A stretch of 64,000 nt of DNA from Zhongshania aliphaticivorans. GTDB lineage: Bacteria > Pseudomonadota > Gammaproteobacteria > Pseudomonadales > Spongiibacteraceae. The DNA is taken from the NCBI RefSeq assembly GCF_902705855.1, contig NZ_CACSIJ010000012.1, forward strand, positions 42,497 to 106,496, written 5' to 3'. Positions 1 to 64,000 of this stretch are shown here, one piece after another. Every line of letters begins with the position of its first letter. Position 1 is the first letter of the stretch. A program made the translations under genes and the position numbers. The notes beneath the pieces were generated by a model that saw nothing but the letters and a program-made list of their open reading frames with translations, ran no database searches and was not told the DNA's origin.

Positions 1-2
1 AC

Positions 3-62
3 GCGCCGGGAAATCTTAAGGAAATTCAGTTTAACATTGGCATCCGTTTCCCATTGAAATAA
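3..62 (+). CDS. C-terminal end of an outer-membrane-type protein (partial)
   Basis: An open frame enters from the left edge and stops at TAA 60-62. The visible residues end in QFNIGIRFPLK, an alternating polar/hydrophobic strand with aromatic residues near the C-terminus. This is the usual look of the last beta-strand of an outer-membrane barrel. Only 19 residues are visible, so the family cannot be named. A DUF1302-type or channel protein would suit the neighbourhood, but that is a guess. Confidence 0.4.
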   Translation, partial: APGNLKEIQFNIGIRFPLK

Positions 63-191
63 TAGGTTTTGGGTGCGCTGCAGCCCCCGCAAGGGGCCCT
101 GCCGCAAAACTATGTCGCAGACCACGCAACACATGCATTAATGTGTTTTATTACGGCAGGCTGAAACTGTGACGTAGTTACGTCTTTTAAA

Positions 192-220
192 TTGACATAA
201 ACATTAATAACGATTTTAAT
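192..220 (+). promoter_or_regulatory. Sigma-70-type promoter for the Gly-rich protein gene
   Basis: TTGACA (192-197), a 17-bp spacer and TTTAAT (215-220) lie about 50 bp before the start codon at 269. The -35 box is perfect and the -10 box matches 5 of 6. A GAGG ribosome site sits at 259-262, six bases before the ATG. This is the clearest consensus promoter in the window. Confidence 0.6.
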
Positions 221-268
221 TAGTCGTGAGATTTAGCAAATCGTCAAATTCAAATAACGAGGCTCAAT

Positions 269-901
269 ATGACGTCAACAAAATTAAAAAGTACGCTGCT
301 TGGAATGGCCTGTGCAACAGCCTTAGCTACTGCGCCATTCACAGCATCCGCACAAGTATCAGGTATCGCCCTACCTATCGACGGCCTAACTGGACTCCTT
401 GGTTCAGCCGGCGGTCTTGGCAGTCTAACTAGCCTAGGTGGTGGTTTGGGTGGCCTAACCAGTTTAGGCGGTGGACTTGGAGGCCTTTCTGGTGCAAGCG
501 GCGGCTTAGGTGGCTTAACCGGCCTAACAGACGGGTTAACTAGCTTAGGGCAAGTCACTGTTCTTCTAAATGGCTTAACAGGGGCCGGCGGTATTGAACT
601 ACCAGATCTTACAACCGGCCTTTTAGACAGCGGTCTTCAAACATTGAGCGTTCTTGGCCTTGACATACTAGATGGCATCATCGGTGGTGGCCCTGCTGGA
701 ATACCACTGCTCGGTGGTGATATTGCCGCCTTCCTGACTCCTGAAGGTCTTATTTCTGGCGTAACAGGACTAGCAAGTTTCCGACTACCCATTGCCATTC
801 CAGTAGTTGGCCCCGAGCCACTCAAACTGTACGCCCCAGTAGTATTGGCGATTCTAGACACGCAAGGACTCCCCGTAGGCGGCATTCCTCTGCCGTTTTA
901 A
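269..901 (+). CDS. Secreted Gly/Leu-rich decapeptide-repeat protein, function unknown
   Basis: A 210-residue protein I do not recognise. Residues 1-28 form a signal peptide: basic start, hydrophobic core, ASA before Gln29. Residues 41-90 are five consecutive ten-residue units of the type GGLTSLGGGL. The remainder is rich in Gly, Leu, Ile and Pro, has no cysteine after the signal peptide and very few charged residues, and ends in PLPF. A secreted structural, amyloid-like or surface role is conceivable, but nothing shows it. The gene has its own promoter at 192-220 and a terminator-like hairpin at 978-1019, so it appears monocistronic and separate from the monooxygenase operon that follows. Confidence 0.75.
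   Translation: MTSTKLKSTLLGMACATALATAPFTASAQVSGIALPIDGLTGLLGSAGGLGSLTSLGGGLGGLTSLGGGLGGLSGASGGLGGLTGLTDGLTSLGQVTVLLNGLTGAGGIELPDLTTGLLDSGLQTLSVLGLDILDGIIGGGPAGIPLLGGDIAAFLTPEGLISGVTGLASFRLPIAIPVVGPEPLKLYAPVVLAILDTQGLPVGGIPLPF
389..538 (+). repeat. Five 30-bp coding repeats (ten-residue Gly/Leu units)
   Basis: Residues 41-90 of the secreted protein fall into register every ten residues: TGLLGSAGGL, GSLTSLGGGL, GGLTSLGGGL, GGLSGASGGL, GGLTGLTDGL. Units 2 and 3 differ at one residue. At DNA level the units have drifted at third codon positions, so the array is old or under protein-level selection rather than a fresh expansion. Confidence 0.8.
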
Positions 902-977
902 TTAGTATTTGGTGTCGTCAGCGCGATTGGCGACACCCTCACTTACGCACCACCCTTTCAAATTTGCTTAACTTACA

Positions 978-1019
978 CAGAGTATGAAACGCCATTGGCG
1001 GGACATACTCTGGCTTTTT
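978..1019 (+). terminator. Hairpin terminator after the Gly-rich protein gene
   Basis: A 9-bp outer stem (CAGAGTATG 978-986 with CATACTCTG 1004-1012) encloses a 4-bp inner stem (CGCC/GGCG). A run of five T follows at 1015-1019. The rest of 902-1345 holds a second weaker hairpin (GGTGTCG/CGACACC, 911-937), no convincing gene, and the promoter/operator of the next operon. Confidence 0.6.
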
Positions 1020-1236
1020 CATGTTCAGCACGCTCATCATTAAAACATCTTCCAACTAAGACCTACGCAGGACCTAGCTGTGGCTGAATACATTTACAAA
1101 AACTCACCACAATATCGAACCAATCAGCCCGCACAGCGACAGCATATCGAATTAACTACACCTTACGCTCAGTCATATTCTATCGAGTTAATTTAATCAC
1201 TCTTACGCATCTAAAGTTAAATATTCAACTCTAATA

Positions 1237-1264
1237 TTGACAAAAAAATTAATATCTATATCCT
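1237..1264 (+). promoter_or_regulatory. Candidate promoter of the diiron monooxygenase operon
   Basis: TTGACA (1237-1242), a 16-bp spacer and TATCCT (1259-1264). The -35 is perfect; the -10 matches 4 of 6. The -10 overlaps the first bases of the palindrome at 1263-1288, a placement where a bound repressor would block transcription. Confidence 0.45.
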
Positions 1265-1288
1265 TTATTGATAATCATATCAATAAAG
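1263..1288. promoter_or_regulatory. Perfect 26-bp palindrome, probable operator of the monooxygenase operon
   Basis: CTTTATTGATA (1263-1273), ATCA, then TATCAATAAAG (1278-1288): two 11-bp arms without mismatch, 57 bp before the first start codon. It overlaps the candidate -10 box and start point, so a dimeric repressor is the simplest reading. It is AT-rich and has no following T-run on the coding strand, which argues against a terminator. No regulator gene lies beside it in the window. Confidence 0.6.
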
Positions 1289-1345
1289 AAAATTCAGTTT
1301 AACCCGGCGCTACCGCTAGGTACTAATTAGAACAAGGAGAACACA

Positions 1346-2389
1346 ATGGGTGCAGAATCCGGCGCACGAGTTCGCACAAGTAAAAAAACCGGTTTTGTTT
1401 ACATTAAACCCGCTAAGCGCAAACCGTCGCAGTATGAAGAGATTACCCTTCACACCCAGTGGGATCCACGAAATTTTGCCGTCGCAGGTTGGTTTAACCT
1501 AGACAAAAATGGTCAACCACCTTGGCGTGAAGATGCCACTTTACTGAAGGCCAGCGACTGGTGGGAATACCGCGACCCCAACGCTGAGTGGTTTCGCCCC
1601 TTCGTTAAGCGCCAAGCTGACATTGGCCGCTCCATCGAGCAAACCATTGCGGGTGCAAAGCGGGCAAAAACCTGCGCCGCCTTTGACGCATCTTGGACTG
1701 AGTTTTTATAAACCCACTACGCTGCCTACCGCTTTGCGGAATACGGCCTTTTTCTCATCCTGTGCCAAGCGCAACGAGAAGCGGGATCAGACGTAGTCGC
1801 ACAGCCTATGATTTTCCAAAGCGTCGAAAAAGACCGCCACGCGCAAGATATTACGCTGTACTGCATGGAGCTTGAGTCGCAAATCGAAGGATTCAGCGAT
1901 GCCCGCGCCAAAGACACGTGGATGAACGCGCCTGAATGGCAAGGTTTACGTCGTGTAACAGAGTATTTATTGGCCTGCCGTGACTGGGGAGAAATTTACC
2001 TTGTAGTGAACTGCTTACTAGAGCCGCTCGTTTCAAGCCTTATTTGCCGTGAACTCGTACTGCGCAACGCCCCACGTCATGGCGACGTTATCACCTCAGT
2101 CATTGCGCAGGCAGCAGAATCCTGCCGTGAGAATAGCACTGCCAGCACCAAAGCCTTTGTAGAATTACTTCTCAAGCAGGAGCCTGAACACAACCTCGCA
2201 GTAATTAAAATCTGGTTTGAGAAATGGCTGCCACTAATAGAGCAAGCCGCCCAAGACATCACTCCACTCTTTGCGACTTTAGATTTGTGCAATATGGAAG
2301 GTAGTGCTGCGCTAAGTAATGTTAAAACCGACTTCAATAAATTTATTGCAGACATCGGACTATCTACAGTTTTAGAGGCTGGAGCATGA
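1346..2389 (+). pseudogene. Diiron monooxygenase hydroxylase beta subunit, interrupted by an in-frame TAA
   Basis: One reading frame of 347 codons, about the length of TmoE/DmpL-type beta subunits, is cut at codon 122 by TAA 1709-1711. The frame does not change: immediately after the stop it continues with a family-like segment (RFAEYGLF, AQREAGSDV, DKD-like EKDRHAQDI). The gene therefore carries a single nonsense change and no frameshift. A strong ribosome site (AAGGAGA) precedes ATG 1346. The first piece gives 121 residues. A 193-residue second piece could start at ATG 1808 but has no obvious ribosome site. The beta subunit packs against alpha in the hydroxylase, so loss should inactivate the enzyme unless the stop is suppressed or is a sequence error. 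The 3' end overlaps the coupling-protein gene (ATGA). Confidence 0.85.
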
Positions 2390-2676
2390 GTATTATAAAA
2401 GAAAACCACACGGTATCAGCCAAACTCATGGGTGGTGAACAGTCCGGCATCATTTGCGATCTGATGGAAGAACTTCATGAGCACGTCGATGTGATAGATA
2501 GCGGTGCTTATGTCTCGATTGAAACCCAAGAACCAGAACTCATTTTTGATATGGCTGAGATATCCGAAGTCATGGGTCACTCTTATTCAGTTTCTAATTT
2601 TCTCGCCATTCTAGCCACCTACAAAGGTTTCATTGAAGTTAACGACGACAACGTTGTAATCCGCGATAACGGCTAA
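2386..2676 (+). CDS. Diiron monooxygenase coupling/effector protein (MmoB/DmpM family)
   Basis: A 96-residue protein with the size and sequence style of MmoB/DmpM/TmoD effector proteins, including a SGIICDLMEE-like core and a YKGFIEV segment near the end. Family members carry no cofactor; they bind the hydroxylase and gate oxygen activation and substrate access. Its ATG overlaps the stop of the beta-subunit gene (ATGA at 2386-2389), implying translational coupling to that broken gene. The alpha-subunit gene follows after 23 bp. Confidence 0.85.
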   Translation: MSIIKENHTVSAKLMGGEQSGIICDLMEELHEHVDVIDSGAYVSIETQEPELIFDMAEISEVMGHSYSVSNFLAILATYKGFIEVNDDNVVIRDNG

Positions 2677-2699
2677 ACAAACAGAACAGGAGCATTCTA

Positions 2700-4214
2700 A
2701 TGAAAATAAGCGAAGCTTACGACCGCGTTAAAGCCATCGACTGGGAACCCAGCTACATTAGCCCAGAGGAAAAAACGGTCGAGACCACTAAATTTCATAT
2801 TCATGAAACAAAGCCCAACGATCCATTCAAAACCTTTGTTCGCGAATACTGCGAGCAGGAACAGGAAAAAGACGACCGCCACTACGCGCTTTTAGAAGCC
2901 TCTGCGCGTTTAAACACCGGCGAGCCAGACGGCCGCTGGATGGAAGGCATGAAGTTCGGCTTATCCAACCTTGTTGGCGTTGAATACGCCGCCGCCCGCG
3001 CAATGGGGCGTATGGCCAGAACCGTAGCACCTGTCGAGTTGCGCCAAGGCTATATGATGCAGATGCTAGACGAAATGCGTCATTCCAATTTAGAGATGAA
3101 CGTCATTCGTCACCATATGCGCTCATGGAAAGACCCCGTCGGTTTCGACGTGGCCGCCAAAGCTGGTGCGAGTAGCGTAGGTAGCAGTATTTTTCGCTCT
3201 ATGGTTGAAGACTTAATTACCAGCGACCCTGTAGAAACCTCTATCGGTTTGCAGGTATTTGTAGAGACGGCCTATACCAATCTATTCTTCGTTGGCTTGT
3301 CCTCCCATGCCTCAGCACACGGCGACGACATGCTCGCCTCTACGCTGCTCACTATTCAGTCCGACGAAGCCCGACACATGGCCAACGGCTGGTCCACGCT
3401 GTCGTCATTACTACAAGACGACCGCAATATTCCGCTTATCCAAAAAGCAATGGATAAATGGTCTTGGCGCATTCACTGCAGCTTTGGCCTAGGGAATATG
3501 TTATTTGGCGATTACTTTGTAAGAAAGCGTACCGAATCCGCCAAAGAAATGACCATGCGCTGGGTGTTCGATGACTTTTACGGCGGCTTCTATCAAAAAC
3601 TGGAAAAATTCGGCATAAAGCCACCACCACACCTAGACGAAATGATCAGCGACTTAGATTGGATGTCCCACTCCGCCGCTATTTATATCTTCGGTGCATG
3701 GCCAACCTTCTTCCATCGCTACGACGGTTTGAACGACGACGACTTTGAGTGGTTCGAGAAGAAATACCCTGGTTTTTACGAGCATTTTGGTGGCTTCTGG
3801 GAAGCTTATGGTCAATGTAAAGACCCCGAGGAAGGTCGAATAGTCTTGAAGGAAATGGGTGGTTTACCTAATTTCTGCCAGGTCTGCCAGCGCCCAACGA
3901 TCTTTCCGCGTCCAGATATTAGCAAGCAACGCGCGTTTAAGATTCAAGACCAGACTTATATCTTCTGCTCTGACGGTTGCCAAGAAATATTCGTGGAAGA
4001 ACCCCATCATTATGTGGGCTTTAAAAACTTCTATGATTTGTACGAAGGTAAAGAGCTGTCGCAAGTCATTCAAGAACTCGGCTTTGTTCGCGATGACGGC
4101 AAAACACTGATGGCACAGCCAGAACTAGAGCCCAAGCGACTGTGGACCCTAGAGGACGTCCGCAAAGCAAACTACATTGTTGAACGCCCTGCGCCGCCAG
4201 CATTTCTAAAATAA
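2700..4214 (+). CDS. Diiron monooxygenase hydroxylase alpha subunit
   Basis: A 504-residue catalytic subunit of a bacterial multicomponent monooxygenase. All six carboxylate/His iron ligands are visible: E95, E125 and H128 (DEMRH), E189, E223 and H226 (DEARH). Their spacing matches toluene/phenol/methane hydroxylases. The C-terminal part holds a zinc-type YHS-like segment with C393, C396, C423 and C427, as in TmoA/DmpN-type subunits. It should hydroxylate or epoxidise a hydrocarbon or aromatic using O2 and electrons from the next gene. The substrate cannot be told from sequence. An AGGAG ribosome site precedes ATG 2700. The gene is intact, unlike its beta partner. Confidence 0.92.
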   Translation: MKISEAYDRVKAIDWEPSYISPEEKTVETTKFHIHETKPNDPFKTFVREYCEQEQEKDDRHYALLEASARLNTGEPDGRWMEGMKFGLSNLVGVEYAAARAMGRMARTVAPVELRQGYMMQMLDEMRHSNLEMNVIRHHMRSWKDPVGFDVAAKAGASSVGSSIFRSMVEDLITSDPVETSIGLQVFVETAYTNLFFVGLSSHASAHGDDMLASTLLTIQSDEARHMANGWSTLSSLLQDDRNIPLIQKAMDKWSWRIHCSFGLGNMLFGDYFVRKRTESAKEMTMRWVFDDFYGGFYQKLEKFGIKPPPHLDEMISDLDWMSHSAAIYIFGAWPTFFHRYDGLNDDDFEWFEKKYPGFYEHFGGFWEAYGQCKDPEEGRIVLKEMGGLPNFCQVCQRPTIFPRPDISKQRAFKIQDQTYIFCSDGCQEIFVEEPHHYVGFKNFYDLYEGKELSQVIQELGFVRDDGKTLMAQPELEPKRLWTLEDVRKANYIVERPAPPAFLK

Positions 4215-4242
4215 GGCAATGAGTGACGGACGGAGATAAAAC

Positions 4243-5262
4243 GTGAGCTATACCATTTCTCTAGAACCCTTTGGGGTCGAATTTGAATGCGGCGAGGATG
4301 AAACAATTCTCGACGCCGCATTCAAAGCGGGATTATCGCTTCGCTACGGCTGCAAACACGGCGGTTGCGGCGGCTGTAAGCACCAGCTTAGCGAGGGCGA
4401 AGTCGATTACAACGACCACGCCAGCGCGATATCTGAAGAGGAGCAAGACGCAGGTATCGCCCTGCTCTGCTGCGCCTACCCAGAAGAAGATATTGTCATC
4501 TCACTAGACGATGACTACAAACTTGAAGACCTAACACCAGAATATCCGGTGCGGATATTCGACGCACAAATTTCTGGCATCAACTTTGTCACCCACGATA
4601 CCGTGCATTTAAGCATGCGCGGAGTTGGTAGTGATCAATACGGCTTCCATCCCGGCCAATACCTGGAAATTCAAGTTCCCGGCGCAGATGATTTATGGCG
4701 CTGCTACTCAATGGCGAACCTGCCATCGGATTCGGGCGAGACCGAACTCGTTGTTAAAGTCATACCCAATGGCCAATTCAGTGAGTATTTAAAAACCGCC
4801 AAAATCGGTGACGATGTCATATTTCGCGGCCCATACGGGCAGTTCCAGCTTTCTGAAACCAATGCAGAAATTATTCTCATTGCCGGCGGATCTGGCATGG
4901 CCCCAGTCATGTCTATGTTACGCCAATTAGTCGCCGCGAAATCCGATCGCAAAGTGTCGTTCTACTATGGCGCACGCGGCGTTAAAGACCTGTACTTTGT
5001 TGAAGAAATCACCGCCCTAGGTGCCCAGCTAGCCGACTTTAGATTTATTCCTGCGCTGTCTGAACCCGCTGCGGACGATAACTGGGATGGTGAATGCGGC
5101 TTTATAACCGACGTACTCGCGCGAAATACCGAATCATTGCGCGCAGCAGAGGGCTATCTATGCGGCCCACCGCCAATGATAGATGCAGCTGTAGAAGTCT
5201 TGAAGCAAAAAGGTATGTTTAACAGCCGCATTCGCTTCGATAAATTTGTGCAAAACAGTTAG
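4243..5262 (+). CDS. Monooxygenase NADH reductase (2Fe-2S ferredoxin plus FAD/NAD domains)
   Basis: A 339-residue electron-transfer component with a GTG start. The N-terminal plant-type [2Fe-2S] domain has C37, C42, C45 and a fourth Cys at 76/77. The FAD domain shows RCYSMAN. The NAD domain shows GGSGMAP and ends in a CGPPPMIDA motif. The protein passes electrons from NAD(P)H through FAD and the cluster to the diiron hydroxylase, as DmpP, MmoC and PrmB do. It is the last gene of the operon; a strong terminator follows at 5309-5332. Confidence 0.92.
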   Translation: MSYTISLEPFGVEFECGEDETILDAAFKAGLSLRYGCKHGGCGGCKHQLSEGEVDYNDHASAISEEEQDAGIALLCCAYPEEDIVISLDDDYKLEDLTPEYPVRIFDAQISGINFVTHDTVHLSMRGVGSDQYGFHPGQYLEIQVPGADDLWRCYSMANLPSDSGETELVVKVIPNGQFSEYLKTAKIGDDVIFRGPYGQFQLSETNAEIILIAGGSGMAPVMSMLRQLVAAKSDRKVSFYYGARGVKDLYFVEEITALGAQLADFRFIPALSEPAADDNWDGECGFITDVLARNTESLRAAEGYLCGPPPMIDAAVEVLKQKGMFNSRIRFDKFVQNS

Positions 5263-5308
5263 ACCCACAGCTCCGCAGCGTTACCTCAAGCGCTAGCCGA
5301 GTTTTTTT

Positions 5309-5332
5309 GGGGTGGCTTGCCACCCCTTTTTT
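5309..5332 (+). terminator. Rho-independent terminator of the monooxygenase operon
   Basis: A perfect 8-bp stem, GGGGTGGC with GCCACCCC around a TT loop (5309-5326), is followed by six T. A T7 tract on the other side could also serve antisense transcription. Confidence 0.85.
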
Positions 5333-5474
5333 ATATTTACAACACAACACTCCTGCCCCAAAAATCAGCCTGCAGCAGCGCAACCAAGCCCCTCTTTTAA
5401 TCAAGCCCTTAAATATTGGTCTTTTAACGGTACAATGCCACGCGTATTTCAGATTAGCGACAGAGCATTTATCT

Positions 5475-6299
5475 ATGATCAAACTACAAATTAACAATGG
5501 CATGAAGCTAGCCATTGATTTTGCTGGAAATTCAAACGATCAAGCAGTTATCTTTTTTCATGGTGGTGGACAAACACGTCACGCTTGGGGCGAAGCGCTA
5601 GAGGTACTTGCCAAAGCAGGATATTTTGCCGCCACGGTAGACTTACGCGGCCACGGGCATAGCGATTGGGCTGAAGACGGAAATTATCGCCTAGACGCCT
5701 TTGCCGACGACATCATCAAGCTTTGCGCTATGTTCGACCACAAGCCCATACTCGTCGGTGCCTCACTCGGCGGTCTATCTTCCCTATTAGCCATTGGCAG
5801 CGCCGATACCGATATCGCCCGCGCTTTAGTGCTTGTTGATATTGTCCCCAAAGTGAACACCGTCGGCACAGACCATATAAAAGATTTTATGGCCGCCAAC
5901 CCCGACGGCTTTGCAAGCTTAGAAGAAGCTGCGGACGCCATCGCCGCTTATACCCCGCAACGCAAGCGCCGCAAAGATTTAAGCGGATTAAGCAAAAACC
6001 TACGTCTGCGAGACAACGGCCGCTATTACTGGCACTGGGACCCACGATTCCTAGCCTCTAGCAACCAGATCAACCCCGAGAACACCCTCGAAATCGCCAC
6101 CGACAATATCCGCGTCCCCGTCTTACTGGTGCGTGGAGAAAAAAGCGATGTTGTTGACGATAGTGGCGTGGCAGACTTTTTACAGCGAATCCCCCACGCT
6201 GAGTACGTGCAGGTAAGCGGCGCAGCCCATATGATCGCAGGCGACAGCAATCAACAATTCAACCAAGTTGTATTGGAGTTTCTCAACAAGCATAAATAG
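5475..6299 (+). CDS. Alpha/beta-hydrolase
   Basis: A 274-residue alpha/beta-hydrolase. The oxyanion segment is HGGG. A DLRGHGHSD strand turn follows. The nucleophile elbow is GASLGG (Ser), and a late acid and His (SGAAHMI) complete the triad. The frame is open upstream to 5307, but that would start inside the terminator hairpin, so ATG 5475 is chosen. Close relatives include esterases, C-C hydrolases and perhydrolase-like enzymes, so the substrate is open. Lying just after the monooxygenase operon it might act on a product of that enzyme, but the terminator separates the two transcripts. Confidence 0.85.
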   Translation: MIKLQINNGMKLAIDFAGNSNDQAVIFFHGGGQTRHAWGEALEVLAKAGYFAATVDLRGHGHSDWAEDGNYRLDAFADDIIKLCAMFDHKPILVGASLGGLSSLLAIGSADTDIARALVLVDIVPKVNTVGTDHIKDFMAANPDGFASLEEAADAIAAYTPQRKRRKDLSGLSKNLRLRDNGRYYWHWDPRFLASSNQINPENTLEIATDNIRVPVLLVRGEKSDVVDDSGVADFLQRIPHAEYVQVSGAAHMIAGDSNQQFNQVVLEFLNKHK

Positions 6300-6412
6300 C
6301 AATGCAGGAGCACTGTAAAAGCCATTAAACAAGCTCTTTACGCAATTTACCTCGTCGAGTTCAATAGTGATTTTGTGTAGACTTGCTACTACGCATACAA
6401 GAGCAGCTAGAA

Positions 6413-7442
6413 GTGTCAAAAAAAACCTATTTTGTTGTCAACGACACCCGCTATGATAATCATCACGGCGGTTGGCGAGTGATGGCAAATCTTCACTTGG
6501 GTATGGAAAGGCGCGGCTGGCAATGCAGCGGCTCTTTACCCGTTAGCGCTCAAGTACATCATCTTAAAAAGCACAGCAAGGCGATTAGCGAGTCGAACTT
6601 AATATTGGTCAATGGCGAAGGTTCACTACACCACAATAGCCGCAACGCCATGCGCTTGTTTGACGTCATGAATCAACTCCGCAAACAACGCCCCGTTGTT
6701 TTGCTGAATGCCCTATGGCAAGACAACGACCCAGAACGCTGGCACCCATTATTGTCGGGCTTATCCGCCGTTTATACCCGTGATCGCCGCAGTCAGTCGC
6801 AGCTTGAGACCATCGGCATCAATGCCGCTTACGCTCCAGACCTTACCTTTTACAACTATCCTGATTATTCTGGCAGCCAGCAATCTCGCTATTTGATCAC
6901 CGACTCCGTTCTAAAGAAGTGGGATGAAACCGCATATACAATTTGCCAACGCGACCCCGAATGCGACTTTAGAACCTTACTCACACGGCGCCCGAAATTC
7001 TCCAGAGGCAGCAGAGATTGGGGGCGGCAACTTAAATTTTCACTATACCCGTATTTATTTGAACACTTTGGCAGCCATGTTCCCCCGCGTTATAAGGTGG
7101 TGGCTAAAGCAACAAACAATAGCGAGCAATTTCTACAGTCTCTGGCAGCTTATCGAGGTGTGTGCGCGGCACGTTATCACGCATTGTGCTTTGCCATACA
7201 ACAGCAAGTCCCCATGCTTTTTGTTTCTTCTAACTCCCATTAAAGCGAAGCCTTGATTGAGGAGGCAGGCCTGCCTCCTAGAATTGTTTAAATTCGACAA
7301 TTCACATACAGGCAACATTAAAATTCAATTGCAATAAGTGGCCAAGCAATATGCAGATTACACTGAACGCGTTAAATCCTTTATTATTGAGGCCAAAGCG
7401 CAAATTGAAGCAGTGTTTGACCATGTTGTTGTATGCAACTGA
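6413..7442 (+). pseudogene. Polysaccharide pyruvyl-transferase-like gene, decayed at its 3' end
   Basis: The upstream 276 codons read as a polysaccharide pyruvyl-transferase-family protein: N-terminal NDTRYDNHHGGW, then VNGEGSLHH, and late AARYHALCFA. The frame then meets TAA 7241-7243, at a point where family proteins usually continue (SNSHK...). The same frame goes on as SEALIEEAGLPPRIV, stops at TAA 7289, and a +1 frame continues as FKFDNSHTGNIKIQLQ. That frame meets TAA 7335 and ends with a typical C-terminal helix (QIEAVFDH) before TGA 7440. Three lesions in about 100 bp mark a decaying C-terminus. The GTG at 6413 is preferred as start; a TTG at 6383 is possible. Confidence 0.7.
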
Positions 7443-7494
7443 GACTCAACACGTTGAATCCATGTATCCGCTAGATTGATAGACCGAGAAATTA

Positions 7495-8556
7495 ATGCAT
7501 CGTTATTATTTTATTTCCTCTCCCTTGCATTTCTGCGTGGCCAGCAGCATTGCTCTGCAACACCAAAACGACTTTAATATTGCGGTTATGGTGCCGGGGT
7601 CGCAAACTTTTTTAAAGAAATATGGTGGTGCTGCAGAGCAATCGCCAGTGATTTTCGGCAAGGTAGCATACTTAGCTGAACGTACCGGTAAGCTCAATAT
7701 TACCGTGCGTAAAACCTGGTTTGCGAGTTATCAAAAATTATTTGGTGATCAACAAGAAGTCGCAATTTATACCGGCAACGACCGCAGACCTGAATTTCAA
7801 TCTGCCATGTATTGGCTAGTAACACATGGTCAAAATCCCGATGCTTACTACATGGATGAAGGCATCATCACCTACATTGGTCACAAATCCATGCACTCTG
7901 TTCAGCACCGCTATATAGATCCATTACTAAAAAAAATGACCTACGGGAAGTTATGGAAAAATGCCTTAACCACAGGCACGTCGCCCTGGATTACTGCAGC
8001 CTGCGTGGCGTTTCCTGATTTGGTTCATCCGCTCTTGAAGGAAAAAACCTTATTGCCCATCGACATTACCGCTTTCAGCGATGAGAAATTCTTAGGCATA
8101 GCCCGCATTATCGCAGCACTAGATGACGAGCAACAAAAGATGCTTGATCGTGTAAGCTTAGTGCTAACGCTACCCTACGAAGCGTATTTTATTAAACAAC
8201 GCCATCGTTACGCCGAGCTAGCCACGCAACTTAAAAACAAGTATTCCCTTGATCAAATGGCGGTTAAGCCCCACCCCCGCATTAGCAAGCCTGAACTACT
8301 CAGCGAAACCTTCCCCGGTTTTCAAGTGCTAGACAACAGTGTCGGTATGGAGTTATTAGTGCCTTTACTCAACTCTGAATGCGCCATTGTCGGCGATGTG
8401 TCCTCAGTACTGCTAACTGCAAAATGGTTGCGACCAGACATACCTATATTTGCTTTAGCGCAAGATGAAGATACCTCGTCCAAACTAGATGATATTTATA
8501 AAAATCTTTGCATACCTGTTTTATCAATGCCTCAACTAATTGCAAGTCTTACATAA
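7495..8556 (+). CDS. GT52/polysialyltransferase-like glycosyltransferase
   Basis: A 353-residue protein that resembles the GT-B fold sialyl/polysialyltransferase group. The N-terminus is YYFISSPLHF with a small helix after it. An acidic YYMDEGIITYIG segment sits near residue 120. A basic VKPHPR motif lies in the C-terminal half, with VGDVSSVL near the end, where such enzymes bind the nucleotide sugar. It probably adds a sugar to LPS or a surface glycan. It follows the decayed pyruvyl-transferase gene and precedes a convergent capsule-type transferase, so it belongs to a surface-glycan block. Donor and acceptor are unknown. Confidence 0.6.
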   Translation: MHRYYFISSPLHFCVASSIALQHQNDFNIAVMVPGSQTFLKKYGGAAEQSPVIFGKVAYLAERTGKLNITVRKTWFASYQKLFGDQQEVAIYTGNDRRPEFQSAMYWLVTHGQNPDAYYMDEGIITYIGHKSMHSVQHRYIDPLLKKMTYGKLWKNALTTGTSPWITAACVAFPDLVHPLLKEKTLLPIDITAFSDEKFLGIARIIAALDDEQQKMLDRVSLVLTLPYEAYFIKQRHRYAELATQLKNKYSLDQMAVKPHPRISKPELLSETFPGFQVLDNSVGMELLVPLLNSECAIVGDVSSVLLTAKWLRPDIPIFALAQDEDTSSKLDDIYKNLCIPVLSMPQLIASLT

Positions 8557-8594
8557 ATATACTAAAAATCTGTAGCTCACTGCGTATTAACTTG

Positions 8595-9626
8595 TCACGT
8601 AATTTCATTTCTAAATTCCCATGGCGTTAGGGAGGTGGGAGCGCTAAACATTCTATGAAGCAGAACGGGATCCATAAAATCAGTAAGCTCCCACTGATTC
8701 AGGAATAACATAGAAAGGTAGTTGTTAATTTTGGATTCGTAATCAGGAACTAAATTGTTTAGCATTCCCTCCAAATTTGAATAGACTGGTTTATCATTTT
8801 GGTTATACATAAGCCTACCGTAAGCACAAACTCGCTTATTCTTAAGCATTGCTTCATGCATAAGGTTAGAGTTGACCGAGACAATACCAGCACAATTTTT
8901 ATGTGCTGCTAAGTCAATACTACGGATATTGTCGGTGGCTTTTATTAAATGTGTATGCTTCGGTAGCGATAGAGGTTTGCTTAAGCGGCATTTTTTTGCA
9001 GGATGTTCAGTAACAATGATTTTTATGCCAGGATTTTCGAATTCGATTCGTTCAAGCAAAGCAGATGCTAATTTATCATTTGCACCTGTTTCTCCAAAAA
9101 TATAGTCGAAACCAGACTCAGAAAACTTTAAGTTAAAGTCCCCCCCCCCTTGTAAAGGGACAAGACAAAAAGGTTGATCCGTTAACTCTGGAATATCCAA
9201 AGAGTTACTTGACTGAACGAACCTCAAAGCCCTTGATTTGCATTTTTCAAATTCAACACTACCAAGTAACTTCATGTAACTAGTTTCGGAATTGAACACC
9301 ACATGACTGCGTGCATTTGCACCATAAGGTGACATTTGATAGCTACATCTAGGTAACCAACCATGTTCAAAAACCAGCTTAGATTCTGCGTTTCCTACAT
9401 GCCGTTCAGACCAGTGAATTTCAAGAGGGCTTAGATCATTAAACAGCGCCGGATGCGACGAAACTGTGCGATTTATCGTTGTAAAGAGCAGAGTCTTAGC
9501 ATGAGAACCTTGCTTTAAATTCAGAACCTGTTTTGCAGCACTCGAGTTAGAACGCCGCACATAGCGAATGAAAGCAATATTTTTATGGGGGCTAATAATT
9601 TTAGGGATTCTAATAATCAAGGGCAA
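8595..9626 (-). CDS. Capsule/Kdo-transferase-like glycosyltransferase with an internal G10 tract
   Basis: A 343-residue protein resembling KpsC/KpsS-type capsule Kdo transferases: VPLQGGGDF in the middle, VTEHPAKK, then an IVSVNSNLMHEAM segment typical of the nucleotide-sugar site. The Gly-Gly-Gly is encoded by ten consecutive G (plus-strand C 9140-9149). The only in-frame start is TTG at 9626. An ATG at 9655-9653 opens another frame (MSAAPLLIGFCP, then TGA) that looks like a natural N-terminus for this family, so a frameshift near the 5' end is possible. The gene is visibly richer in A+T than the flanking genes, which suggests transfer. It runs opposite to the GT52-like gene. Confidence 0.6.
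   Translation of the reverse strand: MPLIIRIPKIISPHKNIAFIRYVRRSNSSAAKQVLNLKQGSHAKTLLFTTINRTVSSHPALFNDLSPLEIHWSERHVGNAESKLVFEHGWLPRCSYQMSPYGANARSHVVFNSETSYMKLLGSVEFEKCKSRALRFVQSSNSLDIPELTDQPFCLVPLQGGGDFNLKFSESGFDYIFGETGANDKLASALLERIEFENPGIKIIVTEHPAKKCRLSKPLSLPKHTHLIKATDNIRSIDLAAHKNCAGIVSVNSNLMHEAMLKNKRVCAYGRLMYNQNDKPVYSNLEGMLNNLVPDYESKINNYLSMLFLNQWELTDFMDPVLLHRMFSAPTSLTPWEFRNEIT
9140..9149 (-). repeat. G10 homopolymer inside a glycosyltransferase reading frame
   Basis: Ten C on the plus strand are ten G on the coding strand, read as GGG GGG GGG G(AC). Gain or loss of one G would shift the frame and cut the protein near its middle. This is the classic layout of slipped-strand phase variation in surface-glycan genes. 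No other homopolymer of G or C this long is visible in the window. Confidence 0.85.
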
Positions 9627-9885
9627 AAACCAATAAGTAAGGGGGCAGCTGACATTTAATTCTAAGGTATATAGGCAAGCGTATCTTGTTATGTTCTCAA
9701 ATATCTGAACAATTAAATCCTAACGATCAGAAGTCCTGATAAAGTGACTCTCGAATCAAGATCCCCTACCTTATCATAACGTCTAAATTTGCTGTTTAAA
9801 AAGCACACCTAATAGTGCAAAAATTTATGACGTGGTAAAAAAATCATAAGCTCTTTGACTTATAATTTGAGTCTAGTGAAAAAGA

Positions 9886-10524
9886 TTAAACCAACTCCGA
9901 AACAAGTGCCTGAATACGCTGATAAAGAACATCCACTTTCATCTCGGCCTTTCGCATAAAATGGCGCCTTGGCAGCAGCCAAGCAGGAACACTACTGGAA
10001 TAACCAATATCGTCAATGACCACGAGTCGCCAAGGCTCTCCATTACGATCTTTCTGAACAACTAGATTTTCTAATCTAAAATTACCGCGATAGGGAATCG
10101 CGACTTCCAGCCAAAATTGACTAAAATCATCAACTATAGCTTGGCACGCGTTATCGTAACCAAAATGTTCGATATGGTTTCTCAAGGAACTCGATATCTG
10201 GCCATCTGCATCAGTAATCAGCTCACAGACGAGTCCCGCGCCCAGGTCCGTTTCCTCAAAGCCATAACAGTGATTAACATGTTTATATAAAAAATTTCCT
10301 AATTTGCTATCCAGCTCTTTCATTGTACGGTACTCCTTCCGACTATCGTCAAAAGTCGCAAGCGGCATAATACTCTTGGGGAAGTTTCTGCGGCTACGCA
10401 AGTACTCCAACGGGCGATCTGGGCGGCGTACTTTAATACAGCGCTCATCATACTCTGGATGTATATAACACTGCCGACGCCCCCCTTCTGCGAAAGGAGA
10501 AAGACCCGAAAGACTATAAACCAA
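9886..10524 (-). CDS. YrbL-like (PhoP-regulatory-network) kinase-fold protein
   Basis: The core reads FAEGGRRQCYIHPEYDERCIKV, the signature of the YrbL family, followed by kinase-like elements: FRLENLVV as the catalytic-loop region and VVIDDIG in place of DFG. Members occur in LPS gene blocks and are kinase-fold proteins; their substrate is not settled. The frame is open to a TTG at 10659, but a TTG at 10524 preceded by GAGG gives 212 residues, very close to E. coli YrbL (210). A perfect TATAAT on the minus strand (10644-10639) would also lie inside the longer version, so the shorter start is preferred. The gene is AT-rich like the transferase downstream. Confidence 0.7.
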   Translation of the reverse strand: MVYSLSGLSPFAEGGRRQCYIHPEYDERCIKVRRPDRPLEYLRSRRNFPKSIMPLATFDDSRKEYRTMKELDSKLGNFLYKHVNHCYGFEETDLGAGLVCELITDADGQISSSLRNHIEHFGYDNACQAIVDDFSQFWLEVAIPYRGNFRLENLVVQKDRNGEPWRLVVIDDIGYSSSVPAWLLPRRHFMRKAEMKVDVLYQRIQALVSELV

Positions 10525-10856
10525 TGACAAGCCCTCATTCTTTGTGTATATCTCAATTACATTTGAGACTGTAGTTATTTGAAATTTATCAGAGGTCAAT
10601 CCGAAAGCCAACTCCCAAACTGTCTTACATTTTTGTATATTATACCCCCTTCCACTCAAATACAGTTTTTGTGGACATATTCCAAATGCTCAGCCAGCTT
10701 TTTTCTGGATTGAAGCAGATAGCATATTTATATTTCCTACCTCCTGTTAGAATTGGCGGCTTAGAATAACAGTCATCTTTGATGCCAACTTATTTTTATG
10801 GGCTTACTAAAAGGATCTCTCCGGCCACAATCAAATATTAAGCTGGTATTGAATTA

Positions 10857-12173
10857 ATGCACGATTTGTACACTTGGTTATTTCGCCTCGCCCTGCCACT
10901 AATGCTTTTTTATCTCTGGTGGCGGGGGCGATCAGATATTGCGTATCGCGAACGCTGGCGCGAGCGCTTTGGATCAGTAATCTCGCCCCAAGATCCACAG
11001 GAAGGCGCTCATGACGCAACAACAAGAATCTGGATTCACTCAGCATCGGTTGGCGAAACACTGGCCACTATTCCGCTCATCAAAACCTTGGCTGCGCGTC
11101 ATCCGCAATGGCAGTGGTTGGTAACTACCACCACGCCTACCGGCTCCCAGCGTGTGCATGAAGCCCTTGGGCCAATTCTCAATGAGCGTCTTTTACACTA
11201 CTACATTCCCTTCGATCTACCTGAATTTCTGTCGCCGTTTATTGAGGACCTACGCCCAAGTATTTTAATCATTATGGAAACTGAGTTGTGGCCAAATCTA
11301 CTCGCGGTCTGCCATAAGTGCAAAATACCCACAATCTTAGTTAACGGTCGCCTGAGCGCCAAGTCAGCCCGTGGCTATGCCCGCTTTTCTGGCTTGAGCC
11401 GAAAAATGCTGGGGCACATTACGCGGGTGCTCACCCAATATCCGACGGATGCCGAACGCTTTGTCGACCTCGGAATGCCCATAGAACGCATTAAAGCTGT
11501 CGGCAGTATCAAGTTTGACCTGCATATCAACGCCGACATGATCAGCGACGCAGAGGCGCTTTCCCATCAGTGGCGCGGCGAAAGTCACCGGCAGGTTTTG
11601 TTGGCCGCCAGTACCCACGGCGGAGAAGATGAGCTGCTATTGGATGCCTACGACATTTTGCGCAAGGACTTCCCAGACCTCTTACTGGTTTTAGTACCGC
11701 GGCACCCTGTGCGCGCCGACAGTATTGCACGTCTATGTAGAGGCCGAGGCCTGAATACGGTGCGCCGTAGCGACGGCATTGCCCCCAATATCGACGATCA
11801 GGTATTACTAGGGGACACCTTGGGCGAACTGCTGTGTTTTTACGGCGCCTGTGACGTGGCTTTTGTAGGGGGGAGCCTAGTCCCTGTTGGCGGACATAAT
11901 ATGATCGAGCCAGCAGCTTGGGGGATACCCGTTGTGTGCGGCCCTCACTTACACAATTTCAGCACCGTATCCAGCTTAATACAAGAATCCGGCGGTCTAG
12001 TGGTAGCTGAAACACCGCAGCAGCTAGCCGATAAAGTCGCTGCTTGGCTAAACAATAAGGAACAACGTGTCGCCGCTGGCGACAACGCGCAGCAAGTCGC
12101 ATCGCGGAATAGCGGCGCCCTAGGGCGCACCGTAACGGAAATAGAAGAACTCATGTGCGCTAAGCTCTCTTGA
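10857..12173 (+). CDS. waaA: 3-deoxy-D-manno-octulosonic acid (Kdo) transferase
   Basis: A 438-residue GT30 enzyme of the inner membrane. It transfers Kdo from CMP-Kdo to the lipid A precursor. Visible family marks: an N-terminal hydrophobic anchor (LALPLMLFYLWW), IWIHSASVGE with the catalytic Glu, TTTTPTGS, YIPFDLP, and late GGSLVPVGGHNMIEPA. The length fits WaaA. It stands alone on this strand and is followed by a bidirectional terminator. A Kdo-kinase gene lies 1.3 kb downstream. Confidence 0.95.
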   Translation: MHDLYTWLFRLALPLMLFYLWWRGRSDIAYRERWRERFGSVISPQDPQEGAHDATTRIWIHSASVGETLATIPLIKTLAARHPQWQWLVTTTTPTGSQRVHEALGPILNERLLHYYIPFDLPEFLSPFIEDLRPSILIIMETELWPNLLAVCHKCKIPTILVNGRLSAKSARGYARFSGLSRKMLGHITRVLTQYPTDAERFVDLGMPIERIKAVGSIKFDLHINADMISDAEALSHQWRGESHRQVLLAASTHGGEDELLLDAYDILRKDFPDLLLVLVPRHPVRADSIARLCRGRGLNTVRRSDGIAPNIDDQVLLGDTLGELLCFYGACDVAFVGGSLVPVGGHNMIEPAAWGIPVVCGPHLHNFSTVSSLIQESGGLVVAETPQQLADKVAAWLNNKEQRVAAGDNAQQVASRNSGALGRTVTEIEELMCAKLS

Positions 12174-12198
12174 ACATTCAGCTTTCGCAAGCCCTAAC

Positions 12199-12232
12199 AA
12201 AAAAGACCGAATACAAAATGCATTCGGTCTTT
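12199..12232. terminator. Bidirectional terminator between waaA and the GT2 gene
   Basis: An 11-bp perfect stem (AAAGACCGAAT with ATTCGGTCTTT, 12202-12232) has a 9-base loop. It has T3 on the plus side and a T6 run on the minus side (A run around 12199-12204). It serves two convergent genes. Confidence 0.8.
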
Positions 12233-12277
12233 CCACTTACTAAAGCCCTAGCCAATTAACCAAAAGGGACAGGATGC

Positions 12278-13186
12278 TTAGTGCTTATCCGTCGCCTTGC
12301 GCACACTGCTGCGAAACCGAGTATTCAGCTTGCTGCCAGTGTAGCGGCCTTTGCTAATGTGACGAATACGATACACCCCAGGAATATCCAAAGGCTCGCC
12401 CTGAGTACCCAGCAGCCAACGGAAGGCCCTGTCTTCGTGGGCTTTGCACCAGCTCGCGGCGGGCTTTTGATAGTAAGCCAAGCTATTGCAATAACCTCCG
12501 GCGCGACTGGTATCACCGTGGGCAATCTGCAGCGGGCCGGTAGCACGGTCGCGGGTCTGCTCGACAAACATGGTATCGTTTATATCGATGACCCGCAGAT
12601 CCTGGGGATCGAAATTCAACATAGGATCGTCGTCCTCCAGCAGCGAAGTGATACGCTCCCGCAGAGGAAAAACCAAGCTGTCACTACGCCCCTGCAGCAG
12701 CTCTGCCAGCTGATCTATACAGTGCTTGCGAAACATCAGGTCACAATCGGTAAACCAGATCCAGTCAGCCTTGGTCGCCAACGCCGCCCGGTTACGACCA
12801 ATGGCACGACGAAACAGGGACTCTTTCGGCTGCTCGCACCAATTCCACCTCACACCTGCGACCTGCTGTTTAGCAAAAAAATTGAGAACTGTGACCGTGC
12901 GAGTATCTTCGCTGTTGTAATACACTGTCATGGTCACTGTGGCTTTTGTCGGCGGAAAAAGCACTAATGAGCTCAATTGGTAAATAAGGAAGTGGGAATA
13001 CTGCCAACAGTGGCTGACAATTTCGATATTCAGGCTACCAGTGCGGGCGGCTCTCTGGGCCTTACTTGGCAGCGGCTTTTGAAACAATGATGCAGGCACC
13101 AAGCCGCTAGCGGCAAGGCGCAGAAAACGACTGACGATAAAGTCCGACCAGTGCGTCTTCGGGTCGGTATTGAGAATATTAGGCAT
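12278..13186 (-). CDS. Family 2-type glycosyltransferase
   Basis: A 302-residue protein. The middle carries a GT-A nucleotide-sugar site: NRAALATKADWIWFTDCDLMF, where the DCD is the metal-binding DXD-like motif. Before it come a strand (TVTMTVYYNSED) and an arginine-rich stretch (FRRAIGRNRA). Late residues include ED (HEDRAFRWLLG), where GT2 enzymes place the catalytic base. The first 60 residues are basic and not obviously membrane-spanning. It probably extends the LPS core or a glycan. It shares a terminator with waaA but is transcribed toward it. Confidence 0.65.
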   Translation of the reverse strand: MPNILNTDPKTHWSDFIVSRFLRLAASGLVPASLFQKPLPSKAQRAARTGSLNIEIVSHCWQYSHFLIYQLSSLVLFPPTKATVTMTVYYNSEDTRTVTVLNFFAKQQVAGVRWNWCEQPKESLFRRAIGRNRAALATKADWIWFTDCDLMFRKHCIDQLAELLQGRSDSLVFPLRERITSLLEDDDPMLNFDPQDLRVIDINDTMFVEQTRDRATGPLQIAHGDTSRAGGYCNSLAYYQKPAASWCKAHEDRAFRWLLGTQGEPLDIPGVYRIRHISKGRYTGSKLNTRFRSSVRKATDKH

Positions 13187-13461
13187 GGCGCTATCTTATA
13201 TTGTGGAGTGGCGGTCCCTGTCAGCTCACCATCGCCCCAAATGCACGATGATGTTACCGAGCGGAACCGTGGTGAGCCAGAAACTAGCAGCTGCCCACCC
13301 TTTTTCGGTTGCGCAGAATTATACCTCAAGATTAACCGGCTCACCCCTTCTGGGGTGGGATGAGGGCATGATTGACGATAGAATGTACAGAGTTTACATC
13401 TAATAGGGTGATGTCACTTGTATGAATGAACGCATACCCAATACAAATTTAAGGATTACTC

Positions 13462-14190
13462 GTGGGGCATAGGGAGTTCAGAAGTAAACTGGCGACGGTC
13501 ATCTACGATGATGAGATGGTTGATACCGATTGCGAAAATCTGTTTCACGACGATTGGCTGAAAGAAAATACTGGCTGTACTTCACTGCAACGGGGCACGG
13601 CGGTTATGTTCGAATACCGTGGGCTGGAGCTAGTATTTAAACGCTATCATCGCGGTGGTCTAATTGGCCGTTTAATTGCAAAAACCTACCGCTATCGCCG
13701 TCTGAAAAACACCCGCGTGTGGCGAGAATTCCATATGCTGCACGCTATGCGCAAATTAGGACTACCGGTGCCACGGCCGGTAGCAGCTCACTGCCTCGGT
13801 ATACCACCACTAGTCTATCGCTGTGCCGTCATTACCGAACGGGTAGCCGACTCAAAAAACCTTACCGAAATACTTTGTGAACACGCACTAGATAATGAGC
13901 TTTGGGAAAAACTGGGGGCCTTGGTCGCGCACTTTCACAATTTGAACGTGTTTCATGCTGATCTTAATGCCAGCAATATTTTGCTAACCGGCAGCGGCGA
14001 ATTTTATCTGGTCGACTTTGACAAAGGGGCTATCTGCACCCCACTTTCACGCCAAAATGCAGAAGCCAATGTAAGCCGCCTGCTGCGCTCGCTAGATAAA
14101 CTCCAAGGGCTTCATAGCAGCTTTCACTTTTCTGAAGAAAACTGGCAGGCGCTAAGCGCCACTTACCAGCGCGCAATCAATTACAATTAA
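13462..14190 (+). CDS. kdkA: 3-deoxy-D-manno-octulosonic acid kinase
   Basis: A 242-residue eukaryotic-type small-molecule kinase. It shows [23 protein letters not shown] at the nucleotide loop, [19 protein letters not shown], the catalytic loop [12 protein letters not shown], and metal site VDFDKG. This is the pattern of KdkA, which phosphorylates Kdo on lipid A in the inner membrane. The GTG start follows AAGGAT. The nearby waaA supports the call. Its stop overlaps the convergent epimerase gene by four bases, so there is no room for a terminator. Confidence 0.85.
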
Positions 14191-15224
14191 ACCGAATAGT
14201 AATCTCGATACCACGCCACAAATTTTTGCACTCCGTCACGCACGCTAGTGTTGGGCTTGTAACCCGTCGCCTGCTGTAACTTACTAGTGTCTGCGTGGGT
14301 GTCAGGAATATCACCAGGCTGCATCGGCAGCATCTCTCGCTTGGCTTTCTTACCCAGCGCTTCTTCTAGGGCATCGATATAGTCAGACAATTGCGCGGGA
14401 TTGCCATTGCCAATATTAAAAATGCGAAACGGCGCATTGCTATTAGCGGGTCTGGGCTCTGCCGCCGACCAGCTTGTATCTGGAGTGGCGATCTGATCGC
14501 TAGATTTAATTACCCCTTCAACAATGTCGTCGATAAACGTAAAGTCGCGGCTGTGATGGCCATGATTAAATACCGGAATCGGCTGTTCTCGCAGTATCAA
14601 CTGGGTAAATTTAAACAGTGCCATATCGGGTCGACCCCAGGGACCGTACACGGTAAAAAAACGCAATCCGGTGGTCGGCAAATTGAAAAGATGGCTGTAA
14701 CTGTGCGCCATCAATTCATTCGCCCTTTTGGTGGCGGCATAGAATTGCAAGGGGTGATCTACCCCGTGATCCTCACTAAAAGGCATTGTCGTGTTGCCAC
14801 CGTATACGCTGCTGGTGCTGGCGTAGCTAAGGTGAGGCGTTTTGGCGTTGCGACAGGCTTCAAGTAAATTAGAAAAACCGATTAAATTGCTTTCGACATA
14901 AGCTTCTGGGTGTTCAATGGAATAGCGCACCCCCGCCTGGGCAGCAAGATTAATCACGCGATCAAACTGATGTCGACTAAAGCAGTCATCCAAAGCCGTT
15001 TTATCGGCGATATTAGCGCGTATAAATTCGTACTCGAGCTGACCGTCGGTTTCACGGCCTTGCTGTGCGAGCTTTTCCAGTTCGCGCAGGCGGGCTTCCT
15101 TTAAACTGGTTTCGTAGTAGTCGTTGACATTGTCTATACCGATCACCGAGTCGCCTCTAGCGAGCAGGGTTTTTGCCACGTGGAAACCGATAAAACCCGC
15201 ATTGCCGGTAATCAGATATTTCAT
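14187..15224 (-). CDS. UDP-glucuronate 4-epimerase-type NAD-dependent epimerase
   Basis: A 345-residue extended SDR. NAD-binding TGNAGFIG lies at residues 7-14. DNVNDYYE follows the second strand. The catalytic set is [11 protein letters not shown] and YAATKR (Tyr-x3-Lys). The C-terminal [11 protein letters not shown] segment and overall length fit UDP-GlcA 4-epimerases (Cap1J/WbnF type) better than UDP-Glc 4-epimerases. The product UDP-galacturonate would feed LPS or capsule. It closes the surface-glycan block and is convergent with kdkA. Confidence 0.85.
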
Positions 15225-15656
15225 GAATAGAATCAGACCTTGATTGAATTTAATCTAGCTTAGTAGTTTAAGAAGGCTAAGCAAATGGAAAACTCATTTT
15301 AATTAGGTGCCGTAATTGTCATCAATTCCTCTGAATTGCACCTTGGATAAAACACAAGGGAAGCTATACAAAACCGGCGCAAAATGAGCATCGCGAGAAT
15401 AAACACTCTGCCTATTCCGCGCAAGCAAACTCAACCTCAAGATGCCAAGCAACCTAGAAACCTAGCTCTGCACTCACATTAACTCTACAGCATCTAAGAA
15501 CTACGGCAACTCGCAATATCGTTCTACTCTGAGCAAGACAAAACCCAAAAAAACCGTATCGAGCTTGCCTTATAAATCTAAAGATATGTTTAAATGGTAT
15601 TAAGCATGCGTACCAAGACCGGTGCAATCTATCTGTGAGGCCTAAGAGTAGAGTCT
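15225..15656. other. 432-bp intergenic region, no gene seen
   Basis: Divergent upstream region of the epimerase (minus) and epoxide hydrolase (plus). It is AT-rich near both ends. I see no open frame with a ribosome site and no strong hairpin. AATCTA-N6-TAGTTT at 15252-15269 resembles the 19-bp operator of the catabolic cluster, but its spacer is one base shorter. Confidence 0.5.
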
Positions 15657-16796
15657 ATGAAGCAATCAATAAATCCTTTCAAAATCGATATTCCGCAGGC
15701 ACAGCTTGATGATCTCAAAGCCAGACTGGCCAATACCCGCTGGCCAAATGCCGAACCCGTTGACGACTGGAGTCAGGGAGCCCCGCTTAATGCGGTGCAA
15801 GCACTTTGCGAATACTGGCAGCACAGCTATGACTGGCGTCGCTGCGAGCGCGAATTAAATAGCTACCCGCAATTCACCACTGAAATTGATGGCTTAGACA
15901 TTCACTTTCTGCACATTCGCTCTCCCCACGACGACGCCATGCCAATGGTCATGACCCACGGCTGGCCCGGTTCGATACTCGAATTTATGCGCGTTATCGA
16001 ACCACTCACCAACCCCACTGCTCACGGCGGCAGCGCCAGTGACGCCTTCCATCTCGTCATTCCCTCCCTGCCCGGCTACGGCTTCTCGGGCAAGCCAACA
16101 TGTACCGGCTGGGGACTGGAACGAATTGCCAAGGCTTGGATCACCCTAATGGCAAAATTGGGATACACAAAATATGTAGCACAAGGCGGCGATTGGGGGT
16201 CAGGAGTCACCAGCGCGATAGGCTATATAAACCCACCAGAATGCCAAGCAATCCACGTTAATATGGCGCTGGCGCAACCATCAGCCGAAGATATGGAAAC
16301 CCTTACTGAGCGCGATCAAAAAGCCTTGGCGGATATTCAATATTACTTCGACTCGGACTCAGGCTACGCCATGATTCAAAAAACACGGCCGCAATCCTTA
16401 GGTTATGGCCTGGCAGACTCTCCGGCGGCGCAGGCCGCGTGGATATATGAAAAATTCCATCGCTGGACCGACAATAACGGCCGCCCGGAAGATGCCCTCA
16501 CCCCAGACCAAATGCTAGACGACATCAGCATGTATTGGCTGACCAATAGTGGTGCCTCATCGGCGCGCCTTTACTGGGAAAGCTTCGATAGTATCTTTGC
16601 CGAGCCCATGACTATTCCCTGCGGTATTTCAGTCTTTCCAAAGGAGTTATTCCGGCCAGCTCGTCACTGGGCTGAACGTATTTATCAAAACCTAATTCAT
16701 TGGAACGAACTAGAAAAAGGAGGGCACTTTGCGGCCTTTGAGCAGCCCAAATTATTTGTAAACGAAGTACGAACTTGCTTTGCGAATATTCGCTAA
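15657..16796 (+). CDS. Epoxide hydrolase (EHN-domain alpha/beta-hydrolase)
   Basis: A 379-residue protein. An N-terminal epoxide-hydrolase lid domain opens with INPFKIDIPQAQLDDLK. The catalytic domain has HGWPGS, the nucleophile GGDWGS (Asp), and a C-terminal GGHFAAFEQP with the catalytic His. It adds water to epoxides to give diols. Such enzymes process limonene-like, juvenile-hormone-like or xenobiotic epoxides. It could act on epoxides made by the P450s or the diiron monooxygenase here, but it lies alone. Confidence 0.88.
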   Translation: MKQSINPFKIDIPQAQLDDLKARLANTRWPNAEPVDDWSQGAPLNAVQALCEYWQHSYDWRRCERELNSYPQFTTEIDGLDIHFLHIRSPHDDAMPMVMTHGWPGSILEFMRVIEPLTNPTAHGGSASDAFHLVIPSLPGYGFSGKPTCTGWGLERIAKAWITLMAKLGYTKYVAQGGDWGSGVTSAIGYINPPECQAIHVNMALAQPSAEDMETLTERDQKALADIQYYFDSDSGYAMIQKTRPQSLGYGLADSPAAQAAWIYEKFHRWTDNNGRPEDALTPDQMLDDISMYWLTNSGASSARLYWESFDSIFAEPMTIPCGISVFPKELFRPARHWAERIYQNLIHWNELEKGGHFAAFEQPKLFVNEVRTCFANIR

Positions 16797-16817
16797 CTCG
16801 CCCCGCGCGGGGTTAGC
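16792..16817. terminator. Hairpin between convergent epoxide hydrolase and esterase genes
   Basis: GCTAAC (16792-16797) pairs with GTTAGC (16812-16817), and CCC with GGG around GCGC inside. The hairpin overlaps the stop codon of the epoxide hydrolase. There is no T-run on either side, so this is only a weak terminator call. Confidence 0.35.
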
Positions 16818-16833
16818 AATAGCCCTGCGCAAA

Positions 16834-17748
16834 CTACCAATGTTTGGCAATAAACTCACAAAGTTTATTAAGCGCAATTTTGCTTTCGGGCAAAAAGGAA
16901 ATGATTTGCATATCGTGGCACTGTCCGGGCCAAATATCTAAGTCCACAGACACACCTGCCGCGCGGGCTTTTTCTGCCCCTACCACCGCCACATCACGCA
17001 ACAACTCCGTACTGCTCGCGGTAAAATACATCGGCGGATAGCCATCAAACGACGCCAACAGCGGCGACACTTCCGGGTCACTAGCGTCATACCCTGCCAA
17101 ATATAAGCTGCGGAAAAACAAGAACGAACTAAGGCGAAACATAGGGTCGCGGTCTTCGTTCTCGAATAAAGACTTACCGGACAATGTCCAATCACCCGCC
17201 GGCGAAAACAAACTAGCCGAACTTGGCATTGGCAGCGCCGCGCCCCGAATTTTATCGAGAATAGACAACACCAAACCACCTCCTGCGGAATCCCCCAAAA
17301 GTGCTATCTGATGTGCCGGCACACCTTTTTCGATGAGTAATTTATAACTTTCAAAGCAATCATCAATCGCCGCAGGGTGTGGATGCTCTGGCGCCAAACG
17401 GTAATCTGGAAGCACACCTATCGCGCCTAAATTACTACAAATACCTGCGAGCATGGCACGGTATGTATTAGGCGAGCGCAGACAGTAAGCACCGCCATGA
17501 AAGAACAGAATATGCTTTGCGCCAATGAGATCGTCGCTAAATTCCAAGGGTTGCAGAACATCGGCCTGACAATGCGACAAGTCAATTTGGCTAATACGGC
17601 ACAGTAAATCGGCCTTACCAATTGCCCGCGCATCGAGCTTGGCAAAACGTGCTCTGAGCGCCTTCAGCTGTCCTAAATTCCAAATGGGACGCCGAAGAAG
17701 CTTAAGAAAAAAATTCAACAAGCGGCTGCGAATACTTTGCTTCATCAT
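16834..17748 (-). CDS. HSL-family alpha/beta-hydrolase (esterase/lipase)
   Basis: A 304-residue hydrolase of the hormone-sensitive-lipase group (alpha/beta-hydrolase 3). Motifs: oxyanion HGGAYCLRS, DYRLAPEHP, nucleophile GDSAGGG, late acid, and GQCHDMQ with the catalytic His. The first 25 residues are basic and hydrophobic but not a clear signal peptide. It hydrolyses short to medium acyl esters. A TetR gene lies 78 bp upstream on the same strand and may control it. Confidence 0.88.
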   Translation of the reverse strand: MMKQSIRSRLLNFFLKLLRRPIWNLGQLKALRARFAKLDARAIGKADLLCRISQIDLSHCQADVLQPLEFSDDLIGAKHILFFHGGAYCLRSPNTYRAMLAGICSNLGAIGVLPDYRLAPEHPHPAAIDDCFESYKLLIEKGVPAHQIALLGDSAGGGLVLSILDKIRGAALPMPSSASLFSPAGDWTLSGKSLFENEDRDPMFRLSSFLFFRSLYLAGYDASDPEVSPLLASFDGYPPMYFTASSTELLRDVAVVGAEKARAAGVSVDLDIWPGQCHDMQIISFLPESKIALNKLCEFIAKHW

Positions 17749-17826
17749 TATGCCCTTATCAGCGTAAAGTGACTTTTTATTTTACCTGTCTGGCCGCTGT
17801 ATATAGGGCGAAACACTAAAATAACC

Positions 17827-18459
17827 TTAAGGCGAAATATACTCTGCCACAAAGGAATTAATGGTTTTCTGCGCAGTTTTTGAGGTTGCTCCGCAGAACC
17901 GCATATGGGCTATGGTGTGTGCCATACCCAAGATGGTTCGCGCCGCATCTGCAGCTTGTAAACTAGCTTTAATGGAATTATCAGCCCGCCCTTCTAATAA
18001 AAGTTTACGTATAGCAGCCGTCGTCGCGGTATAGAACTCCTTATAAAGTTCCCAAATATGACCCTTAGTTGAACCACTCCACTCCAACCAAATTGTCACA
18101 TAATTTTTATCCGTATCAACAGCCTTGGCAAAGGATGACAACATATCCTCGACACGCGTATGAACCGGCGCATCGACGTCCGTCCTCACAATGACAAAGC
18201 CTTCAAGTAAGAACCGACGCACTTCTTTAATCACCGCTTCCTGCAAATCGTCAATCGTCGGAAAATAATGAAATACCGTAGGACTAGCGACACCAGCAAG
18301 CTTAGCGATATCGGCGTGCGTCGCCTTCTCAATACCCTGCGAGGCAAATACGTCAACAGCGCACATCAAAATTTGATGTCGGCGCGCTTCGGGCGACATA
18401 CGTTTAGCCCTTACCTTTACTGTCGTAGTGTTAATCGCTGCTTTCTTTGCCCCTACCAC
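17827..18459 (-). CDS. TetR-family transcriptional regulator
   Basis: A 210-residue regulator. The first ~25 residues are a basic tail. The helix-turn-helix spans roughly residues 45-65 (THADIAKLAGVASPTVFHYFP). The C-terminal ligand domain is helical and not assignable to a ligand class. It lies upstream of the esterase gene on the same strand and may control it. No clear palindrome is seen just upstream. Confidence 0.85.
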   Translation of the reverse strand: MVGAKKAAINTTTVKVRAKRMSPEARRHQILMCAVDVFASQGIEKATHADIAKLAGVASPTVFHYFPTIDDLQEAVIKEVRRFLLEGFVIVRTDVDAPVHTRVEDMLSSFAKAVDTDKNYVTIWLEWSGSTKGHIWELYKEFYTATTAAIRKLLLEGRADNSIKASLQAADAARTILGMAHTIAHMRFCGATSKTAQKTINSFVAEYISP

Positions 18460-18769
18460 ACGCCTACCTCTTTCTGTTTTTTAACATACCCGGTCATTAC
18501 AAATCCATTGCTAGGGATATCTATTAGCCCAGCATCAACCGCTGCGACAACATCCTAGGATTCTATAGCATAAACAAGGGTTTACACACCCGTTAATCGG
18601 ATTCTTAACGGCTAGATACAACGTACAATCATAACCCTTTATCAACCGTCTTGTCCTGTCTGTTACAATACACAACAATCGTTGGCGCCCAATGTGTTTA
18701 TCACGAATAGTACGAGGTACGGTGGCGACTTCTTTAACTATCTCATTATCAAAAAAGGGCAGGTTAATC
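18460..18769. other. 310-bp divergent intergenic region between TetR gene and arfB
   Basis: It holds a 7-bp inverted repeat (CCGTTAA/TTAACGG) near 18593-18614 that could be a regulatory hairpin. I see no gene with a ribosome site. The arfB frame is open to 18692, but the upstream codons are unlike ArfB and are treated as untranslated. Confidence 0.4.
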
Positions 18770-19183
18770 ATGTTTTGCATATCGCCGTCCGTATCGATCC
18801 CCGACGACGAAATTGAGCTAAGCGCAATCCGTGCTCAAGGCTCAGGCGGGCAAAATGTTAACAAGGTATCATCGGCAATCCATCTTCGTTTCGATATCCG
18901 CGCATCCTCACTGCCAGAGTTCCACAAGCAGAGGTTATTGAATCGAAATGATCAGCGAATAAGTAAAGATGGCGTCATTATTATTAAAGCCCAGCAATTT
19001 CGAACCCAAGAAAAAAACCGCGATGATGCCCTGTCTCGCCTACTTGAGTTAATAAAAGACGCCATTAAAATACTGCCGCCAAGACGACCGACCAAACCCA
19101 CCAAAGGATCGCAAAGACGTCGTATGGACAGTAAATCTCAACGTGGAAAAATTAAAGCCTTGCGCAGTCGTGTAGACGATTAA
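18770..19183 (+). CDS. arfB: Alternative ribosome-rescue factor ArfB (YaeJ)
   Basis: A 137-residue peptidyl-tRNA hydrolase. The catalytic GGQ lies in RAQGSGGQNVNK near residue 25, and a basic tail (PRRPTKPTKGSQRRRMDSK) binds the mRNA channel of stalled ribosomes. E. coli ArfB has 140 residues. The ATG at 18770 with an AGG site before it gives this length; a further 26 codons upstream would be odd. It frees ribosomes stuck on mRNA lacking a stop codon. It stands alone, convergent with the permease gene. Confidence 0.92.
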   Translation: MFCISPSVSIPDDEIELSAIRAQGSGGQNVNKVSSAIHLRFDIRASSLPEFHKQRLLNRNDQRISKDGVIIIKAQQFRTQEKNRDDALSRLLELIKDAIKILPPRRPTKPTKGSQRRRMDSKSQRGKIKALRSRVDD

Positions 19184-19203
19184 AGGCCAAGATCTATTGA
19201 GCC

Positions 19204-19974
19204 CTAGCCCTTTAGTAATGCCGCCACACTAGCAACAAGTGTCATAACAAATAGGAACCATTTGAGCCCTTTTGGGCTTGTCTTTATGGCTATGCGCACA
19301 CCAATTTTTGCCCCCATGATCGTACCTACCGCCAAAATTAAGCCCGGCACCCACGCCACCAAGTCCTGCCAGATAAAAACCGCTAAAGCAGCTACGGTCA
19401 GCGCCGCAGTGCATACCATTTTTATCGCATTGGTTTTTACCAAGTCGTATCGCAAACTGCCGGCAAGTGCAGCAATCAAAATAAACCCTACTCCCGCCTG
19501 CACAAAGCCCCCATAGACCCCTGCCAGAAAAAGAGTCCAACGCGCATAAGGTGCCTCTTTCATCGACAGCGCCTGGGTACCTAGCGGTGGTGCAACAACA
19601 CTTGGGCGCACCAAAATAATAAACGCCATCGATACCATTGCCAGCAACAAAGCTGGTTTAAGCCATTCACTCGGTGCAAACGCGGCAATGACAGCGCCTA
19701 AGAGTGAACCAAGCAAAGTGGGCTTTAAAATACCGAAGAGATCCTGACGCGCTAACTGGCCATGACGATCAAAGTCCTTGGCAGCGGTCAGCGACTGCAT
19801 TAATACACCCACACGATTTGTTGCGTTTGCAACGTCAGCAGGCAAGCCCATCAACATCAAGGCTGGCAAGGTCAAATTTGATCCACCGCCTGCTAGGGTA
19901 TTAATAATCCCTGCAAGCAAACCAACAACAACCAATAAACCGATTAATGCGGGACTTTGATACATTGCACCCAA
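19204..19974 (-). CDS. TSUP (TauE/SafE) family membrane permease
   Basis: A 256-residue integral membrane protein with about seven to eight hydrophobic segments. It opens with GLLAGIINTLAGGGSNLTLPALM, the duplicated N-terminal motif of the TauE/SafE family, with a related motif near residue 155 (GVYGGFVQAGVGF). Members export sulfite, sulfoacetate or other organic anions across the inner membrane. No neighbour points to a substrate. Confidence 0.88.
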   Translation of the reverse strand: MGAMYQSPALIGLLVVVGLLAGIINTLAGGGSNLTLPALMLMGLPADVANATNRVGVLMQSLTAAKDFDRHGQLARQDLFGILKPTLLGSLLGAVIAAFAPSEWLKPALLLAMVSMAFIILVRPSVVAPPLGTQALSMKEAPYARWTLFLAGVYGGFVQAGVGFILIAALAGSLRYDLVKTNAIKMVCTAALTVAALAVFIWQDLVAWVPGLILAVGTIMGAKIGVRIAIKTSPKGLKWFLFVMTLVASVAALLKG

Positions 19975-20177
19975 TTTAATTACCCCAGTAAAACAGGCGA
20001 AGACTCTCGACCAACAAGCAATGCTGCCATATACCTTGAATCCGACTTATTACCCAGTCTAATAAGTAGATATTCGCATCAAACAGCCCACTTTTTAGCG
20101 CTACTATTGCTCAACATCCAGTCGTTTGATTATTACGTAAATAGCGTGTTGATATTATCAATATTACGGAGAATAAA

Positions 20178-20336
20178 ATGACAAACTCTAAAGCGATTAA
20201 TATAAATATCCCCGTCGTCGCAAATATCATGCTATTTGGCGCATCAATCACTGCAACACAAGCTAGCATCGGAATACTACCTGCTATCGCTCTTGTCCTC
20301 GCATTATTACTCAGCGCAACAGCACTTAGTAGCTAA
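20178..20336 (+). CDS. Small hydrophobic protein, 52 residues, unknown
   Basis: ATG 20178 is preceded by CGGAG eight bases upstream, a good ribosome site. The protein starts MTNSKAININ and then has two hydrophobic stretches (IPVVANIMLFGASI and IGILPAIALVLALLLSATAL), consistent with one or two membrane spans, and stops at TAA 20334. A 13-bp palindrome TTGATA-T-TATCAA (20149-20161) lies 16 bp upstream. It sits just before the Hpt/response-regulator pair. No family is recognised; small membrane proteins of this type are often regulators or toxins, but nothing here decides that. Confidence 0.5.
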   Translation: MTNSKAININIPVVANIMLFGASITATQASIGILPAIALVLALLLSATALSS

Positions 20337-20514
20337 ATCAAGGCCACGTACTACAATGCCTAACAAAGGGCTACAGCTACAAAATACTGGCGAGTTAGAT
20401 TTGTCACCGACAGCTACCACTCATTACAGTACATGTATTATTCTTGTAGTAATGCAACACAAATACGAACAAGTAGTTGCAATCAACTCACCGCAGCAAA
20501 AATGAAGAGGCGAT

Positions 20515-20865
20515 ATGATACTGGACGAAGCCCGAGTTCAGGACATGACTCGGAACAATACAAAGTTAATCGCCTCTATATCACAACTGTTTCTGAACGA
20601 ACTTCCTGATATGATCGCCACTATTGAGCGGGCATATAATCAAAATGACTACAATGCCCTAGCAAACGCGGTGCACCGTTTGAAAAGCGCGCTTGGAAAT
20701 TTCGCAAGCAAAAGCTACTACAATGAATTCTCACACCTAGAGTCTTTAGCACTGAATGCTAGCACTGCAGGGAACTCATTAGCGGAATGGTTCACCGCAT
20801 GGACTGCGGCAAAACAGAAACTTGAGCAAATGGTCAACGAGCTAAAAAGCATGGCAGGTATCTAA
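20515..20865 (+). CDS. Histidine phosphotransfer (Hpt) domain protein
   Basis: A 116-residue helical protein. H54 in ANAVHRLKSALGNF is the phospho-accepting His of Hpt domains. The rest fits a four-helix bundle. Hpt proteins relay phosphate between a hybrid kinase and a response regulator. It lies four bases before the response regulator-GGDEF gene, so the two are translationally linked and very probably phospho-partners. No sensor kinase lies in the window. Confidence 0.85.
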   Translation: MILDEARVQDMTRNNTKLIASISQLFLNELPDMIATIERAYNQNDYNALANAVHRLKSALGNFASKSYYNEFSHLESLALNASTAGNSLAEWFTAWTAAKQKLEQMVNELKSMAGI

Positions 20866-20869
20866 ATCC

Positions 20870-21760
20870 GTGGACGTTCTCATTGTCGACGACGACGCAA
20901 TAACCCGCTTCGCTCTCTCTGCGGCATTAGAAGAGTGGGGCTTTGTATCCGTGCTTGCTGAAAACGCCGACCAAGCTCTTAAAACACTTGCTACCGAAAC
21001 TACTCCCCACCTACTTATTATCGACTGGTCGATGCCAGGTATGAGTGGGCCAGATTTATGCAAAACCATACGCAAGCGTGAAGATGGTCAATTTTTCTAC
21101 ATTCTTATGCTTACGGGCAAAGAAGGTAATGAGGCCATAATTGAAGCGATGGAAGCCGGCGCTGACGACTTCCTCAGCAAGCCCTTTGACCACCGTGTGT
21201 TAAAAGTACGAATTGCCGCCGGCAGCCGCATTGTTCGCCTAGAGCAAACCCTCAACCAATTAGCCTCTCGGGATGCACTCACGCAATGCTGGAACAGACG
21301 CATGATCGACGAGCTATTTGCCAATAGCATTGCGGAATCTACCAGAAAGCGCAGCAAATTCTCATTGATGGTATTAGATATCGATCATTTCAAACGAGTA
21401 AATGACACCTTCGGTCACTCGGCGGGCGACGCAGCCTTAAAACACGTTGTTAATATTTTAAATACCAATCTGCGTGAGTATGATCAGGTGGGACGCTACG
21501 GCGGTGAAGAGTTTGTCATACTGCTCCCCGCCACTGACCGCAATGAGGCCTGGGGAGTGGCAGAGCGAATTCGTTCCGCTATTCAATTTCAGCCTACTAT
21601 TCTTAACGACGACCTCAAAATAGATGTCACCGCGAGCATTGGCATTGCAGAATTTGACCGCAGTCGCGACGCCAACCAAAGCGCATTTTTTGAACGTGCG
21701 GACAAAGCCCTGTATACGGCTAAGCAGACCGGCAGAAATCGCATTATTTGTTCAGAATAA
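20870..21760 (+). CDS. Response regulator with GGDEF diguanylate cyclase domain
   Basis: A 296-residue PleD-like protein with a GTG start. The receiver domain (residues 1-115) has the acidic pocket D7-D9, phospho-acceptor D52, T82 and K104. The GGDEF domain (about 130-296) has GGEEF at 213-217, a full active site, and an RxxD product-inhibition site at 204-207. It should make cyclic-di-GMP when phosphorylated and be inhibited by its product. It forms an operon with the Hpt protein. Confidence 0.93.
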   Translation: MDVLIVDDDAITRFALSAALEEWGFVSVLAENADQALKTLATETTPHLLIIDWSMPGMSGPDLCKTIRKREDGQFFYILMLTGKEGNEAIIEAMEAGADDFLSKPFDHRVLKVRIAAGSRIVRLEQTLNQLASRDALTQCWNRRMIDELFANSIAESTRKRSKFSLMVLDIDHFKRVNDTFGHSAGDAALKHVVNILNTNLREYDQVGRYGGEEFVILLPATDRNEAWGVAERIRSAIQFQPTILNDDLKIDVTASIGIAEFDRSRDANQSAFFERADKALYTAKQTGRNRIICSE

Positions 21761-21837
21761 CCGTACTATAGGGTCGATTCAAAATCCGTAATGAATCGAA
21801 TACGTAAAATAATAAAACCTAAAACGGAAGCCAAACT

Positions 21838-22584
21838 GTGGACGCTATCACCCCACCACCGCTGCATCTCTCGCTAAGTGAAACTTGGCGTGCTGGTATC
21901 GAAATCACCGAGCTTGCCTGCAAGATTGCCAGCCTACAAAACACACCGAAAGGTGACGGGCACCCTGTCATGACTCTGCCGGGCTACGGCGGCGCAGACG
22001 GCTGCATGGCTCTACTCAGATATTTCTTAAAAAGTCGCGGCTACCAGAGCTGCGGCTGGGGCCTCGGTCGAAATATGCCGTCAAATCGAATCACTAGTTT
22101 AGCTGAGATGAATGCGTTTCAGGCTGATTTACTGTTACGGCTCAACCAGCAAATCGACACCCTATTTGAAAGCAAACAACAAAAAATCAGCCTCATTGGC
22201 TGGAGCCTAGGGGGTAATTACGCCAATTTGCTTGCCCAAAGCCGTCCAGACGCTATCCGCCAAGTCATCACCCTTGGTACACCCTATGGTGACCCAAGAG
22301 GAACAAGCGCATGGAAAATTTTAAAATGCCTAAACCGGGGCAAGCAATCTGACGCATCACAAAACACCGAAACATGGGCTCACACCAATAACGGCCAGCG
22401 CGAAGTACCCACTACCGCCATATACAGTCCGATAGACGGAATTGTGTCACCACAAATTGCCAAATTGAGCACCAAAAATACCGAGAATATCGCCGTCAAT
22501 TCAAGCCATATCGGCTTCACCGCAAACGCCAAGGTCTATCGGATTATCGCGGAGATACTGGCTCGTCCCCTGCGCCCAATATAA
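21838..22584 (+). CDS. Alpha/beta-hydrolase, PGAP1/lipase-like
   Basis: A 248-residue hydrolase with a GTG start. MTLPGYGGADG forms the oxyanion region, GWSLGG carries the nucleophile Ser, SPIDGIV the acid and SSHIGF the His. This arrangement is found in lipase- and polyhydroxyalkanoate-related alpha/beta-hydrolases. The substrate is unknown. It follows the GGDEF gene after 77 bp with no terminator between, so it may be co-transcribed. Confidence 0.7.
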   Translation: MDAITPPPLHLSLSETWRAGIEITELACKIASLQNTPKGDGHPVMTLPGYGGADGCMALLRYFLKSRGYQSCGWGLGRNMPSNRITSLAEMNAFQADLLLRLNQQIDTLFESKQQKISLIGWSLGGNYANLLAQSRPDAIRQVITLGTPYGDPRGTSAWKILKCLNRGKQSDASQNTETWAHTNNGQREVPTTAIYSPIDGIVSPQIAKLSTKNTENIAVNSSHIGFTANAKVYRIIAEILARPLRPI

Positions 22585-22880
22585 ATTGGGCTCAGATAAG
22601 CACCTATAAAAATTGGCATAAAAACAAGCGCAAAATCGCGCATTACTAAAATAGATGCACTATATTTATCATCTATACAAAAAATATAACCATAAATTTA
22701 ACGCATAATAAACATTAACAAAATTTAACAAACATCAAACCCACTCACAACAAGACGCTGCAACGACATTCAGCCCAAACTAATTCAAGCGGATTATGCC
22801 TGCATTGTCTTTTAGTGGTTAATATGTTTTAACTAATGCAACGCATTAATAACAATAACGATCCTACACGGAGCGCCTAA

Positions 22881-25421
22881 GTGAAAAAATTAACTCCTAT
22901 AGTCTCAGGACTGTGTGCTTTCACCGTTTCAATGAGCAACCCAGTTTTTTCTCAGACCGAGCTTAAAAAATCAGGCTACGCCCTAGAGGAGGTTATTGTT
23001 ACCGCACAGAAAAAAGCGGAATCACTGCAAGACACTCCCATATCACTAACCGCCTTTGGCGAAGAACGCTTAGAAATTGACGGTATAAATAGCCTAAACG
23101 ATATCGGCTCAAAAGTGCCCAGCTTAACGATTGAGCCCTTTCCTATTAACAATGCCACGCTGCGAATTTTTATTCGTGGTATAGGTCTTTCTGATGTACA
23201 GGTTACCCAAGACCCGCCAGTCGGCATCTATGTAGATGGTGTGTATATTGCCCGCTCTACCGGCACGGCCCTAGATGTTGCTGAGCTGCAACGGATAGAA
23301 GTTCTACGTGGGCCACAAGGCACCTTGTATGGTCGCAACACCACCGGTGGCGCGATCAACCTAGTCACCAAGCGGCCCACTACCGACGCTTTCGAGTTAA
23401 AACAAAAATTCACCGCCGGCAATCGCGGTCTATTTACATCGAAAACCTCAGCCAATATTCCTTTAACAGATACCCTAGCAGCCAAAGTAGCCTACCTCAC
23501 CACCAAATCTGACGGTTTTATCGAAAATACCGGCCCTGGCGGTGACTTTGGTGACAGAGAGGTCGAAGGCTATCGCATAGACTTGCGCTGGGACATCAGC
23601 GATAGCATGTCGCTGGATTATGCCTACGACAATTCGGACTTTGAGTACTACAACTCCATGTATCAGTCGATTAATCCGGCGATACAAAATAAGGGCCAGG
23701 CAGAACCTATTCGCGAGTTTGCGGTAAGCGAGTCTAAACACAGTAAAAGTCGTTTTAACAGCATGGCAACAGCCAGAAAATTTGAAGCATCAACCACAGA
23801 AATTGAAGGTCACTCATTTATTCTGACCAAAGATTTCCAAAACGTACAATTCAAATATATCGGCGCCTTCCGTGAACTTAGAGATGCATCTTACGCAGAT
23901 TTAGGAGGCGGCCTCGGCTCTGAGGAATACCGCGTCGATTCCAACGAATACTGCGGCCCCGCAGCTACCGCCCAAACTGGCTCAGACTGTCTGCCGCTGG
24001 TAATACCCGTCATTTCGCAAGAGCAGTATTCACATGAATTTCAGCTTAGCGGCTCGCTCTTCGATGACAGCCTAGACTACATTCTAGGTGCCTATTACTT
24101 TGAAGAGGAAGCCACCGAGAATAACTCGCCACTACACCACCAATTCAGTGCTCGAATCAGCAACGGAATAATCCCCATTCCAGTATTGGGTGAAATCCTC
24201 GGCGGCGTCCTCATCGGCGCTGGTGACGTGCACCTAGTGAATATGCTGTCACAGCGCTACGACATCAAAAACGAAGCAAAAGCCGTATTTGGTCAGTTCA
24301 CCTGGACGCCAAACCTCTTCGACAAGCGCATGCACCTAACCTTTGGCGCCCGCTACTCTGAAGACTCGCGCGAGGCGCTCAAAAACCAAATCGATAAAAC
24401 GTATTTAGAAGTGCGCAGCCTGAATATGGCCATTGATACCGAAGATCTCAGTGCCTTATCGCCGGTACTTGCAGCGGCGGGCTTCCTACTCCCAGGTGAC
24501 CGCAGCTTTGACAATGTACTTGGTGAAAAAGAATTCGATGACGCCTCATTTAGCTTCATCGGCGAATTTGATCTTACCGACGACATAAACGTCTACGGAA
24601 AATTTGTCCAAGCCTATAAGTCCGGCGGTTTTAACACCCGCGATCCACAACGTGGCGCCACCGGCTTTGCTGCCGGCACCCCTGGCAAAGGCGACGACAC
24701 AGCGGTTGAAGCGCCCGATGGCAACGTTTACGGCTTCGGCTTTGCAGACGGATTTGACGAGGAGCGTGTCGCGTCCTTTGAAGCAGGCATTAAGAGCGAG
24801 TTAATGGATCGTCGCCTACGCATAAACGCCAATATTTTCTATAGCGAATACACTGACATTCAGCTCAATTTTATCTTGGCGGGTACCGTTGCAGACACCA
24901 AAGTAGCTAACGCCGGTGAAGCGGAAATGCGCGGCTTTGAAACCGACATTACCTACCTTGCTAGTGAAAACCTCATGCTAATGTTGAACTATGCATTTCT
25001 TGATGCAGAAGTCACCAAAGCCATTGATGAGTTTGGCAACGACCTTACCGACAGCTTTGGGTTTTATTCAGCACCTAGCCAGTCTTACACCGCATCTGCA
25101 GACTACACGGTAGGCCAGTACGACTGGGGACAATTAGCAGTAAACCTGAGCTATAACTTTATGGATAATCGCCGTGGTGGTATTCGAGGCGCAAACTCCA
25201 AAAACGTTTACCTTGGCGAATACGGCTTAATCAACGGCCGGGTTAGCTTTAGCGAAATTCAAGTCAGCAAATACGGCACACTCTACGTCGGCCTATGGGG
25301 TAAAAACCTAGCCGATAAAGAGTACGAAATTACCGCCGTAGACAACCTTCCCCACAGCGACCGGACTGTTATTTGGGGCGATCCAAGAAGTTATGGCATC
25401 GACCTAATCTATCAGTACTAA
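22881..25421 (+). CDS. TonB-dependent outer-membrane receptor
   Basis: An 846-residue receptor. The signal peptide spans about residues 1-25 (ends NPVFSQ). The TonB box region EEVIVTAQKK follows. The plug domain shows SLQDTPISLTAFG, IRGIG, VDGVYIARS, EVLRGPQGTLYGRN and TGGAINLVTKRP, the pattern of the large iron/carbohydrate/hydrocarbon-uptake receptor group common in marine degraders. The C-terminus GIDLIYQY is a barrel end. A TonB-ExbB-ExbD complex would power it. The transported substrate is unknown. The 296 bp before it are very AT-rich with no clear operator. A bidirectional terminator follows. Confidence 0.92.
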   Translation: MKKLTPIVSGLCAFTVSMSNPVFSQTELKKSGYALEEVIVTAQKKAESLQDTPISLTAFGEERLEIDGINSLNDIGSKVPSLTIEPFPINNATLRIFIRGIGLSDVQVTQDPPVGIYVDGVYIARSTGTALDVAELQRIEVLRGPQGTLYGRNTTGGAINLVTKRPTTDAFELKQKFTAGNRGLFTSKTSANIPLTDTLAAKVAYLTTKSDGFIENTGPGGDFGDREVEGYRIDLRWDISDSMSLDYAYDNSDFEYYNSMYQSINPAIQNKGQAEPIREFAVSESKHSKSRFNSMATARKFEASTTEIEGHSFILTKDFQNVQFKYIGAFRELRDASYADLGGGLGSEEYRVDSNEYCGPAATAQTGSDCLPLVIPVISQEQYSHEFQLSGSLFDDSLDYILGAYYFEEEATENNSPLHHQFSARISNGIIPIPVLGEILGGVLIGAGDVHLVNMLSQRYDIKNEAKAVFGQFTWTPNLFDKRMHLTFGARYSEDSREALKNQIDKTYLEVRSLNMAIDTEDLSALSPVLAAAGFLLPGDRSFDNVLGEKEFDDASFSFIGEFDLTDDINVYGKFVQAYKSGGFNTRDPQRGATGFAAGTPGKGDDTAVEAPDGNVYGFGFADGFDEERVASFEAGIKSELMDRRLRINANIFYSEYTDIQLNFILAGTVADTKVANAGEAEMRGFETDITYLASENLMLMLNYAFLDAEVTKAIDEFGNDLTDSFGFYSAPSQSYTASADYTVGQYDWGQLAVNLSYNFMDNRRGGIRGANSKNVYLGEYGLINGRVSFSEIQVSKYGTLYVGLWGKNLADKEYEITAVDNLPHSDRTVIWGDPRSYGIDLIYQY

Positions 25422-25432
25422 TCGCTGGGCAA

Positions 25433-25462
25433 TAAAAAAGGCAGCTCCGGCTGCCTTTTTTT
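25433..25462. terminator. Bidirectional terminator after the TonB receptor gene
   Basis: AAAAAGGCAGC pairs with GCTGCCTTTTT around TCCG; the T-run on the plus strand is seven long. It also ends the convergent chrR transcript. Confidence 0.88.
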
Positions 25463-25511
25463 ATATCTGGGCCCTTCCTGCAGAAAGACCTTCGTAAGCT
25501 CAAATTCAATA

Positions 25512-26192
25512 TTACATACCGACAAAGGGCTGAATCAATTTAGCCAACCAGCCCTTAAAGACCAGTGGCGCATCCATCCCCGCCAAACAAATACAATCCA
25601 TGTCGTCATCTGCTACTGGTTGGTGCTCAACACTGCCATCTAGATCCGCCACATCGCCGGCATTAAACTGACCAAGCTTATCGCTGTAACCACCACGTAA
25701 AATCAGTGTTAACTCACTGCCGCGATGGCTATGTACGGGCATTTTTTGCCCTGCAGCAATACGCAGCAAACGCGCTTGTCCTTCACCGCAATCCAATACA
25801 ATTTGCTTTAGCCCCGGCGCAATCGTTTTTTTCCACGGCAGCTCATCAAAATCAGATTCTTTTAATATATTCCGCAACAAAGATGGCATGGCATCCTGCG
25901 CAGAAGTTGCCTCAGCTGTTGTAAGCGAGCCAACAGCCGCAGGCACCTCACTCTGCGATTCCTGCAAGGCCAATCGCGCTAACATATTGTCCCTAGCTCG
26001 CATAGACAGCGCTTTAGGCGTGAGCGCAGACATCAACTCACCACCCAAACTTTCACCCGCGCGTACCTGCGAACGGCAATGCGGGCAGAACTGTATATGG
26101 CATCCCACTACCAAGGCCAAGGCGGCAGGCAGCGAGCCCGCCGCATAGCTCAGCAAGGTATCTTCATTGGGATGGTGCTCAATCCGGCTCAT
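25512..26192 (-). CDS. chrR: ChrR-type zinc anti-sigma factor
   Basis: A 226-residue protein. The N-terminal anti-sigma domain binds zinc with H7, H32, C36 and C39, the same set as Rhodobacter ChrR. The C-terminal cupin has PVHSHRGSE and a late His. ChrR holds RpoE inactive until singlet oxygen or organic peroxide releases it. Its start overlaps the stop of the sigma gene by four bases, as in typical RpoE-ChrR pairs. Confidence 0.92.
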   Translation of the reverse strand: MSRIEHHPNEDTLLSYAAGSLPAALALVVGCHIQFCPHCRSQVRAGESLGGELMSALTPKALSMRARDNMLARLALQESQSEVPAAVGSLTTAEATSAQDAMPSLLRNILKESDFDELPWKKTIAPGLKQIVLDCGEGQARLLRIAAGQKMPVHSHRGSELTLILRGGYSDKLGQFNAGDVADLDGSVEHQPVADDDMDCICLAGMDAPLVFKGWLAKLIQPFVGM

Positions 26193-26752
26193 AAGCCATT
26201 TTCTCCAAAATACTGACGAAATGCTTTTATCGCCAGTCGTAAACTCGACTTCACACTACCGAGGGGCATACCCGTTTCTTCAGCAATTTCGCTGTGGCTT
26301 TTGCCTTCATAATACGATTTATAAACAACCTGGGCCTGATTCACCGGCAAAGTGTCTAATACCGCCTTTAATCGCTCACCGTCAGCATTTAGACGAACAT
26401 CCGCATCAACGGTCTCCTCTAAGTTTTCATCTGACTCATAAGCTATACCGCGCTGCTTACGTAATTTATCTATCCATAGATTTCTCGCCACGCGAAATAA
26501 CCACGTGCTCACTGCCGCTTTTTCGGCATTGTATAAATGCGCTTTATTCCATAAGGCCAGCAAAGCCTCCTGCGCTAGGTCCTCTGCCATTGACGCCGCC
26601 GCCCCCTGCCCCAATAAATAGGCATTCACTCGAGGCGAAAAGTGGTCGAATAACAACATAAAACTATCTTTATCGCGGCTTTCTGCAATACGAGCCATAC
26701 AGCCAGCCCAAAACTCACCATTGCGTTCCTGCTCGACGGCATTATCTGCCAT
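26189..26752 (-). CDS. rpoE: ECF sigma factor of the RpoE-ChrR (ECF11) group
   Basis: A 187-residue sigma-70-family ECF factor. Region 2 includes DLAQEALLALWNKAH and WLFRVARNLWIDKLRK. Region 4 includes LPVNQAQVVYKSYYEGKSHSEIAEETGMPLGSVKSSLRLA. The paired ChrR-like anti-sigma places it in the ECF11 group, which answers singlet oxygen/photo-oxidative stress. It is co-transcribed after a doxX-like gene. A candidate TAAGA -10 exists upstream of that gene, but the -35 match is poor. Confidence 0.9.
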   Translation of the reverse strand: MADNAVEQERNGEFWAGCMARIAESRDKDSFMLLFDHFSPRVNAYLLGQGAAASMAEDLAQEALLALWNKAHLYNAEKAAVSTWLFRVARNLWIDKLRKQRGIAYESDENLEETVDADVRLNADGERLKAVLDTLPVNQAQVVYKSYYEGKSHSEIAEETGMPLGSVKSSLRLAIKAFRQYFGENGL

Positions 26753-26775
26753 TGATAAACCCCTTAATTCAGACC

Positions 26776-27180
26776 CTATACGTTGCCTGTAGACTTGTGG
26801 ATCAACGTCTGATTATTTTCACTGGTTGACCATAAAATAGCGGCAATCAACACAAATTGCAGCGGAATACGCAACCAAAGCAACTCCGGAGCAACCGGAC
26901 TACCAAATATCGGCACATCACTTATGGCCTGATAAATATTAGCCGGTAACACGAGCAAACAATACAGCGCAGCTAACTTACCAGTGAGTAATCGCGTGCT
27001 CGGCAGTAAAATTCCAATCACTAAGAAAAACTCTAGAACCCCTGTCACCCACACAATCAACTCAGGCCAAGGTAAAAATGGGGGCACAATACCAGCAAAA
27101 TCGTCGGTGACGAGAAAGTGCGCAATACCGCCGAAAAAAAACACCGCGCAAACTAAAACTCTAACCACAATTTTAAGCAT
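26776..27180 (-). CDS. DoxX-family membrane protein
   Basis: A 134-residue integral membrane protein with four hydrophobic segments and the FFFGGIAHFL and PELIVWVTGVLEF segments typical of DoxX/MauE-like proteins. The ATG at 27180 is taken; a GTG at 27192 would add four residues. It lies 23 bp upstream of rpoE on the same strand. DoxX-like proteins often accompany oxidative-stress regulators, which fits a joint singlet-oxygen response. Exact function is unknown. Confidence 0.8.
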   Translation of the reverse strand: MLKIVVRVLVCAVFFFGGIAHFLVTDDFAGIVPPFLPWPELIVWVTGVLEFFLVIGILLPSTRLLTGKLAALYCLLVLPANIYQAISDVPIFGSPVAPELLWLRIPLQFVLIAAILWSTSENNQTLIHKSTGNV

Positions 27181-27369
27181 ATAAGGCCCCACACCACGCT
27201 TTAGATTTGAATCGTGGCCTATTCTTAAACGACGTACTCGCCAATAGACCCGTAAACCAAGGCGCTGTTACACGCAATAAGTAAGATTAGCACAGACCAG
27301 ACGAATAATTAGCATTGCTGCTATCCGCTCCCGCCTATACCATTAAGACTGAAAAACACGGAGAAAAAC

Positions 27370-28380
27370 ATGCTTTTGCCTAGCGCTAAATCAATGCCAG
27401 ACCTTATCGGCAACACCCCATTGCTTCACTTAAAGCAAGTATCAGAGCTCACCGGTTGCACTATTCTTGGTAAAGCAGAGTTTCTAAATCCCGGCGGCTC
27501 CGTTAAAGACCGCACCGCACTGGGCATTATTCGCGATGCCGAAAAAAAGGGCACGCTAAAACCCGGCGGCACCATTGTGGAAGGCACCGCAGGTAATACC
27601 GGCATTGGGCTAACCTTAATTGCCAACGCGCTGGGCTATCGCAGCGTGGTTGTCATGCCGCACAGCCAAAGCCGCGAGAAAATTGAATTGCTCGATTTAT
27701 ACGGCGCCGACCTCCGCCTCGTAGCCGCCACCAGCTACAGCGACCCCAACCACTATATTCACACCGCCCGCCGTTTAGCCGAAAGCCTTAACGAAACCGA
27801 AGCGAATGGCGCTGTATGGGCACGACAGTTTGATAATGTCGCCAATTGCGATATCCACGAAACCACCACCGGCCAAGAAATTTGGGCGCAAACTGGCGGC
27901 AATATAGATGGCTTTATTTGTGCCGTGGGTACAGGTGGTACCCTCGCAGGCGTAAGCCGCGCACTCAAAGCACACAAGCCCGACGTGACCATCGGCATTG
28001 CCGATCCCATGGGCTCATCGCTTTACAATTACTTCACCAACGGCGAATTACGCGGTGAAGGCCGCTCCATAGCGGAAGGGATTGGCATTAGCCTCGTCAC
28101 TGACAACTTGCGCCGCGCATCCGTCGACGAAGCCTTTGAAATCAGCGACGCCGAAGCACTACCCTATATCTTCGACATTCTTCGCCATGAAGGCTTATGC
28201 CTCGGCGGCTCCTCGGCCATTAATATCGCCGGCGCAGTTCGTTTGGCTCGCAAACTCGGCCCTGGCCACACCATCGTGACCATTCTTTGCGATTACGGTG
28301 ACCGCTACAAAAGCAAACTGTTTAATCCGGTATTTTTAGAAAACATGGGACTGCCCGCCCCAGACTGGACAAGAAACTAA
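27370..28380 (+). CDS. Cysteine synthase-type PLP enzyme (O-acetylserine sulfhydrylase)
   Basis: A 336-residue fold-type II PLP enzyme. The PLP Lys is K46 in GGSVKDR, with EGTAGNTGIG for the substrate loop and GTGGT for the phosphate-binding site. The protein is longer than CysK of E. coli (323) and lacks the regulatory region of CBS, so it is a CysK-like or CysM-like enzyme making cysteine from O-acetylserine. It stands alone, divergent from the doxX-rpoE-chrR operon. Confidence 0.85.
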   Translation: MLLPSAKSMPDLIGNTPLLHLKQVSELTGCTILGKAEFLNPGGSVKDRTALGIIRDAEKKGTLKPGGTIVEGTAGNTGIGLTLIANALGYRSVVVMPHSQSREKIELLDLYGADLRLVAATSYSDPNHYIHTARRLAESLNETEANGAVWARQFDNVANCDIHETTTGQEIWAQTGGNIDGFICAVGTGGTLAGVSRALKAHKPDVTIGIADPMGSSLYNYFTNGELRGEGRSIAEGIGISLVTDNLRRASVDEAFEISDAEALPYIFDILRHEGLCLGGSSAINIAGAVRLARKLGPGHTIVTILCDYGDRYKSKLFNPVFLENMGLPAPDWTRN

Positions 28381-28401
28381 GCTCCGTGCGCCCCGTATCT
28401 G

Positions 28402-28421
28402 AGGGCTGTTATTACAGCCCT
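28402..28421 (+). terminator. Weak hairpin after the cysteine synthase gene
   Basis: AGGGCTG (28402-28408) pairs with CAGCCCT (28415-28421) around TTATTA. No T-run follows, so readthrough into the P450 gene is possible. Confidence 0.35.
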
Positions 28422-28458
28422 TGCCAATAACAAATCTGACTATCGAGTTTATCTAGCC

Positions 28459-29706
28459 ATGCCGCAATGTCCTTTTGCCAATCTCTTAGATCCAGACACC
28501 TATGCGCAAGGAATGCCCTACGAGGCACTCAAAGCCATACGTCAACAGGGGCCGGTGGTAAAAATAGACGACCCCATCACCGGCGTCCCCTATTGGGCAG
28601 TTGTCGGCCAAGCAGAACTCGATTTTGTCAGCAAGAACCCAGCACTATTTTCCTCTGCCAAACGCACCGCGTTTCCCATGGAATTCCCACAGGACGAAGT
28701 AGACTTTATTCACTGCCACACCATTATCAACATGGATCCACCTCGCCATCAAAAAGTGCGACGAATCGTGCGCGAAGCCTTTACCCCCAAACGGGTAAAT
28801 TCCTATGAGCCGGCGTTTCGTGCCCACGCCAAACGCATTCTCGACTGTGTTATTGATCGCGGCGAATGCGAATTCGTAGAAGAAGTGGCCGCAGAACTCC
28901 CCCTAGTCGCAATATTAGAATTACTCGGCGTGCCAACTGAAGATCGCAAGCAATTTTTTGATTGGACAAACATCATGATGTTTGCCGACGACCCAGATAT
29001 GGCGGTCAGCGTTGAAGCCGGCCAAATTGCCGCTGGTGAATGTATTAATTACGCCCTCAAACTAGCTGCCTTGCATCGCGAAACGCCCATGAACAATATC
29101 ACCAGTGCACTGCTAGACGCCGAGGTAGACGGCGAACCCATTTCCGAAGAGGACTTTGCCTGGATGTTTATTCTCATCCTCGTTGGTGGCAATGAATCTA
29201 CCCGTACCGTTATTTCCCACGGCATGCGTTTGCTGATGGAACACCCCGAGCAACTTGAATACCTGGTTCAACACCCCGACAAAATTACGCTGGCAATTGA
29301 CGAAATTCTGCGTTACAACACCGCTTTTATTCAAATGCGTCGCACCGCAACAGAAGACCTTGAACTTGGCGGCCAGCAAATTACCACCGGCGACAAAGTC
29401 ATATTGCACTACCATGCGGTAAATCATTCAGAAGCCGTATTCGGCGATGACGCCATGCGCTTTGACGTGCGCCGCAGTGAGCGCATGCCCAAATTAGGCC
29501 AGCAAATACGCTCCTTCGGTATCGGCCAACACTTCTGCATTGGCTCCCACTTAGCACGTTTAGAATTGCAAGTTATGTTCGAAGAGATCATTCCGCGGCT
29601 GCGCAATCCGCGCCTACAAGGCAATATTGCTTATACCCGCTCCTATTTCGTTAACGGCATCAAAAACATGCATATTCGCTTTAATACGGCGGCCAAAGCC
29701 GACTAA
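28459..29706 (+). CDS. Cytochrome P450, CYP125/CYP142-like bacterial class I
   Basis: A 415-residue soluble P450. I-helix GGNEST (243-248), ExxR pair E282/R285, heme loop FGIGQHFCIGSH with Cys360. The NMDPPRHQKVR segment is typical of CYP125/142-like P450s that hydroxylate steroid or isoprenoid side chains. No ferredoxin or reductase lies beside it; it could borrow the pair at 59-61 kb. The upstream neighbour is cysteine synthase, with no clear functional link. Confidence 0.88.
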   Translation: MPQCPFANLLDPDTYAQGMPYEALKAIRQQGPVVKIDDPITGVPYWAVVGQAELDFVSKNPALFSSAKRTAFPMEFPQDEVDFIHCHTIINMDPPRHQKVRRIVREAFTPKRVNSYEPAFRAHAKRILDCVIDRGECEFVEEVAAELPLVAILELLGVPTEDRKQFFDWTNIMMFADDPDMAVSVEAGQIAAGECINYALKLAALHRETPMNNITSALLDAEVDGEPISEEDFAWMFILILVGGNESTRTVISHGMRLLMEHPEQLEYLVQHPDKITLAIDEILRYNTAFIQMRRTATEDLELGGQQITTGDKVILHYHAVNHSEAVFGDDAMRFDVRRSERMPKLGQQIRSFGIGQHFCIGSHLARLELQVMFEEIIPRLRNPRLQGNIAYTRSYFVNGIKNMHIRFNTAAKAD

Positions 29707-29772
29707 TTCGCTTTATACTCTGCCTCAAGGTATTTTAACGACGCCGCACAGCACACGGAAAAGGACTCTGTC

Positions 29773-30345
29773 ATGGAAATTGGATTAATTATTAGCCTCT
29801 GCCTCCTCGTCTTCGCCATTGCCTATGTCGTGATGCTGTATAACGGTCTCGTCAATCTCAAACACAATGTCGCCAAACACCTTGCCAATATTGATGTTCT
29901 ACTTAAGCAGCGCCACGACGAACTGCCTAAACTTATAGAAACCTGCAAACAATATATGCGCCACGAGCAAGACACCCTCACCAAGGTAATTGCCGCAAGA
30001 CAGCATGTTGCAGATGCACAATCGAATCATGATATGAAGGCCCTAGGCGCCGCCGAAACCGGTTTGCGAGCGTCGATGGGACAATTATTTGCCTTGGCAG
30101 AAAACTACCCAGAACTCAAAGCCGACCGCACCTTCACCGCATTACAAGAGCGCATATCTGCACTTGAAAACGCCATCGCTGACCGCCGCGAGGTCTACAA
30201 CGAGGCGGTTAACAATAACAATGTCCGCATAGAGCAGTTTCCAGATGTCATTATCGCCCGCTGGTTTAACTTTGGGCCCTTTGACTTACTACAGTTCCAA
30301 AAAGAAGAACTTAGCGACGTTGATGTGAAGTCACTATTTAACTAA
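29773..30345 (+). CDS. lemA: LemA-family membrane protein
   Basis: A 190-residue protein. A single N-terminal membrane segment (residues 4-24) is followed by a long helical region: YNGLVNLKHNVAKHLANIDVLLKQRHDELPKL, the LemA hallmark. The C-terminus has the conserved NNVRIEQFPDVIIARWF. Function of LemA is not known. The next gene begins right after its stop, so the two are an operon. Confidence 0.92.
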   Translation: MEIGLIISLCLLVFAIAYVVMLYNGLVNLKHNVAKHLANIDVLLKQRHDELPKLIETCKQYMRHEQDTLTKVIAARQHVADAQSNHDMKALGAAETGLRASMGQLFALAENYPELKADRTFTALQERISALENAIADRREVYNEAVNNNNVRIEQFPDVIIARWFNFGPFDLLQFQKEELSDVDVKSLFN

Positions 30346-31218
30346 ATGGAAACCGATTATTTTGCCCTAGCGATTTGCGCCCTCATCTCCCTCGTCAGCG
30401 CGGTAAGCAGCTTTAGCCGCCTAAAGACTGCGAGGGTCATTGAAGACACACCCACCTCTAAAATTCGCTCGGCCCATCAAGGTTATGTCGAACTCGTCGG
30501 CTTTGCCAAAGCCGGCCCCGAACAATTGCTGTTAAGCGGGCTAAGTCAAACCCCCTGCCTGTGGTATCGCTACAAAATTGAGCGCTATGAGTCCTCAGGT
30601 AAAAACAGCAGCTGGCGAAGTATTGAAAATAAAACCAGTGAACAGCCTTTTATCATTAACGACGGCAGTGGCGATTGCTATGTAATGCCAAATCGCGCTG
30701 AGGTCAGCACTATCCGTAAGCGTAGCTGGCAAGGTAATTCTCGCCATCCAAAAAAAACGAGTGGTATTAACCTGTTTGGCCAGCGCTATCGATATACAGA
30801 AGAAATGCTCTGCACCGACGACCTGCTTTACGTCATTGGCCTATTTGAGACCCGTCACCCACCCAGCCCCACCGCTGTGCGCGACGCTGAAATGGCTAAA
30901 ATCCTTAACGAATGGAAACAAGATTACGATAAACTTACTGACCGCTTTGACCGCAATGGCGATGGAGAAATTGACCTACAGGAATGGGAACTGGTAAGAG
31001 CCGAGGCGCTACGCAAAGCAGAGCGCCAGCAGCGCACGGCGGGGCCAGTTAACCCAGTACATACCATCAGCTATTCGCCCAATCGTAGACAACCCTATAT
31101 CATTGCCAGTTCAGAACCTGAGTCACTCAGCCGCCGCTATCGATGGCAAGCTTTGGCACTCTTGCTTGTCAGCGTGATCAGCGCTTCAATATTAATTTGG
31201 ATGCTAAGGCCGCACTAG
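30346..31218 (+). CDS. GIDE-like membrane protein with an EF-hand loop
   Basis: A 290-residue protein with a membrane segment at each end (residues 5-23 and about 265-286). The central part resembles the GIDE domain that accompanies LemA in many bacteria (QGYVELVGFAKAG, LWYRYKIER, GDCYV). Near residue 205 sits a canonical EF-hand loop, DRNGDGEIDLQE, with calcium ligands at positions 1, 3, 5, 7, 9 and 12. This addition is unusual for GIDE-like proteins and suggests calcium sensing. It starts one base after the lemA stop. Confidence 0.75.
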   Translation: METDYFALAICALISLVSAVSSFSRLKTARVIEDTPTSKIRSAHQGYVELVGFAKAGPEQLLLSGLSQTPCLWYRYKIERYESSGKNSSWRSIENKTSEQPFIINDGSGDCYVMPNRAEVSTIRKRSWQGNSRHPKKTSGINLFGQRYRYTEEMLCTDDLLYVIGLFETRHPPSPTAVRDAEMAKILNEWKQDYDKLTDRFDRNGDGEIDLQEWELVRAEALRKAERQQRTAGPVNPVHTISYSPNRRQPYIIASSEPESLSRRYRWQALALLLVSVISASILIWMLRPH

Positions 31219-31280
31219 CACGTGAACAGAGCTGCCATAAATAAGACAGAAAGACAAAGATAGAAAACAAGGACAACACT

Positions 31281-31886
31281 ATGGCTAACCGCCGCAACAC
31301 CAAACAACGCATTCTCGATATCGCTGAAGACCTCTTCGCCCAGCAAGGTTTTGGTGCCACGTCGGTAAGCGAAATTGCAGCACAGGTTGGCATTAGCAGC
31401 CCAGGTATTTATAAGCACTTTAGCAATAAGCTCGACATCTACGAACAGGTTTGCCAACGCCTATTTGAACCCTTAGCTGAAGCTACCCGCGGCATGGCCG
31501 CCGACGCAGAGTTTGCAGAAACCCGCCAACAAATCCATCAGGTTATGTCGCTGCTCGCAAATAAACCCAATACTGCAAGAATAGTTCAGCACGCCACCCT
31601 TGCGAGAGACGAGACCCTAGATTTATTAAGCGACCGCTGGTATCGAAAGTTTTTTTCCACCATCAGTGACCCCGCCAGCAATCCCGATAAAGAGTGGATT
31701 AATGTGCCCACCGCGATGGCCTTCCATTGCATGATATTGGGCTACGTCACCTTGGCCCCACTGCACAAATCCATCTTTGGCGTAGATCCACTATTACCCG
31801 AACAGCTCGAAGCGCAGCTGCAATTCCAGCAAGATATGGTCGACGGGTTAAGTAGTTTGGTTCAACGTCCAATCAAAAAAAAGTAA
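31281..31886 (+). CDS. TetR-family transcriptional regulator
   Basis: A 201-residue regulator. Helix-turn-helix at about residues 25-48 (GATSVSEIAAQVGISSPGIYKHF). The rest is helical and cannot be tied to a ligand. It follows the lemA pair by 62 bp, so it might be co-transcribed, but TetR genes often lie alone. No palindrome is evident just upstream. Confidence 0.87.
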   Translation: MANRRNTKQRILDIAEDLFAQQGFGATSVSEIAAQVGISSPGIYKHFSNKLDIYEQVCQRLFEPLAEATRGMAADAEFAETRQQIHQVMSLLANKPNTARIVQHATLARDETLDLLSDRWYRKFFSTISDPASNPDKEWINVPTAMAFHCMILGYVTLAPLHKSIFGVDPLLPEQLEAQLQFQQDMVDGLSSLVQRPIKKK

Positions 31887-31894
31887 AGCCTTGC

Positions 31895-32347
31895 CTACTC
31901 GACTAAGACTGCGGCCGCAGCTCGAATTTGCTCGCTGTACTTACCCTCCAGCAAAGCCATTTCGGTACCGTATTTAGCACGCTGCTCCGCCGTTAAATTT
32001 TTCCACGCTTGGTGCGTTGGAATATGTGCCAGCGCGGCGGCCATCTCGGTAAATACCCCAGTGTCCTTCTGATAGTTTCTATCTAATCGCGCAGTTTCTG
32101 CCAATACCGCGATACGCAACGCCAATTCACTACCGCCCAATTGGCCACCCAAATAGCAGCGCGCTAAAACATCTATCCCCTGCTGGGCATCAACTTGTTC
32201 TGCAAGCGACTCCCGCTCAGCTTGCTGCAAGGCACTTTTCTCGGCCTGTGTTTGCAAGCGCAAACGCCACAACAAGTTGCCTGCCACAGCCGCAAGTACG
32301 ACAATAATAAGCGTAGCCAACCCCAGCCACAGCGCATAATTCGACAT
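31895..32347 (-). CDS. DUF2489-like protein with one membrane segment
   Basis: A 150-residue protein. Residues 6-27 form a membrane helix; a basic and heptad-like stretch follows (AEKSALQQAERESLAEQVDAQQG). The QGIDVLARCYLGGQLGGSELALRIAVL region is like DUF2489 proteins of gammaproteobacteria, whose function is unknown. The gene lies between a TetR gene and the methionine-salvage operon and is transcribed away from both. Confidence 0.65.
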   Translation of the reverse strand: MSNYALWLGLATLIIVVLAAVAGNLLWRLRLQTQAEKSALQQAERESLAEQVDAQQGIDVLARCYLGGQLGGSELALRIAVLAETARLDRNYQKDTGVFTEMAAALAHIPTHQAWKNLTAEQRAKYGTEMALLEGKYSEQIRAAAAVLVE

Positions 32348-32505
32348 TCAAACCCCCTATCTTGGTAATAAGCGTAATACCCACACACATACCGTGTCAT
32401 CTTCAGTGCTGTGGTTGTATCTACCAGCACGAATCGCGTTTAACAAACCTAGGAGCAGAGCCTCCACTGCCTTATAATTACGGCCCCAAAAACTGGAGGT
32501 AATCA

Positions 32506-33555
32506 GTGACTACTCCTAGCGCTATCATTTGGTCAAACAATCAACTGCAATTGCTGGATCAGCGTATTCTGCCTGTGCAATGCGAATACCTCCACTACCA
32601 AGATCCCTTTGCGGTTGCCGATGCCATCCGCGCCATGGTGGTTCGCGGTGCACCTGCCATCGGCATTACCGCCGCCTACGGCATGGTGTTAGCGGCCCAG
32701 CAAATCACCAACACACCCGCCAGCGTCGCCGCATGGTGCAGCGCCCTAGCGCCGGCAAGAGAAGCTCTAGCCAACTCCCGCCCCACCGCAGTAAATTTAT
32801 TCTGGGCCCTAGACCGCTGCGATCAGGTGATCGAAGAACAAGGTAATGGCGGCAAGCTACTGCAGGCACTGACCGAACTCGCCGTACAAATCCATGCCGA
32901 AGATATTCAAATTAATAAGCGCATTGGCGACTTTGGCGCTAGCTTAATTCCCACCGACAGTATTGTGTACACACACTGCAACGCCGGCGCACTCGCAACT
33001 GGCGGCTACGGCACCGCCTTAGGGGTGATCCGCTCAGCCCACCGCGACGGCAAAATTCGCGGTGTTTTTGCTGGTGAAACCCGCCCGTGGTTACAAGGTG
33101 CCAGACTGACAAGCTGGGAGCTAATGCAGGACGGCATTCCCGTCACATTGGCCATCGAAGGTGCGGCCGCCCACATCATGCGCGAGCACCGACCAAGCTG
33201 GATGATAGTGGGCGCCGACCGCGTGGCAGCCAATGGCGATGCCGCCAATAAAATTGGTACCTACAACCTTGCCATTATTGCCAAACACCACGGAGCTAAA
33301 GTCATGGTCGCAGCGCCGACCAGCACCTTTGACGCCAATATCGACGGTCCGCAAATTCCCATTGAACGACGCCCAGCCGAAGAGATCACCCACAGCTTTG
33401 GTAAACGGATTGCGCCAGAGCAGGTGGTGACGAGCAACCCCGCCTTCGATGTCACACCCGCGCAACTCATCGATGCTATCGTTACCGAACACGGCATTAT
33501 TCATCAGCCAAACCGCGACAAGGTTCTCGCACACCTTGCGGCCGCGCAAAAATAG
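32506..33555 (+). CDS. mtnA: Methylthioribose-1-phosphate isomerase
   Basis: A 349-residue enzyme. It isomerises methylthioribose-1-phosphate to methylthioribulose-1-phosphate in the methionine-salvage pathway. RGAPAIGITAAYG and the catalytic Cys in THCNAGALAT, with the Asp in GADRVAANGD, are the signature. The GTG start follows an excellent GGAGGT site. A TATAAT (32473-32478) lies upstream without a good -35. First gene of mtnA-B-D-C. Confidence 0.95.
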   Translation: MTTPSAIIWSNNQLQLLDQRILPVQCEYLHYQDPFAVADAIRAMVVRGAPAIGITAAYGMVLAAQQITNTPASVAAWCSALAPAREALANSRPTAVNLFWALDRCDQVIEEQGNGGKLLQALTELAVQIHAEDIQINKRIGDFGASLIPTDSIVYTHCNAGALATGGYGTALGVIRSAHRDGKIRGVFAGETRPWLQGARLTSWELMQDGIPVTLAIEGAAAHIMREHRPSWMIVGADRVAANGDAANKIGTYNLAIIAKHHGAKVMVAAPTSTFDANIDGPQIPIERRPAEEITHSFGKRIAPEQVVTSNPAFDVTPAQLIDAIVTEHGIIHQPNRDKVLAHLAAAQK

Positions 33556-33566
33556 CAGGTAAGCAC

Positions 33567-34190
33567 ATGATTGATAGTAAATATTTTTATCAGCAGGCCA
33601 TTGCCCTCGCCGCCGCTGGCGAAGATCTATATCAACGTGGTTGGGTTCCAGCTACCAGTGGCAATTTTTCTGCACGGCTCGACGCATCCTCCGCCATTGT
33701 CACCGCCTCAGGCAAGCACAAGGGCCGCCTAAGCCCCACCGATTTCATTGCAGTGGATTTACAGGCCAAACCCATTAGCGAAGGCAAGCCCTCTGCCGAA
33801 ACCGAACTACACACCCAGATTTACGCGTGCTTCCCAGAGGTTGCGGCGGTATTACACTGCCATTCACCCAAGGTAACGGTAATTTCAAAAGCAAACGTAA
33901 ATGCTACGGCCATCCATTTAGAAGACTATGAACTCCTAAAAGCCTTTGACGGCATTGACACCCACGCCACCCGCGTCGATATTCCGATCTTTGACAACAC
34001 CCAAAATATTAGCGCACTCGCCGCCGAGGTAGACGCCTATTTAGCTCTTCACCCTATGTGCCCCGCCTATCTTATTCGCGGCCACGGCGTGTATTGCTGG
34101 GGCAAAGATATCGACAGCTGTATGCGTAATCTTGAAGCCTTGGATTTTCTTTTAGAGTGTGAATTAGAACTGATGCGCCTTGCGCACTAG
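33567..34190 (+). CDS. mtnB: Methylthioribulose-1-phosphate dehydratase
   Basis: A 207-residue class II aldolase/AraC-fold enzyme. Zinc ligands lie in VLHCHSP and in RGHGVY; WVPATSGNFS is the N-terminal signature. It removes water from methylthioribulose-1-phosphate. The gene lies 11 bp after mtnA in the same operon. Confidence 0.95.
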   Translation: MIDSKYFYQQAIALAAAGEDLYQRGWVPATSGNFSARLDASSAIVTASGKHKGRLSPTDFIAVDLQAKPISEGKPSAETELHTQIYACFPEVAAVLHCHSPKVTVISKANVNATAIHLEDYELLKAFDGIDTHATRVDIPIFDNTQNISALAAEVDAYLALHPMCPAYLIRGHGVYCWGKDIDSCMRNLEALDFLLECELELMRLAH

Positions 34191-34200
34191 GAGTACCGCC

Positions 34201-34746
34201 ATGAGCCAACTCACTATTTTTTCAGACGACAATGCCAAACAAGCGCTGTCTAGCAGCCGCGACCCACAGCAAATTAGCGAGCAACTCAAAGCGGTAGGTG
34301 TTCGCTTTGAACAATGGCAAACCCGCGACGACATTGTTGCCGGCGACACCCAAGAAGCTGTGCTGCGCGCCTACGATAGCGACGTAAAGCGACTTATCGC
34401 GGAGCAGGGTTATCAAAGCGTCGATGTCATCAGTATTGCCAGCGACAATCCACAAAAGGACGCGCTGCGCCTAAAGTTTTTAGACGAACACACCCACAGC
34501 GAAGACGAAGTTCGTTTTTTCGTACAGGGTCAAGGATTATTCGCCCTGCACATTGGCGACAAAGTCTTTGAAGTTTGGTGCGAGAAAGGCGACCTATTAA
34601 GCGTACCTGCCAATACCACCCATTGGTTTGACCTTGGGCCACAACCCAACCTAGTCGCAATTCGTTTCTTCAATAATCCCGACGGCTGGATTGCAAACTA
34701 CACGGGCAATGACATCGCCAGTCGCTATTCGCGGCTCGATGCCTAG
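34201..34746 (+). CDS. mtnD: Acireductone dioxygenase
   Basis: A 181-residue cupin. Metal ligands are in HTHSEDEVRFFV (His, His, Glu) and the later TTHWFD (His). It cleaves the acireductone with O2; Fe or Ni decides the product. ATG 34201 follows an AGGAG; a few further in-frame codons upstream overlap mtnB and are ignored. Third gene of the operon. Confidence 0.95.
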   Translation: MSQLTIFSDDNAKQALSSSRDPQQISEQLKAVGVRFEQWQTRDDIVAGDTQEAVLRAYDSDVKRLIAEQGYQSVDVISIASDNPQKDALRLKFLDEHTHSEDEVRFFVQGQGLFALHIGDKVFEVWCEKGDLLSVPANTTHWFDLGPQPNLVAIRFFNNPDGWIANYTGNDIASRYSRLDA

Positions 34747-34768
34747 TTCAGGCTAAAAGGAATATTTT

Positions 34769-35455
34769 GTGATCAAAGCCATCCTTACCGATATCGAAGG
34801 CACTACTAGCTCGATTCAATTTGTGCATCAGGTGCTCTTCCCCTATGCCGCAAAAAATCTGCCTGAGTTTGTTCGTCAGCATCGCGGTGACGACGCCGTT
34901 GAAGCCGCCTTAAATGAGGTCGCAAACCAAGCTAAACTCGACATAGACAATACCGAGCAATTAATTCAGCAGTTACTAGAGTGGATCGCAGAGGACAAAA
35001 AAGTCACCGCGCTAAAAGCGCTGCAGGGACTCATTTGGGATCACGGCTACCGCAACGGCGACTACCAAGCCCATATTTACCCAGACGCACTTGATGCATT
35101 AATTGAGTGGCACAAACAGGGCATCGCGTTATATGTATATTCATCTGGCTCTATTCACGCCCAGAAATTATTTTTTGGGTTTAATGAAGGCGGCGATCTT
35201 CAATATTTATTTAAAGACTACTTCGACACCACTACCGGCCCCAAACGCGAGGCCACGTCTTACCGCTTGATACAAAAGGCTATAAACCTAGCCGCGGAAA
35301 ACATTCTGTTTTTGTCGGATATCCGTGAAGAAGTGGATGCAGCGGTAGAAGTCGGCATGCATACCGCGTGGGTACAACGCGACACCGCCGCGCCGGTTTC
35401 AGATCCGCAGCATCAGTGCGTCGGCAGTTTTGCTGATATACAACTACCGAACTAA
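34769..35455 (+). CDS. mtnC: Enolase-phosphatase E1
   Basis: A 228-residue HAD-family enzyme. The nucleophile motif DIEGTTSSIQF is at residue 8 onward, and the late acid motif is FLSDIREEVDAA. It enolises and then dephosphorylates 2,3-diketo-5-methylthiopentyl-1-phosphate. GTG start with AAAAGGAA before it. Last gene of the operon. The aminotransferase and methylthioribose kinase steps are not in this window. Confidence 0.95.
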   Translation: MIKAILTDIEGTTSSIQFVHQVLFPYAAKNLPEFVRQHRGDDAVEAALNEVANQAKLDIDNTEQLIQQLLEWIAEDKKVTALKALQGLIWDHGYRNGDYQAHIYPDALDALIEWHKQGIALYVYSSGSIHAQKLFFGFNEGGDLQYLFKDYFDTTTGPKREATSYRLIQKAINLAAENILFLSDIREEVDAAVEVGMHTAWVQRDTAAPVSDPQHQCVGSFADIQLPN

Positions 35456-35477
35456 TACTAAGTTTATATCGCGCAAA

Positions 35478-35867
35478 TTATTCAGCGCGAACTAGCTTAG
35501 AAATTGACTCAATACTGCAGCGTTTAGACACACCCGCTTCTGGCACAATAATCTCATCAAACTTGGTAAGGGAATTGGTGCGGGTTTTAAACACCAATGA
35601 TTCTGTGCTTCGCAGCTGGTTGCAGCGGCTTTTCAGACTAATAAGATAATGCTCAGAAATGCCATTGCTAAACATAAAATGCTGGTTGTCTAAATAGGTC
35701 CAATCGCTGATTCGGTACGATTGAATTTGGTCAACATTTTCACCAGGGCGAAAACCGTACTCGGCCAAGCGTTCATCTAAGCCCTTGGCATCCTCTTTTA
35801 CACCGCCACATGCGAGCAATGAGAAAGCCATCAATATCAGAAGATTACGTTTTATTACCGTGCTCAT
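35478..35867 (-). CDS. Small lipoprotein, DUF6491-like
   Basis: A 129-residue lipoprotein. ATG 35867 is preceded by a perfect TGGAGGTGA ribosome site. The signal peptide ends in the lipobox LLAC (Cys at about residue 20). The mature part has SYRISDWTYLDNQHFMFSNGISEHYLISL and two later Cys. This resembles small DUF6491-type lipoproteins of gammaproteobacteria, function unknown. Further in-frame codons upstream to 35957 are dropped because of the ribosome site and lipobox. Confidence 0.8.
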   Translation of the reverse strand: MSTVIKRNLLILMAFSLLACGGVKEDAKGLDERLAEYGFRPGENVDQIQSYRISDWTYLDNQHFMFSNGISEHYLISLKSRCNQLRSTESLVFKTRTNSLTKFDEIIVPEAGVSKRCSIESISKLVRAE

Positions 35868-35960
35868 ATTCACCTCCAGATGAATGTTCGCCACATTAGT
35901 GCCATGTTCATCAGACTCTATATTCGCTATTAGGTTCGTCGTGCTGAAACACCGCAAGCC

Positions 35961-38396
35961 CTATTTATTCGCGGCGATACGTGTCGCGCGAAACAAATCT
36001 CGCCGAAAAGTTTTACTGCCATCGCGAAACCGAACGTGGATGAATCGCGAATCAATATCTGTGACCACGCCGCGACCAAATTTACTGTGCGCCAAAATAT
36101 CGCCCGTCGCAAATCCGCTCTGTCCTTCCAATGTCGGCAGCACATCCTCTGACGATGACTCAACCAGACCCAGTGCACCATCAAGAACTAGCGACGGAAA
36201 ATACACGTGCTTGCCACTAAACTGCACCACCACACCATGCTCATCGACCCCGACGATTCGGCCGCGACCGTGAACCGTATGCACAAGCATTGCGCCTAGG
36301 TCGTATTTTTCATGTAACGGGATGTCTTTTGCGAAGTCACTGCCGATGTCTAACGCGGCAAGATAACGCGTAGCGATTTTGCTAACCGACATGTCCGCGT
36401 TGATCGCATTCTCCGCTAATGACCTGCCTAGCTTTATTGACTGGGAAAGATTCATTTCCTCTAAAAATGGGCTTGGCAGTATATTTAATTCAGGACGCAC
36501 TCCACCGTTAAACCCATTTACACAATCTAAATTTGGCGCAAATAAATACAGCGCGTCAATTGCGCGGGTCATGGCAACATACATCAAGCGCCGTTCAGAT
36601 TCCTGCTGTTCAGCATCGGGGCGTCGCCTTTTACCTGCTTGGTAAGGCATATAATGCGCGCTCAAATTCGGCAAAATCACCACCGGCCATTCCAGCCCCT
36701 TACTGCGATGCATAGTGGTGATGGTCACCGCATCGGTGGTTGGCTGGCTGGTCTTAGTATTAAACTCCGCACCACCAAAACCTAAGCCCTCGACCATGTC
36801 GATAATCGCCGCCGGTGCTTGATCTTGCTGCATGGCGACAAAACTGACAAAGGCACTAATCGTTGCCGCTCGGTTTTCACCGTCTTCACTATTTAAGGCG
36901 TTTTCACGAACTGATTTCAGCAAATCTAAATCGGCTAAAAAGGTGGATAAACCATCACCGGCAAGACGTGACTTTTCAATACCTTCAAGCGCACCGGCGA
37001 CGCGCGACAGGCGCTGTTCTTGGTATACCGTCAATCCTTCTGCAGACATCCGCAGCGCATTAAAACCCATGCCATCACTGAGGATACGCCGCGCATAGCC
37101 GCGCAAGGCCTCATGCTTAATTTTTAGTTCGCAGAACCGCAAAAAATCGAACAATTGCTGTTCGCAGTCAGACGAGGGTTGCTCGTAAAAACGCCCCGCC
37201 ATAATCCGCAGCAATACAATTAACACCTTGGTTTCTCTGCGCTCCAATACCCGACTACCGCCGCTAATGCGATTCGGTATGCCACGCTGTAACAAGACTA
37301 ATTCAACCGGTGCTGCCTGCGCCCAAGTCCGGCATAAAAACACCATATCCCGAAAGGGTCGGCCCGCCGTGTGTTCGGCTAAACACACTTCCGCTAAACA
37401 CAAGCCGTCTGCGGATTGGGCGCGCAATTCTACTTTGGTGGCGGGGGCATTATCAGCGCTGATACACAATACCGGCTCGCGGCGCTGATTATGTGAAATC
37501 AGGTGGGCCGCCGCTAAAGCCAAACAGTGGCCGTAACGGAAGGTACGCGACATTTGATAATTAATATGGGGATAACTCGCGCCAAAGTGTTCAAGCATAT
37601 ACTCAGGGCGCGCACCCCGAAATTCATAAATACACTGATCGCTATCACCCACCACATGTAAGCGGGCACGATCACCGGCAAGGGTTTTTAAAAGGAAGAA
37701 CTGTATATCGTTTATATCTTGGAATTCATCGACCACAAATAACTCGACGCGATTTGCGAGAAAATCCGCCAATTCAGGCTTGGCCGCAATCACCATACAG
37801 GGATCATAAAGATAGTCAGAGAAGGTTACCCTGCCAGCGGCCTTCCGCCACTGTTCAAACCGCGCAAAGGCTTCAATAAACAATTGATATTGATCTGGAT
37901 AGTAAGCGCCGTAAAACGTGGTTTCTGGGGCGAGCAAGCTAGATTTTGCTAAATCGACAAAGCCCGCAAAGGCATCAAGCCATTGTTGCTGCTCATCGCG
38001 AATAGCCTCCCGCTGGGCAGACGTACCCGCCGACGCCTGCAGGGCTCGCAACATTTCAAGGCCGGTCTGCGCATCACCCAGCGGACTTGGGTCAAATGTA
38101 GGTAAGTACCCCTCCTTTGCCAAGGCCATGGCCAAATTTCGGCCCATAGCATGAAAGGTCCTTACCGGCGGCAAGGCAAATGTGGTACCGGCGGCTAACT
38201 GCAATTTGTAGCTAAAGTCCTCTTGCGCCGCTTTATTAAACATCACAACCCGCACTAAGCGCGGGTCCATGCCCGACTTGAGGCGCTCAAGCACATAACG
38301 CACCATCGTCGTGGTCTTTCCTGCGCCAGCAACTGCGGTCACCCGCGCGTGACCGCGAATATGGCTGGCGACTAAACGCTGTTCTTCAGTCAGCAT
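35961..38396 (-). CDS. UvrD/Rep-like superfamily 1A DNA helicase
   Basis: An 811-residue helicase. Motif I AGAGKTTT (residues 23-30), motif II VVDEFQD, motif III GDSDQCIYEFRGA, motif V TTMHRSKGLEWP and motif VI RRLMYVAMTRA are all present. It lacks a nuclease domain. The last ~120 residues contain two similar small beta-rich units with GRG-V motifs (HTVHGRGRIVGVDEHGVVV and HSKFGRGVVTDIDSRFIHV), like a doubled UvrD Tudor domain. It would unwind DNA in repair or replication. The ATG is the natural start. The gene stands alone. Confidence 0.9.
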   Translation of the reverse strand: MLTEEQRLVASHIRGHARVTAVAGAGKTTTMVRYVLERLKSGMDPRLVRVVMFNKAAQEDFSYKLQLAAGTTFALPPVRTFHAMGRNLAMALAKEGYLPTFDPSPLGDAQTGLEMLRALQASAGTSAQREAIRDEQQQWLDAFAGFVDLAKSSLLAPETTFYGAYYPDQYQLFIEAFARFEQWRKAAGRVTFSDYLYDPCMVIAAKPELADFLANRVELFVVDEFQDINDIQFFLLKTLAGDRARLHVVGDSDQCIYEFRGARPEYMLEHFGASYPHINYQMSRTFRYGHCLALAAAHLISHNQRREPVLCISADNAPATKVELRAQSADGLCLAEVCLAEHTAGRPFRDMVFLCRTWAQAAPVELVLLQRGIPNRISGGSRVLERRETKVLIVLLRIMAGRFYEQPSSDCEQQLFDFLRFCELKIKHEALRGYARRILSDGMGFNALRMSAEGLTVYQEQRLSRVAGALEGIEKSRLAGDGLSTFLADLDLLKSVRENALNSEDGENRAATISAFVSFVAMQQDQAPAAIIDMVEGLGFGGAEFNTKTSQPTTDAVTITTMHRSKGLEWPVVILPNLSAHYMPYQAGKRRRPDAEQQESERRLMYVAMTRAIDALYLFAPNLDCVNGFNGGVRPELNILPSPFLEEMNLSQSIKLGRSLAENAINADMSVSKIATRYLAALDIGSDFAKDIPLHEKYDLGAMLVHTVHGRGRIVGVDEHGVVVQFSGKHVYFPSLVLDGALGLVESSSEDVLPTLEGQSGFATGDILAHSKFGRGVVTDIDSRFIHVRFRDGSKTFRRDLFRATRIAANK

Positions 38397-38635
38397 GACA
38401 AAGTTGCTTGATAGATCATGATACGGATGCGGCGAGATTGTCCTAAATTAGCAGGTGGGGAAGGATAGCAAGGTTTTCATTATTTTTCCGAATTAGCCCT
38501 GTCATCAGGGTACACATAACTCTCGTTTCGATATCACGTAGTCATTTGTTACAATTTGCGCCACACTAGGCTATCTCACTCCGTTCATCCCAGCAGAGTA
38601 GTCTTTACTGCTAGTTTAATCATTAAGGAATACCC

Positions 38636-39229
38636 TTGGGCAGACCATCCAAACCAATCATTTCAAAGGAACTCGCGGCGCGGGCAGCACTAACCGTCAT
38701 TGATGAACTTGGCGTAGACGGTATGAGTCTGCAACTGGTTGCCAAAGAACTAGGCGTCAAGGCACCGTCGCTGTATTACCATTTCAAAAATAAAGCTGAA
38801 ATGCTCGCTGAAGTGGCAAGAATCATATTAATCGACGCCTCATCAAACAAACCACATATTGATGCAGACTGGCGCGAGGCCCAGATCGAACTTGCTATTG
38901 CCACCCGCCGCTCAATTCTTCGCCATCCGCGGGCCGCACCACTGATGCTGCAGTTTTTTCCTCGCCATCTTATGCTAAAACCCTATGATCGTTGGAGCCA
39001 CAAATTTGATGTACCACCAGAGCTGCAATTACTGGTAATTGAGGGCATAGAGAAGCTGACCTTCGGCTCGGCACTGCTCGGCGCCATGAGCCGCGCAAAC
39101 GGCACCCAACCTATGCCAGAGTTTGAAGCAGAGGACTACCCTCATCTGGATATCGCAATGCAAGCCAACACCCTAGATGAAGAAGCAATGTTTGTTGAAA
39201 CCCTTCGACGCTTTCTTTCTTCGTTTTGA
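38636..39229 (+). CDS. TetR-family transcriptional regulator at the cluster's left edge
   Basis: A 197-residue regulator. TTG 38636 with AAGGAA before it gives the typical start MGRPSKPIISKE. The helix-turn-helix is SLQLVAKELGVKAPSLYYHFKNKAEM (residues 33-58). The C-terminal part resembles the TetR_C tetracycline-repressor-like type. It is one of two TetR genes flanking the catabolic cluster and so a candidate for binding the 19-bp operator. No copy of that operator lies before this gene. Confidence 0.85.
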   Translation: MGRPSKPIISKELAARAALTVIDELGVDGMSLQLVAKELGVKAPSLYYHFKNKAEMLAEVARIILIDASSNKPHIDADWREAQIELAIATRRSILRHPRAAPLMLQFFPRHLMLKPYDRWSHKFDVPPELQLLVIEGIEKLTFGSALLGAMSRANGTQPMPEFEAEDYPHLDIAMQANTLDEEAMFVETLRRFLSSF

Positions 39230-39275
39230 TATTTTTACGACGTAAAAACACCCGAGCCTAGCTGCTAAAAAATAC

Positions 39276-39315
39276 GAAAAAACAATTGTTAGCTTGGCCG
39301 CATTCGCAGCCAAGC
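39276..39315 (-). terminator. Terminator of the acyl-CoA dehydrogenase/ALDH transcript
   Basis: On the minus strand GCTTGGC and GCCAAGC (39315-39309 and 39298-39292) form a stem with an inner GC-GC pairing. A T-rich run at 39281-39276 follows after about ten bases. Confidence 0.5.
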
Positions 39316-39330
39316 CAAACGAGTAAAACC

Positions 39331-40515
39331 TTACTTAATTAAAGATTTCCAAATAATATTGCGCTGAATTTCACTGGTGCCACCATAAATAGTCTGTGCC
39401 CGCTCAAACAAATACGCATCTGCAGATAAGCTGCCGTAGCTAGGTGTGCTCAATAGGGAGTGCTGCCAATTCGGCAAATTCATGTCTGGAAACGCCAAGC
39501 CATGTCTCGCACTTAACAACATAAATAACTCGGTTATACGCTGAGCGCATTCCGTGCATTGAATTTTTAAGGACGACACCGCAGCGGGAGCCAACTCCCC
39601 CACCAAAGCCCGTAACACCGACACTTCCAAGGCGGCTAGCTCGATCTCTAGCGCCGCTAGCTGAGCAGCAAACAAAGGATCATCTATTAACTTCTCGGCT
39701 CTATCACCCGACACGTCTGATGCCAGTTTTCGCAATTTAGCAAGGTCCGCCTTTTTACGACCAATATGCGCGTAAGAAAGACGCTCGGTACTCAGTAATA
39801 CATTTGCGTAATGCCAACCCTGTCCTTCTTCGCCAATGCGATTGGCAACGGGAACACGTACGTTTTCAAAGCTAATACGATTCAGCTCCCAAGCACCGTT
39901 CATAGTAATAATGGGATGAACTTCAATACCTTCGGAACGCATATCTACGCAAACAAATGAAATCCCTTCTTGCTTACGTTCACCTTTAGACGTGCGTACT
40001 AAACAAAAAATCCAATCAGCCCAGTGGCCTAATGTTGTCCAAACTTTATTGCCATTAAGAATATATTCGTCGCCGTCACGATCCGCCCGCATACCCAAAC
40101 TGGCGAGATCAGAGCCTGATTCCGGCTCTGAATATCCTTGGGCCCACATACTCTTGGATGACAATATATCTGGCAACCAACGCTGTTTTTGTTCAGCGCT
40201 GCCAAATTCGACAATAATCGGTCCGACGTATATGACGGCCATCGGAATAATATTCGGCGCGCCGATACGCTCTAATTCAGACTCAAAAATATAGCGCTGA
40301 ATTTCCGTCCAACCTGGCCCACCGTGCGTTTTTGGCCAAGCGATACCCAACCATTGCTTTGACTGCAAAGCCGCCTGCGATACGCAGTGATCTTCGCGGC
40401 TGAGGCGATCCCCCCGACGCACTTTTTCTAAAATATGCTGGGGATAATCGCACTCAAAAAATTGGCGCACCTCCTGTTGAAATGCGCTTTCGCTAGCGCT
40501 TAATTGCAAATTCAT
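39331..40515 (-). CDS. Acyl-CoA dehydrogenase
   Basis: A 394-residue FAD enzyme. QGYSEPESGSDLASL and WTTLGHWADWIFCLVRT are the FAD/substrate motifs; the end has YGGTSEIQRNIIWKSL. It oxidises acyl-CoA to enoyl-CoA. The sequence is of the FadE-type pair subunits used for bulky steroid or alicyclic acyl-CoAs rather than the simple short-chain type. It lies 36 bp after the ALDH gene on the same strand. Confidence 0.9.
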   Translation of the reverse strand: MNLQLSASESAFQQEVRQFFECDYPQHILEKVRRGDRLSREDHCVSQAALQSKQWLGIAWPKTHGGPGWTEIQRYIFESELERIGAPNIIPMAVIYVGPIIVEFGSAEQKQRWLPDILSSKSMWAQGYSEPESGSDLASLGMRADRDGDEYILNGNKVWTTLGHWADWIFCLVRTSKGERKQEGISFVCVDMRSEGIEVHPIITMNGAWELNRISFENVRVPVANRIGEEGQGWHYANVLLSTERLSYAHIGRKKADLAKLRKLASDVSGDRAEKLIDDPLFAAQLAALEIELAALEVSVLRALVGELAPAAVSSLKIQCTECAQRITELFMLLSARHGLAFPDMNLPNWQHSLLSTPSYGSLSADAYLFERAQTIYGGTSEIQRNIIWKSLIK

Positions 40516-40551
40516 TTCACTAATCTGCTTTGGCGCATTGTCTGCTCCGTA

Positions 40552-41985
40552 TTATTTTGTCGCTTTTTTCGGAATGTAAATTGCTTTTGGCTGGGTAAAT
40601 TCCATCAGTCCCGCCATGCCATTTTCTACACCAAAGCCAGACTGCTTGTGACCGCCCAAAGGTGTCACTGGTGTCGATTGCAAATTTTGATTAATCCACA
40701 CCGTGCCGGTATCAAGGCGCTTTGCCACCGCTAGGGCTTTATCAATATCTGACGACCACACCGCACCGGCTAAACCGTATTCGCTGTTATTCGCCCGCTC
40801 AATAACCTCATCTAAATCGCTGTATCGCAGCAAAGGTAATATCGGCCCAAACGCCTCTTCAGTTACGACTCGTGAATCTTCTGGAGGATTATCGACCAAA
40901 GTTAAGGGTAGAAAATAACCACTACCTTGGGGTACCGCGCGCCCCTCTAACAAGGTCAATCCGTCTGCCCGCGCCTCGTCCATCAGGGCTTTGACACGCA
41001 AATACTGGGGTTTGTTTTGCACTGGGCCAAATACCGTATCGGGCTCCATACCATCCCCGACTTTTAAAAACTTGGCTAGGCCATGTAGCTTATCCCGCAG
41101 CGCATCGTATATATCATCGTGAACATACATGCGTTTGGTCGCGATACAAATCTGCGCAGTGTTATAGAACGCCCCCATGAATAATTCCTGGGCGACTTTG
41201 TCGACATCAACATCTGGAAGAATGATTGCCGCATCATTGCCACCTAATTCCAGTGTTAGACGCTTAAGATCTTGTGCCGCCGAAGCCATAATACGTTTAC
41301 CGGTTGCGGTTGAACCAGTAAACGATATTTTTGCAAAGCCGGGATGCGCAGTCATTAAAGGCCCGAGAGCATCGCCGCCAGTAATAATATTCAGCACCCC
41401 CGCCGGAAACACATCGCGCAGAATTTCGCCAATTTTCAACATCGCCAGTGGCGTAAACGGAGATGGTTTTAATACCATCACATTACCAGTAAGCAAGGCG
41501 TGGGAAATTTTCCAGAACGCTAATAATACTGGGAAATTCCAAGGCACAATTGCACACACCACACCCAGGGGTTCGTGATGCACCTCTACTCGACGGGTTT
41601 CAGAGTCTTCAGTGATATCCACGGGTATGTCGAACTTGGCCATGCTCATTAGCCAATGACTGGCACCCAGTATTTCTTCCTTAGCAAATTTAAGAGGACG
41701 CCCCTGTTCCAGGGTAAATATTTCAGCTAATTCGTCGGCGTGTGCAGCAATTACTTTTGCTGCATTTATTGCCGCCGCTGCGCGCTCTTTGTGCGGTGTT
41801 GCACGCCATTTCGGAAACGCAGCCGCCGCCGCGCTAACCGCCATATCAAGCTCAGCAGCCCCCGCAACCGGCGCCTGCGCAAACACCTCACCGGATGCAG
41901 GGTTTACCACACCCATTGTCTCTACGCCGGCAACACCTTTGCCGTTGATCGTCATCGTATAGGGTGTGGCTCGTAACTGACTCAT
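40552..41985 (-). CDS. Aldehyde dehydrogenase (NAD-dependent)
   Basis: A 477-residue ALDH. LTLELGGNDAAII carries the catalytic Glu; NTAQICIATKR carries the nucleophile Cys; PWNFPVLL is the NAD region. It oxidises an aldehyde to an acid, a plausible step after the GMC alcohol oxidoreductase. Start ATG follows TGAGG. It is separated from the acyl-CoA ligase by a strong terminator (41997-42027), so it has its own promoter or depends on readthrough. Confidence 0.92.
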   Translation of the reverse strand: MSQLRATPYTMTINGKGVAGVETMGVVNPASGEVFAQAPVAGAAELDMAVSAAAAAFPKWRATPHKERAAAAINAAKVIAAHADELAEIFTLEQGRPLKFAKEEILGASHWLMSMAKFDIPVDITEDSETRRVEVHHEPLGVVCAIVPWNFPVLLAFWKISHALLTGNVMVLKPSPFTPLAMLKIGEILRDVFPAGVLNIITGGDALGPLMTAHPGFAKISFTGSTATGKRIMASAAQDLKRLTLELGGNDAAIILPDVDVDKVAQELFMGAFYNTAQICIATKRMYVHDDIYDALRDKLHGLAKFLKVGDGMEPDTVFGPVQNKPQYLRVKALMDEARADGLTLLEGRAVPQGSGYFLPLTLVDNPPEDSRVVTEEAFGPILPLLRYSDLDEVIERANNSEYGLAGAVWSSDIDKALAVAKRLDTGTVWINQNLQSTPVTPLGGHKQSGFGVENGMAGLMEFTQPKAIYIPKKATK

Positions 41986-41996
41986 ATCAACCTCAT

Positions 41997-42027
41997 AAAA
42001 AAATAGCCGACAAGATCACTTGTCGGC
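41997..42027 (-). terminator. Strong intrinsic terminator between acyl-CoA ligase and ALDH genes
   Basis: On the minus strand GCCGACAAG, TGAT, CTTGTCGGC (a 9-bp perfect stem) is followed by TA and seven T (41997-42003). The ALDH ribosome site begins only a few bases later, so this could also work as an attenuator. Confidence 0.85.
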
Positions 42028-42053
42028 GAAATAAAATCGTCCACAAATTTGCT

Positions 42054-43577
42054 TTAACGCACTTTACTTAATTCCACATGGGCATTGGCGTATTTAACCC
42101 GCAGTGCGGGTTTCGCGATTTTGCCCGTTGCCAAACGGGGCAATGCCTCGCCTTCCAAGACCACATAACGCGGAACTTTAAATGCGCTCAAATGGGTATT
42201 GCAGTGCTGAATAACAGTCTCAATGGTGAGATCGTCGCGGCCATAAATAATCGCTAGCGGGGTTTCACCAAAGCCGTCGTCTTTAGCTGCAATGACCGCC
42301 ACCTCATTCACGCCGTCTATCTCTGAAATAACGCGCTCCAACTCCGCAGCTGAAATATTTATACCGCCAGAGATAATAATATCCTTGAGGCGATCTAACA
42401 TGGTGAGCAGGCCATTCTCATCTACCATGCCTAAATCACCGGTGTGCAGCCATCCATTCACCAGCGTCTTCGCTGTCGCCTCTGGATCGTTCCAGTAGCG
42501 GGTCATTATGCCCGCCCCTTTAATCACGATTTCACCTGGCGTATTTGGCCCGCAGAATTCGCCTTTATCGTCCACAATAGCAATCCGCGTAAACGCTGAG
42601 CCACGACCACATTTTTCTGGATCGCTGAGTGCCGCAGACCTTGAGTTGACTGTCGCCTGCCCTCCCGCTTCTGTCTGGCCGTAGAGCTGACGTAGCGTAA
42701 CGCCCTTCTCCAACCACGTGTCTAGCAGTTGATTAGAAACCCTCGCGCCGCCAACCAGACAGTAACGCAAGCTAGCAAGATCCGCCGCCGCAAAACTCTC
42801 GCTGGCCGCCATCCGCTCGAAGAATATAGGCGCGCCCATCATCACGGTAATACCGTGCTCCTGAATCATTTGAATAGCGCGCAGCGGCTCAAAAGCCTCT
42901 TCAACAAAGATCGTGCCGCCATAAGCCAAATATTGCGTTGTAACCACGTAACCCGCAGAGGTGCACAGCGGGCCAAACAACAGCACTTTTGCCTTATCAA
43001 TTGAGTATGGTTCGGCAATGGCGGTTTCCGACACATAGGAACTTAAGGTGCGATGGGAATACACCACGCCCTTGGGGTGCCCAGTTGAACCACTGGTTGG
43101 AATAATAACGACTTCGTCATCGAGACCAATTTCCGGACGCGGAGTGCTATTAGCGCTGGCCCCGTTTCTAAATTGATCAATCACACTGATATCAAACACC
43201 GTGCAGCCTTCCACTTTGGCCTGCGTAGCATTCGCCAGCTCGGCGCGTGCGGTGTCGTGAAAAATAAACTTCGACTGGTAGCGCTCACCAACCATATAGG
43301 CGACTTCGCTTACCGTAAAACGGGGATTCACCGGCGCCAAAATACCGCCAGACAACATCACCGCCTGCGACAGCACTATCCATTCCATGCTGTTGGTGGC
43401 CAAAATCGTAACGCGCTCGCCGCGCTGTAAACCTTCAGCTATAAGCCAGTCCGCAATCGCCTCGGCCCAACAGTTAAGCTCACTGTATGTGATTTGATCC
43501 TTTGCAGTGACAATTGCGGCAGTGTCTTTACGATCAACTGCCCACCACTTAAAAATGTCTATTAGTGTACTGCTCAC
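42054..43577 (-). CDS. Acyl-CoA synthetase (AMP-forming)
   Basis: A 507-residue adenylate-forming enzyme. P-loop IIPTSGSTGHPKGVVYSH, then YGQTEAGG, GWLHTGDLG, and the late MLDRLKDIIISGGINISAAELE and ATGKIAK are the classical motifs. It activates a carboxylic acid to its CoA ester. GTG start with GGAGGAA before it. It is transcribed divergently from an acyl-CoA dehydrogenase; the shared 325-bp region holds the 19-bp operator. Confidence 0.92.
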   Translation of the reverse strand: MSSTLIDIFKWWAVDRKDTAAIVTAKDQITYSELNCWAEAIADWLIAEGLQRGERVTILATNSMEWIVLSQAVMLSGGILAPVNPRFTVSEVAYMVGERYQSKFIFHDTARAELANATQAKVEGCTVFDISVIDQFRNGASANSTPRPEIGLDDEVVIIPTSGSTGHPKGVVYSHRTLSSYVSETAIAEPYSIDKAKVLLFGPLCTSAGYVVTTQYLAYGGTIFVEEAFEPLRAIQMIQEHGITVMMGAPIFFERMAASESFAAADLASLRYCLVGGARVSNQLLDTWLEKGVTLRQLYGQTEAGGQATVNSRSAALSDPEKCGRGSAFTRIAIVDDKGEFCGPNTPGEIVIKGAGIMTRYWNDPEATAKTLVNGWLHTGDLGMVDENGLLTMLDRLKDIIISGGINISAAELERVISEIDGVNEVAVIAAKDDGFGETPLAIIYGRDDLTIETVIQHCNTHLSAFKVPRYVVLEGEALPRLATGKIAKPALRVKYANAHVELSKVR

Positions 43578-43902
43578 GACTTCCTCCGACGGGCCAACCC
43601 TTGGTTATACTCTTTATATTTATGACTAAAGACGGCCATTCACCCGAAAATACTGCAGGGGGAAATATCACGCCTTCAATATAGCTCTTTTACGCGCGCC
43701 AAGATTATCCTCCAACGCCAATTTTCTCAGTAAGCTCCACCAATATGAGTAATTACAAGGTAGATTAAAACTGAGTAAAACCAAGTCTTGCAGCGCACAA
43801 CAAGATAATCTAATCTAATTAGATTAATAGCTGCCGTCAACAACTACGTCATGTCACGCTCGGCAAATTGACTCACTAAACGATACAACGCAGGACTCAG
43901 CA
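43578..43902. other. 325-bp divergent control region of acyl-CoA ligase and acyl-CoA dehydrogenase
   Basis: It holds the 19-bp inverted repeat at 43807-43825 and a 16-bp perfect palindrome TAATCTAATTAGATTA (43811-43826) overlapping it. No gene is seen. Confidence 0.6.
43807..43825. promoter_or_regulatory. Operator copy 1: AATCTA-N7-TAGATT
   Basis: AATCTA (43807-43812), seven bases, TAGATT (43820-43825): perfect arms. It lies 78 bp before the dehydrogenase start. The spacer itself is ATCTAAT, which produces an overlapping second palindrome. Three other copies share the arms and the spacer length (47685, 53539, 55694). Confidence 0.65.
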
Positions 43903-45129
43903 ATGAATATTGAATGGACCGCCGACGAACTAAAATTCCGCGACGAAGTGCGCGATTTCTTCAAACTGGAATTAAGTGAGGACATTCGAGCCGCTGGAAA
44001 ATTAATGACCAGCGTGTATTCAGACCATGAACTGTCGATGAAATGGCAGCACAAATTAGTCGCCAAGGGCTGGGCCGCCCCCTCTTGGCCTGTGGAATAC
44101 GGCGGTTGCGACTGGACGGTTGCACAGCATTATATTTTCGCCCGCGAGCGCGCACTTGCCGGCGCACCACCATTATCGCCAATGGGCATACAAATGTGTG
44201 CCCCGGCCATTATTTGCTTTGGCACACCCGAACAAAAAGACTTCTTCCTACCCCGTATGCTTAGCGGTGAACATTTTTGGTGTCAGGGCTACTCGGAACC
44301 CGGTTCCGGCTCAGACCTGGCCTCACTGCAAATGCCCGCCGTAGACGACGGCGATCATTTCATTTGCAATGGTTCAAAAATATGGACCACCCACGCCGAT
44401 GAAGCCAACTGGATTTTTTGCCTAGTACGCACCACCAAAGCAAGTAAACCTCAGCTGGGCATTACATTTTTAGTGATCGACATGAACACCCCCGGCATTG
44501 AAGTGAAACCGATTATTTCACTCACCGGTGAGCACATTCAAAACGAAGTATTTTTCCAAGATGTACGCGTACCAAAAACCAATGTTATTGGTAAGGTCGA
44601 TGAAGGTTGGACCGTGGCCAAATACCTGCTCGAATTTGAGCGCGGTGGCGCCGCTTATGCGCCGCTCATGCAAATCCGCTTAGAGGAAATTCGTGACTTC
44701 GCCGCGACCATTCCCGGTGACAGCAGCCCTCGCCTTATTGAGGACCCGCTCTTCGCCGCTAAACTCGCCCAAGCAGAAATAAAGGCCGCCACCTTAGAAA
44801 TGTATGAATTACGAACCATGTCGGCCATTTCCGCCGGCGGCTCACCGGGAACATCTGCATCGGTAATGAAAATACTGGGTACCGAATTACAGCAACTGGT
44901 GAGCGAAGTTGCCTTGGAGGCCAGCGCGGCCTACGGCCATAGCTACCAACCCCAAGCCTGCGCCCCCGGTGGCGCCACCATTTATCCGCATCAAGAATCA
45001 GGCCTAGAAGGCCCACTCGACGCCGCACTGGCTCCGCTGCGCTACTTTAACGAGCGCGCCGGCAGTATTTATGCGGGTTCGAATGAAATACAAAGAAATA
45101 TCTTAGCGAAGGCTGCATTGGGGCTGTAA
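43903..45129 (+). CDS. Acyl-CoA dehydrogenase
   Basis: A 408-residue FAD enzyme. QGYSEPGSGSDLASLQM and TTHADEANWIFCLVRT are present; the end YAGSNEIQRNILAKAA has the catalytic-region pattern. It is alpha-type (starts MNIEWTADELKFRDEV) and may pair with a beta-type subunit such as that at 49313-50446. It is transcribed divergently from the acyl-CoA ligase with operator copy 1 between them, and ends convergently with the TonB receptor. Confidence 0.92.
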   Translation: MNIEWTADELKFRDEVRDFFKLELSEDIRAAGKLMTSVYSDHELSMKWQHKLVAKGWAAPSWPVEYGGCDWTVAQHYIFARERALAGAPPLSPMGIQMCAPAIICFGTPEQKDFFLPRMLSGEHFWCQGYSEPGSGSDLASLQMPAVDDGDHFICNGSKIWTTHADEANWIFCLVRTTKASKPQLGITFLVIDMNTPGIEVKPIISLTGEHIQNEVFFQDVRVPKTNVIGKVDEGWTVAKYLLEFERGGAAYAPLMQIRLEEIRDFAATIPGDSSPRLIEDPLFAAKLAQAEIKAATLEMYELRTMSAISAGGSPGTSASVMKILGTELQQLVSEVALEASAAYGHSYQPQACAPGGATIYPHQESGLEGPLDAALAPLRYFNERAGSIYAGSNEIQRNILAKAALGL

Positions 45130-45462
45130 AGCCCCTCCGATTATATTTGAGTTTAGAATAGCAATAACCGCTCATAGCGTTTGGCCAACCGTTGGCTGAA
45201 GACGATGCGTTGGACAGCTCGCAGATAAATCACGCTGTGCCAGAGCTAAAGCCGCGCATAGCCCGCACGACCAGCCGACTCACTGAACGAAATATACCCA
45301 CACTCATTCATTGAAAATTATCGCTAAAGATTTTATCTATACTTACGTTTGCATTTACGAGCGGCAGAAAATAAAAACCATTTGTTAGAATCAGTAAAAA
45401 GCCATCGTAACTCTCGCTACAATGGCTATTATTAATTTCCGACTTTTAGTATATGGGCGTTA
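45130..45462. other. 333-bp convergent intergenic region
   Basis: It lies between the dehydrogenase (plus) and TonB receptor (minus) 3' ends. It holds the receptor terminator (45396-45427) and some short inverted repeats (CCAAC/GTTGG near 45183). I see no gene. Confidence 0.5.
45396..45427 (-). terminator. Terminator of the TonB receptor gene
   Basis: On the minus strand AGCCATTGTA pairs with TACGATGGCT (ten pairs with one G-T), loop of eight, then five T (45400-45396). Confidence 0.75.
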
Positions 45463-47607
45463 CTAGAACCGGAACCCGACCTCAACACCGTACGTCGCTG
45501 GCATACCGTATTGCTGTAACATCGCTGCACTCTGACCTAGCACCTGCACTAAATATTCTTCATCAGTTACATTATTACCGTAAATAGAAACGCTATAGCG
45601 CTCATTTTCAGGTGTCCATGTAGCGCGCAGATTCAGCAATGCATAAGCATCTTGGTGTGCATCATTCGCGGCATCAAAATAGAATTTAGACGAATAATAG
45701 TAGCTACCAAAAAATGTGAGCATGCCGTTATTTAAAGGTTGATCATAAGTTGCAGAAAGATTGGCCGTCGCTTTAGGTGTACGCAATAGTTCGTTACCGC
45801 CTGCATCTATGCTCGCCGTCGTATAAGCATCACCTGGATTGCCGGTACCAATATAGGCTGGCGCATCAGGAAAATCATCGTATTCCGACTTGGTATAAGC
45901 GGTATTAAAGTCGATCTTCAGCTTTTCGTTAACGAGATAAGATAGCTGAAAATCCGCTCCGTAGATGGTCGCCGCTGCCGCATTAACGAGAATCGAACTA
46001 GCATCGACATATCGATTAACTTGAAGCTCAGAATAATCGTAATAGAAAGCCGCAGCCTCTAAAGTCCAAACATCTTGCTGAGTTTTATAGCCAACTTCAT
46101 AGGCAATAATTTCTTCAGGGTCAACCGGCACGGTACTAAAACCTGCCGCATTAAACACACCAGATTTATAGCCTTTGGTAACTGACCCATACATTGAACT
46201 GTCTTCATTTAGACTATGACGCAATACCACTCGAGGTGAAAAATCGGTGAAGGTTTCTTCCTCGGTAGTGTACGGAATCGCCTGCGGAACGCTTTCAAAA
46301 TTTACCGTTAGCGTATCGGAGCTATAGCGACCGCCCAATGTTAAGAACCAAGATTCCGAAAGGTCGTAAGTTGCATCAGCAAATACCGCATAGGCTTTGG
46401 TCTTCTGCCCATCTGCAAAGAAATTATCTATTTGCGCGCCAGAAGCTGTTAAATTAAAGAATGGAAATTGCGCGTCATTCTCAAAATAATACAGGCCAGC
46501 TACCCATTGCAATGGTCCAGAACCTGTAGATGTGAAGTTAATCTCTTGAGAAAAACTGTCGTCCTCTACCTGATAATGACCGTGAAAAATTGGCAGGGAG
46601 GTAGCATCGTAGTCTTGCTTACTCACTACCGTCTCATCATGATAGCCAGTGTACGAAGTCAATATAAAGCTATCATAGTCGACCTCAACTTTTATGCTGA
46701 AGTCATCAGACTTTGCAGTAAATGCTAAATCAGAATCTACTGACACAAGGCCACGACGCGAATAAATATCAATAGGTTCGCCATCCGTGTGAACAGGGTC
46801 TACTGTAGGATTACTAGAATCATTGGCAACAGCTCTACCCTCATAAGCGGTAACTCCGTTAGCGCTGCCGTCATTTCTGTCGGTATGTGCATAGTTCAGT
46901 AATACTGAAACGTTATCGGTGGGCTCGATAAGTACTTTTATACGCGCACCCCAGTTTTCTAACTCATCAACATTCTTACCCGTATACCTGTTTTTAACAA
47001 AACCATCGTTTTCATGGTAATACGCAGCAACACCCAAGGCGACCTTATCACTAACACCACCAGAACCAGCAAAGGTAGTACGTAAATCGCCATAACGTCC
47101 ATAGCGCACTTTTAATGCGGCTTCCGGCTCGTAGCTAGGCGTAGTTGTGGTAACTAATATAGCGCCCCCTGTTGCGTTACGACCGAACAAGGTTCCCTGC
47201 GGCCCCTTTAACACCTGTACTGACTCAATATCAGCCATTTCAAAAGCACTAGTCAACGCACTTGAATGATAAATTCCATCGACATAGGTAGCAACCGACG
47301 CACTCAAACCTGGCCCCGCAACTGAACTACCCACGCCACGCAGGGTAGGCTGTGAAAACCCACCCGAAAGATCCACCCGTAAGCCAGGCACTGTTTGTGC
47401 TAGATCTTGCGTAGAAATAATGCCAGCTTGCTCTAAGTCCTCACCGCTTGCACTAGCAATAGAAATTGGCACATCAATATTTCGCTCAGAACGCTTTTGC
47501 GCGGTAACAACGACTTCCTCTATTACTGTATCACTTTGAACTCCATGAGAAAAAGCCATAGGGAAACTCATGGCGGATATTAAGACACTACGTGTTGTTA
47601 TTTTCAT
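45463..47607 (-). CDS. TonB-dependent outer-membrane receptor of the catabolic cluster
   Basis: A 714-residue receptor. The signal peptide is residues 1-25 or so. TonB box-like VIEEVVVTAQKRSERN follows, then IRGVGS-like LRGVGSSVAG, VDGIYHSS, VLKGPQGTLFGRN and TGGAILVTTTTP of the plug. The end EVGFRF is a barrel terminus. It probably imports the cluster's hydrophobic substrate or a bound form. Operator copy 2 lies 78 bp upstream, so expression likely follows the cluster. Confidence 0.92.
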   Translation of the reverse strand: MKITTRSVLISAMSFPMAFSHGVQSDTVIEEVVVTAQKRSERNIDVPISIASASGEDLEQAGIISTQDLAQTVPGLRVDLSGGFSQPTLRGVGSSVAGPGLSASVATYVDGIYHSSALTSAFEMADIESVQVLKGPQGTLFGRNATGGAILVTTTTPSYEPEAALKVRYGRYGDLRTTFAGSGGVSDKVALGVAAYYHENDGFVKNRYTGKNVDELENWGARIKVLIEPTDNVSVLLNYAHTDRNDGSANGVTAYEGRAVANDSSNPTVDPVHTDGEPIDIYSRRGLVSVDSDLAFTAKSDDFSIKVEVDYDSFILTSYTGYHDETVVSKQDYDATSLPIFHGHYQVEDDSFSQEINFTSTGSGPLQWVAGLYYFENDAQFPFFNLTASGAQIDNFFADGQKTKAYAVFADATYDLSESWFLTLGGRYSSDTLTVNFESVPQAIPYTTEEETFTDFSPRVVLRHSLNEDSSMYGSVTKGYKSGVFNAAGFSTVPVDPEEIIAYEVGYKTQQDVWTLEAAAFYYDYSELQVNRYVDASSILVNAAAATIYGADFQLSYLVNEKLKIDFNTAYTKSEYDDFPDAPAYIGTGNPGDAYTTASIDAGGNELLRTPKATANLSATYDQPLNNGMLTFFGSYYYSSKFYFDAANDAHQDAYALLNLRATWTPENERYSVSIYGNNVTDEEYLVQVLGQSAAMLQQYGMPATYGVEVGFRF

Positions 47608-47684
47608 ACCTCTGCTCCCAGATTAAATACATACGATTGACCCGACCGATACGTCATCAAAATCAATCGATTAACTAAATAGCC

Positions 47685-47703
47685 AATCTAACAATGTTAG
47701 TTT
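47685..47703. promoter_or_regulatory. Operator copy 2: AATCTA-N7-TAGTTT
   Basis: AATCTA (47685-47690), N7 ACAATGT, TAGTTT (47698-47703). One mismatch from perfect symmetry. It lies 78 bp before the TonB receptor start, the same distance as copy 1 to its gene. Confidence 0.6.
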
Positions 47704-47846
47704 AACGAGCGTAACCCGTCAATTAAGGCGTGGTAGGGATTTATACTTACGGTTATATTTTTCGAGTTGTAATCAAAAATTATCAACTAGCGAAAATCAT
47801 TACCCATCAAATAAACGAGATAGCTGACAACGCGGGAAACCATCTT

Positions 47847-49277
47847 CTACCGCGTTTTTTTAAGCTGCATTTTCAGCATTATATTTATAGTACTTCCGTA
47901 AGGTGGATCCATCATCGCGCCGAGTTTTTTATACCAGCCTTGTTCAAAAACTGATTTGGCGTGTGAAAATCTTTTGAAGCCCGATCCGCCGCCCCAATAA
48001 CTACCCATACCGCTATGTCCGACACCACCGAAGGGAAGATCAGACATCATAAGCTGCATCATCACTTCGTTAATGGCTAATCCACCAGAGCTGGTTTGAC
48101 TTAGGATAGCCGCCTTCTCTTGCTCGTTATCACCAAAAAAATACAGCGCCAAGGGGCACTCGCCCTTGTTGACGTAATCAACGGCGTCTTGAAATGATTT
48201 ATAGGTTTTAATAACCAAAATCGGCCCGAAGATTTCCTCCTGTATTAGGCGGCTGTCCTCCGGCGGATTAACTACAATCGCTGGCGTAAATTGACGGCGC
48301 GCATCGGTGGCGCCCACATCAACTTTAATAATATTACATCCCTTGGCTTCGGCATCAGCTATTAGCTCATGCATGCGTTTGTAATGAGCATCGGTGGCGA
48401 TCGATGCATAATCTGCCGCCGCCTTGTCTAGCGGGTACATTTTAGTCACCGCAGCCTTAGCCTGCTCAACAAATTCATCGAGCTGCGCCTCTGGAAGCAA
48501 AACATAATCAGGAGTAATGCAGCCCTGTCCAGAGTTAATGAGACGACCGCTCATCGTCCGCGACGCGGTATAAGCGATATCAGCACCGGCGCCAATAATC
48601 ACCGGAGACTTACCACCCAACTCCAGCGTGACCGGCACTAAATTACGCGCGGCTGCAGCCATAATATGTTTAGCGGTGCCAGCACTACCGGTGTACATCA
48701 AATGATTAAAAGGTAACTCTGCGAAAGCACGGGAAACCTCAACTTCACCGGTAACAATCGCCAACTCACTCACATCAAAATATTCAGGTAATTTTGTCGC
48801 CATCAGCTCTGCCGCATGGGGCGAAAACTCAGACACCTTGACCATAACGCGATTGCCGGCACAAAAGGCGTCCATGCTAGCAACTATCGCCATTGCCAAG
48901 GGCCCATTCCAGGGCACCATAACGCCGACCACACCGAGAGCTTGATATTTTATATAGGTTTTCGCACCCATAAGGTTAAAGGGGAAATCCGGTTTACGAA
49001 CCTCATCCTTCATCCAGTTTTTTAAATTCTTTTTTATTGATTTGGCGTGATTGATAACGGGGATAATTTCTACTGCTTTGATAAAGGAATCTGGTTTATG
49101 GATCCAATCCTTTTTAGTGGCTTCAACAATGGCATCTTGATTATCGATTAAAAAGTCCACACAGCGTTCAACACGATCTATACGCGTCTGAATACTCGCC
49201 TCTCCGCCCTGCATAAAACTTTCGCGCTGAATACGCAAAATGTCGCCTAGCGATTCTGGACTATTTGCCGCCATCAT
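47847..49277 (-). CDS. Aldehyde dehydrogenase, coniferyl-aldehyde type
   Basis: A 476-residue ALDH. VTLELGGKSPVII carries the Glu, NSGQGCITPDYVLL the Cys. GDILRIQRESFMQ at the start and the overall pattern fit the coniferyl/fatty-aldehyde (ALDH3-like) subgroup, which acts on aromatic and long aldehydes. It is the last gene of the minus-strand set Rieske, GMC, acyl-CoA dehydrogenase, ALDH. Confidence 0.9.
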   Translation of the reverse strand: MMAANSPESLGDILRIQRESFMQGGEASIQTRIDRVERCVDFLIDNQDAIVEATKKDWIHKPDSFIKAVEIIPVINHAKSIKKNLKNWMKDEVRKPDFPFNLMGAKTYIKYQALGVVGVMVPWNGPLAMAIVASMDAFCAGNRVMVKVSEFSPHAAELMATKLPEYFDVSELAIVTGEVEVSRAFAELPFNHLMYTGSAGTAKHIMAAAARNLVPVTLELGGKSPVIIGAGADIAYTASRTMSGRLINSGQGCITPDYVLLPEAQLDEFVEQAKAAVTKMYPLDKAAADYASIATDAHYKRMHELIADAEAKGCNIIKVDVGATDARRQFTPAIVVNPPEDSRLIQEEIFGPILVIKTYKSFQDAVDYVNKGECPLALYFFGDNEQEKAAILSQTSSGGLAINEVMMQLMMSDLPFGGVGHSGMGSYWGGGSGFKRFSHAKSVFEQGWYKKLGAMMDPPYGSTINIMLKMQLKKTR

Positions 49278-49312
49278 ATTTTTATACTCCCCAATTATTG
49301 TATGGCCTAGAA

Positions 49313-50446
49313 TTAGCTCGCGCGCAAAGCCGCGTGGCGCACAAGATGATAATCTGCACTTCCAAATTCAGATTCAATAAGCGTCGCGCGCTTAAAATAA
49401 TGACTTATCGCCAGCTCGTCAGTCATACCCATACCGCCGTGAAGCTGCACCGCATTTTGGCCTACAAAGCGGCAGGCTTTACTGACGGCAACTTTGGCAG
49501 CAGAGGCAGCAATGGCGCGTTCATTTATTGACGAGGATAAATTTAAGGTCACCAAATACGCCGCCGAACGGGCCATTTCGATTTCCATATACATATCGAC
49601 CATACGATGCTGCAGGGCCTGAAAGTTTGATATTGGCTGACCAAATTGCTTACGCTGCTTGGTGTAGGCAACGGTGTCTTCGTGCAGTACCGACATCACC
49701 CCCACGGCCTCTGCAGAGAGCGCGGCTATTGCTTCATCGCCGGCTTGTTCAATATTCGCAAGCGCTTCACCTACGTCGCCGATAAGAGCCTCGGCACCTA
49801 ATTGCACATTATTAAATTCAACATCCGCGGCACGCCGACCATCAATCGTGGGGTACTCACTTATGCGAATGCCAGTGCTAGCTTTATCGAGCAAAAATAA
49901 AGAAATACCGCTGCTATCGCCTGGCTCGCCGCTGGTGCGCGCCGTCACTAACAAATGCGAGGCCCAAGGCGCCGCCATCACCACCGATTTTTTACCGTTT
50001 AGCAACCAACCATTGCTATTCGCAGTAGCGGTACTAGCAAGCGATTTAAAGTCGTAGCGTGCATTAGGCTCGCCCCATGCAAATGCCACAATTCGTTCAC
50101 CGGCAGCAATTTTAGCAAGCGTCTCATCAGCAGTAGCGCCACCAGCACGAGCCAACATACCGCCACAGATAACGACGGTTTCCAGATAAGGCTCTAGTAC
50201 CAAACTGCGTCCGAACTCTTCCATAACCAGCATGGTGCTTACGGCATCCATACCCATACCGCCCACTCGCTCCGGCAAGGTCATCGCGGTAATCCCTAAG
50301 TCTTCTGCAAAGGCCTTCCAAATTTCGGGGCGCCAGCCATCAGCCAAACTCGCTTGGCGACGCGCTTCAAAATGGTAATTGTCTTGCAGATAACTTTGCA
50401 GACTTTGGCGGATGAGGTTTTGTTCTTCGGTGAAAGAGAAATCCAT
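49313..50446 (-). CDS. Acyl-CoA dehydrogenase, beta-type
   Basis: A 377-residue protein starting MDFSFTEEQNLIRQSL (ATG 50446). The longer frame to 50473 begins with a less likely start. It resembles the beta-type partners of paired acyl-CoA dehydrogenases, with QLHGGMGMTDELAISHYFKRA near the end. Motifs of the alpha type (YSEPGSGSD) are absent here, replaced by FAWGEPNARYD, as in such beta subunits. It may form an alpha2beta2 enzyme with the dehydrogenase at 43903 or 39331. Confidence 0.88.
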   Translation of the reverse strand: MDFSFTEEQNLIRQSLQSYLQDNYHFEARRQASLADGWRPEIWKAFAEDLGITAMTLPERVGGMGMDAVSTMLVMEEFGRSLVLEPYLETVVICGGMLARAGGATADETLAKIAAGERIVAFAWGEPNARYDFKSLASTATANSNGWLLNGKKSVVMAAPWASHLLVTARTSGEPGDSSGISLFLLDKASTGIRISEYPTIDGRRAADVEFNNVQLGAEALIGDVGEALANIEQAGDEAIAALSAEAVGVMSVLHEDTVAYTKQRKQFGQPISNFQALQHRMVDMYMEIEMARSAAYLVTLNLSSSINERAIAASAAKVAVSKACRFVGQNAVQLHGGMGMTDELAISHYFKRATLIESEFGSADYHLVRHAALRAS

Positions 50447-50506
50447 AAAATCTTGTTCCGCTAATAAAACCAAATAATGTCAAAATGCCTTCGCGAACCG
50501 CTCGCT

Positions 50507-52111
50507 TTAAGCATCGCGCAAAATAATATCCGCCGCGCGCCACGCCATGGCCATCGTCGGCCCATTGGTATTGCCCGACGGTATTTGCGGCATTATCGAT
50601 GTGTCCATTACGCGTAAACCAGACACGCCTCTTACTCGTAACGCTGGGTCAACCACAGATTCGGCATCCTGCCCCATACGGCAACTACCCACCGCGTGAT
50701 AACCGCAGCTACCGTAGCAGTCATATGCCGCGATAATGTCGTCGTCAGAAACACACTTCGGCCCAGGGTAGGTTTCTTCGGAAATTAATTCGTTTAACGA
50801 TTGCTGAGCAGCATAGCGACGTGCGATATGTACCGTTTCAATCATCAAGGCGCGATCTTCCTCGGTACTGCGATAGTTAGGCTTCAAACTCGGCATCGCA
50901 TTTGGGTCACGGCTATTGATATGTATTTCACCTTTTGACGTTGGGCGCAGCGGATAACCGACGATCCCCATGCCCGGAAAGGTTTCTAATTTCTCGCGAT
51001 TGGTTTCAAAATCAAAACTAAATGGCGCAACAAGAAATTGAATGTCTGGCCGCGGCACTGATTTACTGGATTTAAACCAAGCACCCACTTCATAGGCACC
51101 AGAAGACATCGGGCCGGTCTTCTTTATAAAATACTGGAAAACGTTTTTCAGTAAGCGCCAGCCGCTATATTCAACATTCTCTGACAGGGGCTGATTTAAT
51201 TTCCATTGGGCAATAATTCCCCGATGTTCGAGTAAGTTTTTGCCAACTTCTGGGCTGTTGTGGACCACCGGAATATTCAAGCTATTCAACAAATCTACGG
51301 GGCCGACACCTGAGCGCTGCAAAATGCCCGGTGACGCCATTGCGCCACCGGCAATAATAATTTCTTTATTCGCAGAGTAGCTGCGCTTCTCAGCGGCTTT
51401 TCCGACCAGCGCATCAACACTCACTGCGCGCTTATCTGCAAACTGCACCTTGTCTACCAAGGCTTTTGTCACAATCGTTAAATTGGGGCGATCTCTAACC
51501 GGATCGATAAACGCCTTTGATGCGCTCTGACGCTTTCCATCCCAGATTGTGCGCGAGGCGTAACCAACACACTCGGCGTCAGTTGGTGCATTAACGTCTT
51601 CAACCCGCGGCAACCCCATTGCCGCAGCAGCATCAATCATCGCCTCGGTCAAACGGTTGCGACGATTAGCTAAACTGACTTTTTGTGGCCCCTTGCCACC
51701 TCTGGTTTCGCCCTCGCCCAGCTCGTGGCACTCCAGCGCTTTATAGGCTGCGCCAATATGCTCCCAAGACCAGTCATCGCTTGATTGCGCTGCAATTTCA
51801 TTAAAATCAGAGGGCTGGCCGCGAACATACATTAGGCCGTTCATTGAGCTAGAGCCGCCCATCACTTTGCCACGCGCCCACACTTCTTCTTTGAAACCAT
51901 TGCCCGCCTCGGGGTCAGCCGGATATGCCCAAATATGATTTGGGTCTGTCATCAACTTACCCAAACCTTTAGGCATATGCACAAGCGGGTGGCTATCTTC
52001 GCCACCCGCCTCTAACAGCAGAACGCTATTCTTTGGATTTTCCGAAAGCCGATTAGCCAGCACACAACCAGCAGCGCCTGCGCCAACCACAATATAGTCA
52101 AAGCTATTCAT
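50507..52111 (-). CDS. GMC-family alcohol oxidoreductase
   Basis: A 534-residue flavoprotein. N-terminal FAD motif YIVVGAGAAGCVLANRLSE, then LLEAGG, GGSSSMNGLMYVRG, and a late catalytic His in YGSCGYHAVGSCRMG. It belongs to the choline-dehydrogenase-like branch that oxidises primary alcohols such as long-chain, terpene or polyethylene-glycol alcohols. It probably oxidises the P450 or Rieske product to an aldehyde for the ALDH downstream. Confidence 0.92.
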   Translation of the reverse strand: MNSFDYIVVGAGAAGCVLANRLSENPKNSVLLLEAGGEDSHPLVHMPKGLGKLMTDPNHIWAYPADPEAGNGFKEEVWARGKVMGGSSSMNGLMYVRGQPSDFNEIAAQSSDDWSWEHIGAAYKALECHELGEGETRGGKGPQKVSLANRRNRLTEAMIDAAAAMGLPRVEDVNAPTDAECVGYASRTIWDGKRQSASKAFIDPVRDRPNLTIVTKALVDKVQFADKRAVSVDALVGKAAEKRSYSANKEIIIAGGAMASPGILQRSGVGPVDLLNSLNIPVVHNSPEVGKNLLEHRGIIAQWKLNQPLSENVEYSGWRLLKNVFQYFIKKTGPMSSGAYEVGAWFKSSKSVPRPDIQFLVAPFSFDFETNREKLETFPGMGIVGYPLRPTSKGEIHINSRDPNAMPSLKPNYRSTEEDRALMIETVHIARRYAAQQSLNELISEETYPGPKCVSDDDIIAAYDCYGSCGYHAVGSCRMGQDAESVVDPALRVRGVSGLRVMDTSIMPQIPSGNTNGPTMAMAWRAADIILRDA

Positions 52112-52216
52112 TTATTATTGTCCCCACAAGCCACTGAACTTGCTCAGAATCCGCTGCGGTAATCTTTTAGCCGCAGCAGAACTTGGTATTTTTATTAGCG
52201 CGATAATTGTCGACGC

Positions 52217-53395
52217 CTAGCGATCTTCTGGCGCCAAATACGACTCGATAGAGTCGTGGAACGGCCCGATCATTTCCTCAAGCCCACCAAAATACACCTC
52301 TTTAATCGCGCCAGAGTTCATACCTTCCTGCTGCAATTCCGCCGCTCTAAAGTCTTCGCCACCAAATACTTCATCAATAAGAGCAAAGGACTTCGCATAC
52401 AAAGCTTCTGCTTTTTCACTATCTGCAGGGCCTTTTACCAGCATGTAGTAATCGACCACGGTACGATCTTTCGCGCGCGGCATTAAAATCATAACGCTGA
52501 AATAATACGGACTGGTGATGACCACGGTATTTGGGAATACCAAATAGGCGTGGGTAACAAACTTATGAAGATTGTCGACTTCTTCTTGCAGCATTTCTGG
52601 CTTGAAATTCGCTTTGCCCGAGGTTTGGCGCTGGTGATCGCCAAGATGGGTATACACACTCGGCACATCCACAAACATGCTGGCAATGGAGTTCGCGTGT
52701 AATCTTTGTATGTGATATGCCTCTAAGAATGGCTCCATCACAAACTTCCAGTTGGTTTTTAAATCGTACATGCGGCGCCCATAGACGTGCATTTTATCTA
52801 AACCAAATGACTCTAAATCTTCTGCAACCTGATCGGTTCCCTCTATTTGTTCTGGTGCATAATCAGGGTCAAGCCCAACCCAAATGAAACCACCGGATTC
52901 GTAGCAGGTTAACGCGACCAAACCTAAGTCGCATTTCTTGGCACTGGGGAATGTTTCTTGGCGAGGAATGCCAACCAGAGCGCCATCCATGCCGTAAGTC
53001 CATGCGTGATATGGGCATGAAACCCGCCCTGCTTTAACAGGCTTGTCGCCCTCTACTAATTTTGAACCACGGTGCCGACAGGCATTGATAAATGCATGGG
53101 CAACGCCATTGCGATCTCGGGTTAACAGGAGCGGAACACCGTAGCAGTCCTGCGGCAATGACATGCCCGGCTCGGGTAAGTATGCAGACGGTGCAGCGAC
53201 CACGGGCACCTTTTTGAAAAGGTCGCGCATTTCTGCCTCGAAGCGCGCCTCACTTAAATAAACCGATGTAGGCCGACTCGCCTCGGTTGTTGGAATTTCG
53301 GCGTCTTCTGGCGCACGCAATTTTGAAATAGCGTCCCATTGACTGTCAGTCAAACCTAGGGGAGCTTTCTCTGCCACTTTTTTGCTTTGCTCCAT
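52217..53395 (-). CDS. Rieske non-heme iron oxygenase, catalytic (alpha) subunit
   Basis: A 392-residue oxygenase. The Rieske cluster is C106, H108, C127 and H130. The mononuclear iron site includes H228 and H233 in EAYHIQRLH. It resembles the homotrimeric alpha-only oxygenases acting on aromatic or aliphatic ring compounds. No matching beta subunit lies nearby; electrons may come from the ferredoxin and reductase at 59-61 kb or from elsewhere. It is divergent from the P450; operator copy 3 lies between. Confidence 0.9.
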   Translation of the reverse strand: MEQSKKVAEKAPLGLTDSQWDAISKLRAPEDAEIPTTEASRPTSVYLSEARFEAEMRDLFKKVPVVAAPSAYLPEPGMSLPQDCYGVPLLLTRDRNGVAHAFINACRHRGSKLVEGDKPVKAGRVSCPYHAWTYGMDGALVGIPRQETFPSAKKCDLGLVALTCYESGGFIWVGLDPDYAPEQIEGTDQVAEDLESFGLDKMHVYGRRMYDLKTNWKFVMEPFLEAYHIQRLHANSIASMFVDVPSVYTHLGDHQRQTSGKANFKPEMLQEEVDNLHKFVTHAYLVFPNTVVITSPYYFSVMILMPRAKDRTVVDYYMLVKGPADSEKAEALYAKSFALIDEVFGGEDFRAAELQQEGMNSGAIKEVYFGGLEEMIGPFHDSIESYLAPEDR

Positions 53396-53766
53396 ATCAC
53401 GTCCTCTCTTATTCGTATGCGACCAGTCTTAATTTGCCAGTCCCAGGCACAACTCTATGCATTTAAGCAGTAGGGTAAACTCGCGAGTAAACCGCACAAT
53501 ATCGATTACTCATCATGAAGCCAGACTAAAAGAGCATTTATCTAATGTCAATAGTTTTAGGCGCACATTCGAGCATGTAACTCAAAGCCTTTACAAAACT
53601 AATAACGATAGATAACATGGTTTTCAACTGACGCCGCAGACCCCTTCTACATCTGTAGCGTCGGCGAAATAAGACCCACAGACAGAAGCGTGTCGTCGTG
53701 TTCGACGGCGTCTAGACCTAAAATAATTGAATATACTCAGGCCACAACTTGAGAGGGATTATCGTC
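53396..53766. other. 371-bp divergent control region of the Rieske and P450 genes
   Basis: It contains operator copy 3 (53539-53557) and a short palindrome ACTCGCGAGT (53479-53488) flanked by direct GTAAAC repeats. I see no open frame with a ribosome site. Confidence 0.55.
53539..53557. promoter_or_regulatory. Operator copy 3: TATCTA-N7-TAGTTT
   Basis: TATCTA (53539-53544), N7 ATGTCAA, TAGTTT (53552-53557). Its spacer is one base different from copy 4 (ATGACAA). It lies 144 bp from the Rieske start and about 210 bp from the P450 start. Confidence 0.6.
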
Positions 53767-54966
53767 ATGCACAACAAAGTAAGTATTCCAGACCACATAC
53801 CGCCGCACCTTGTGTTTGATTACAACTACCACGGCGACGCCAGAGTTAACGCGGAAGTTCATACCAGCCTAGAAACACTACATGACGACGCCCCCGATGT
53901 ATTCTTTACCCCTTACAACGGCGGGCACTGGGTAATCACTCGTCACGACACAATCTCTGACATTGTTCGCGACCCCGAACATTTTTCAGCGAGCGAAATG
54001 CAGATACCCCGCATCGAAAACCCACCGATGTTTATTCCGCTGAATCTCGATCCTCCAAAGAACATACCTTACCGTCAGGCGCTAATGCCCGCCTTTTCAC
54101 CCAAGGCGATAAAAGCGCTTGAAGGTAAAATACGTTACTGGGCCGGTAGAATTATCGACGACGCCATTGCAGGCGGTGAATGTGATTTTATAAAAGATAT
54201 TTCTTCGGTATTTCCCGTTACCGTGTTTATGGAGTTTATGGGCATGCCACTGGATAGACTGCGCGAATTTCGTGCGCTGTCCGATGCATTTTTTAGCACT
54301 AACTCTCAAGAAGAAATCCATCAGTTATCCATGCAAATTATTGGCGTGATGACAGAAATTGTCGAACAGAAACGTGCCAATCCGGCGGACGATTTAATTA
54401 GTCATATTCTCACCGTAAAAATAAACGGCGAGCCCATTAGTATGGAAGAAATACAAAACATGTGCTTCCTGCTTTTTTTGGGTGGCATGGACACCGTCAC
54501 CAATGTTACCGGCTTTACGTTTAGGCAATTGGCAAATGAGCCCGCACTGCAGCAACGCCTAGTGGATAACCCCGCTGACATTACTAAATTTGTCGACGAA
54601 GGGATTCGTAGCTTTGGTGTTATTAGTACTCCACGCCTAGTCGCAAAAGATTGCGAAAAATTTGGCGCAAATTTTAAAGCTGGCGAGATGGTATTGTGCC
54701 TACTGCCGATATCAGGTCGGGATGACCGTAAAAACAGCAATCCAAATACGTTCAACATAGACCGAGAAAAAGACGACGGCCACACATTGACGTTCTCAAT
54801 AGGCCCCCATCTTTGTATTGGGCACTTATTAGCCCGCGCAGAAATCCGCATATTGACGGAAGAATGGGTAAAACGTATTCCCAGCTTTAAAATAAAAGCC
54901 GGAACCACGTTAAGCTTCCGGATGGGCTTTGCGCTGGCTCTTACCGGCCTGCCATTAAGCTGGTAA
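53767..54966 (+). CDS. Cytochrome P450, CYP101-like
   Basis: A 399-residue class I P450. I-helix GGMDT (239-243), ExxR pair E278/R281, heme loop FSIGPHLCIGHLLAR with Cys350. The pattern is close to CYP101/CYP111-type terpenoid hydroxylases. The ATG at 53767 with GAGAGGG before it is preferred to the TTG at 53749. The ferredoxin reductase and putidaredoxin-like ferredoxin of the same cluster would supply electrons, as in the camphor system. Confidence 0.9.
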   Translation: MHNKVSIPDHIPPHLVFDYNYHGDARVNAEVHTSLETLHDDAPDVFFTPYNGGHWVITRHDTISDIVRDPEHFSASEMQIPRIENPPMFIPLNLDPPKNIPYRQALMPAFSPKAIKALEGKIRYWAGRIIDDAIAGGECDFIKDISSVFPVTVFMEFMGMPLDRLREFRALSDAFFSTNSQEEIHQLSMQIIGVMTEIVEQKRANPADDLISHILTVKINGEPISMEEIQNMCFLLFLGGMDTVTNVTGFTFRQLANEPALQQRLVDNPADITKFVDEGIRSFGVISTPRLVAKDCEKFGANFKAGEMVLCLLPISGRDDRKNSNPNTFNIDREKDDGHTLTFSIGPHLCIGHLLARAEIRILTEEWVKRIPSFKIKAGTTLSFRMGFALALTGLPLSW

Positions 54967-54975
54967 GCGAAACGC

Positions 54976-55009
54976 TAAGCATACGGGCTCCCCAGAGCCC
55001 GTATGCTTA
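54976..55009. terminator. Long bidirectional hairpin between P450 and GST genes
   Basis: A 15-bp perfect stem, arms at 54976-54990 and 54995-55009 (TAAGCATACGGGCTC and its complement), loop CCCA. There is no long T-run, but the stem is the strongest hairpin seen here. Confidence 0.7.
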
Positions 55010-55020
55010 CAATTCAACTT

Positions 55021-55629
55021 TTAACTTTTTGCCCTCGCCGCCTGATATGCCGAACGACTTTGCAATCGATCAAAATAAGCCGTAATGGTTGGCGTAAAAT
55101 ATTTTTGATAGCCAAACAAACTGCTCAATAGCAGCGCGTAACCCACCGAAATATCCGCCGCGGTAAATCGCTCACCACTCAAATATGTTTTGCCTTGCAA
55201 ACCGGCATCTAACACATTCAGCCGCTCCTGCAAGAACGCAGTGAAGTCGTCGCCCACGACAGGTAAGCGTTGAGGCTTTGGTACAAACAAGGTGTAACGC
55301 AAAATCATTGCTTGAATATTGGCCAGCGACGCCTCACCAAAATGCATCCAATTTAACCAACTACCGTAATCAACTTCGTCAGGCGTGACCCGCAACTCAC
55401 CACCGTCATAGCGATTAAGCAGATACTCCAGTATGGCAATGGATTCGCTCATTTTGGTATCGCCATCCACCAAATACGGCAAGGTGCCAAGCGGATTTAT
55501 CGAAAGAAATTCTGGCGCCTTTACCCGCGGCGGAAACGGTAGAACGTCTAAATCGTAGGAAACCCCCAACTCTTCAAGCAACCAAACACAGCGTAAAGAG
55601 CGGGTATCGACAGCATGATATAGCTTCAT
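55021..55629 (-). CDS. Glutathione S-transferase
   Basis: A 202-residue GST. The N-terminal thioredoxin-like domain has LPYLVDGDTKMSESIAILEYL for glutathione binding; the helical C-terminal domain has FTAADISVGYALLL. It may detoxify reactive epoxides or use glutathione in ring opening. Operator copy 4 lies 65 bp upstream, so it seems part of the cluster regulon. Confidence 0.88.
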   Translation of the reverse strand: MKLYHAVDTRSLRCVWLLEELGVSYDLDVLPFPPRVKAPEFLSINPLGTLPYLVDGDTKMSESIAILEYLLNRYDGGELRVTPDEVDYGSWLNWMHFGEASLANIQAMILRYTLFVPKPQRLPVVGDDFTAFLQERLNVLDAGLQGKTYLSGERFTAADISVGYALLLSSLFGYQKYFTPTITAYFDRLQSRSAYQAARAKS

Positions 55630-55693
55630 TTTTTATTCCTGTAATAATAATTAGAACGCGTAATTATTTTAGTTAATAGCATGAATCAAAAAT

Positions 55694-55712
55694 AATCTAA
55701 TGACAATAGATT
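55694..55712. promoter_or_regulatory. Operator copy 4: AATCTA-N7-TAGATT
   Basis: AATCTA (55694-55699), N7 ATGACAA, TAGATT (55707-55712): perfect arms. It lies between the divergent GST and DUF35 genes. Confidence 0.65.
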
Positions 55713-55908
55713 GTAGAGTTTGTAAGCTTAGCAGGCATAAAACTAGCGCAGCGACTAATATTTAATTAAGCCTAATTGCTAACAAAATACTTGGCCACGG
55801 AATCAATGTCGAACGCACAACCTTGAGTGTGTCGCCCGTACAAAATGCAAATCTTTGAAGTCATGTAGCAAGGAATAAATCGAACACACATAGTGTCAGG
55901 AGAATCAT

Positions 55909-56349
55909 GTGAAAGGTGTCGGAGCAGATGAACCGTATTGGCTGGCACTCAGTGCCGGTCAACTCAAACTGCCAGAATGTAGCGCATGTGGCAAAGCGCA
56001 TTGGCCCGCAGTGTGGCGCTGTGGTGAGTGCGGTAGCTGGGAACAACAATGGACGTCTTTTGAGTTAAGCGGCACTATTTTTAGCTGGGCGCGCACTTGG
56101 CATGAGTTCGGTGCATCCAAGGAGTTTGGCCTCCCCTACGTGAGCGTCGTAGTCGAGATCGATAACGCTGACGGCAGACGTTTATTGGGCACCATCGCCG
56201 GCAATGCGGAAAGCATCCGCATTGGTGATCGGGTTCACGGCGAAGTCATTAGCGTCAATATTGAAGACGAAAACATACCCGCACTGCGCTGGTATTTAGA
56301 CGGCAACTCCTCTACCTCTAAAGCATCTAACTCGGGAGCAACACTATGA
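55909..56349 (+). CDS. DUF35 OB-fold protein with zinc ribbon
   Basis: A 146-residue protein. The zinc ribbon is CSACGKAHWPAVWRCGECG (four Cys), followed by the OB-fold of DUF35. Such proteins bind a thiolase-like partner: in steroid side-chain degradation ChsH2-DUF35 with Ltp2 performs retro-aldol cleavage. The GTG start follows AGGAG. It overlaps the thiolase-like gene by four bases, supporting a complex. Confidence 0.9.
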   Translation: MKGVGADEPYWLALSAGQLKLPECSACGKAHWPAVWRCGECGSWEQQWTSFELSGTIFSWARTWHEFGASKEFGLPYVSVVVEIDNADGRRLLGTIAGNAESIRIGDRVHGEVISVNIEDENIPALRWYLDGNSSTSKASNSGATL

Positions 56350-57509
56350 ACCGCGCATCCCAGGGTAAAGTCTCTGTCGCCGGCATTGGGCTACGACAAT
56401 ACAAGCGCGGCGGTGCGCCGCTGCCAGAACAAGGCATATTAATCAGAGCAATTATCGACGCCTGCGAAGACGCCGGATTTAATCCCGCTGATATTGACGG
56501 CTTTGTATCCTACGGCGATGACAAAAATGAACCCGTGCGCCTAATGCCAGACCTAGGCACCAAAGAGTTACGCTGGAACTCGCAGGTTTGGGGCGGTGGC
56601 GGTGGCGGAATTGCAGCGGCTTTCGGTCAAGCGGCGGCGGCAATCATTAGCGGCCAAGCCAATGCCGTCATCGTGTTTAGAGCCCTAGCGCAGGGTAATA
56701 GCGGCCGCATGTCTGCCGCGGTCATGCGCCACCATCTTAATGATCACATCGTGGGTGCCGGCTTAATTGCGCCGGCCCAAATTTGCGCTCTGCGCGCCCA
56801 GCGTATGTTCGAGTATTATCAAGTACCGCACTCCGTCACCGAAGAACTGGTAAAAGCCTCTTACTACCACGGCTCAAAAAATCCGGAAGCCAGCTCATTC
56901 GGCAAAGAGCTCGATATCGAAGCCTATCGCACCGGACGCTGGGTCACAGAGCCGTTCAGATTGTTCGATTGTTCGCGTGAAAACGACGGCGCGGGGGCAC
57001 TACTGCTAGTTTCTACCGAGCGGGCCCGCGACCTTAAAAAGCCACCCATTAGGCTGCTTGGGGTTGCCAACGGTGCGAGCCAAGGCTGGGGAGATCTGAT
57101 CGAAAATGATACCGACTACGCATCTGCCGGTTTCAAGCCTGTCGCAGATCGCCTGTGGGAGCAAACCGGCTTACAGCCAAAAGATATTGATGTTGTCCAG
57201 TTATACGAAAACTTCAGCGCCCAGGGTATCGCCTCATTAATTGATCACGGTTTTTGCAATTATGAGAACGTCGCCGAGTTCGTGAAATTTGAAAACCTCA
57301 TTGCAGACGGTGGTAAATTGCCGGTGAACACCTCCGGCGGCAACTTTGCGCAGGGCTTTATTCACGGCGTAGGCACCCCGATAGAGGCCGTTCGGGTATT
57401 GCGTGGTGAGTCAGCAAACCCCGTCACCAATGCCAAAACCTGCCTACTTGCTGGCGGGCCAGGCGCACCTACCGTTAGCTCGGCAATTTTTGGTGTAGAT
57501 GATCGTTAA
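56346..57509 (+). CDS. Thiolase-like protein (Ltp2/SCP-x type), probable retro-aldolase
   Basis: A 387-residue thiolase-fold protein. Where thiolases carry the nucleophilic Cys, this one has a glycine run (WGGGGGGIAAAF), so it is not a normal thiolase. Late VVQLYENFSAQG and TSGGNFAQGFIHG match the Ltp2-like group, where a Tyr pair catalyses retro-aldol cleavage. With the DUF35 protein it probably splits a beta-hydroxy, alpha- or beta-branched acyl-CoA. This fits a branched substrate that normal beta-oxidation cannot finish. Confidence 0.88.
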   Translation: MNRASQGKVSVAGIGLRQYKRGGAPLPEQGILIRAIIDACEDAGFNPADIDGFVSYGDDKNEPVRLMPDLGTKELRWNSQVWGGGGGGIAAAFGQAAAAIISGQANAVIVFRALAQGNSGRMSAAVMRHHLNDHIVGAGLIAPAQICALRAQRMFEYYQVPHSVTEELVKASYYHGSKNPEASSFGKELDIEAYRTGRWVTEPFRLFDCSRENDGAGALLLVSTERARDLKKPPIRLLGVANGASQGWGDLIENDTDYASAGFKPVADRLWEQTGLQPKDIDVVQLYENFSAQGIASLIDHGFCNYENVAEFVKFENLIADGGKLPVNTSGGNFAQGFIHGVGTPIEAVRVLRGESANPVTNAKTCLLAGGPGAPTVSSAIFGVDDR

Positions 57510-57599
57510 TTCGCTTTTCTAGGTTATTGAGCATGGCACATCGCATCTAAGGCATGCAAAATACGGGCGACTTAACTCTCAGCTCCTGCGAGTAAACCA

Positions 57600-57613
57600 C
57601 GCTGTGCACAGCG
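57600..57613. other. 14-bp palindrome upstream of the first crotonase gene
   Basis: CGCTGTGCACAGCG is self-complementary and lies 41 bp before ATG 57655. It could bind a regulator or be chance. It is unlike the 19-bp operator. Confidence 0.3.
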
Positions 57614-57654
57614 CGGCACTTCTCGACAGACGCTGCCACAAAGGATGATAAAAG

Positions 57655-58452
57655 ATGAACTTCCAAGAAATTACCGTTGAGATTCGCGAATCCGTCGGCA
57701 TTCTCACCCTCAACGTGCCAGAGACCCTCAATGCGCTGACACCGATTATGGTGGGCGAGATCACCGAGGCAATTGATTACATCGCTGACAATGCGCGCGC
57801 AATGATACTTTCCGGCGCAGGTCGCGGATTTTGCTCAGGTGCTTCGCTAAATCCTAACAATCCACTAACGCCTATGTCGGCTGATCGCAGCCAACGCGAT
57901 ATTGGTTTGATTCTAGAAAAATACTTGAATCCCATTATGATCAAACTCAAAAACCTACCCATCCCTTGGATTACCGCTGTTCGCGGTAGCGCGGCTGGTT
58001 TTGGCGCCTCACTTGCACTTGCTGGCGACATGATTGTCGCCAGCGAAAACGCCACGTTTATTCAGATTTTCTCAAAAATCGGCCTCGTTCCCGACGGCGG
58101 TGCCACCCACTTACTTAGCCGCACAATCGGTCGCGCCCGCACTATGGAATTAATGCTAACGGGCGACCGCCTCAGTGCCGAAAAGGCCTTGGACTGGGCA
58201 TTGGTTAATCGCGTTGTTGCTGATGAGGTATTGGAAGAAGAAGCCTTTAAAATAGCGCTCGCCCTTGCCATGGGCCCAACCGTTGCACTAAGCCTAATCC
58301 GCAAAGCGGTTTGGACCGCAGTCGACTCAAATTGGGAAACCAGCTTACAAACCGAACGTGAATTGCAGAAAGTAGCGGGACAGACCGCCGATTTTGACGA
58401 GGGTGTTGCCGCCTTTGTGGAAAAGCGCGCAGCCAAATTCACCGGTCAATAA
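57655..58452 (+). CDS. Enoyl-CoA hydratase/isomerase (PaaG-like crotonase)
   Basis: A 265-residue crotonase. GAGRGFCSGA is the oxyanion loop; the FSKIGLVPDGGATHLL segment has Asp at the usual Glu position and no first Glu, as in PaaG-type isomerases. It may isomerise a double bond or open a ring rather than only add water. ATG with AAAGGA before it. It is followed within 27 bp by a second crotonase. Confidence 0.9.
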   Translation: MNFQEITVEIRESVGILTLNVPETLNALTPIMVGEITEAIDYIADNARAMILSGAGRGFCSGASLNPNNPLTPMSADRSQRDIGLILEKYLNPIMIKLKNLPIPWITAVRGSAAGFGASLALAGDMIVASENATFIQIFSKIGLVPDGGATHLLSRTIGRARTMELMLTGDRLSAEKALDWALVNRVVADEVLEEEAFKIALALAMGPTVALSLIRKAVWTAVDSNWETSLQTERELQKVAGQTADFDEGVAAFVEKRAAKFTGQ

Positions 58453-58479
58453 ATAACCACCATATCAGGACGGTCTTTG

Positions 58480-59367
58480 ATGAACTTCCAATATCTACTT
58501 TATAAACTTGAAGACGGCATTGCGACGATCACCATTAACCGCCCAGACAAACTCAATGCCTTCACCCCCGCGATGGCCGACGATCTGATCGCAGTACTAG
58601 ATCACATCGACGAAGACGACAACGTCAAAGCCGTGGTGATTACCGGCGCTGGCCGCGCCTTCTGCGCCGGAGCTGACTTATCATCCGGCAAAGATACCTT
58701 TAATGGCGAAGGCGATGGTGAATCTGCCGTGCGCGCCGGCGACACTTTAGATTACAGCGACGAGTCCGTTCGAGATATCGGCGGCCTTGTGACGCTGCGA
58801 CTTTATCGCTGTTTAAAACCGATTATTGCCGCCATAAACGGCCCTGCGGTCGGCGTTGGTATTACGATGACTCTAGCGATGGATATTCGACTCGCCAGTG
58901 AAAACGCCAAGGTCGGCTTTGTTTTTGCTCGCCGCGGCATTGCGCCAGAAGCCGCGTCCTCCTTCTTTCTACCCCGTATTGTGGGCATATCTCGCGCACT
59001 GGAATGGTGCTTTAGTGGCCGTGTTTACCCAATTTCCGAAATCAAAGACAGTGGATTGATCAGAAAAGTGTGTTCTGAGCAAGAATTACTTCCCGAAGCC
59101 TATGCAATTGCACGCGAAATCGTAGACAATACGGCTCCGGTTTCTGTGGCCCTGATCAGACAAATGTTGTGGCGAGGGCTGGACATGAACCACCCTATGG
59201 ATGCCCACAAGCTAGACAGCAGGGTAATACTTAGCCGAGGTCGCAGCAGCGATGCCGCCGAAGGTGTTGTATCATTCATAGAGAAGCGTCCTCCGGAATT
59301 TAAGAATCAAGTGTCGAAAGACATGCCAGATTTTTACCCGTGGTGGGACGAACCAAAGTACTTATAA
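58480..59367 (+). CDS. Enoyl-CoA hydratase (crotonase family)
   Basis: A 295-residue crotonase. GAGRAFCAGADLSSG forms the oxyanion hole; FARRGIAPEAASSFFLPRIVG has the catalytic Glu. It is longer than usual by a short insertion after the oxyanion loop (residues ~70-100) and a C-terminal extension ending in PWWDEPKYL. It hydrates an enoyl-CoA. ATG 58480 is preferred to the TTG three bases upstream. Confidence 0.9.
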   Translation: MNFQYLLYKLEDGIATITINRPDKLNAFTPAMADDLIAVLDHIDEDDNVKAVVITGAGRAFCAGADLSSGKDTFNGEGDGESAVRAGDTLDYSDESVRDIGGLVTLRLYRCLKPIIAAINGPAVGVGITMTLAMDIRLASENAKVGFVFARRGIAPEAASSFFLPRIVGISRALEWCFSGRVYPISEIKDSGLIRKVCSEQELLPEAYAIAREIVDNTAPVSVALIRQMLWRGLDMNHPMDAHKLDSRVILSRGRSSDAAEGVVSFIEKRPPEFKNQVSKDMPDFYPWWDEPKYL

Positions 59368-59394
59368 CTTAGTACCTATAACTTAGTACCTATA
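59367..59394 (+). repeat. 14-bp tandem duplication at the 3' end of the crotonase gene
   Basis: ACTTAGTACCTATA occurs twice in a row, starting at the last base of the stop codon. A third partial copy with one difference (AGTACTTATA, 59357-59366) lies inside the coding end. It is a recent slippage-type duplication. Confidence 0.8.
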
Positions 59395-59468
59395 AAACAT
59401 AATCCATGAGTCTTACGGCAGCCCGCAAGACAACATGAAACTGAACAAGAGCCTCCTGGAAATTACTT

Positions 59469-60689
59469 ATGAGTGAACACTGTATTATTATTGGAGCCAG
59501 TCACGCAGCGGCCCAGCTAGTATCCAGCCTCCGCCAAGAGGGCTGGGAAGGCAAAATTTCGCTAATCGGCGACGAGCCAAATCTGCCCTACCACCGTCCA
59601 CCGCTGTCAAAGGCCTTTTTTGTCGGCGAGAAGTCAGAAGATGAACTACTGATTCGCGCAGCTGATTTCTATGAAAAGAATAAGGTTGACCTACTTTTGG
59701 GTTCGCGCGTTACAAAAATTGACCGCGACGCCAAGCAGATCACCCTAGAAGACGGCGCTGAAATTTCCTACACCAAGCTCGCCCTTACCACCGGCGCACG
59801 GGTTCGTAAAATTCCTTTCACTGGCAGTGAACTTGCCGGTGTGTTCTATATGCGCGACCTAAACGATGTGAAGCAAACCCACAAATTCACCGCCCCAGGC
59901 AAGTCGGCGGTTATTATTGGTGGCGGCTATATCGGCTTAGAAACCGCCGCCTCACTGCGTAAAATTGGCATGAAGGTCACAGTAATAGAGGCCATGTCAC
60001 GGGTATTGCAGCGTGTTACTGCACCTGAAGTTTCGGCTTTTTATACCCGTGTACACACCGAAGAAGGTGTTGATATTCGCACTGAAGCGGGCGTCGATGC
60101 CATTGTTGGTGAAAAGCACGTAGAAGGCGTTCGCCTTGCCGATGGCACAACCGTTCCCGCTGACTTAGTCATTATTGGGGTCGGCGTCATCCCCAACATC
60201 GAGCTAGCAGAAGCAGCCGGCATCACCATCGACAACGGTATCGCCGTTAACGAATTTGCTACCACCAACGATCCAGACATTGTGGCAGCAGGCGACTGCA
60301 CCAACCATTACAATCCCATATATGATCGCAAACTGAGATTAGAATCAGTACAAAACGCTACCGATCAGGCTAAAATAGCGGCCAAGAGCATCTGTGGTAA
60401 ACCTGAAGCGTATAATGCCCTTCCATGGTTCTGGTCAGATCAATACGACCTAAAACTTCAAATTGCTGGACTCTCACAGGGTTTTGACCAAGTCATTATC
60501 CGTGGTGACAGTGAGCAAGGCCGTAGTTTTGCTGCATTTTATTTCAGTGAAGGTCGCTTTATTGCAGTAGATGCGATTAACCGGCCAAAAGAATTCATGA
60601 TGAGTAAACGCGCCCTCACAAGCGGCCAAATTGCTGATCCACTGAAGCTAGCCGACGAGTCTATTGAAATCAAAGACGTATTCAACTAA
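59469..60689 (+). CDS. FAD ferredoxin reductase (putidaredoxin-reductase-like)
   Basis: A 406-residue pyridine nucleotide-disulfide-type reductase. N-terminal FAD motif IIGASHAAAQLV, second nucleotide motif VIIGGGYIGLETAA for NAD, and GDCTNHYNPIYD near residue 278. It moves electrons from NADH to the [2Fe-2S] ferredoxin 24 bp downstream, which serves a P450 or the Rieske oxygenase. Confidence 0.92.
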   Translation: MSEHCIIIGASHAAAQLVSSLRQEGWEGKISLIGDEPNLPYHRPPLSKAFFVGEKSEDELLIRAADFYEKNKVDLLLGSRVTKIDRDAKQITLEDGAEISYTKLALTTGARVRKIPFTGSELAGVFYMRDLNDVKQTHKFTAPGKSAVIIGGGYIGLETAASLRKIGMKVTVIEAMSRVLQRVTAPEVSAFYTRVHTEEGVDIRTEAGVDAIVGEKHVEGVRLADGTTVPADLVIIGVGVIPNIELAEAAGITIDNGIAVNEFATTNDPDIVAAGDCTNHYNPIYDRKLRLESVQNATDQAKIAAKSICGKPEAYNALPWFWSDQYDLKLQIAGLSQGFDQVIIRGDSEQGRSFAAFYFSEGRFIAVDAINRPKEFMMSKRALTSGQIADPLKLADESIEIKDVFN

Positions 60690-60712
60690 TTCTAAGTACG
60701 AGAAAACATACC

Positions 60713-61033
60713 ATGCCTTTAATCATTTACAAATCTCACGATGGCAGCACGCAAGAAGTTCACGCGGAAGTTGGCACCAGTATTATGCAAGCTGCGGTTG
60801 ACAACGGTATCGACGGTATTCTTGGTGAATGTGGCGGCTGCTGCAGCTGTGCCACTTGCCATTGCTATATTGATCCTGCTTGGGTTGCTAAAGCCGGTGA
60901 GCCAGACAGCACAGAAACAGACATGCTCGACTGCGTACTAGAGCCGCAAGAGACTAGCCGCCTAAGCTGCCAAGTAATTATTACTGACGAAATGGACGGC
61001 ATTATTATTGCCATGCCTGAATCTCAGTACTAA
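60713..61033 (+). CDS. [2Fe-2S] ferredoxin, adrenodoxin/putidaredoxin type
   Basis: A 106-residue ferredoxin. Cluster ligands C40, C46, C49 and C86 have the exact adrenodoxin spacing. Additional Cys at 43, 44, 51 and 74 are unusual; most relatives have Ser or Ala there. It would shuttle electrons from the reductase to CYP101-like P450. The gene ends with a strong hairpin. Confidence 0.92.
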   Translation: MPLIIYKSHDGSTQEVHAEVGTSIMQAAVDNGIDGILGECGGCCSCATCHCYIDPAWVAKAGEPDSTETDMLDCVLEPQETSRLSCQVIITDEMDGIIIAMPESQY

Positions 61034-61043
61034 TTACCAGCAC

Positions 61044-61073
61044 TTGAATAGGGCTTTCAATAGCCCTATTCAA
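61044..61073 (+). terminator. Hairpin after the ferredoxin gene
   Basis: A 12-bp perfect stem (TTGAATAGGGCT with AGCCCTATTCAA, loop TTCAAT). No T-run follows, so efficiency is uncertain. Confidence 0.55.
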
Positions 61074-61241
61074 TCCCTCCATCCAATACTACAAACACCC
61101 CCTCCCCGCTCAATCTTTCACCATCCTCAGATGCATCCTCCCAACAAAAACTAAGCGATCAATTAAATATATGCTAGGATTCGCATAAGTCACTATAATA
61201 TTCGACCATCATCGCCATTTATATTGGAAAAACAGGCCGAC

Positions 61242-61916
61242 ATGACCGCTGCTGATAACAAGCCCAAACACAAACCTACTACGAAGAAAAAAAATAATTC
61301 CAAAGATCAGCTTCTCATCGCCGCCAGCACAATACTGACTGAGCGCAACGCGATCGACATCTCACTCAGTGATATTGCAGAAGCGTCAGGCCTCAATTCA
61401 GCCTTAATCAAATACCATTTCGGCAATAAAGAAGGTCTACTACTCGCACTGGTTGCGCGAGATGCGGCGTCAACACTTGGTCTGCTCGATCAGCTACTGG
61501 CGATGCATGTATCGCCCGCACAAAAAGTGCGCCTACATGTTGCCGGCGTGGTTAAAACCTATGCCAAATACCCCTATCTGAACCGCCTCATTCACACCCT
61601 GATGGACAGTAAAGACCCCATTGTTGCCGAAGAAATGGTGAACTTTTTTGTAAAGCCGCTGCTTGAATCTCAAACCAAAATTCTCGAAGAAGGCCTACAA
61701 GCGGGCATTTTCCACAAGATTGATCCAATGATGTTTTATTATTCGGTCATCGGCGCCTGTGACTATATTTTTTACGCCCGCCACTCCCGCAAAATCGTTA
61801 CCGGGAACACCGAACTCACGCCAGAGTTACGCGATAAATATATTAATTTTGTCGCCGACACCATTCTCAAAACCCTTTGCATTGAAAAAGAGACCGAGAA
61901 GTTAGCAACGCCGTAG
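61242..61916 (+). CDS. TetR-family transcriptional regulator at the cluster's right edge
   Basis: A 224-residue regulator. A basic tail (residues 1-25) precedes the helix-turn-helix SLSDIAEASGLNSALIKYHFGNKEGL. The C-terminus is a TetR ligand domain. ATG 61242 is used; a TTG at 61224 would add six residues. The position at the end of the catabolic genes makes it a second candidate for the 19-bp operator's repressor. No copy of that operator lies before it. Confidence 0.87.
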   Translation: MTAADNKPKHKPTTKKKNNSKDQLLIAASTILTERNAIDISLSDIAEASGLNSALIKYHFGNKEGLLLALVARDAASTLGLLDQLLAMHVSPAQKVRLHVAGVVKTYAKYPYLNRLIHTLMDSKDPIVAEEMVNFFVKPLLESQTKILEEGLQAGIFHKIDPMMFYYSVIGACDYIFYARHSRKIVTGNTELTPELRDKYINFVADTILKTLCIEKETEKLATP

Positions 61917-61919
61917 CAC

Positions 61920-62639
61920 CTAGCGCAACATCAAACCACCATCAACCACAATGCTTTGGCCAGTAATATAGGCAACCTCAGGAGATGCTAAAAACATCAC
62001 CGTCTTAGCGACTTCGTCTGGAGCCCCCCACCGCCCAGCAGGTATAGAGCGTAAAACCTCGGCCTGCGTTGCTTTATCGCTCTTTGCCCAGTCGATAATT
62101 TTAGTATCGATAAAGCCAGGCGCCACTAAATTTACCCGCACTCCGCGGCGCACCCACTTATCGGCAATCGCCCGCGTAAAACCCAATAAACCAGACTAGC
62201 TCGCTGTATAAGCTGGGTAATCTCGCAGAGCGATAAAACTCGCACTTGAACCTACATTTATAATGGCGCCCTGACTGTCACAAAGCCGCTGATAAAACCG
62301 ATAACATAGGTCGACTACACTGTTTAAATTCACCTCGATGGTCGCCAGATAAGTCCGGTAATCGTACTCGCCCACCTCTGCGCGGCCTGCATTATTTACC
62401 AATATATCTAGCACTGAAAAAGAATCAGCAAGTCGCCCACGGCCAACCTCATCAGCCAAATCTAATTGATAATAGATAAACTCAGATAAATCGGCCTCAT
62501 AGTCTGCAGCACTAGCCCGCGTGCCAGTAATGTGAACCTCAGCACCCGCCTCAGCAAAACCTCGTGCGATGGCGTAGCCAATTCCTTGACTACCACCAGT
62601 GACCAGCACCACTTTCTGGCTAAAATCAAACGTGATCAC
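61920..62639 (-). pseudogene. Short-chain dehydrogenase/reductase with TAG at the catalytic Lys codon
   Basis: An SDR of about 240 codons in one frame. NAD motif TGGSQGIGYA, NNAG and the Ser in GSSASF are present. The catalytic motif reads YTAS-stop: the next codon, where SDRs have Lys (YxxxK), is TAG (62198-62196). The frame then continues with SGLLGFTRAIADKW, VAPGFIDT and the C-terminal GGLMLR. A single A-to-T change of AAG would do this. The start is taken as GTG 62639 after GAGG; GTG 62651 is possible. The 3' end is four bases from the TetR stop. Confidence 0.88.
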
Positions 62640-62877
62640 AACACACCTCACTTAGGGGAAACAGGTCGAACACGGAGCGCTATTGTAGTTTGTTTAACCG
62701 TTCGATTAAACAAACTTTGCAGCTAGGTCATGTCATCACACGGCGTCTTTAATTGGAACCGCTCCACTTTATCCACGCAAGATTGACTATCGCCAGCCTT
62801 TGGTAATCCACCTCTACACAGTTTATAATCTGCGCAGATTTATCAACCTCAAACGCAATCTGAAATGGAAGCCCACA

Positions 62878-63405
62878 ATGAGCTACAACCAAATTCCAGC
62901 CGGTAAAGACCTACCAAACGACATTTATGTTGCCATCGAAATTCCCGCTAACAGCAGCCCAATCAAGTACGAAATTGAAAAAGAATTCGACGCGTTGATG
63001 GTAGACCGCTTCATGGCAACGCCCATGTTCTACCCAGCCAACTATGGCTACATTCCAAACACCCTGTCTGAAGACGGCGATGCACTGGATGTACTTGTTG
63101 TAACGCCATACCCAGTAGTACCAGGCTCAGTGATCCGCGCACGCCCAATCGGCATTCTGAACATGAGCGATGAAGCAGGTAAAGACGCTAAATTGCTAGC
63201 AGTTCCACACGACAAATTGAGCGTTTTATACAAAGACGTTAAAGAGCCGTCTGACCTGCCGCCATTGCTGATTCAGCAAATTGAGCATTTCTTTGAGAAT
63301 TACAAAGATCTAGAAAAAGGCAAATGGGTTAAAATTGATGGCTGGGCTGGCAGCGAAGAAGCCAAAGCAGAAATCATAAAGGCAGCTGCAGCTTACAAAG
63401 GCTAA
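62878..63405 (+). CDS. ppa: Inorganic pyrophosphatase (family I)
   Basis: A 175-residue soluble enzyme. [15 protein letters not shown], the NYGYIPNT loop, and the [10 protein letters not shown] signature with its metal-binding Asp triad are all present. It hydrolyses pyrophosphate and pulls biosynthetic reactions forward. The ATG at 62878 gives the usual length (E. coli 176); codons upstream to 62800 are unlike the family and are dropped. Confidence 0.96.
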
Positions 63406-63413
63406 GCCGTCAC

Positions 63414-63439
63414 GACGGAGTCACATTAGCGACTCCGTC
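63414..63439 (+). terminator. Hairpin after ppa
   Basis: GACGGAGTC (63414-63422) and GACTCCGTC (63431-63439) form a 9-bp stem. No T-run follows. Confidence 0.5.
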
Positions 63440-63556
63440 CCCTCCCCTTAGCAATACCGCCTCATTATTTTCCAGACATAAAAAAGCGGAGCCTATTCAG
63501 ACCCCGTCATTTGTTCTCAACAGCTGTAGTTCGTGCAATTAATCCAGCCACAACAC

Positions 63557-64000
63557 CTATGAAACGTTTGGCATTGCCTTTAATAAGCGCTGGTATAATT
63601 TAGTATTTTTGCGAATCGACTTATGCTTTGCATACGCATCCACTGCACGATTCCATGCATCATCGCTACCATGGGCATTCAGAGAGAAACTAGTGCACAC
63701 GGTTTTATTTTCAACCTTTGAAGCCACACCAACTTGAAAAATTGGCGTTAGATTTCCGCTTTTTTCGGTCTTCAATAAATAACTGATTCCACGCACCGTG
63801 CCGTCGCTTTTAAAACACCGATCCTCTTTGGTTTCATCTAAATAACGTTGCTGCTCAGCTTCTAACACCGCATCGCGGGCCAGCGCTTCTTTCTCAATGT
63901 CATTCTTCTGTTTACCGTCAAGGCGCGTGCCTCCGGTCTTCAGCGAGAAATACTCCTGATACAACTTGCCCGCCACGGTACGGCGCACTCTGTAGCCATA
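63557..64000 (-). CDS. Unknown protein, N-terminus beyond the window edge (partial)
   Basis: The frame is open from the right edge (codons YGYRVRR...) to the stop at 63557; at least 147 residues are visible. It has a basic start (VRRTVAGKLYQEYFSLK), a charged helical region and several basic residues near the end. I recognise no family with confidence; the GYRVRRTVAGKLYQEYF segment recalls small DNA-binding N-terminal domains but this is a guess. It is convergent with ppa. Confidence 0.5.
   Translation of the reverse strand, partial: YGYRVRRTVAGKLYQEYFSLKTGGTRLDGKQKNDIEKEALARDAVLEAEQQRYLDETKEDRCFKSDGTVRGISYLLKTEKSGNLTPIFQVGVASKVENKTVCTSFSLNAHGSDDAWNRAVDAYAKHKSIRKNTKLYQRLLKAMPNVS

Follow-up and report, generated by a model that had tools for sequence, protein, structure and literature searches.

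A 19-bp palindrome recurs in the control regions of a catabolic gene cluster of Zhongshania aliphaticivorans, and it very probably serves as operator for a single repressor of the TetR type, TetR1 (197 aa, with a TetR_N domain; 38636–39229, + strand), to which binding is assigned here from comparative sequence evidence. The motif is nearly restricted to this putative regulon in the genome, is conserved before orthologous genes in related genomes, lies on predicted core promoters and co-occurs with TetR1. The window, i.e. the whole stretch of DNA analysed, comprises 64,000 nucleotides of contig NZ_CACSIJ010000012.1, and 18 members of the genus were compared, designated here by G-numbers with G000 being the genome that contains the window.

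Five copies were located in the window. The preliminary description had named four (43807, 47685, 53539 and 55694), whose positions, seven spacer bases and placement between genes are all right, but a fifth at 53596–53614 had been overlooked. Its account of the arms also stands for 43807 and 55694 (perfect) and for 47685 (one mismatch), but not for 53539, where the arms TATCTA and AAACTA differ from the pattern at two positions instead of one. Operator 1 (AATCTAATCTAATTAGATT, 43807–43825) lies between the divergent genes for an acyl-CoA ligase (42054–43577, - strand) and the acyl-CoA dehydrogenase ACAD2 (43903–45129, + strand), and Operator 2 (AATCTAACAATGTTAGTTT, 47685–47703) precedes the gene of a TonB-dependent outer-membrane receptor (45463–47607, - strand); the 78-bp offsets reported for ACAD2 and the receptor are correct. 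Operator 3 (TATCTAATGTCAATAGTTT, 53539–53557), before the Rieske oxygenase gene (52217–53395, - strand), shares its intergenic region with Operator 3b (TATCTATCGTTATTAGTTT, 53596–53614, - strand), which precedes the cytochrome P450 gene (53749–54966, + strand). Operator 4 (AATCTAATGACAATAGATT, 55694–55712), identical in sequence in G001, G003 and G017, separates the divergent genes for glutathione S-transferase (GST; 55021–55629, - strand) and DUF35/thiolase (55909–57509, + strand). The similarity noted earlier between the spacers of Operators 3 and 4 (ATGTCAA and ATGACAA) arises because the Rieske- and GST-facing strand reads TTGACA and TTGTCA, respectively, a -35 box embedded within the operator. 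The conserved unit is a 19-bp palindrome, approximately W-A-W-C-T-A-W-Y-N3-R-W-T-A-G-W-T-W, in which part of the nominal spacer is conserved as well.

The exact pattern WATCTA-N7-TAGWTT was found at just seven places in the 3.95-Mb genome, all intergenic and with no spread into coding DNA: the five in the window plus C12:183651 and C16:203087. The reversed control pattern gave 3 matches, and for 5 of 7 exact copies to fall within 12 kb by chance has a probability of about 2e-9. When one mismatch was tolerated, the whole genome contained 74 matches versus 76 for the reversed control; as this count is no higher than that of the reversed pattern, the additional sites were rejected, and the exact seven are therefore the signal. 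Relaxing the search in the window to two mismatches likewise gave no excess over shuffled sequence (20 versus 15.1 ± 5.1), which is the one result that agrees with the repeats being chance inverted repeats of AT-rich DNA. That explanation, to which we assign a negligible probability, is refuted by the near restriction of the exact motif to the regulon in the genome scan, by its conservation in seven genomes and by the position weight matrix (PWM) scan against reversed sequence described below; the repeat is real. No published operator of this sequence was found in a limited literature search, which left most subscription journals outside its scope.

Conservation in related genomes, proposed earlier as a check, was borne out: the motif precedes orthologous genes in all 7 of the 18 genomes that carry the cluster (G000, G001, G003, G005, G007, G015 and G017). 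Close orthologues of the cluster thiolase (at least 79% identity) and P450 (at least 67%) occur in exactly these seven genomes and no others. In 495 kb of cluster loci, a PWM scan gave 51 sites at ≥14 bits and 47 at ≥16 bits, whereas reversed sequence gave 2 and 0, respectively; the first PWM had been built from the seven G000 sites, so that it would miss sites with a differing core. Nearly all of these sites precede orthologous cluster genes. Four of the 51 fall within reading frames as called, but for two or more of these the position is close to the 5' end, the start having probably been called too early. The TonB receptor orthologue is also preceded by sites in G003, G005 and G015. When orthologues with about 70% identical proteins are compared, the operators and the -35 box of the P450 gene are conspicuous against DNA that has diverged, and in the widely diverged Rieske–P450 region of G015 the conserved blocks are the two operators and this -35 box. 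Further sites were encountered: 1) in G001, another TetR gene and a second TonB receptor gene are separated by a region with two adjacent operators (L060:12627-12668); 2) in G007, a receptor related to this second receptor also has a weak site upstream; 3) in G006, which has neither TetR1 nor the cluster, a regulator gene that lies among flagellar genes is preceded by a site, which was taken as a chance occurrence.

Most copies coincide with a predicted core promoter of sigma-70-like type, and for a given gene the register is largely the same from species to species. In 20 of the 32 site-gene contexts, such a promoter, matching at ≥9 of 12 positions, overlapped the operator and was oriented in the direction of the gene; the expectation from shuffled sequences was 4.0 ± 1.8, none of 500 shuffles reached 20, and the antisense strand gave 4. 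At Operator 1, the leftward predicted promoter TTGACG-17-TAGATT has its -10 box inside the operator, and on the ACAD2-facing side no good promoter was found. The ligase genes of G000 and G003 and the GMC oxidoreductase genes of three genomes share one arrangement, with the -10 box inside the operator and TTGAC starting 15 bp before it. Operator 2 is overlapped by the -10 box of TTGACG-17-TAACAT, and TTGACG starts 19 bp before the receptor operator in both G000 and G003. For the Rieske gene, the operator contains the -35 box TTGACA (in one copy TTGAAA) in G000, G003, G017, G001, G007 (two copies) and the first G015 copy (G015a); in the second (G015b), no -35 box is inside the operator. Operator 3b occupies the 17-bp spacer that separates TTTACA from TAACAT, a layout shared by G017, G015 and G005 (17 bp) and G007 (18 bp), so that in all five genomes examined for the P450 gene the operator fills the spacer from TTTACA or TTTACT to the -10 box.

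This placement on predicted core promoters points to repression by occlusion, the bound protein blocking the promoter. A minority of TetR-family proteins act as activators, and one could suppose that the protein activates from these sites; we regard this as very unlikely, since it is the -35 box, spacer or -10 box of a predicted promoter that each site overlaps, not the DNA upstream.

A shared repressor for the cluster, as proposed in the preliminary description, is strongly supported by the seven copies in the genome and by their conservation before orthologues in seven genomes. Its further guess, that one of the two flanking TetR proteins is responsible, was narrowed to TetR1 by a co-occurrence comparison that took in these two proteins, TetR1 and TetR2 (TetR_C_9 domain; 61224–61916, + strand). 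TetR1 orthologues (62–99% identity) are present in all seven motif genomes, as well as in G002 and G011, both of which lack the cluster, and G007 contains two TetR1 genes, each with sites 107–142 bp upstream. Since TetR1 accompanies every motif cluster and sites precede both of its copies in G007, it is the most likely regulator. There is no site before the TetR1 gene of the window, so autoregulation is not general.

TetR2 orthologues adjoin the cluster in G000, G003, G015 and G017, closing it in these four genomes, and on this ground the operator could be assigned to TetR2. We consider such an assignment highly improbable: three genomes, G001, G005 and G007, carry motif and cluster without a TetR2 orthologue, and no site is found before the TetR2 gene. 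G004 has a TetR2 relative (55% identity) but no TetR1 orthologue, cluster thiolase orthologue or motif cluster. TetR2 was thus rejected on co-occurrence, being missing from three motif-cluster genomes, and is probably not the regulator of this motif.

It is also conceivable that the protein recognising the operator is another regulator, with its gene elsewhere in the genome, and that TetR1 merely travels with the cluster. TetR1, with the same DNA-reading helix, persists in G002 and G011 although the cluster is absent and no clear operator is present there (no exact motif in G002 and one stray match in G011), and in the draft genome G003 it is on another contig, beside a helicase gene. These observations would fit such a regulator, but we judge it unlikely on two grounds: each of the two TetR1 copies in G007 is preceded by sites, and the core of the motif is tetO-like and fits the TetR-like reading helix of TetR1. 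A weaker site, ATTCTAATAACRATAGTTA, just before the gene for a 108-aa secreted protein, is common to G011 (L077:4973-4991) and G002 (L079:5078-5096); these two genomes look like close relatives, hence their shared site carries no verdict. The TetR1 gene (L073:9176-9769; L074, L075) is located beside the helicase gene in G000, G003, G017, G002 and G011. As this includes genomes that lack the cluster or carry it on a different contig, the place of the regulator looks older than that of the cluster. Outside the genus, a genome scan for TetR1 relatives detected only three full-length loci at ≥68% identity, all from Zhongshania or Spongiibacter, with the remaining matches covering the helix-turn-helix region or little more.

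From Pfam matches and gene order, we infer that the genes facing the operators form several transcription units: i) a leftward unit (39331–43577, - strand) of the acyl-CoA dehydrogenase ACAD1, aldehyde dehydrogenase and acyl-CoA ligase; ii) a leftward unit (47847–53395, - strand) headed by the Rieske oxygenase gene and continuing with GMC oxidoreductase, acyl-CoA dehydrogenase and aldehyde dehydrogenase; and iii) a rightward unit (55909–60689, + strand) encoding a DUF35/ChsH2-like protein, an Ltp2-like thiolase/aldolase, two enoyl-CoA hydratases and a ferredoxin reductase. The closest relatives of the P450 are the CYP101 camphor hydroxylases, and that of the thiolase is a lipid-transfer-protein thiolase of the Ltp2 type. 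The DUF35 protein matches ChsH2 domains, just under the cut-off in the window and over it in G007, and the Rieske protein is closest, though distantly, to carnitine monooxygenase. A reasonable guess is that the substrate is probably a hydrophobic alicyclic or terpenoid-like compound; the Zhongshania literature yielded nothing on it.

Both distant sites in the genome precede plausible co-regulated genes. One is upstream of a two-domain CoA-transferase gene (L008:4988-7393). The other, about 77 kb past the end of the window on the same contig (G000:C12), is about 47 bp before the start of a gene (L007:7717-8061) whose product, a protein of 114 aa, has a signal-like N-terminus and matches no Pfam family. 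Relatives of this protein with a site upstream occur in G005 (64% identity) and G015 (two copies, 34–38%), so it looks like a conserved member of the regulon, representing an unnamed family of small secreted proteins.

In the mechanism that we propose, a TetR1 dimer would sit on the 19-bp palindrome and, where this overlaps the -35 box, spacer or -10 box of a target promoter, would block RNA polymerase. The substrate or a pathway intermediate, perhaps an acyl-CoA, may bind the C-terminal domain and release TetR1, whereupon the genes for uptake (TonB receptor), oxidation, CoA activation, beta-oxidation and the aldolase would be switched on together, and those for the CoA-transferase and the small secreted protein elsewhere in the genome alongside them. 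This would constitute a nearly complete regulon for a catabolic pathway, as yet uncharacterised, of marine Zhongshania: a single repressor and a single operator, together with defined promoters and a defined set of targets that takes in the unnamed secreted protein family. For specialists it would be a clean example of a known repressor type and no surprise; as a naturally altered relative of TetR/tetO, the pair may be useful for studying operator specificity and for building biosensors.

Among known systems, the tetracycline repressor TetR is the closest to TetR1. TetR1 has an N-terminal TetR_N domain (PF00440, E 8.9e-12, 45 bits against a cut-off of 24), and its structural model (pLDDT 85.9, ten helices) is all-helical, with the C-terminal ligand/dimer domain set apart, as in the TetR family. 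TetR structures are the best matches of the model in the PDB (E 1.6e-6, TM 0.70) and fill ranks 1–22 of the fold comparison; by sequence, TetR of classes A, B, D and G are the nearest solved relatives (5mru, E 3e-13). The operator trait of the family, palindromic sites on promoters, was seen here on predicted promoters, with TetR1 as the putative binding protein. The reading helices, APSLYYH in TetR1 and QPTLYWH in TetR, keep Pro, Tyr and His, and the motif has the TAGA of tetO at +4 to +7 with the same centre and register (mostly TAGA, with some TAGT, i.e. TAGW). At +2, where tetO has G, the motif has A in 54 cases, G in 17 and T in 3. For this comparison, the generally known tetO sequence and register were combined with the contacts given below. 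Glutamine commonly reads A. In a pairwise alignment, Arg28 and Gln38 of TetR correspond to Gln33 and Ala43 of TetR1, both invariant in all nine aligned TetR1 orthologues, and Gln33 may be matched with the A at +2, as judged from the alignment rather than from a solved complex. In TetR, hydrogen bonds link Arg28 to G at +2 and Gln38 to A at +3, Tyr42 contacts T at +4, and the substitutions Arg28Ala and Tyr42Ala abolish binding (PMC7102968). It is possible, though we hold it to be doubtful, that TetR1 and the tetracycline repressors share an operator-reading ancestor, the change of Arg28 to Gln together with G to A at +2 being a natural specificity switch around a fixed TAGA core; if so, tetracycline repressors may have been recruited from catabolic regulators like TetR1.

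TetR1 nevertheless differs from TetR in several respects. The tetracycline-Mg contacts His64, Asn82 and His100 of TetR are not conserved, being Ala68, Leu86 and Met104 in TetR1 in a pairwise-only alignment with an N82A mutant chain as template, and TetR1 scores 61 bits against a cut-off of 265 for the curated TetR model NF010319. TetR adjoins a tetracycline efflux gene, whereas the neighbours of TetR1 are helicase and acyl-CoA dehydrogenase genes with no efflux pump, and its proposed regulon is a dispersed catabolic one.

The CoA-dependent genes differ between the camphor system and this cluster. The P450 described here is closest to the camphor hydroxylase CYP101, and at the level of this enzyme and of control by a repressor the proposed regulon can be compared with the camphor oxidation operon of Pseudomonas putida, whose repressor CamR is released by camphor (PMC12442372). 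In the bad-ali clusters of Aromatoleum sp. CIB, which serve the catabolism of alicyclic acids, the divergent promoters likewise share one conserved operator that overlaps -35 boxes, but the regulator BadR, whose inducer is a pathway CoA thioester, is of the MarR type and recognises CAAN4TTG (PMC9795900), in contrast to the TetR-type candidate proposed here. PheR of Sphingobium represses catabolic genes for a hydrophobic substrate, and TonB-receptor genes rise in its deletion mutant (PMC13273656), a combination of targets similar to that of the Zhongshania cluster, although PheR belongs to the IclR family and its site, GCAACG, is unrelated.
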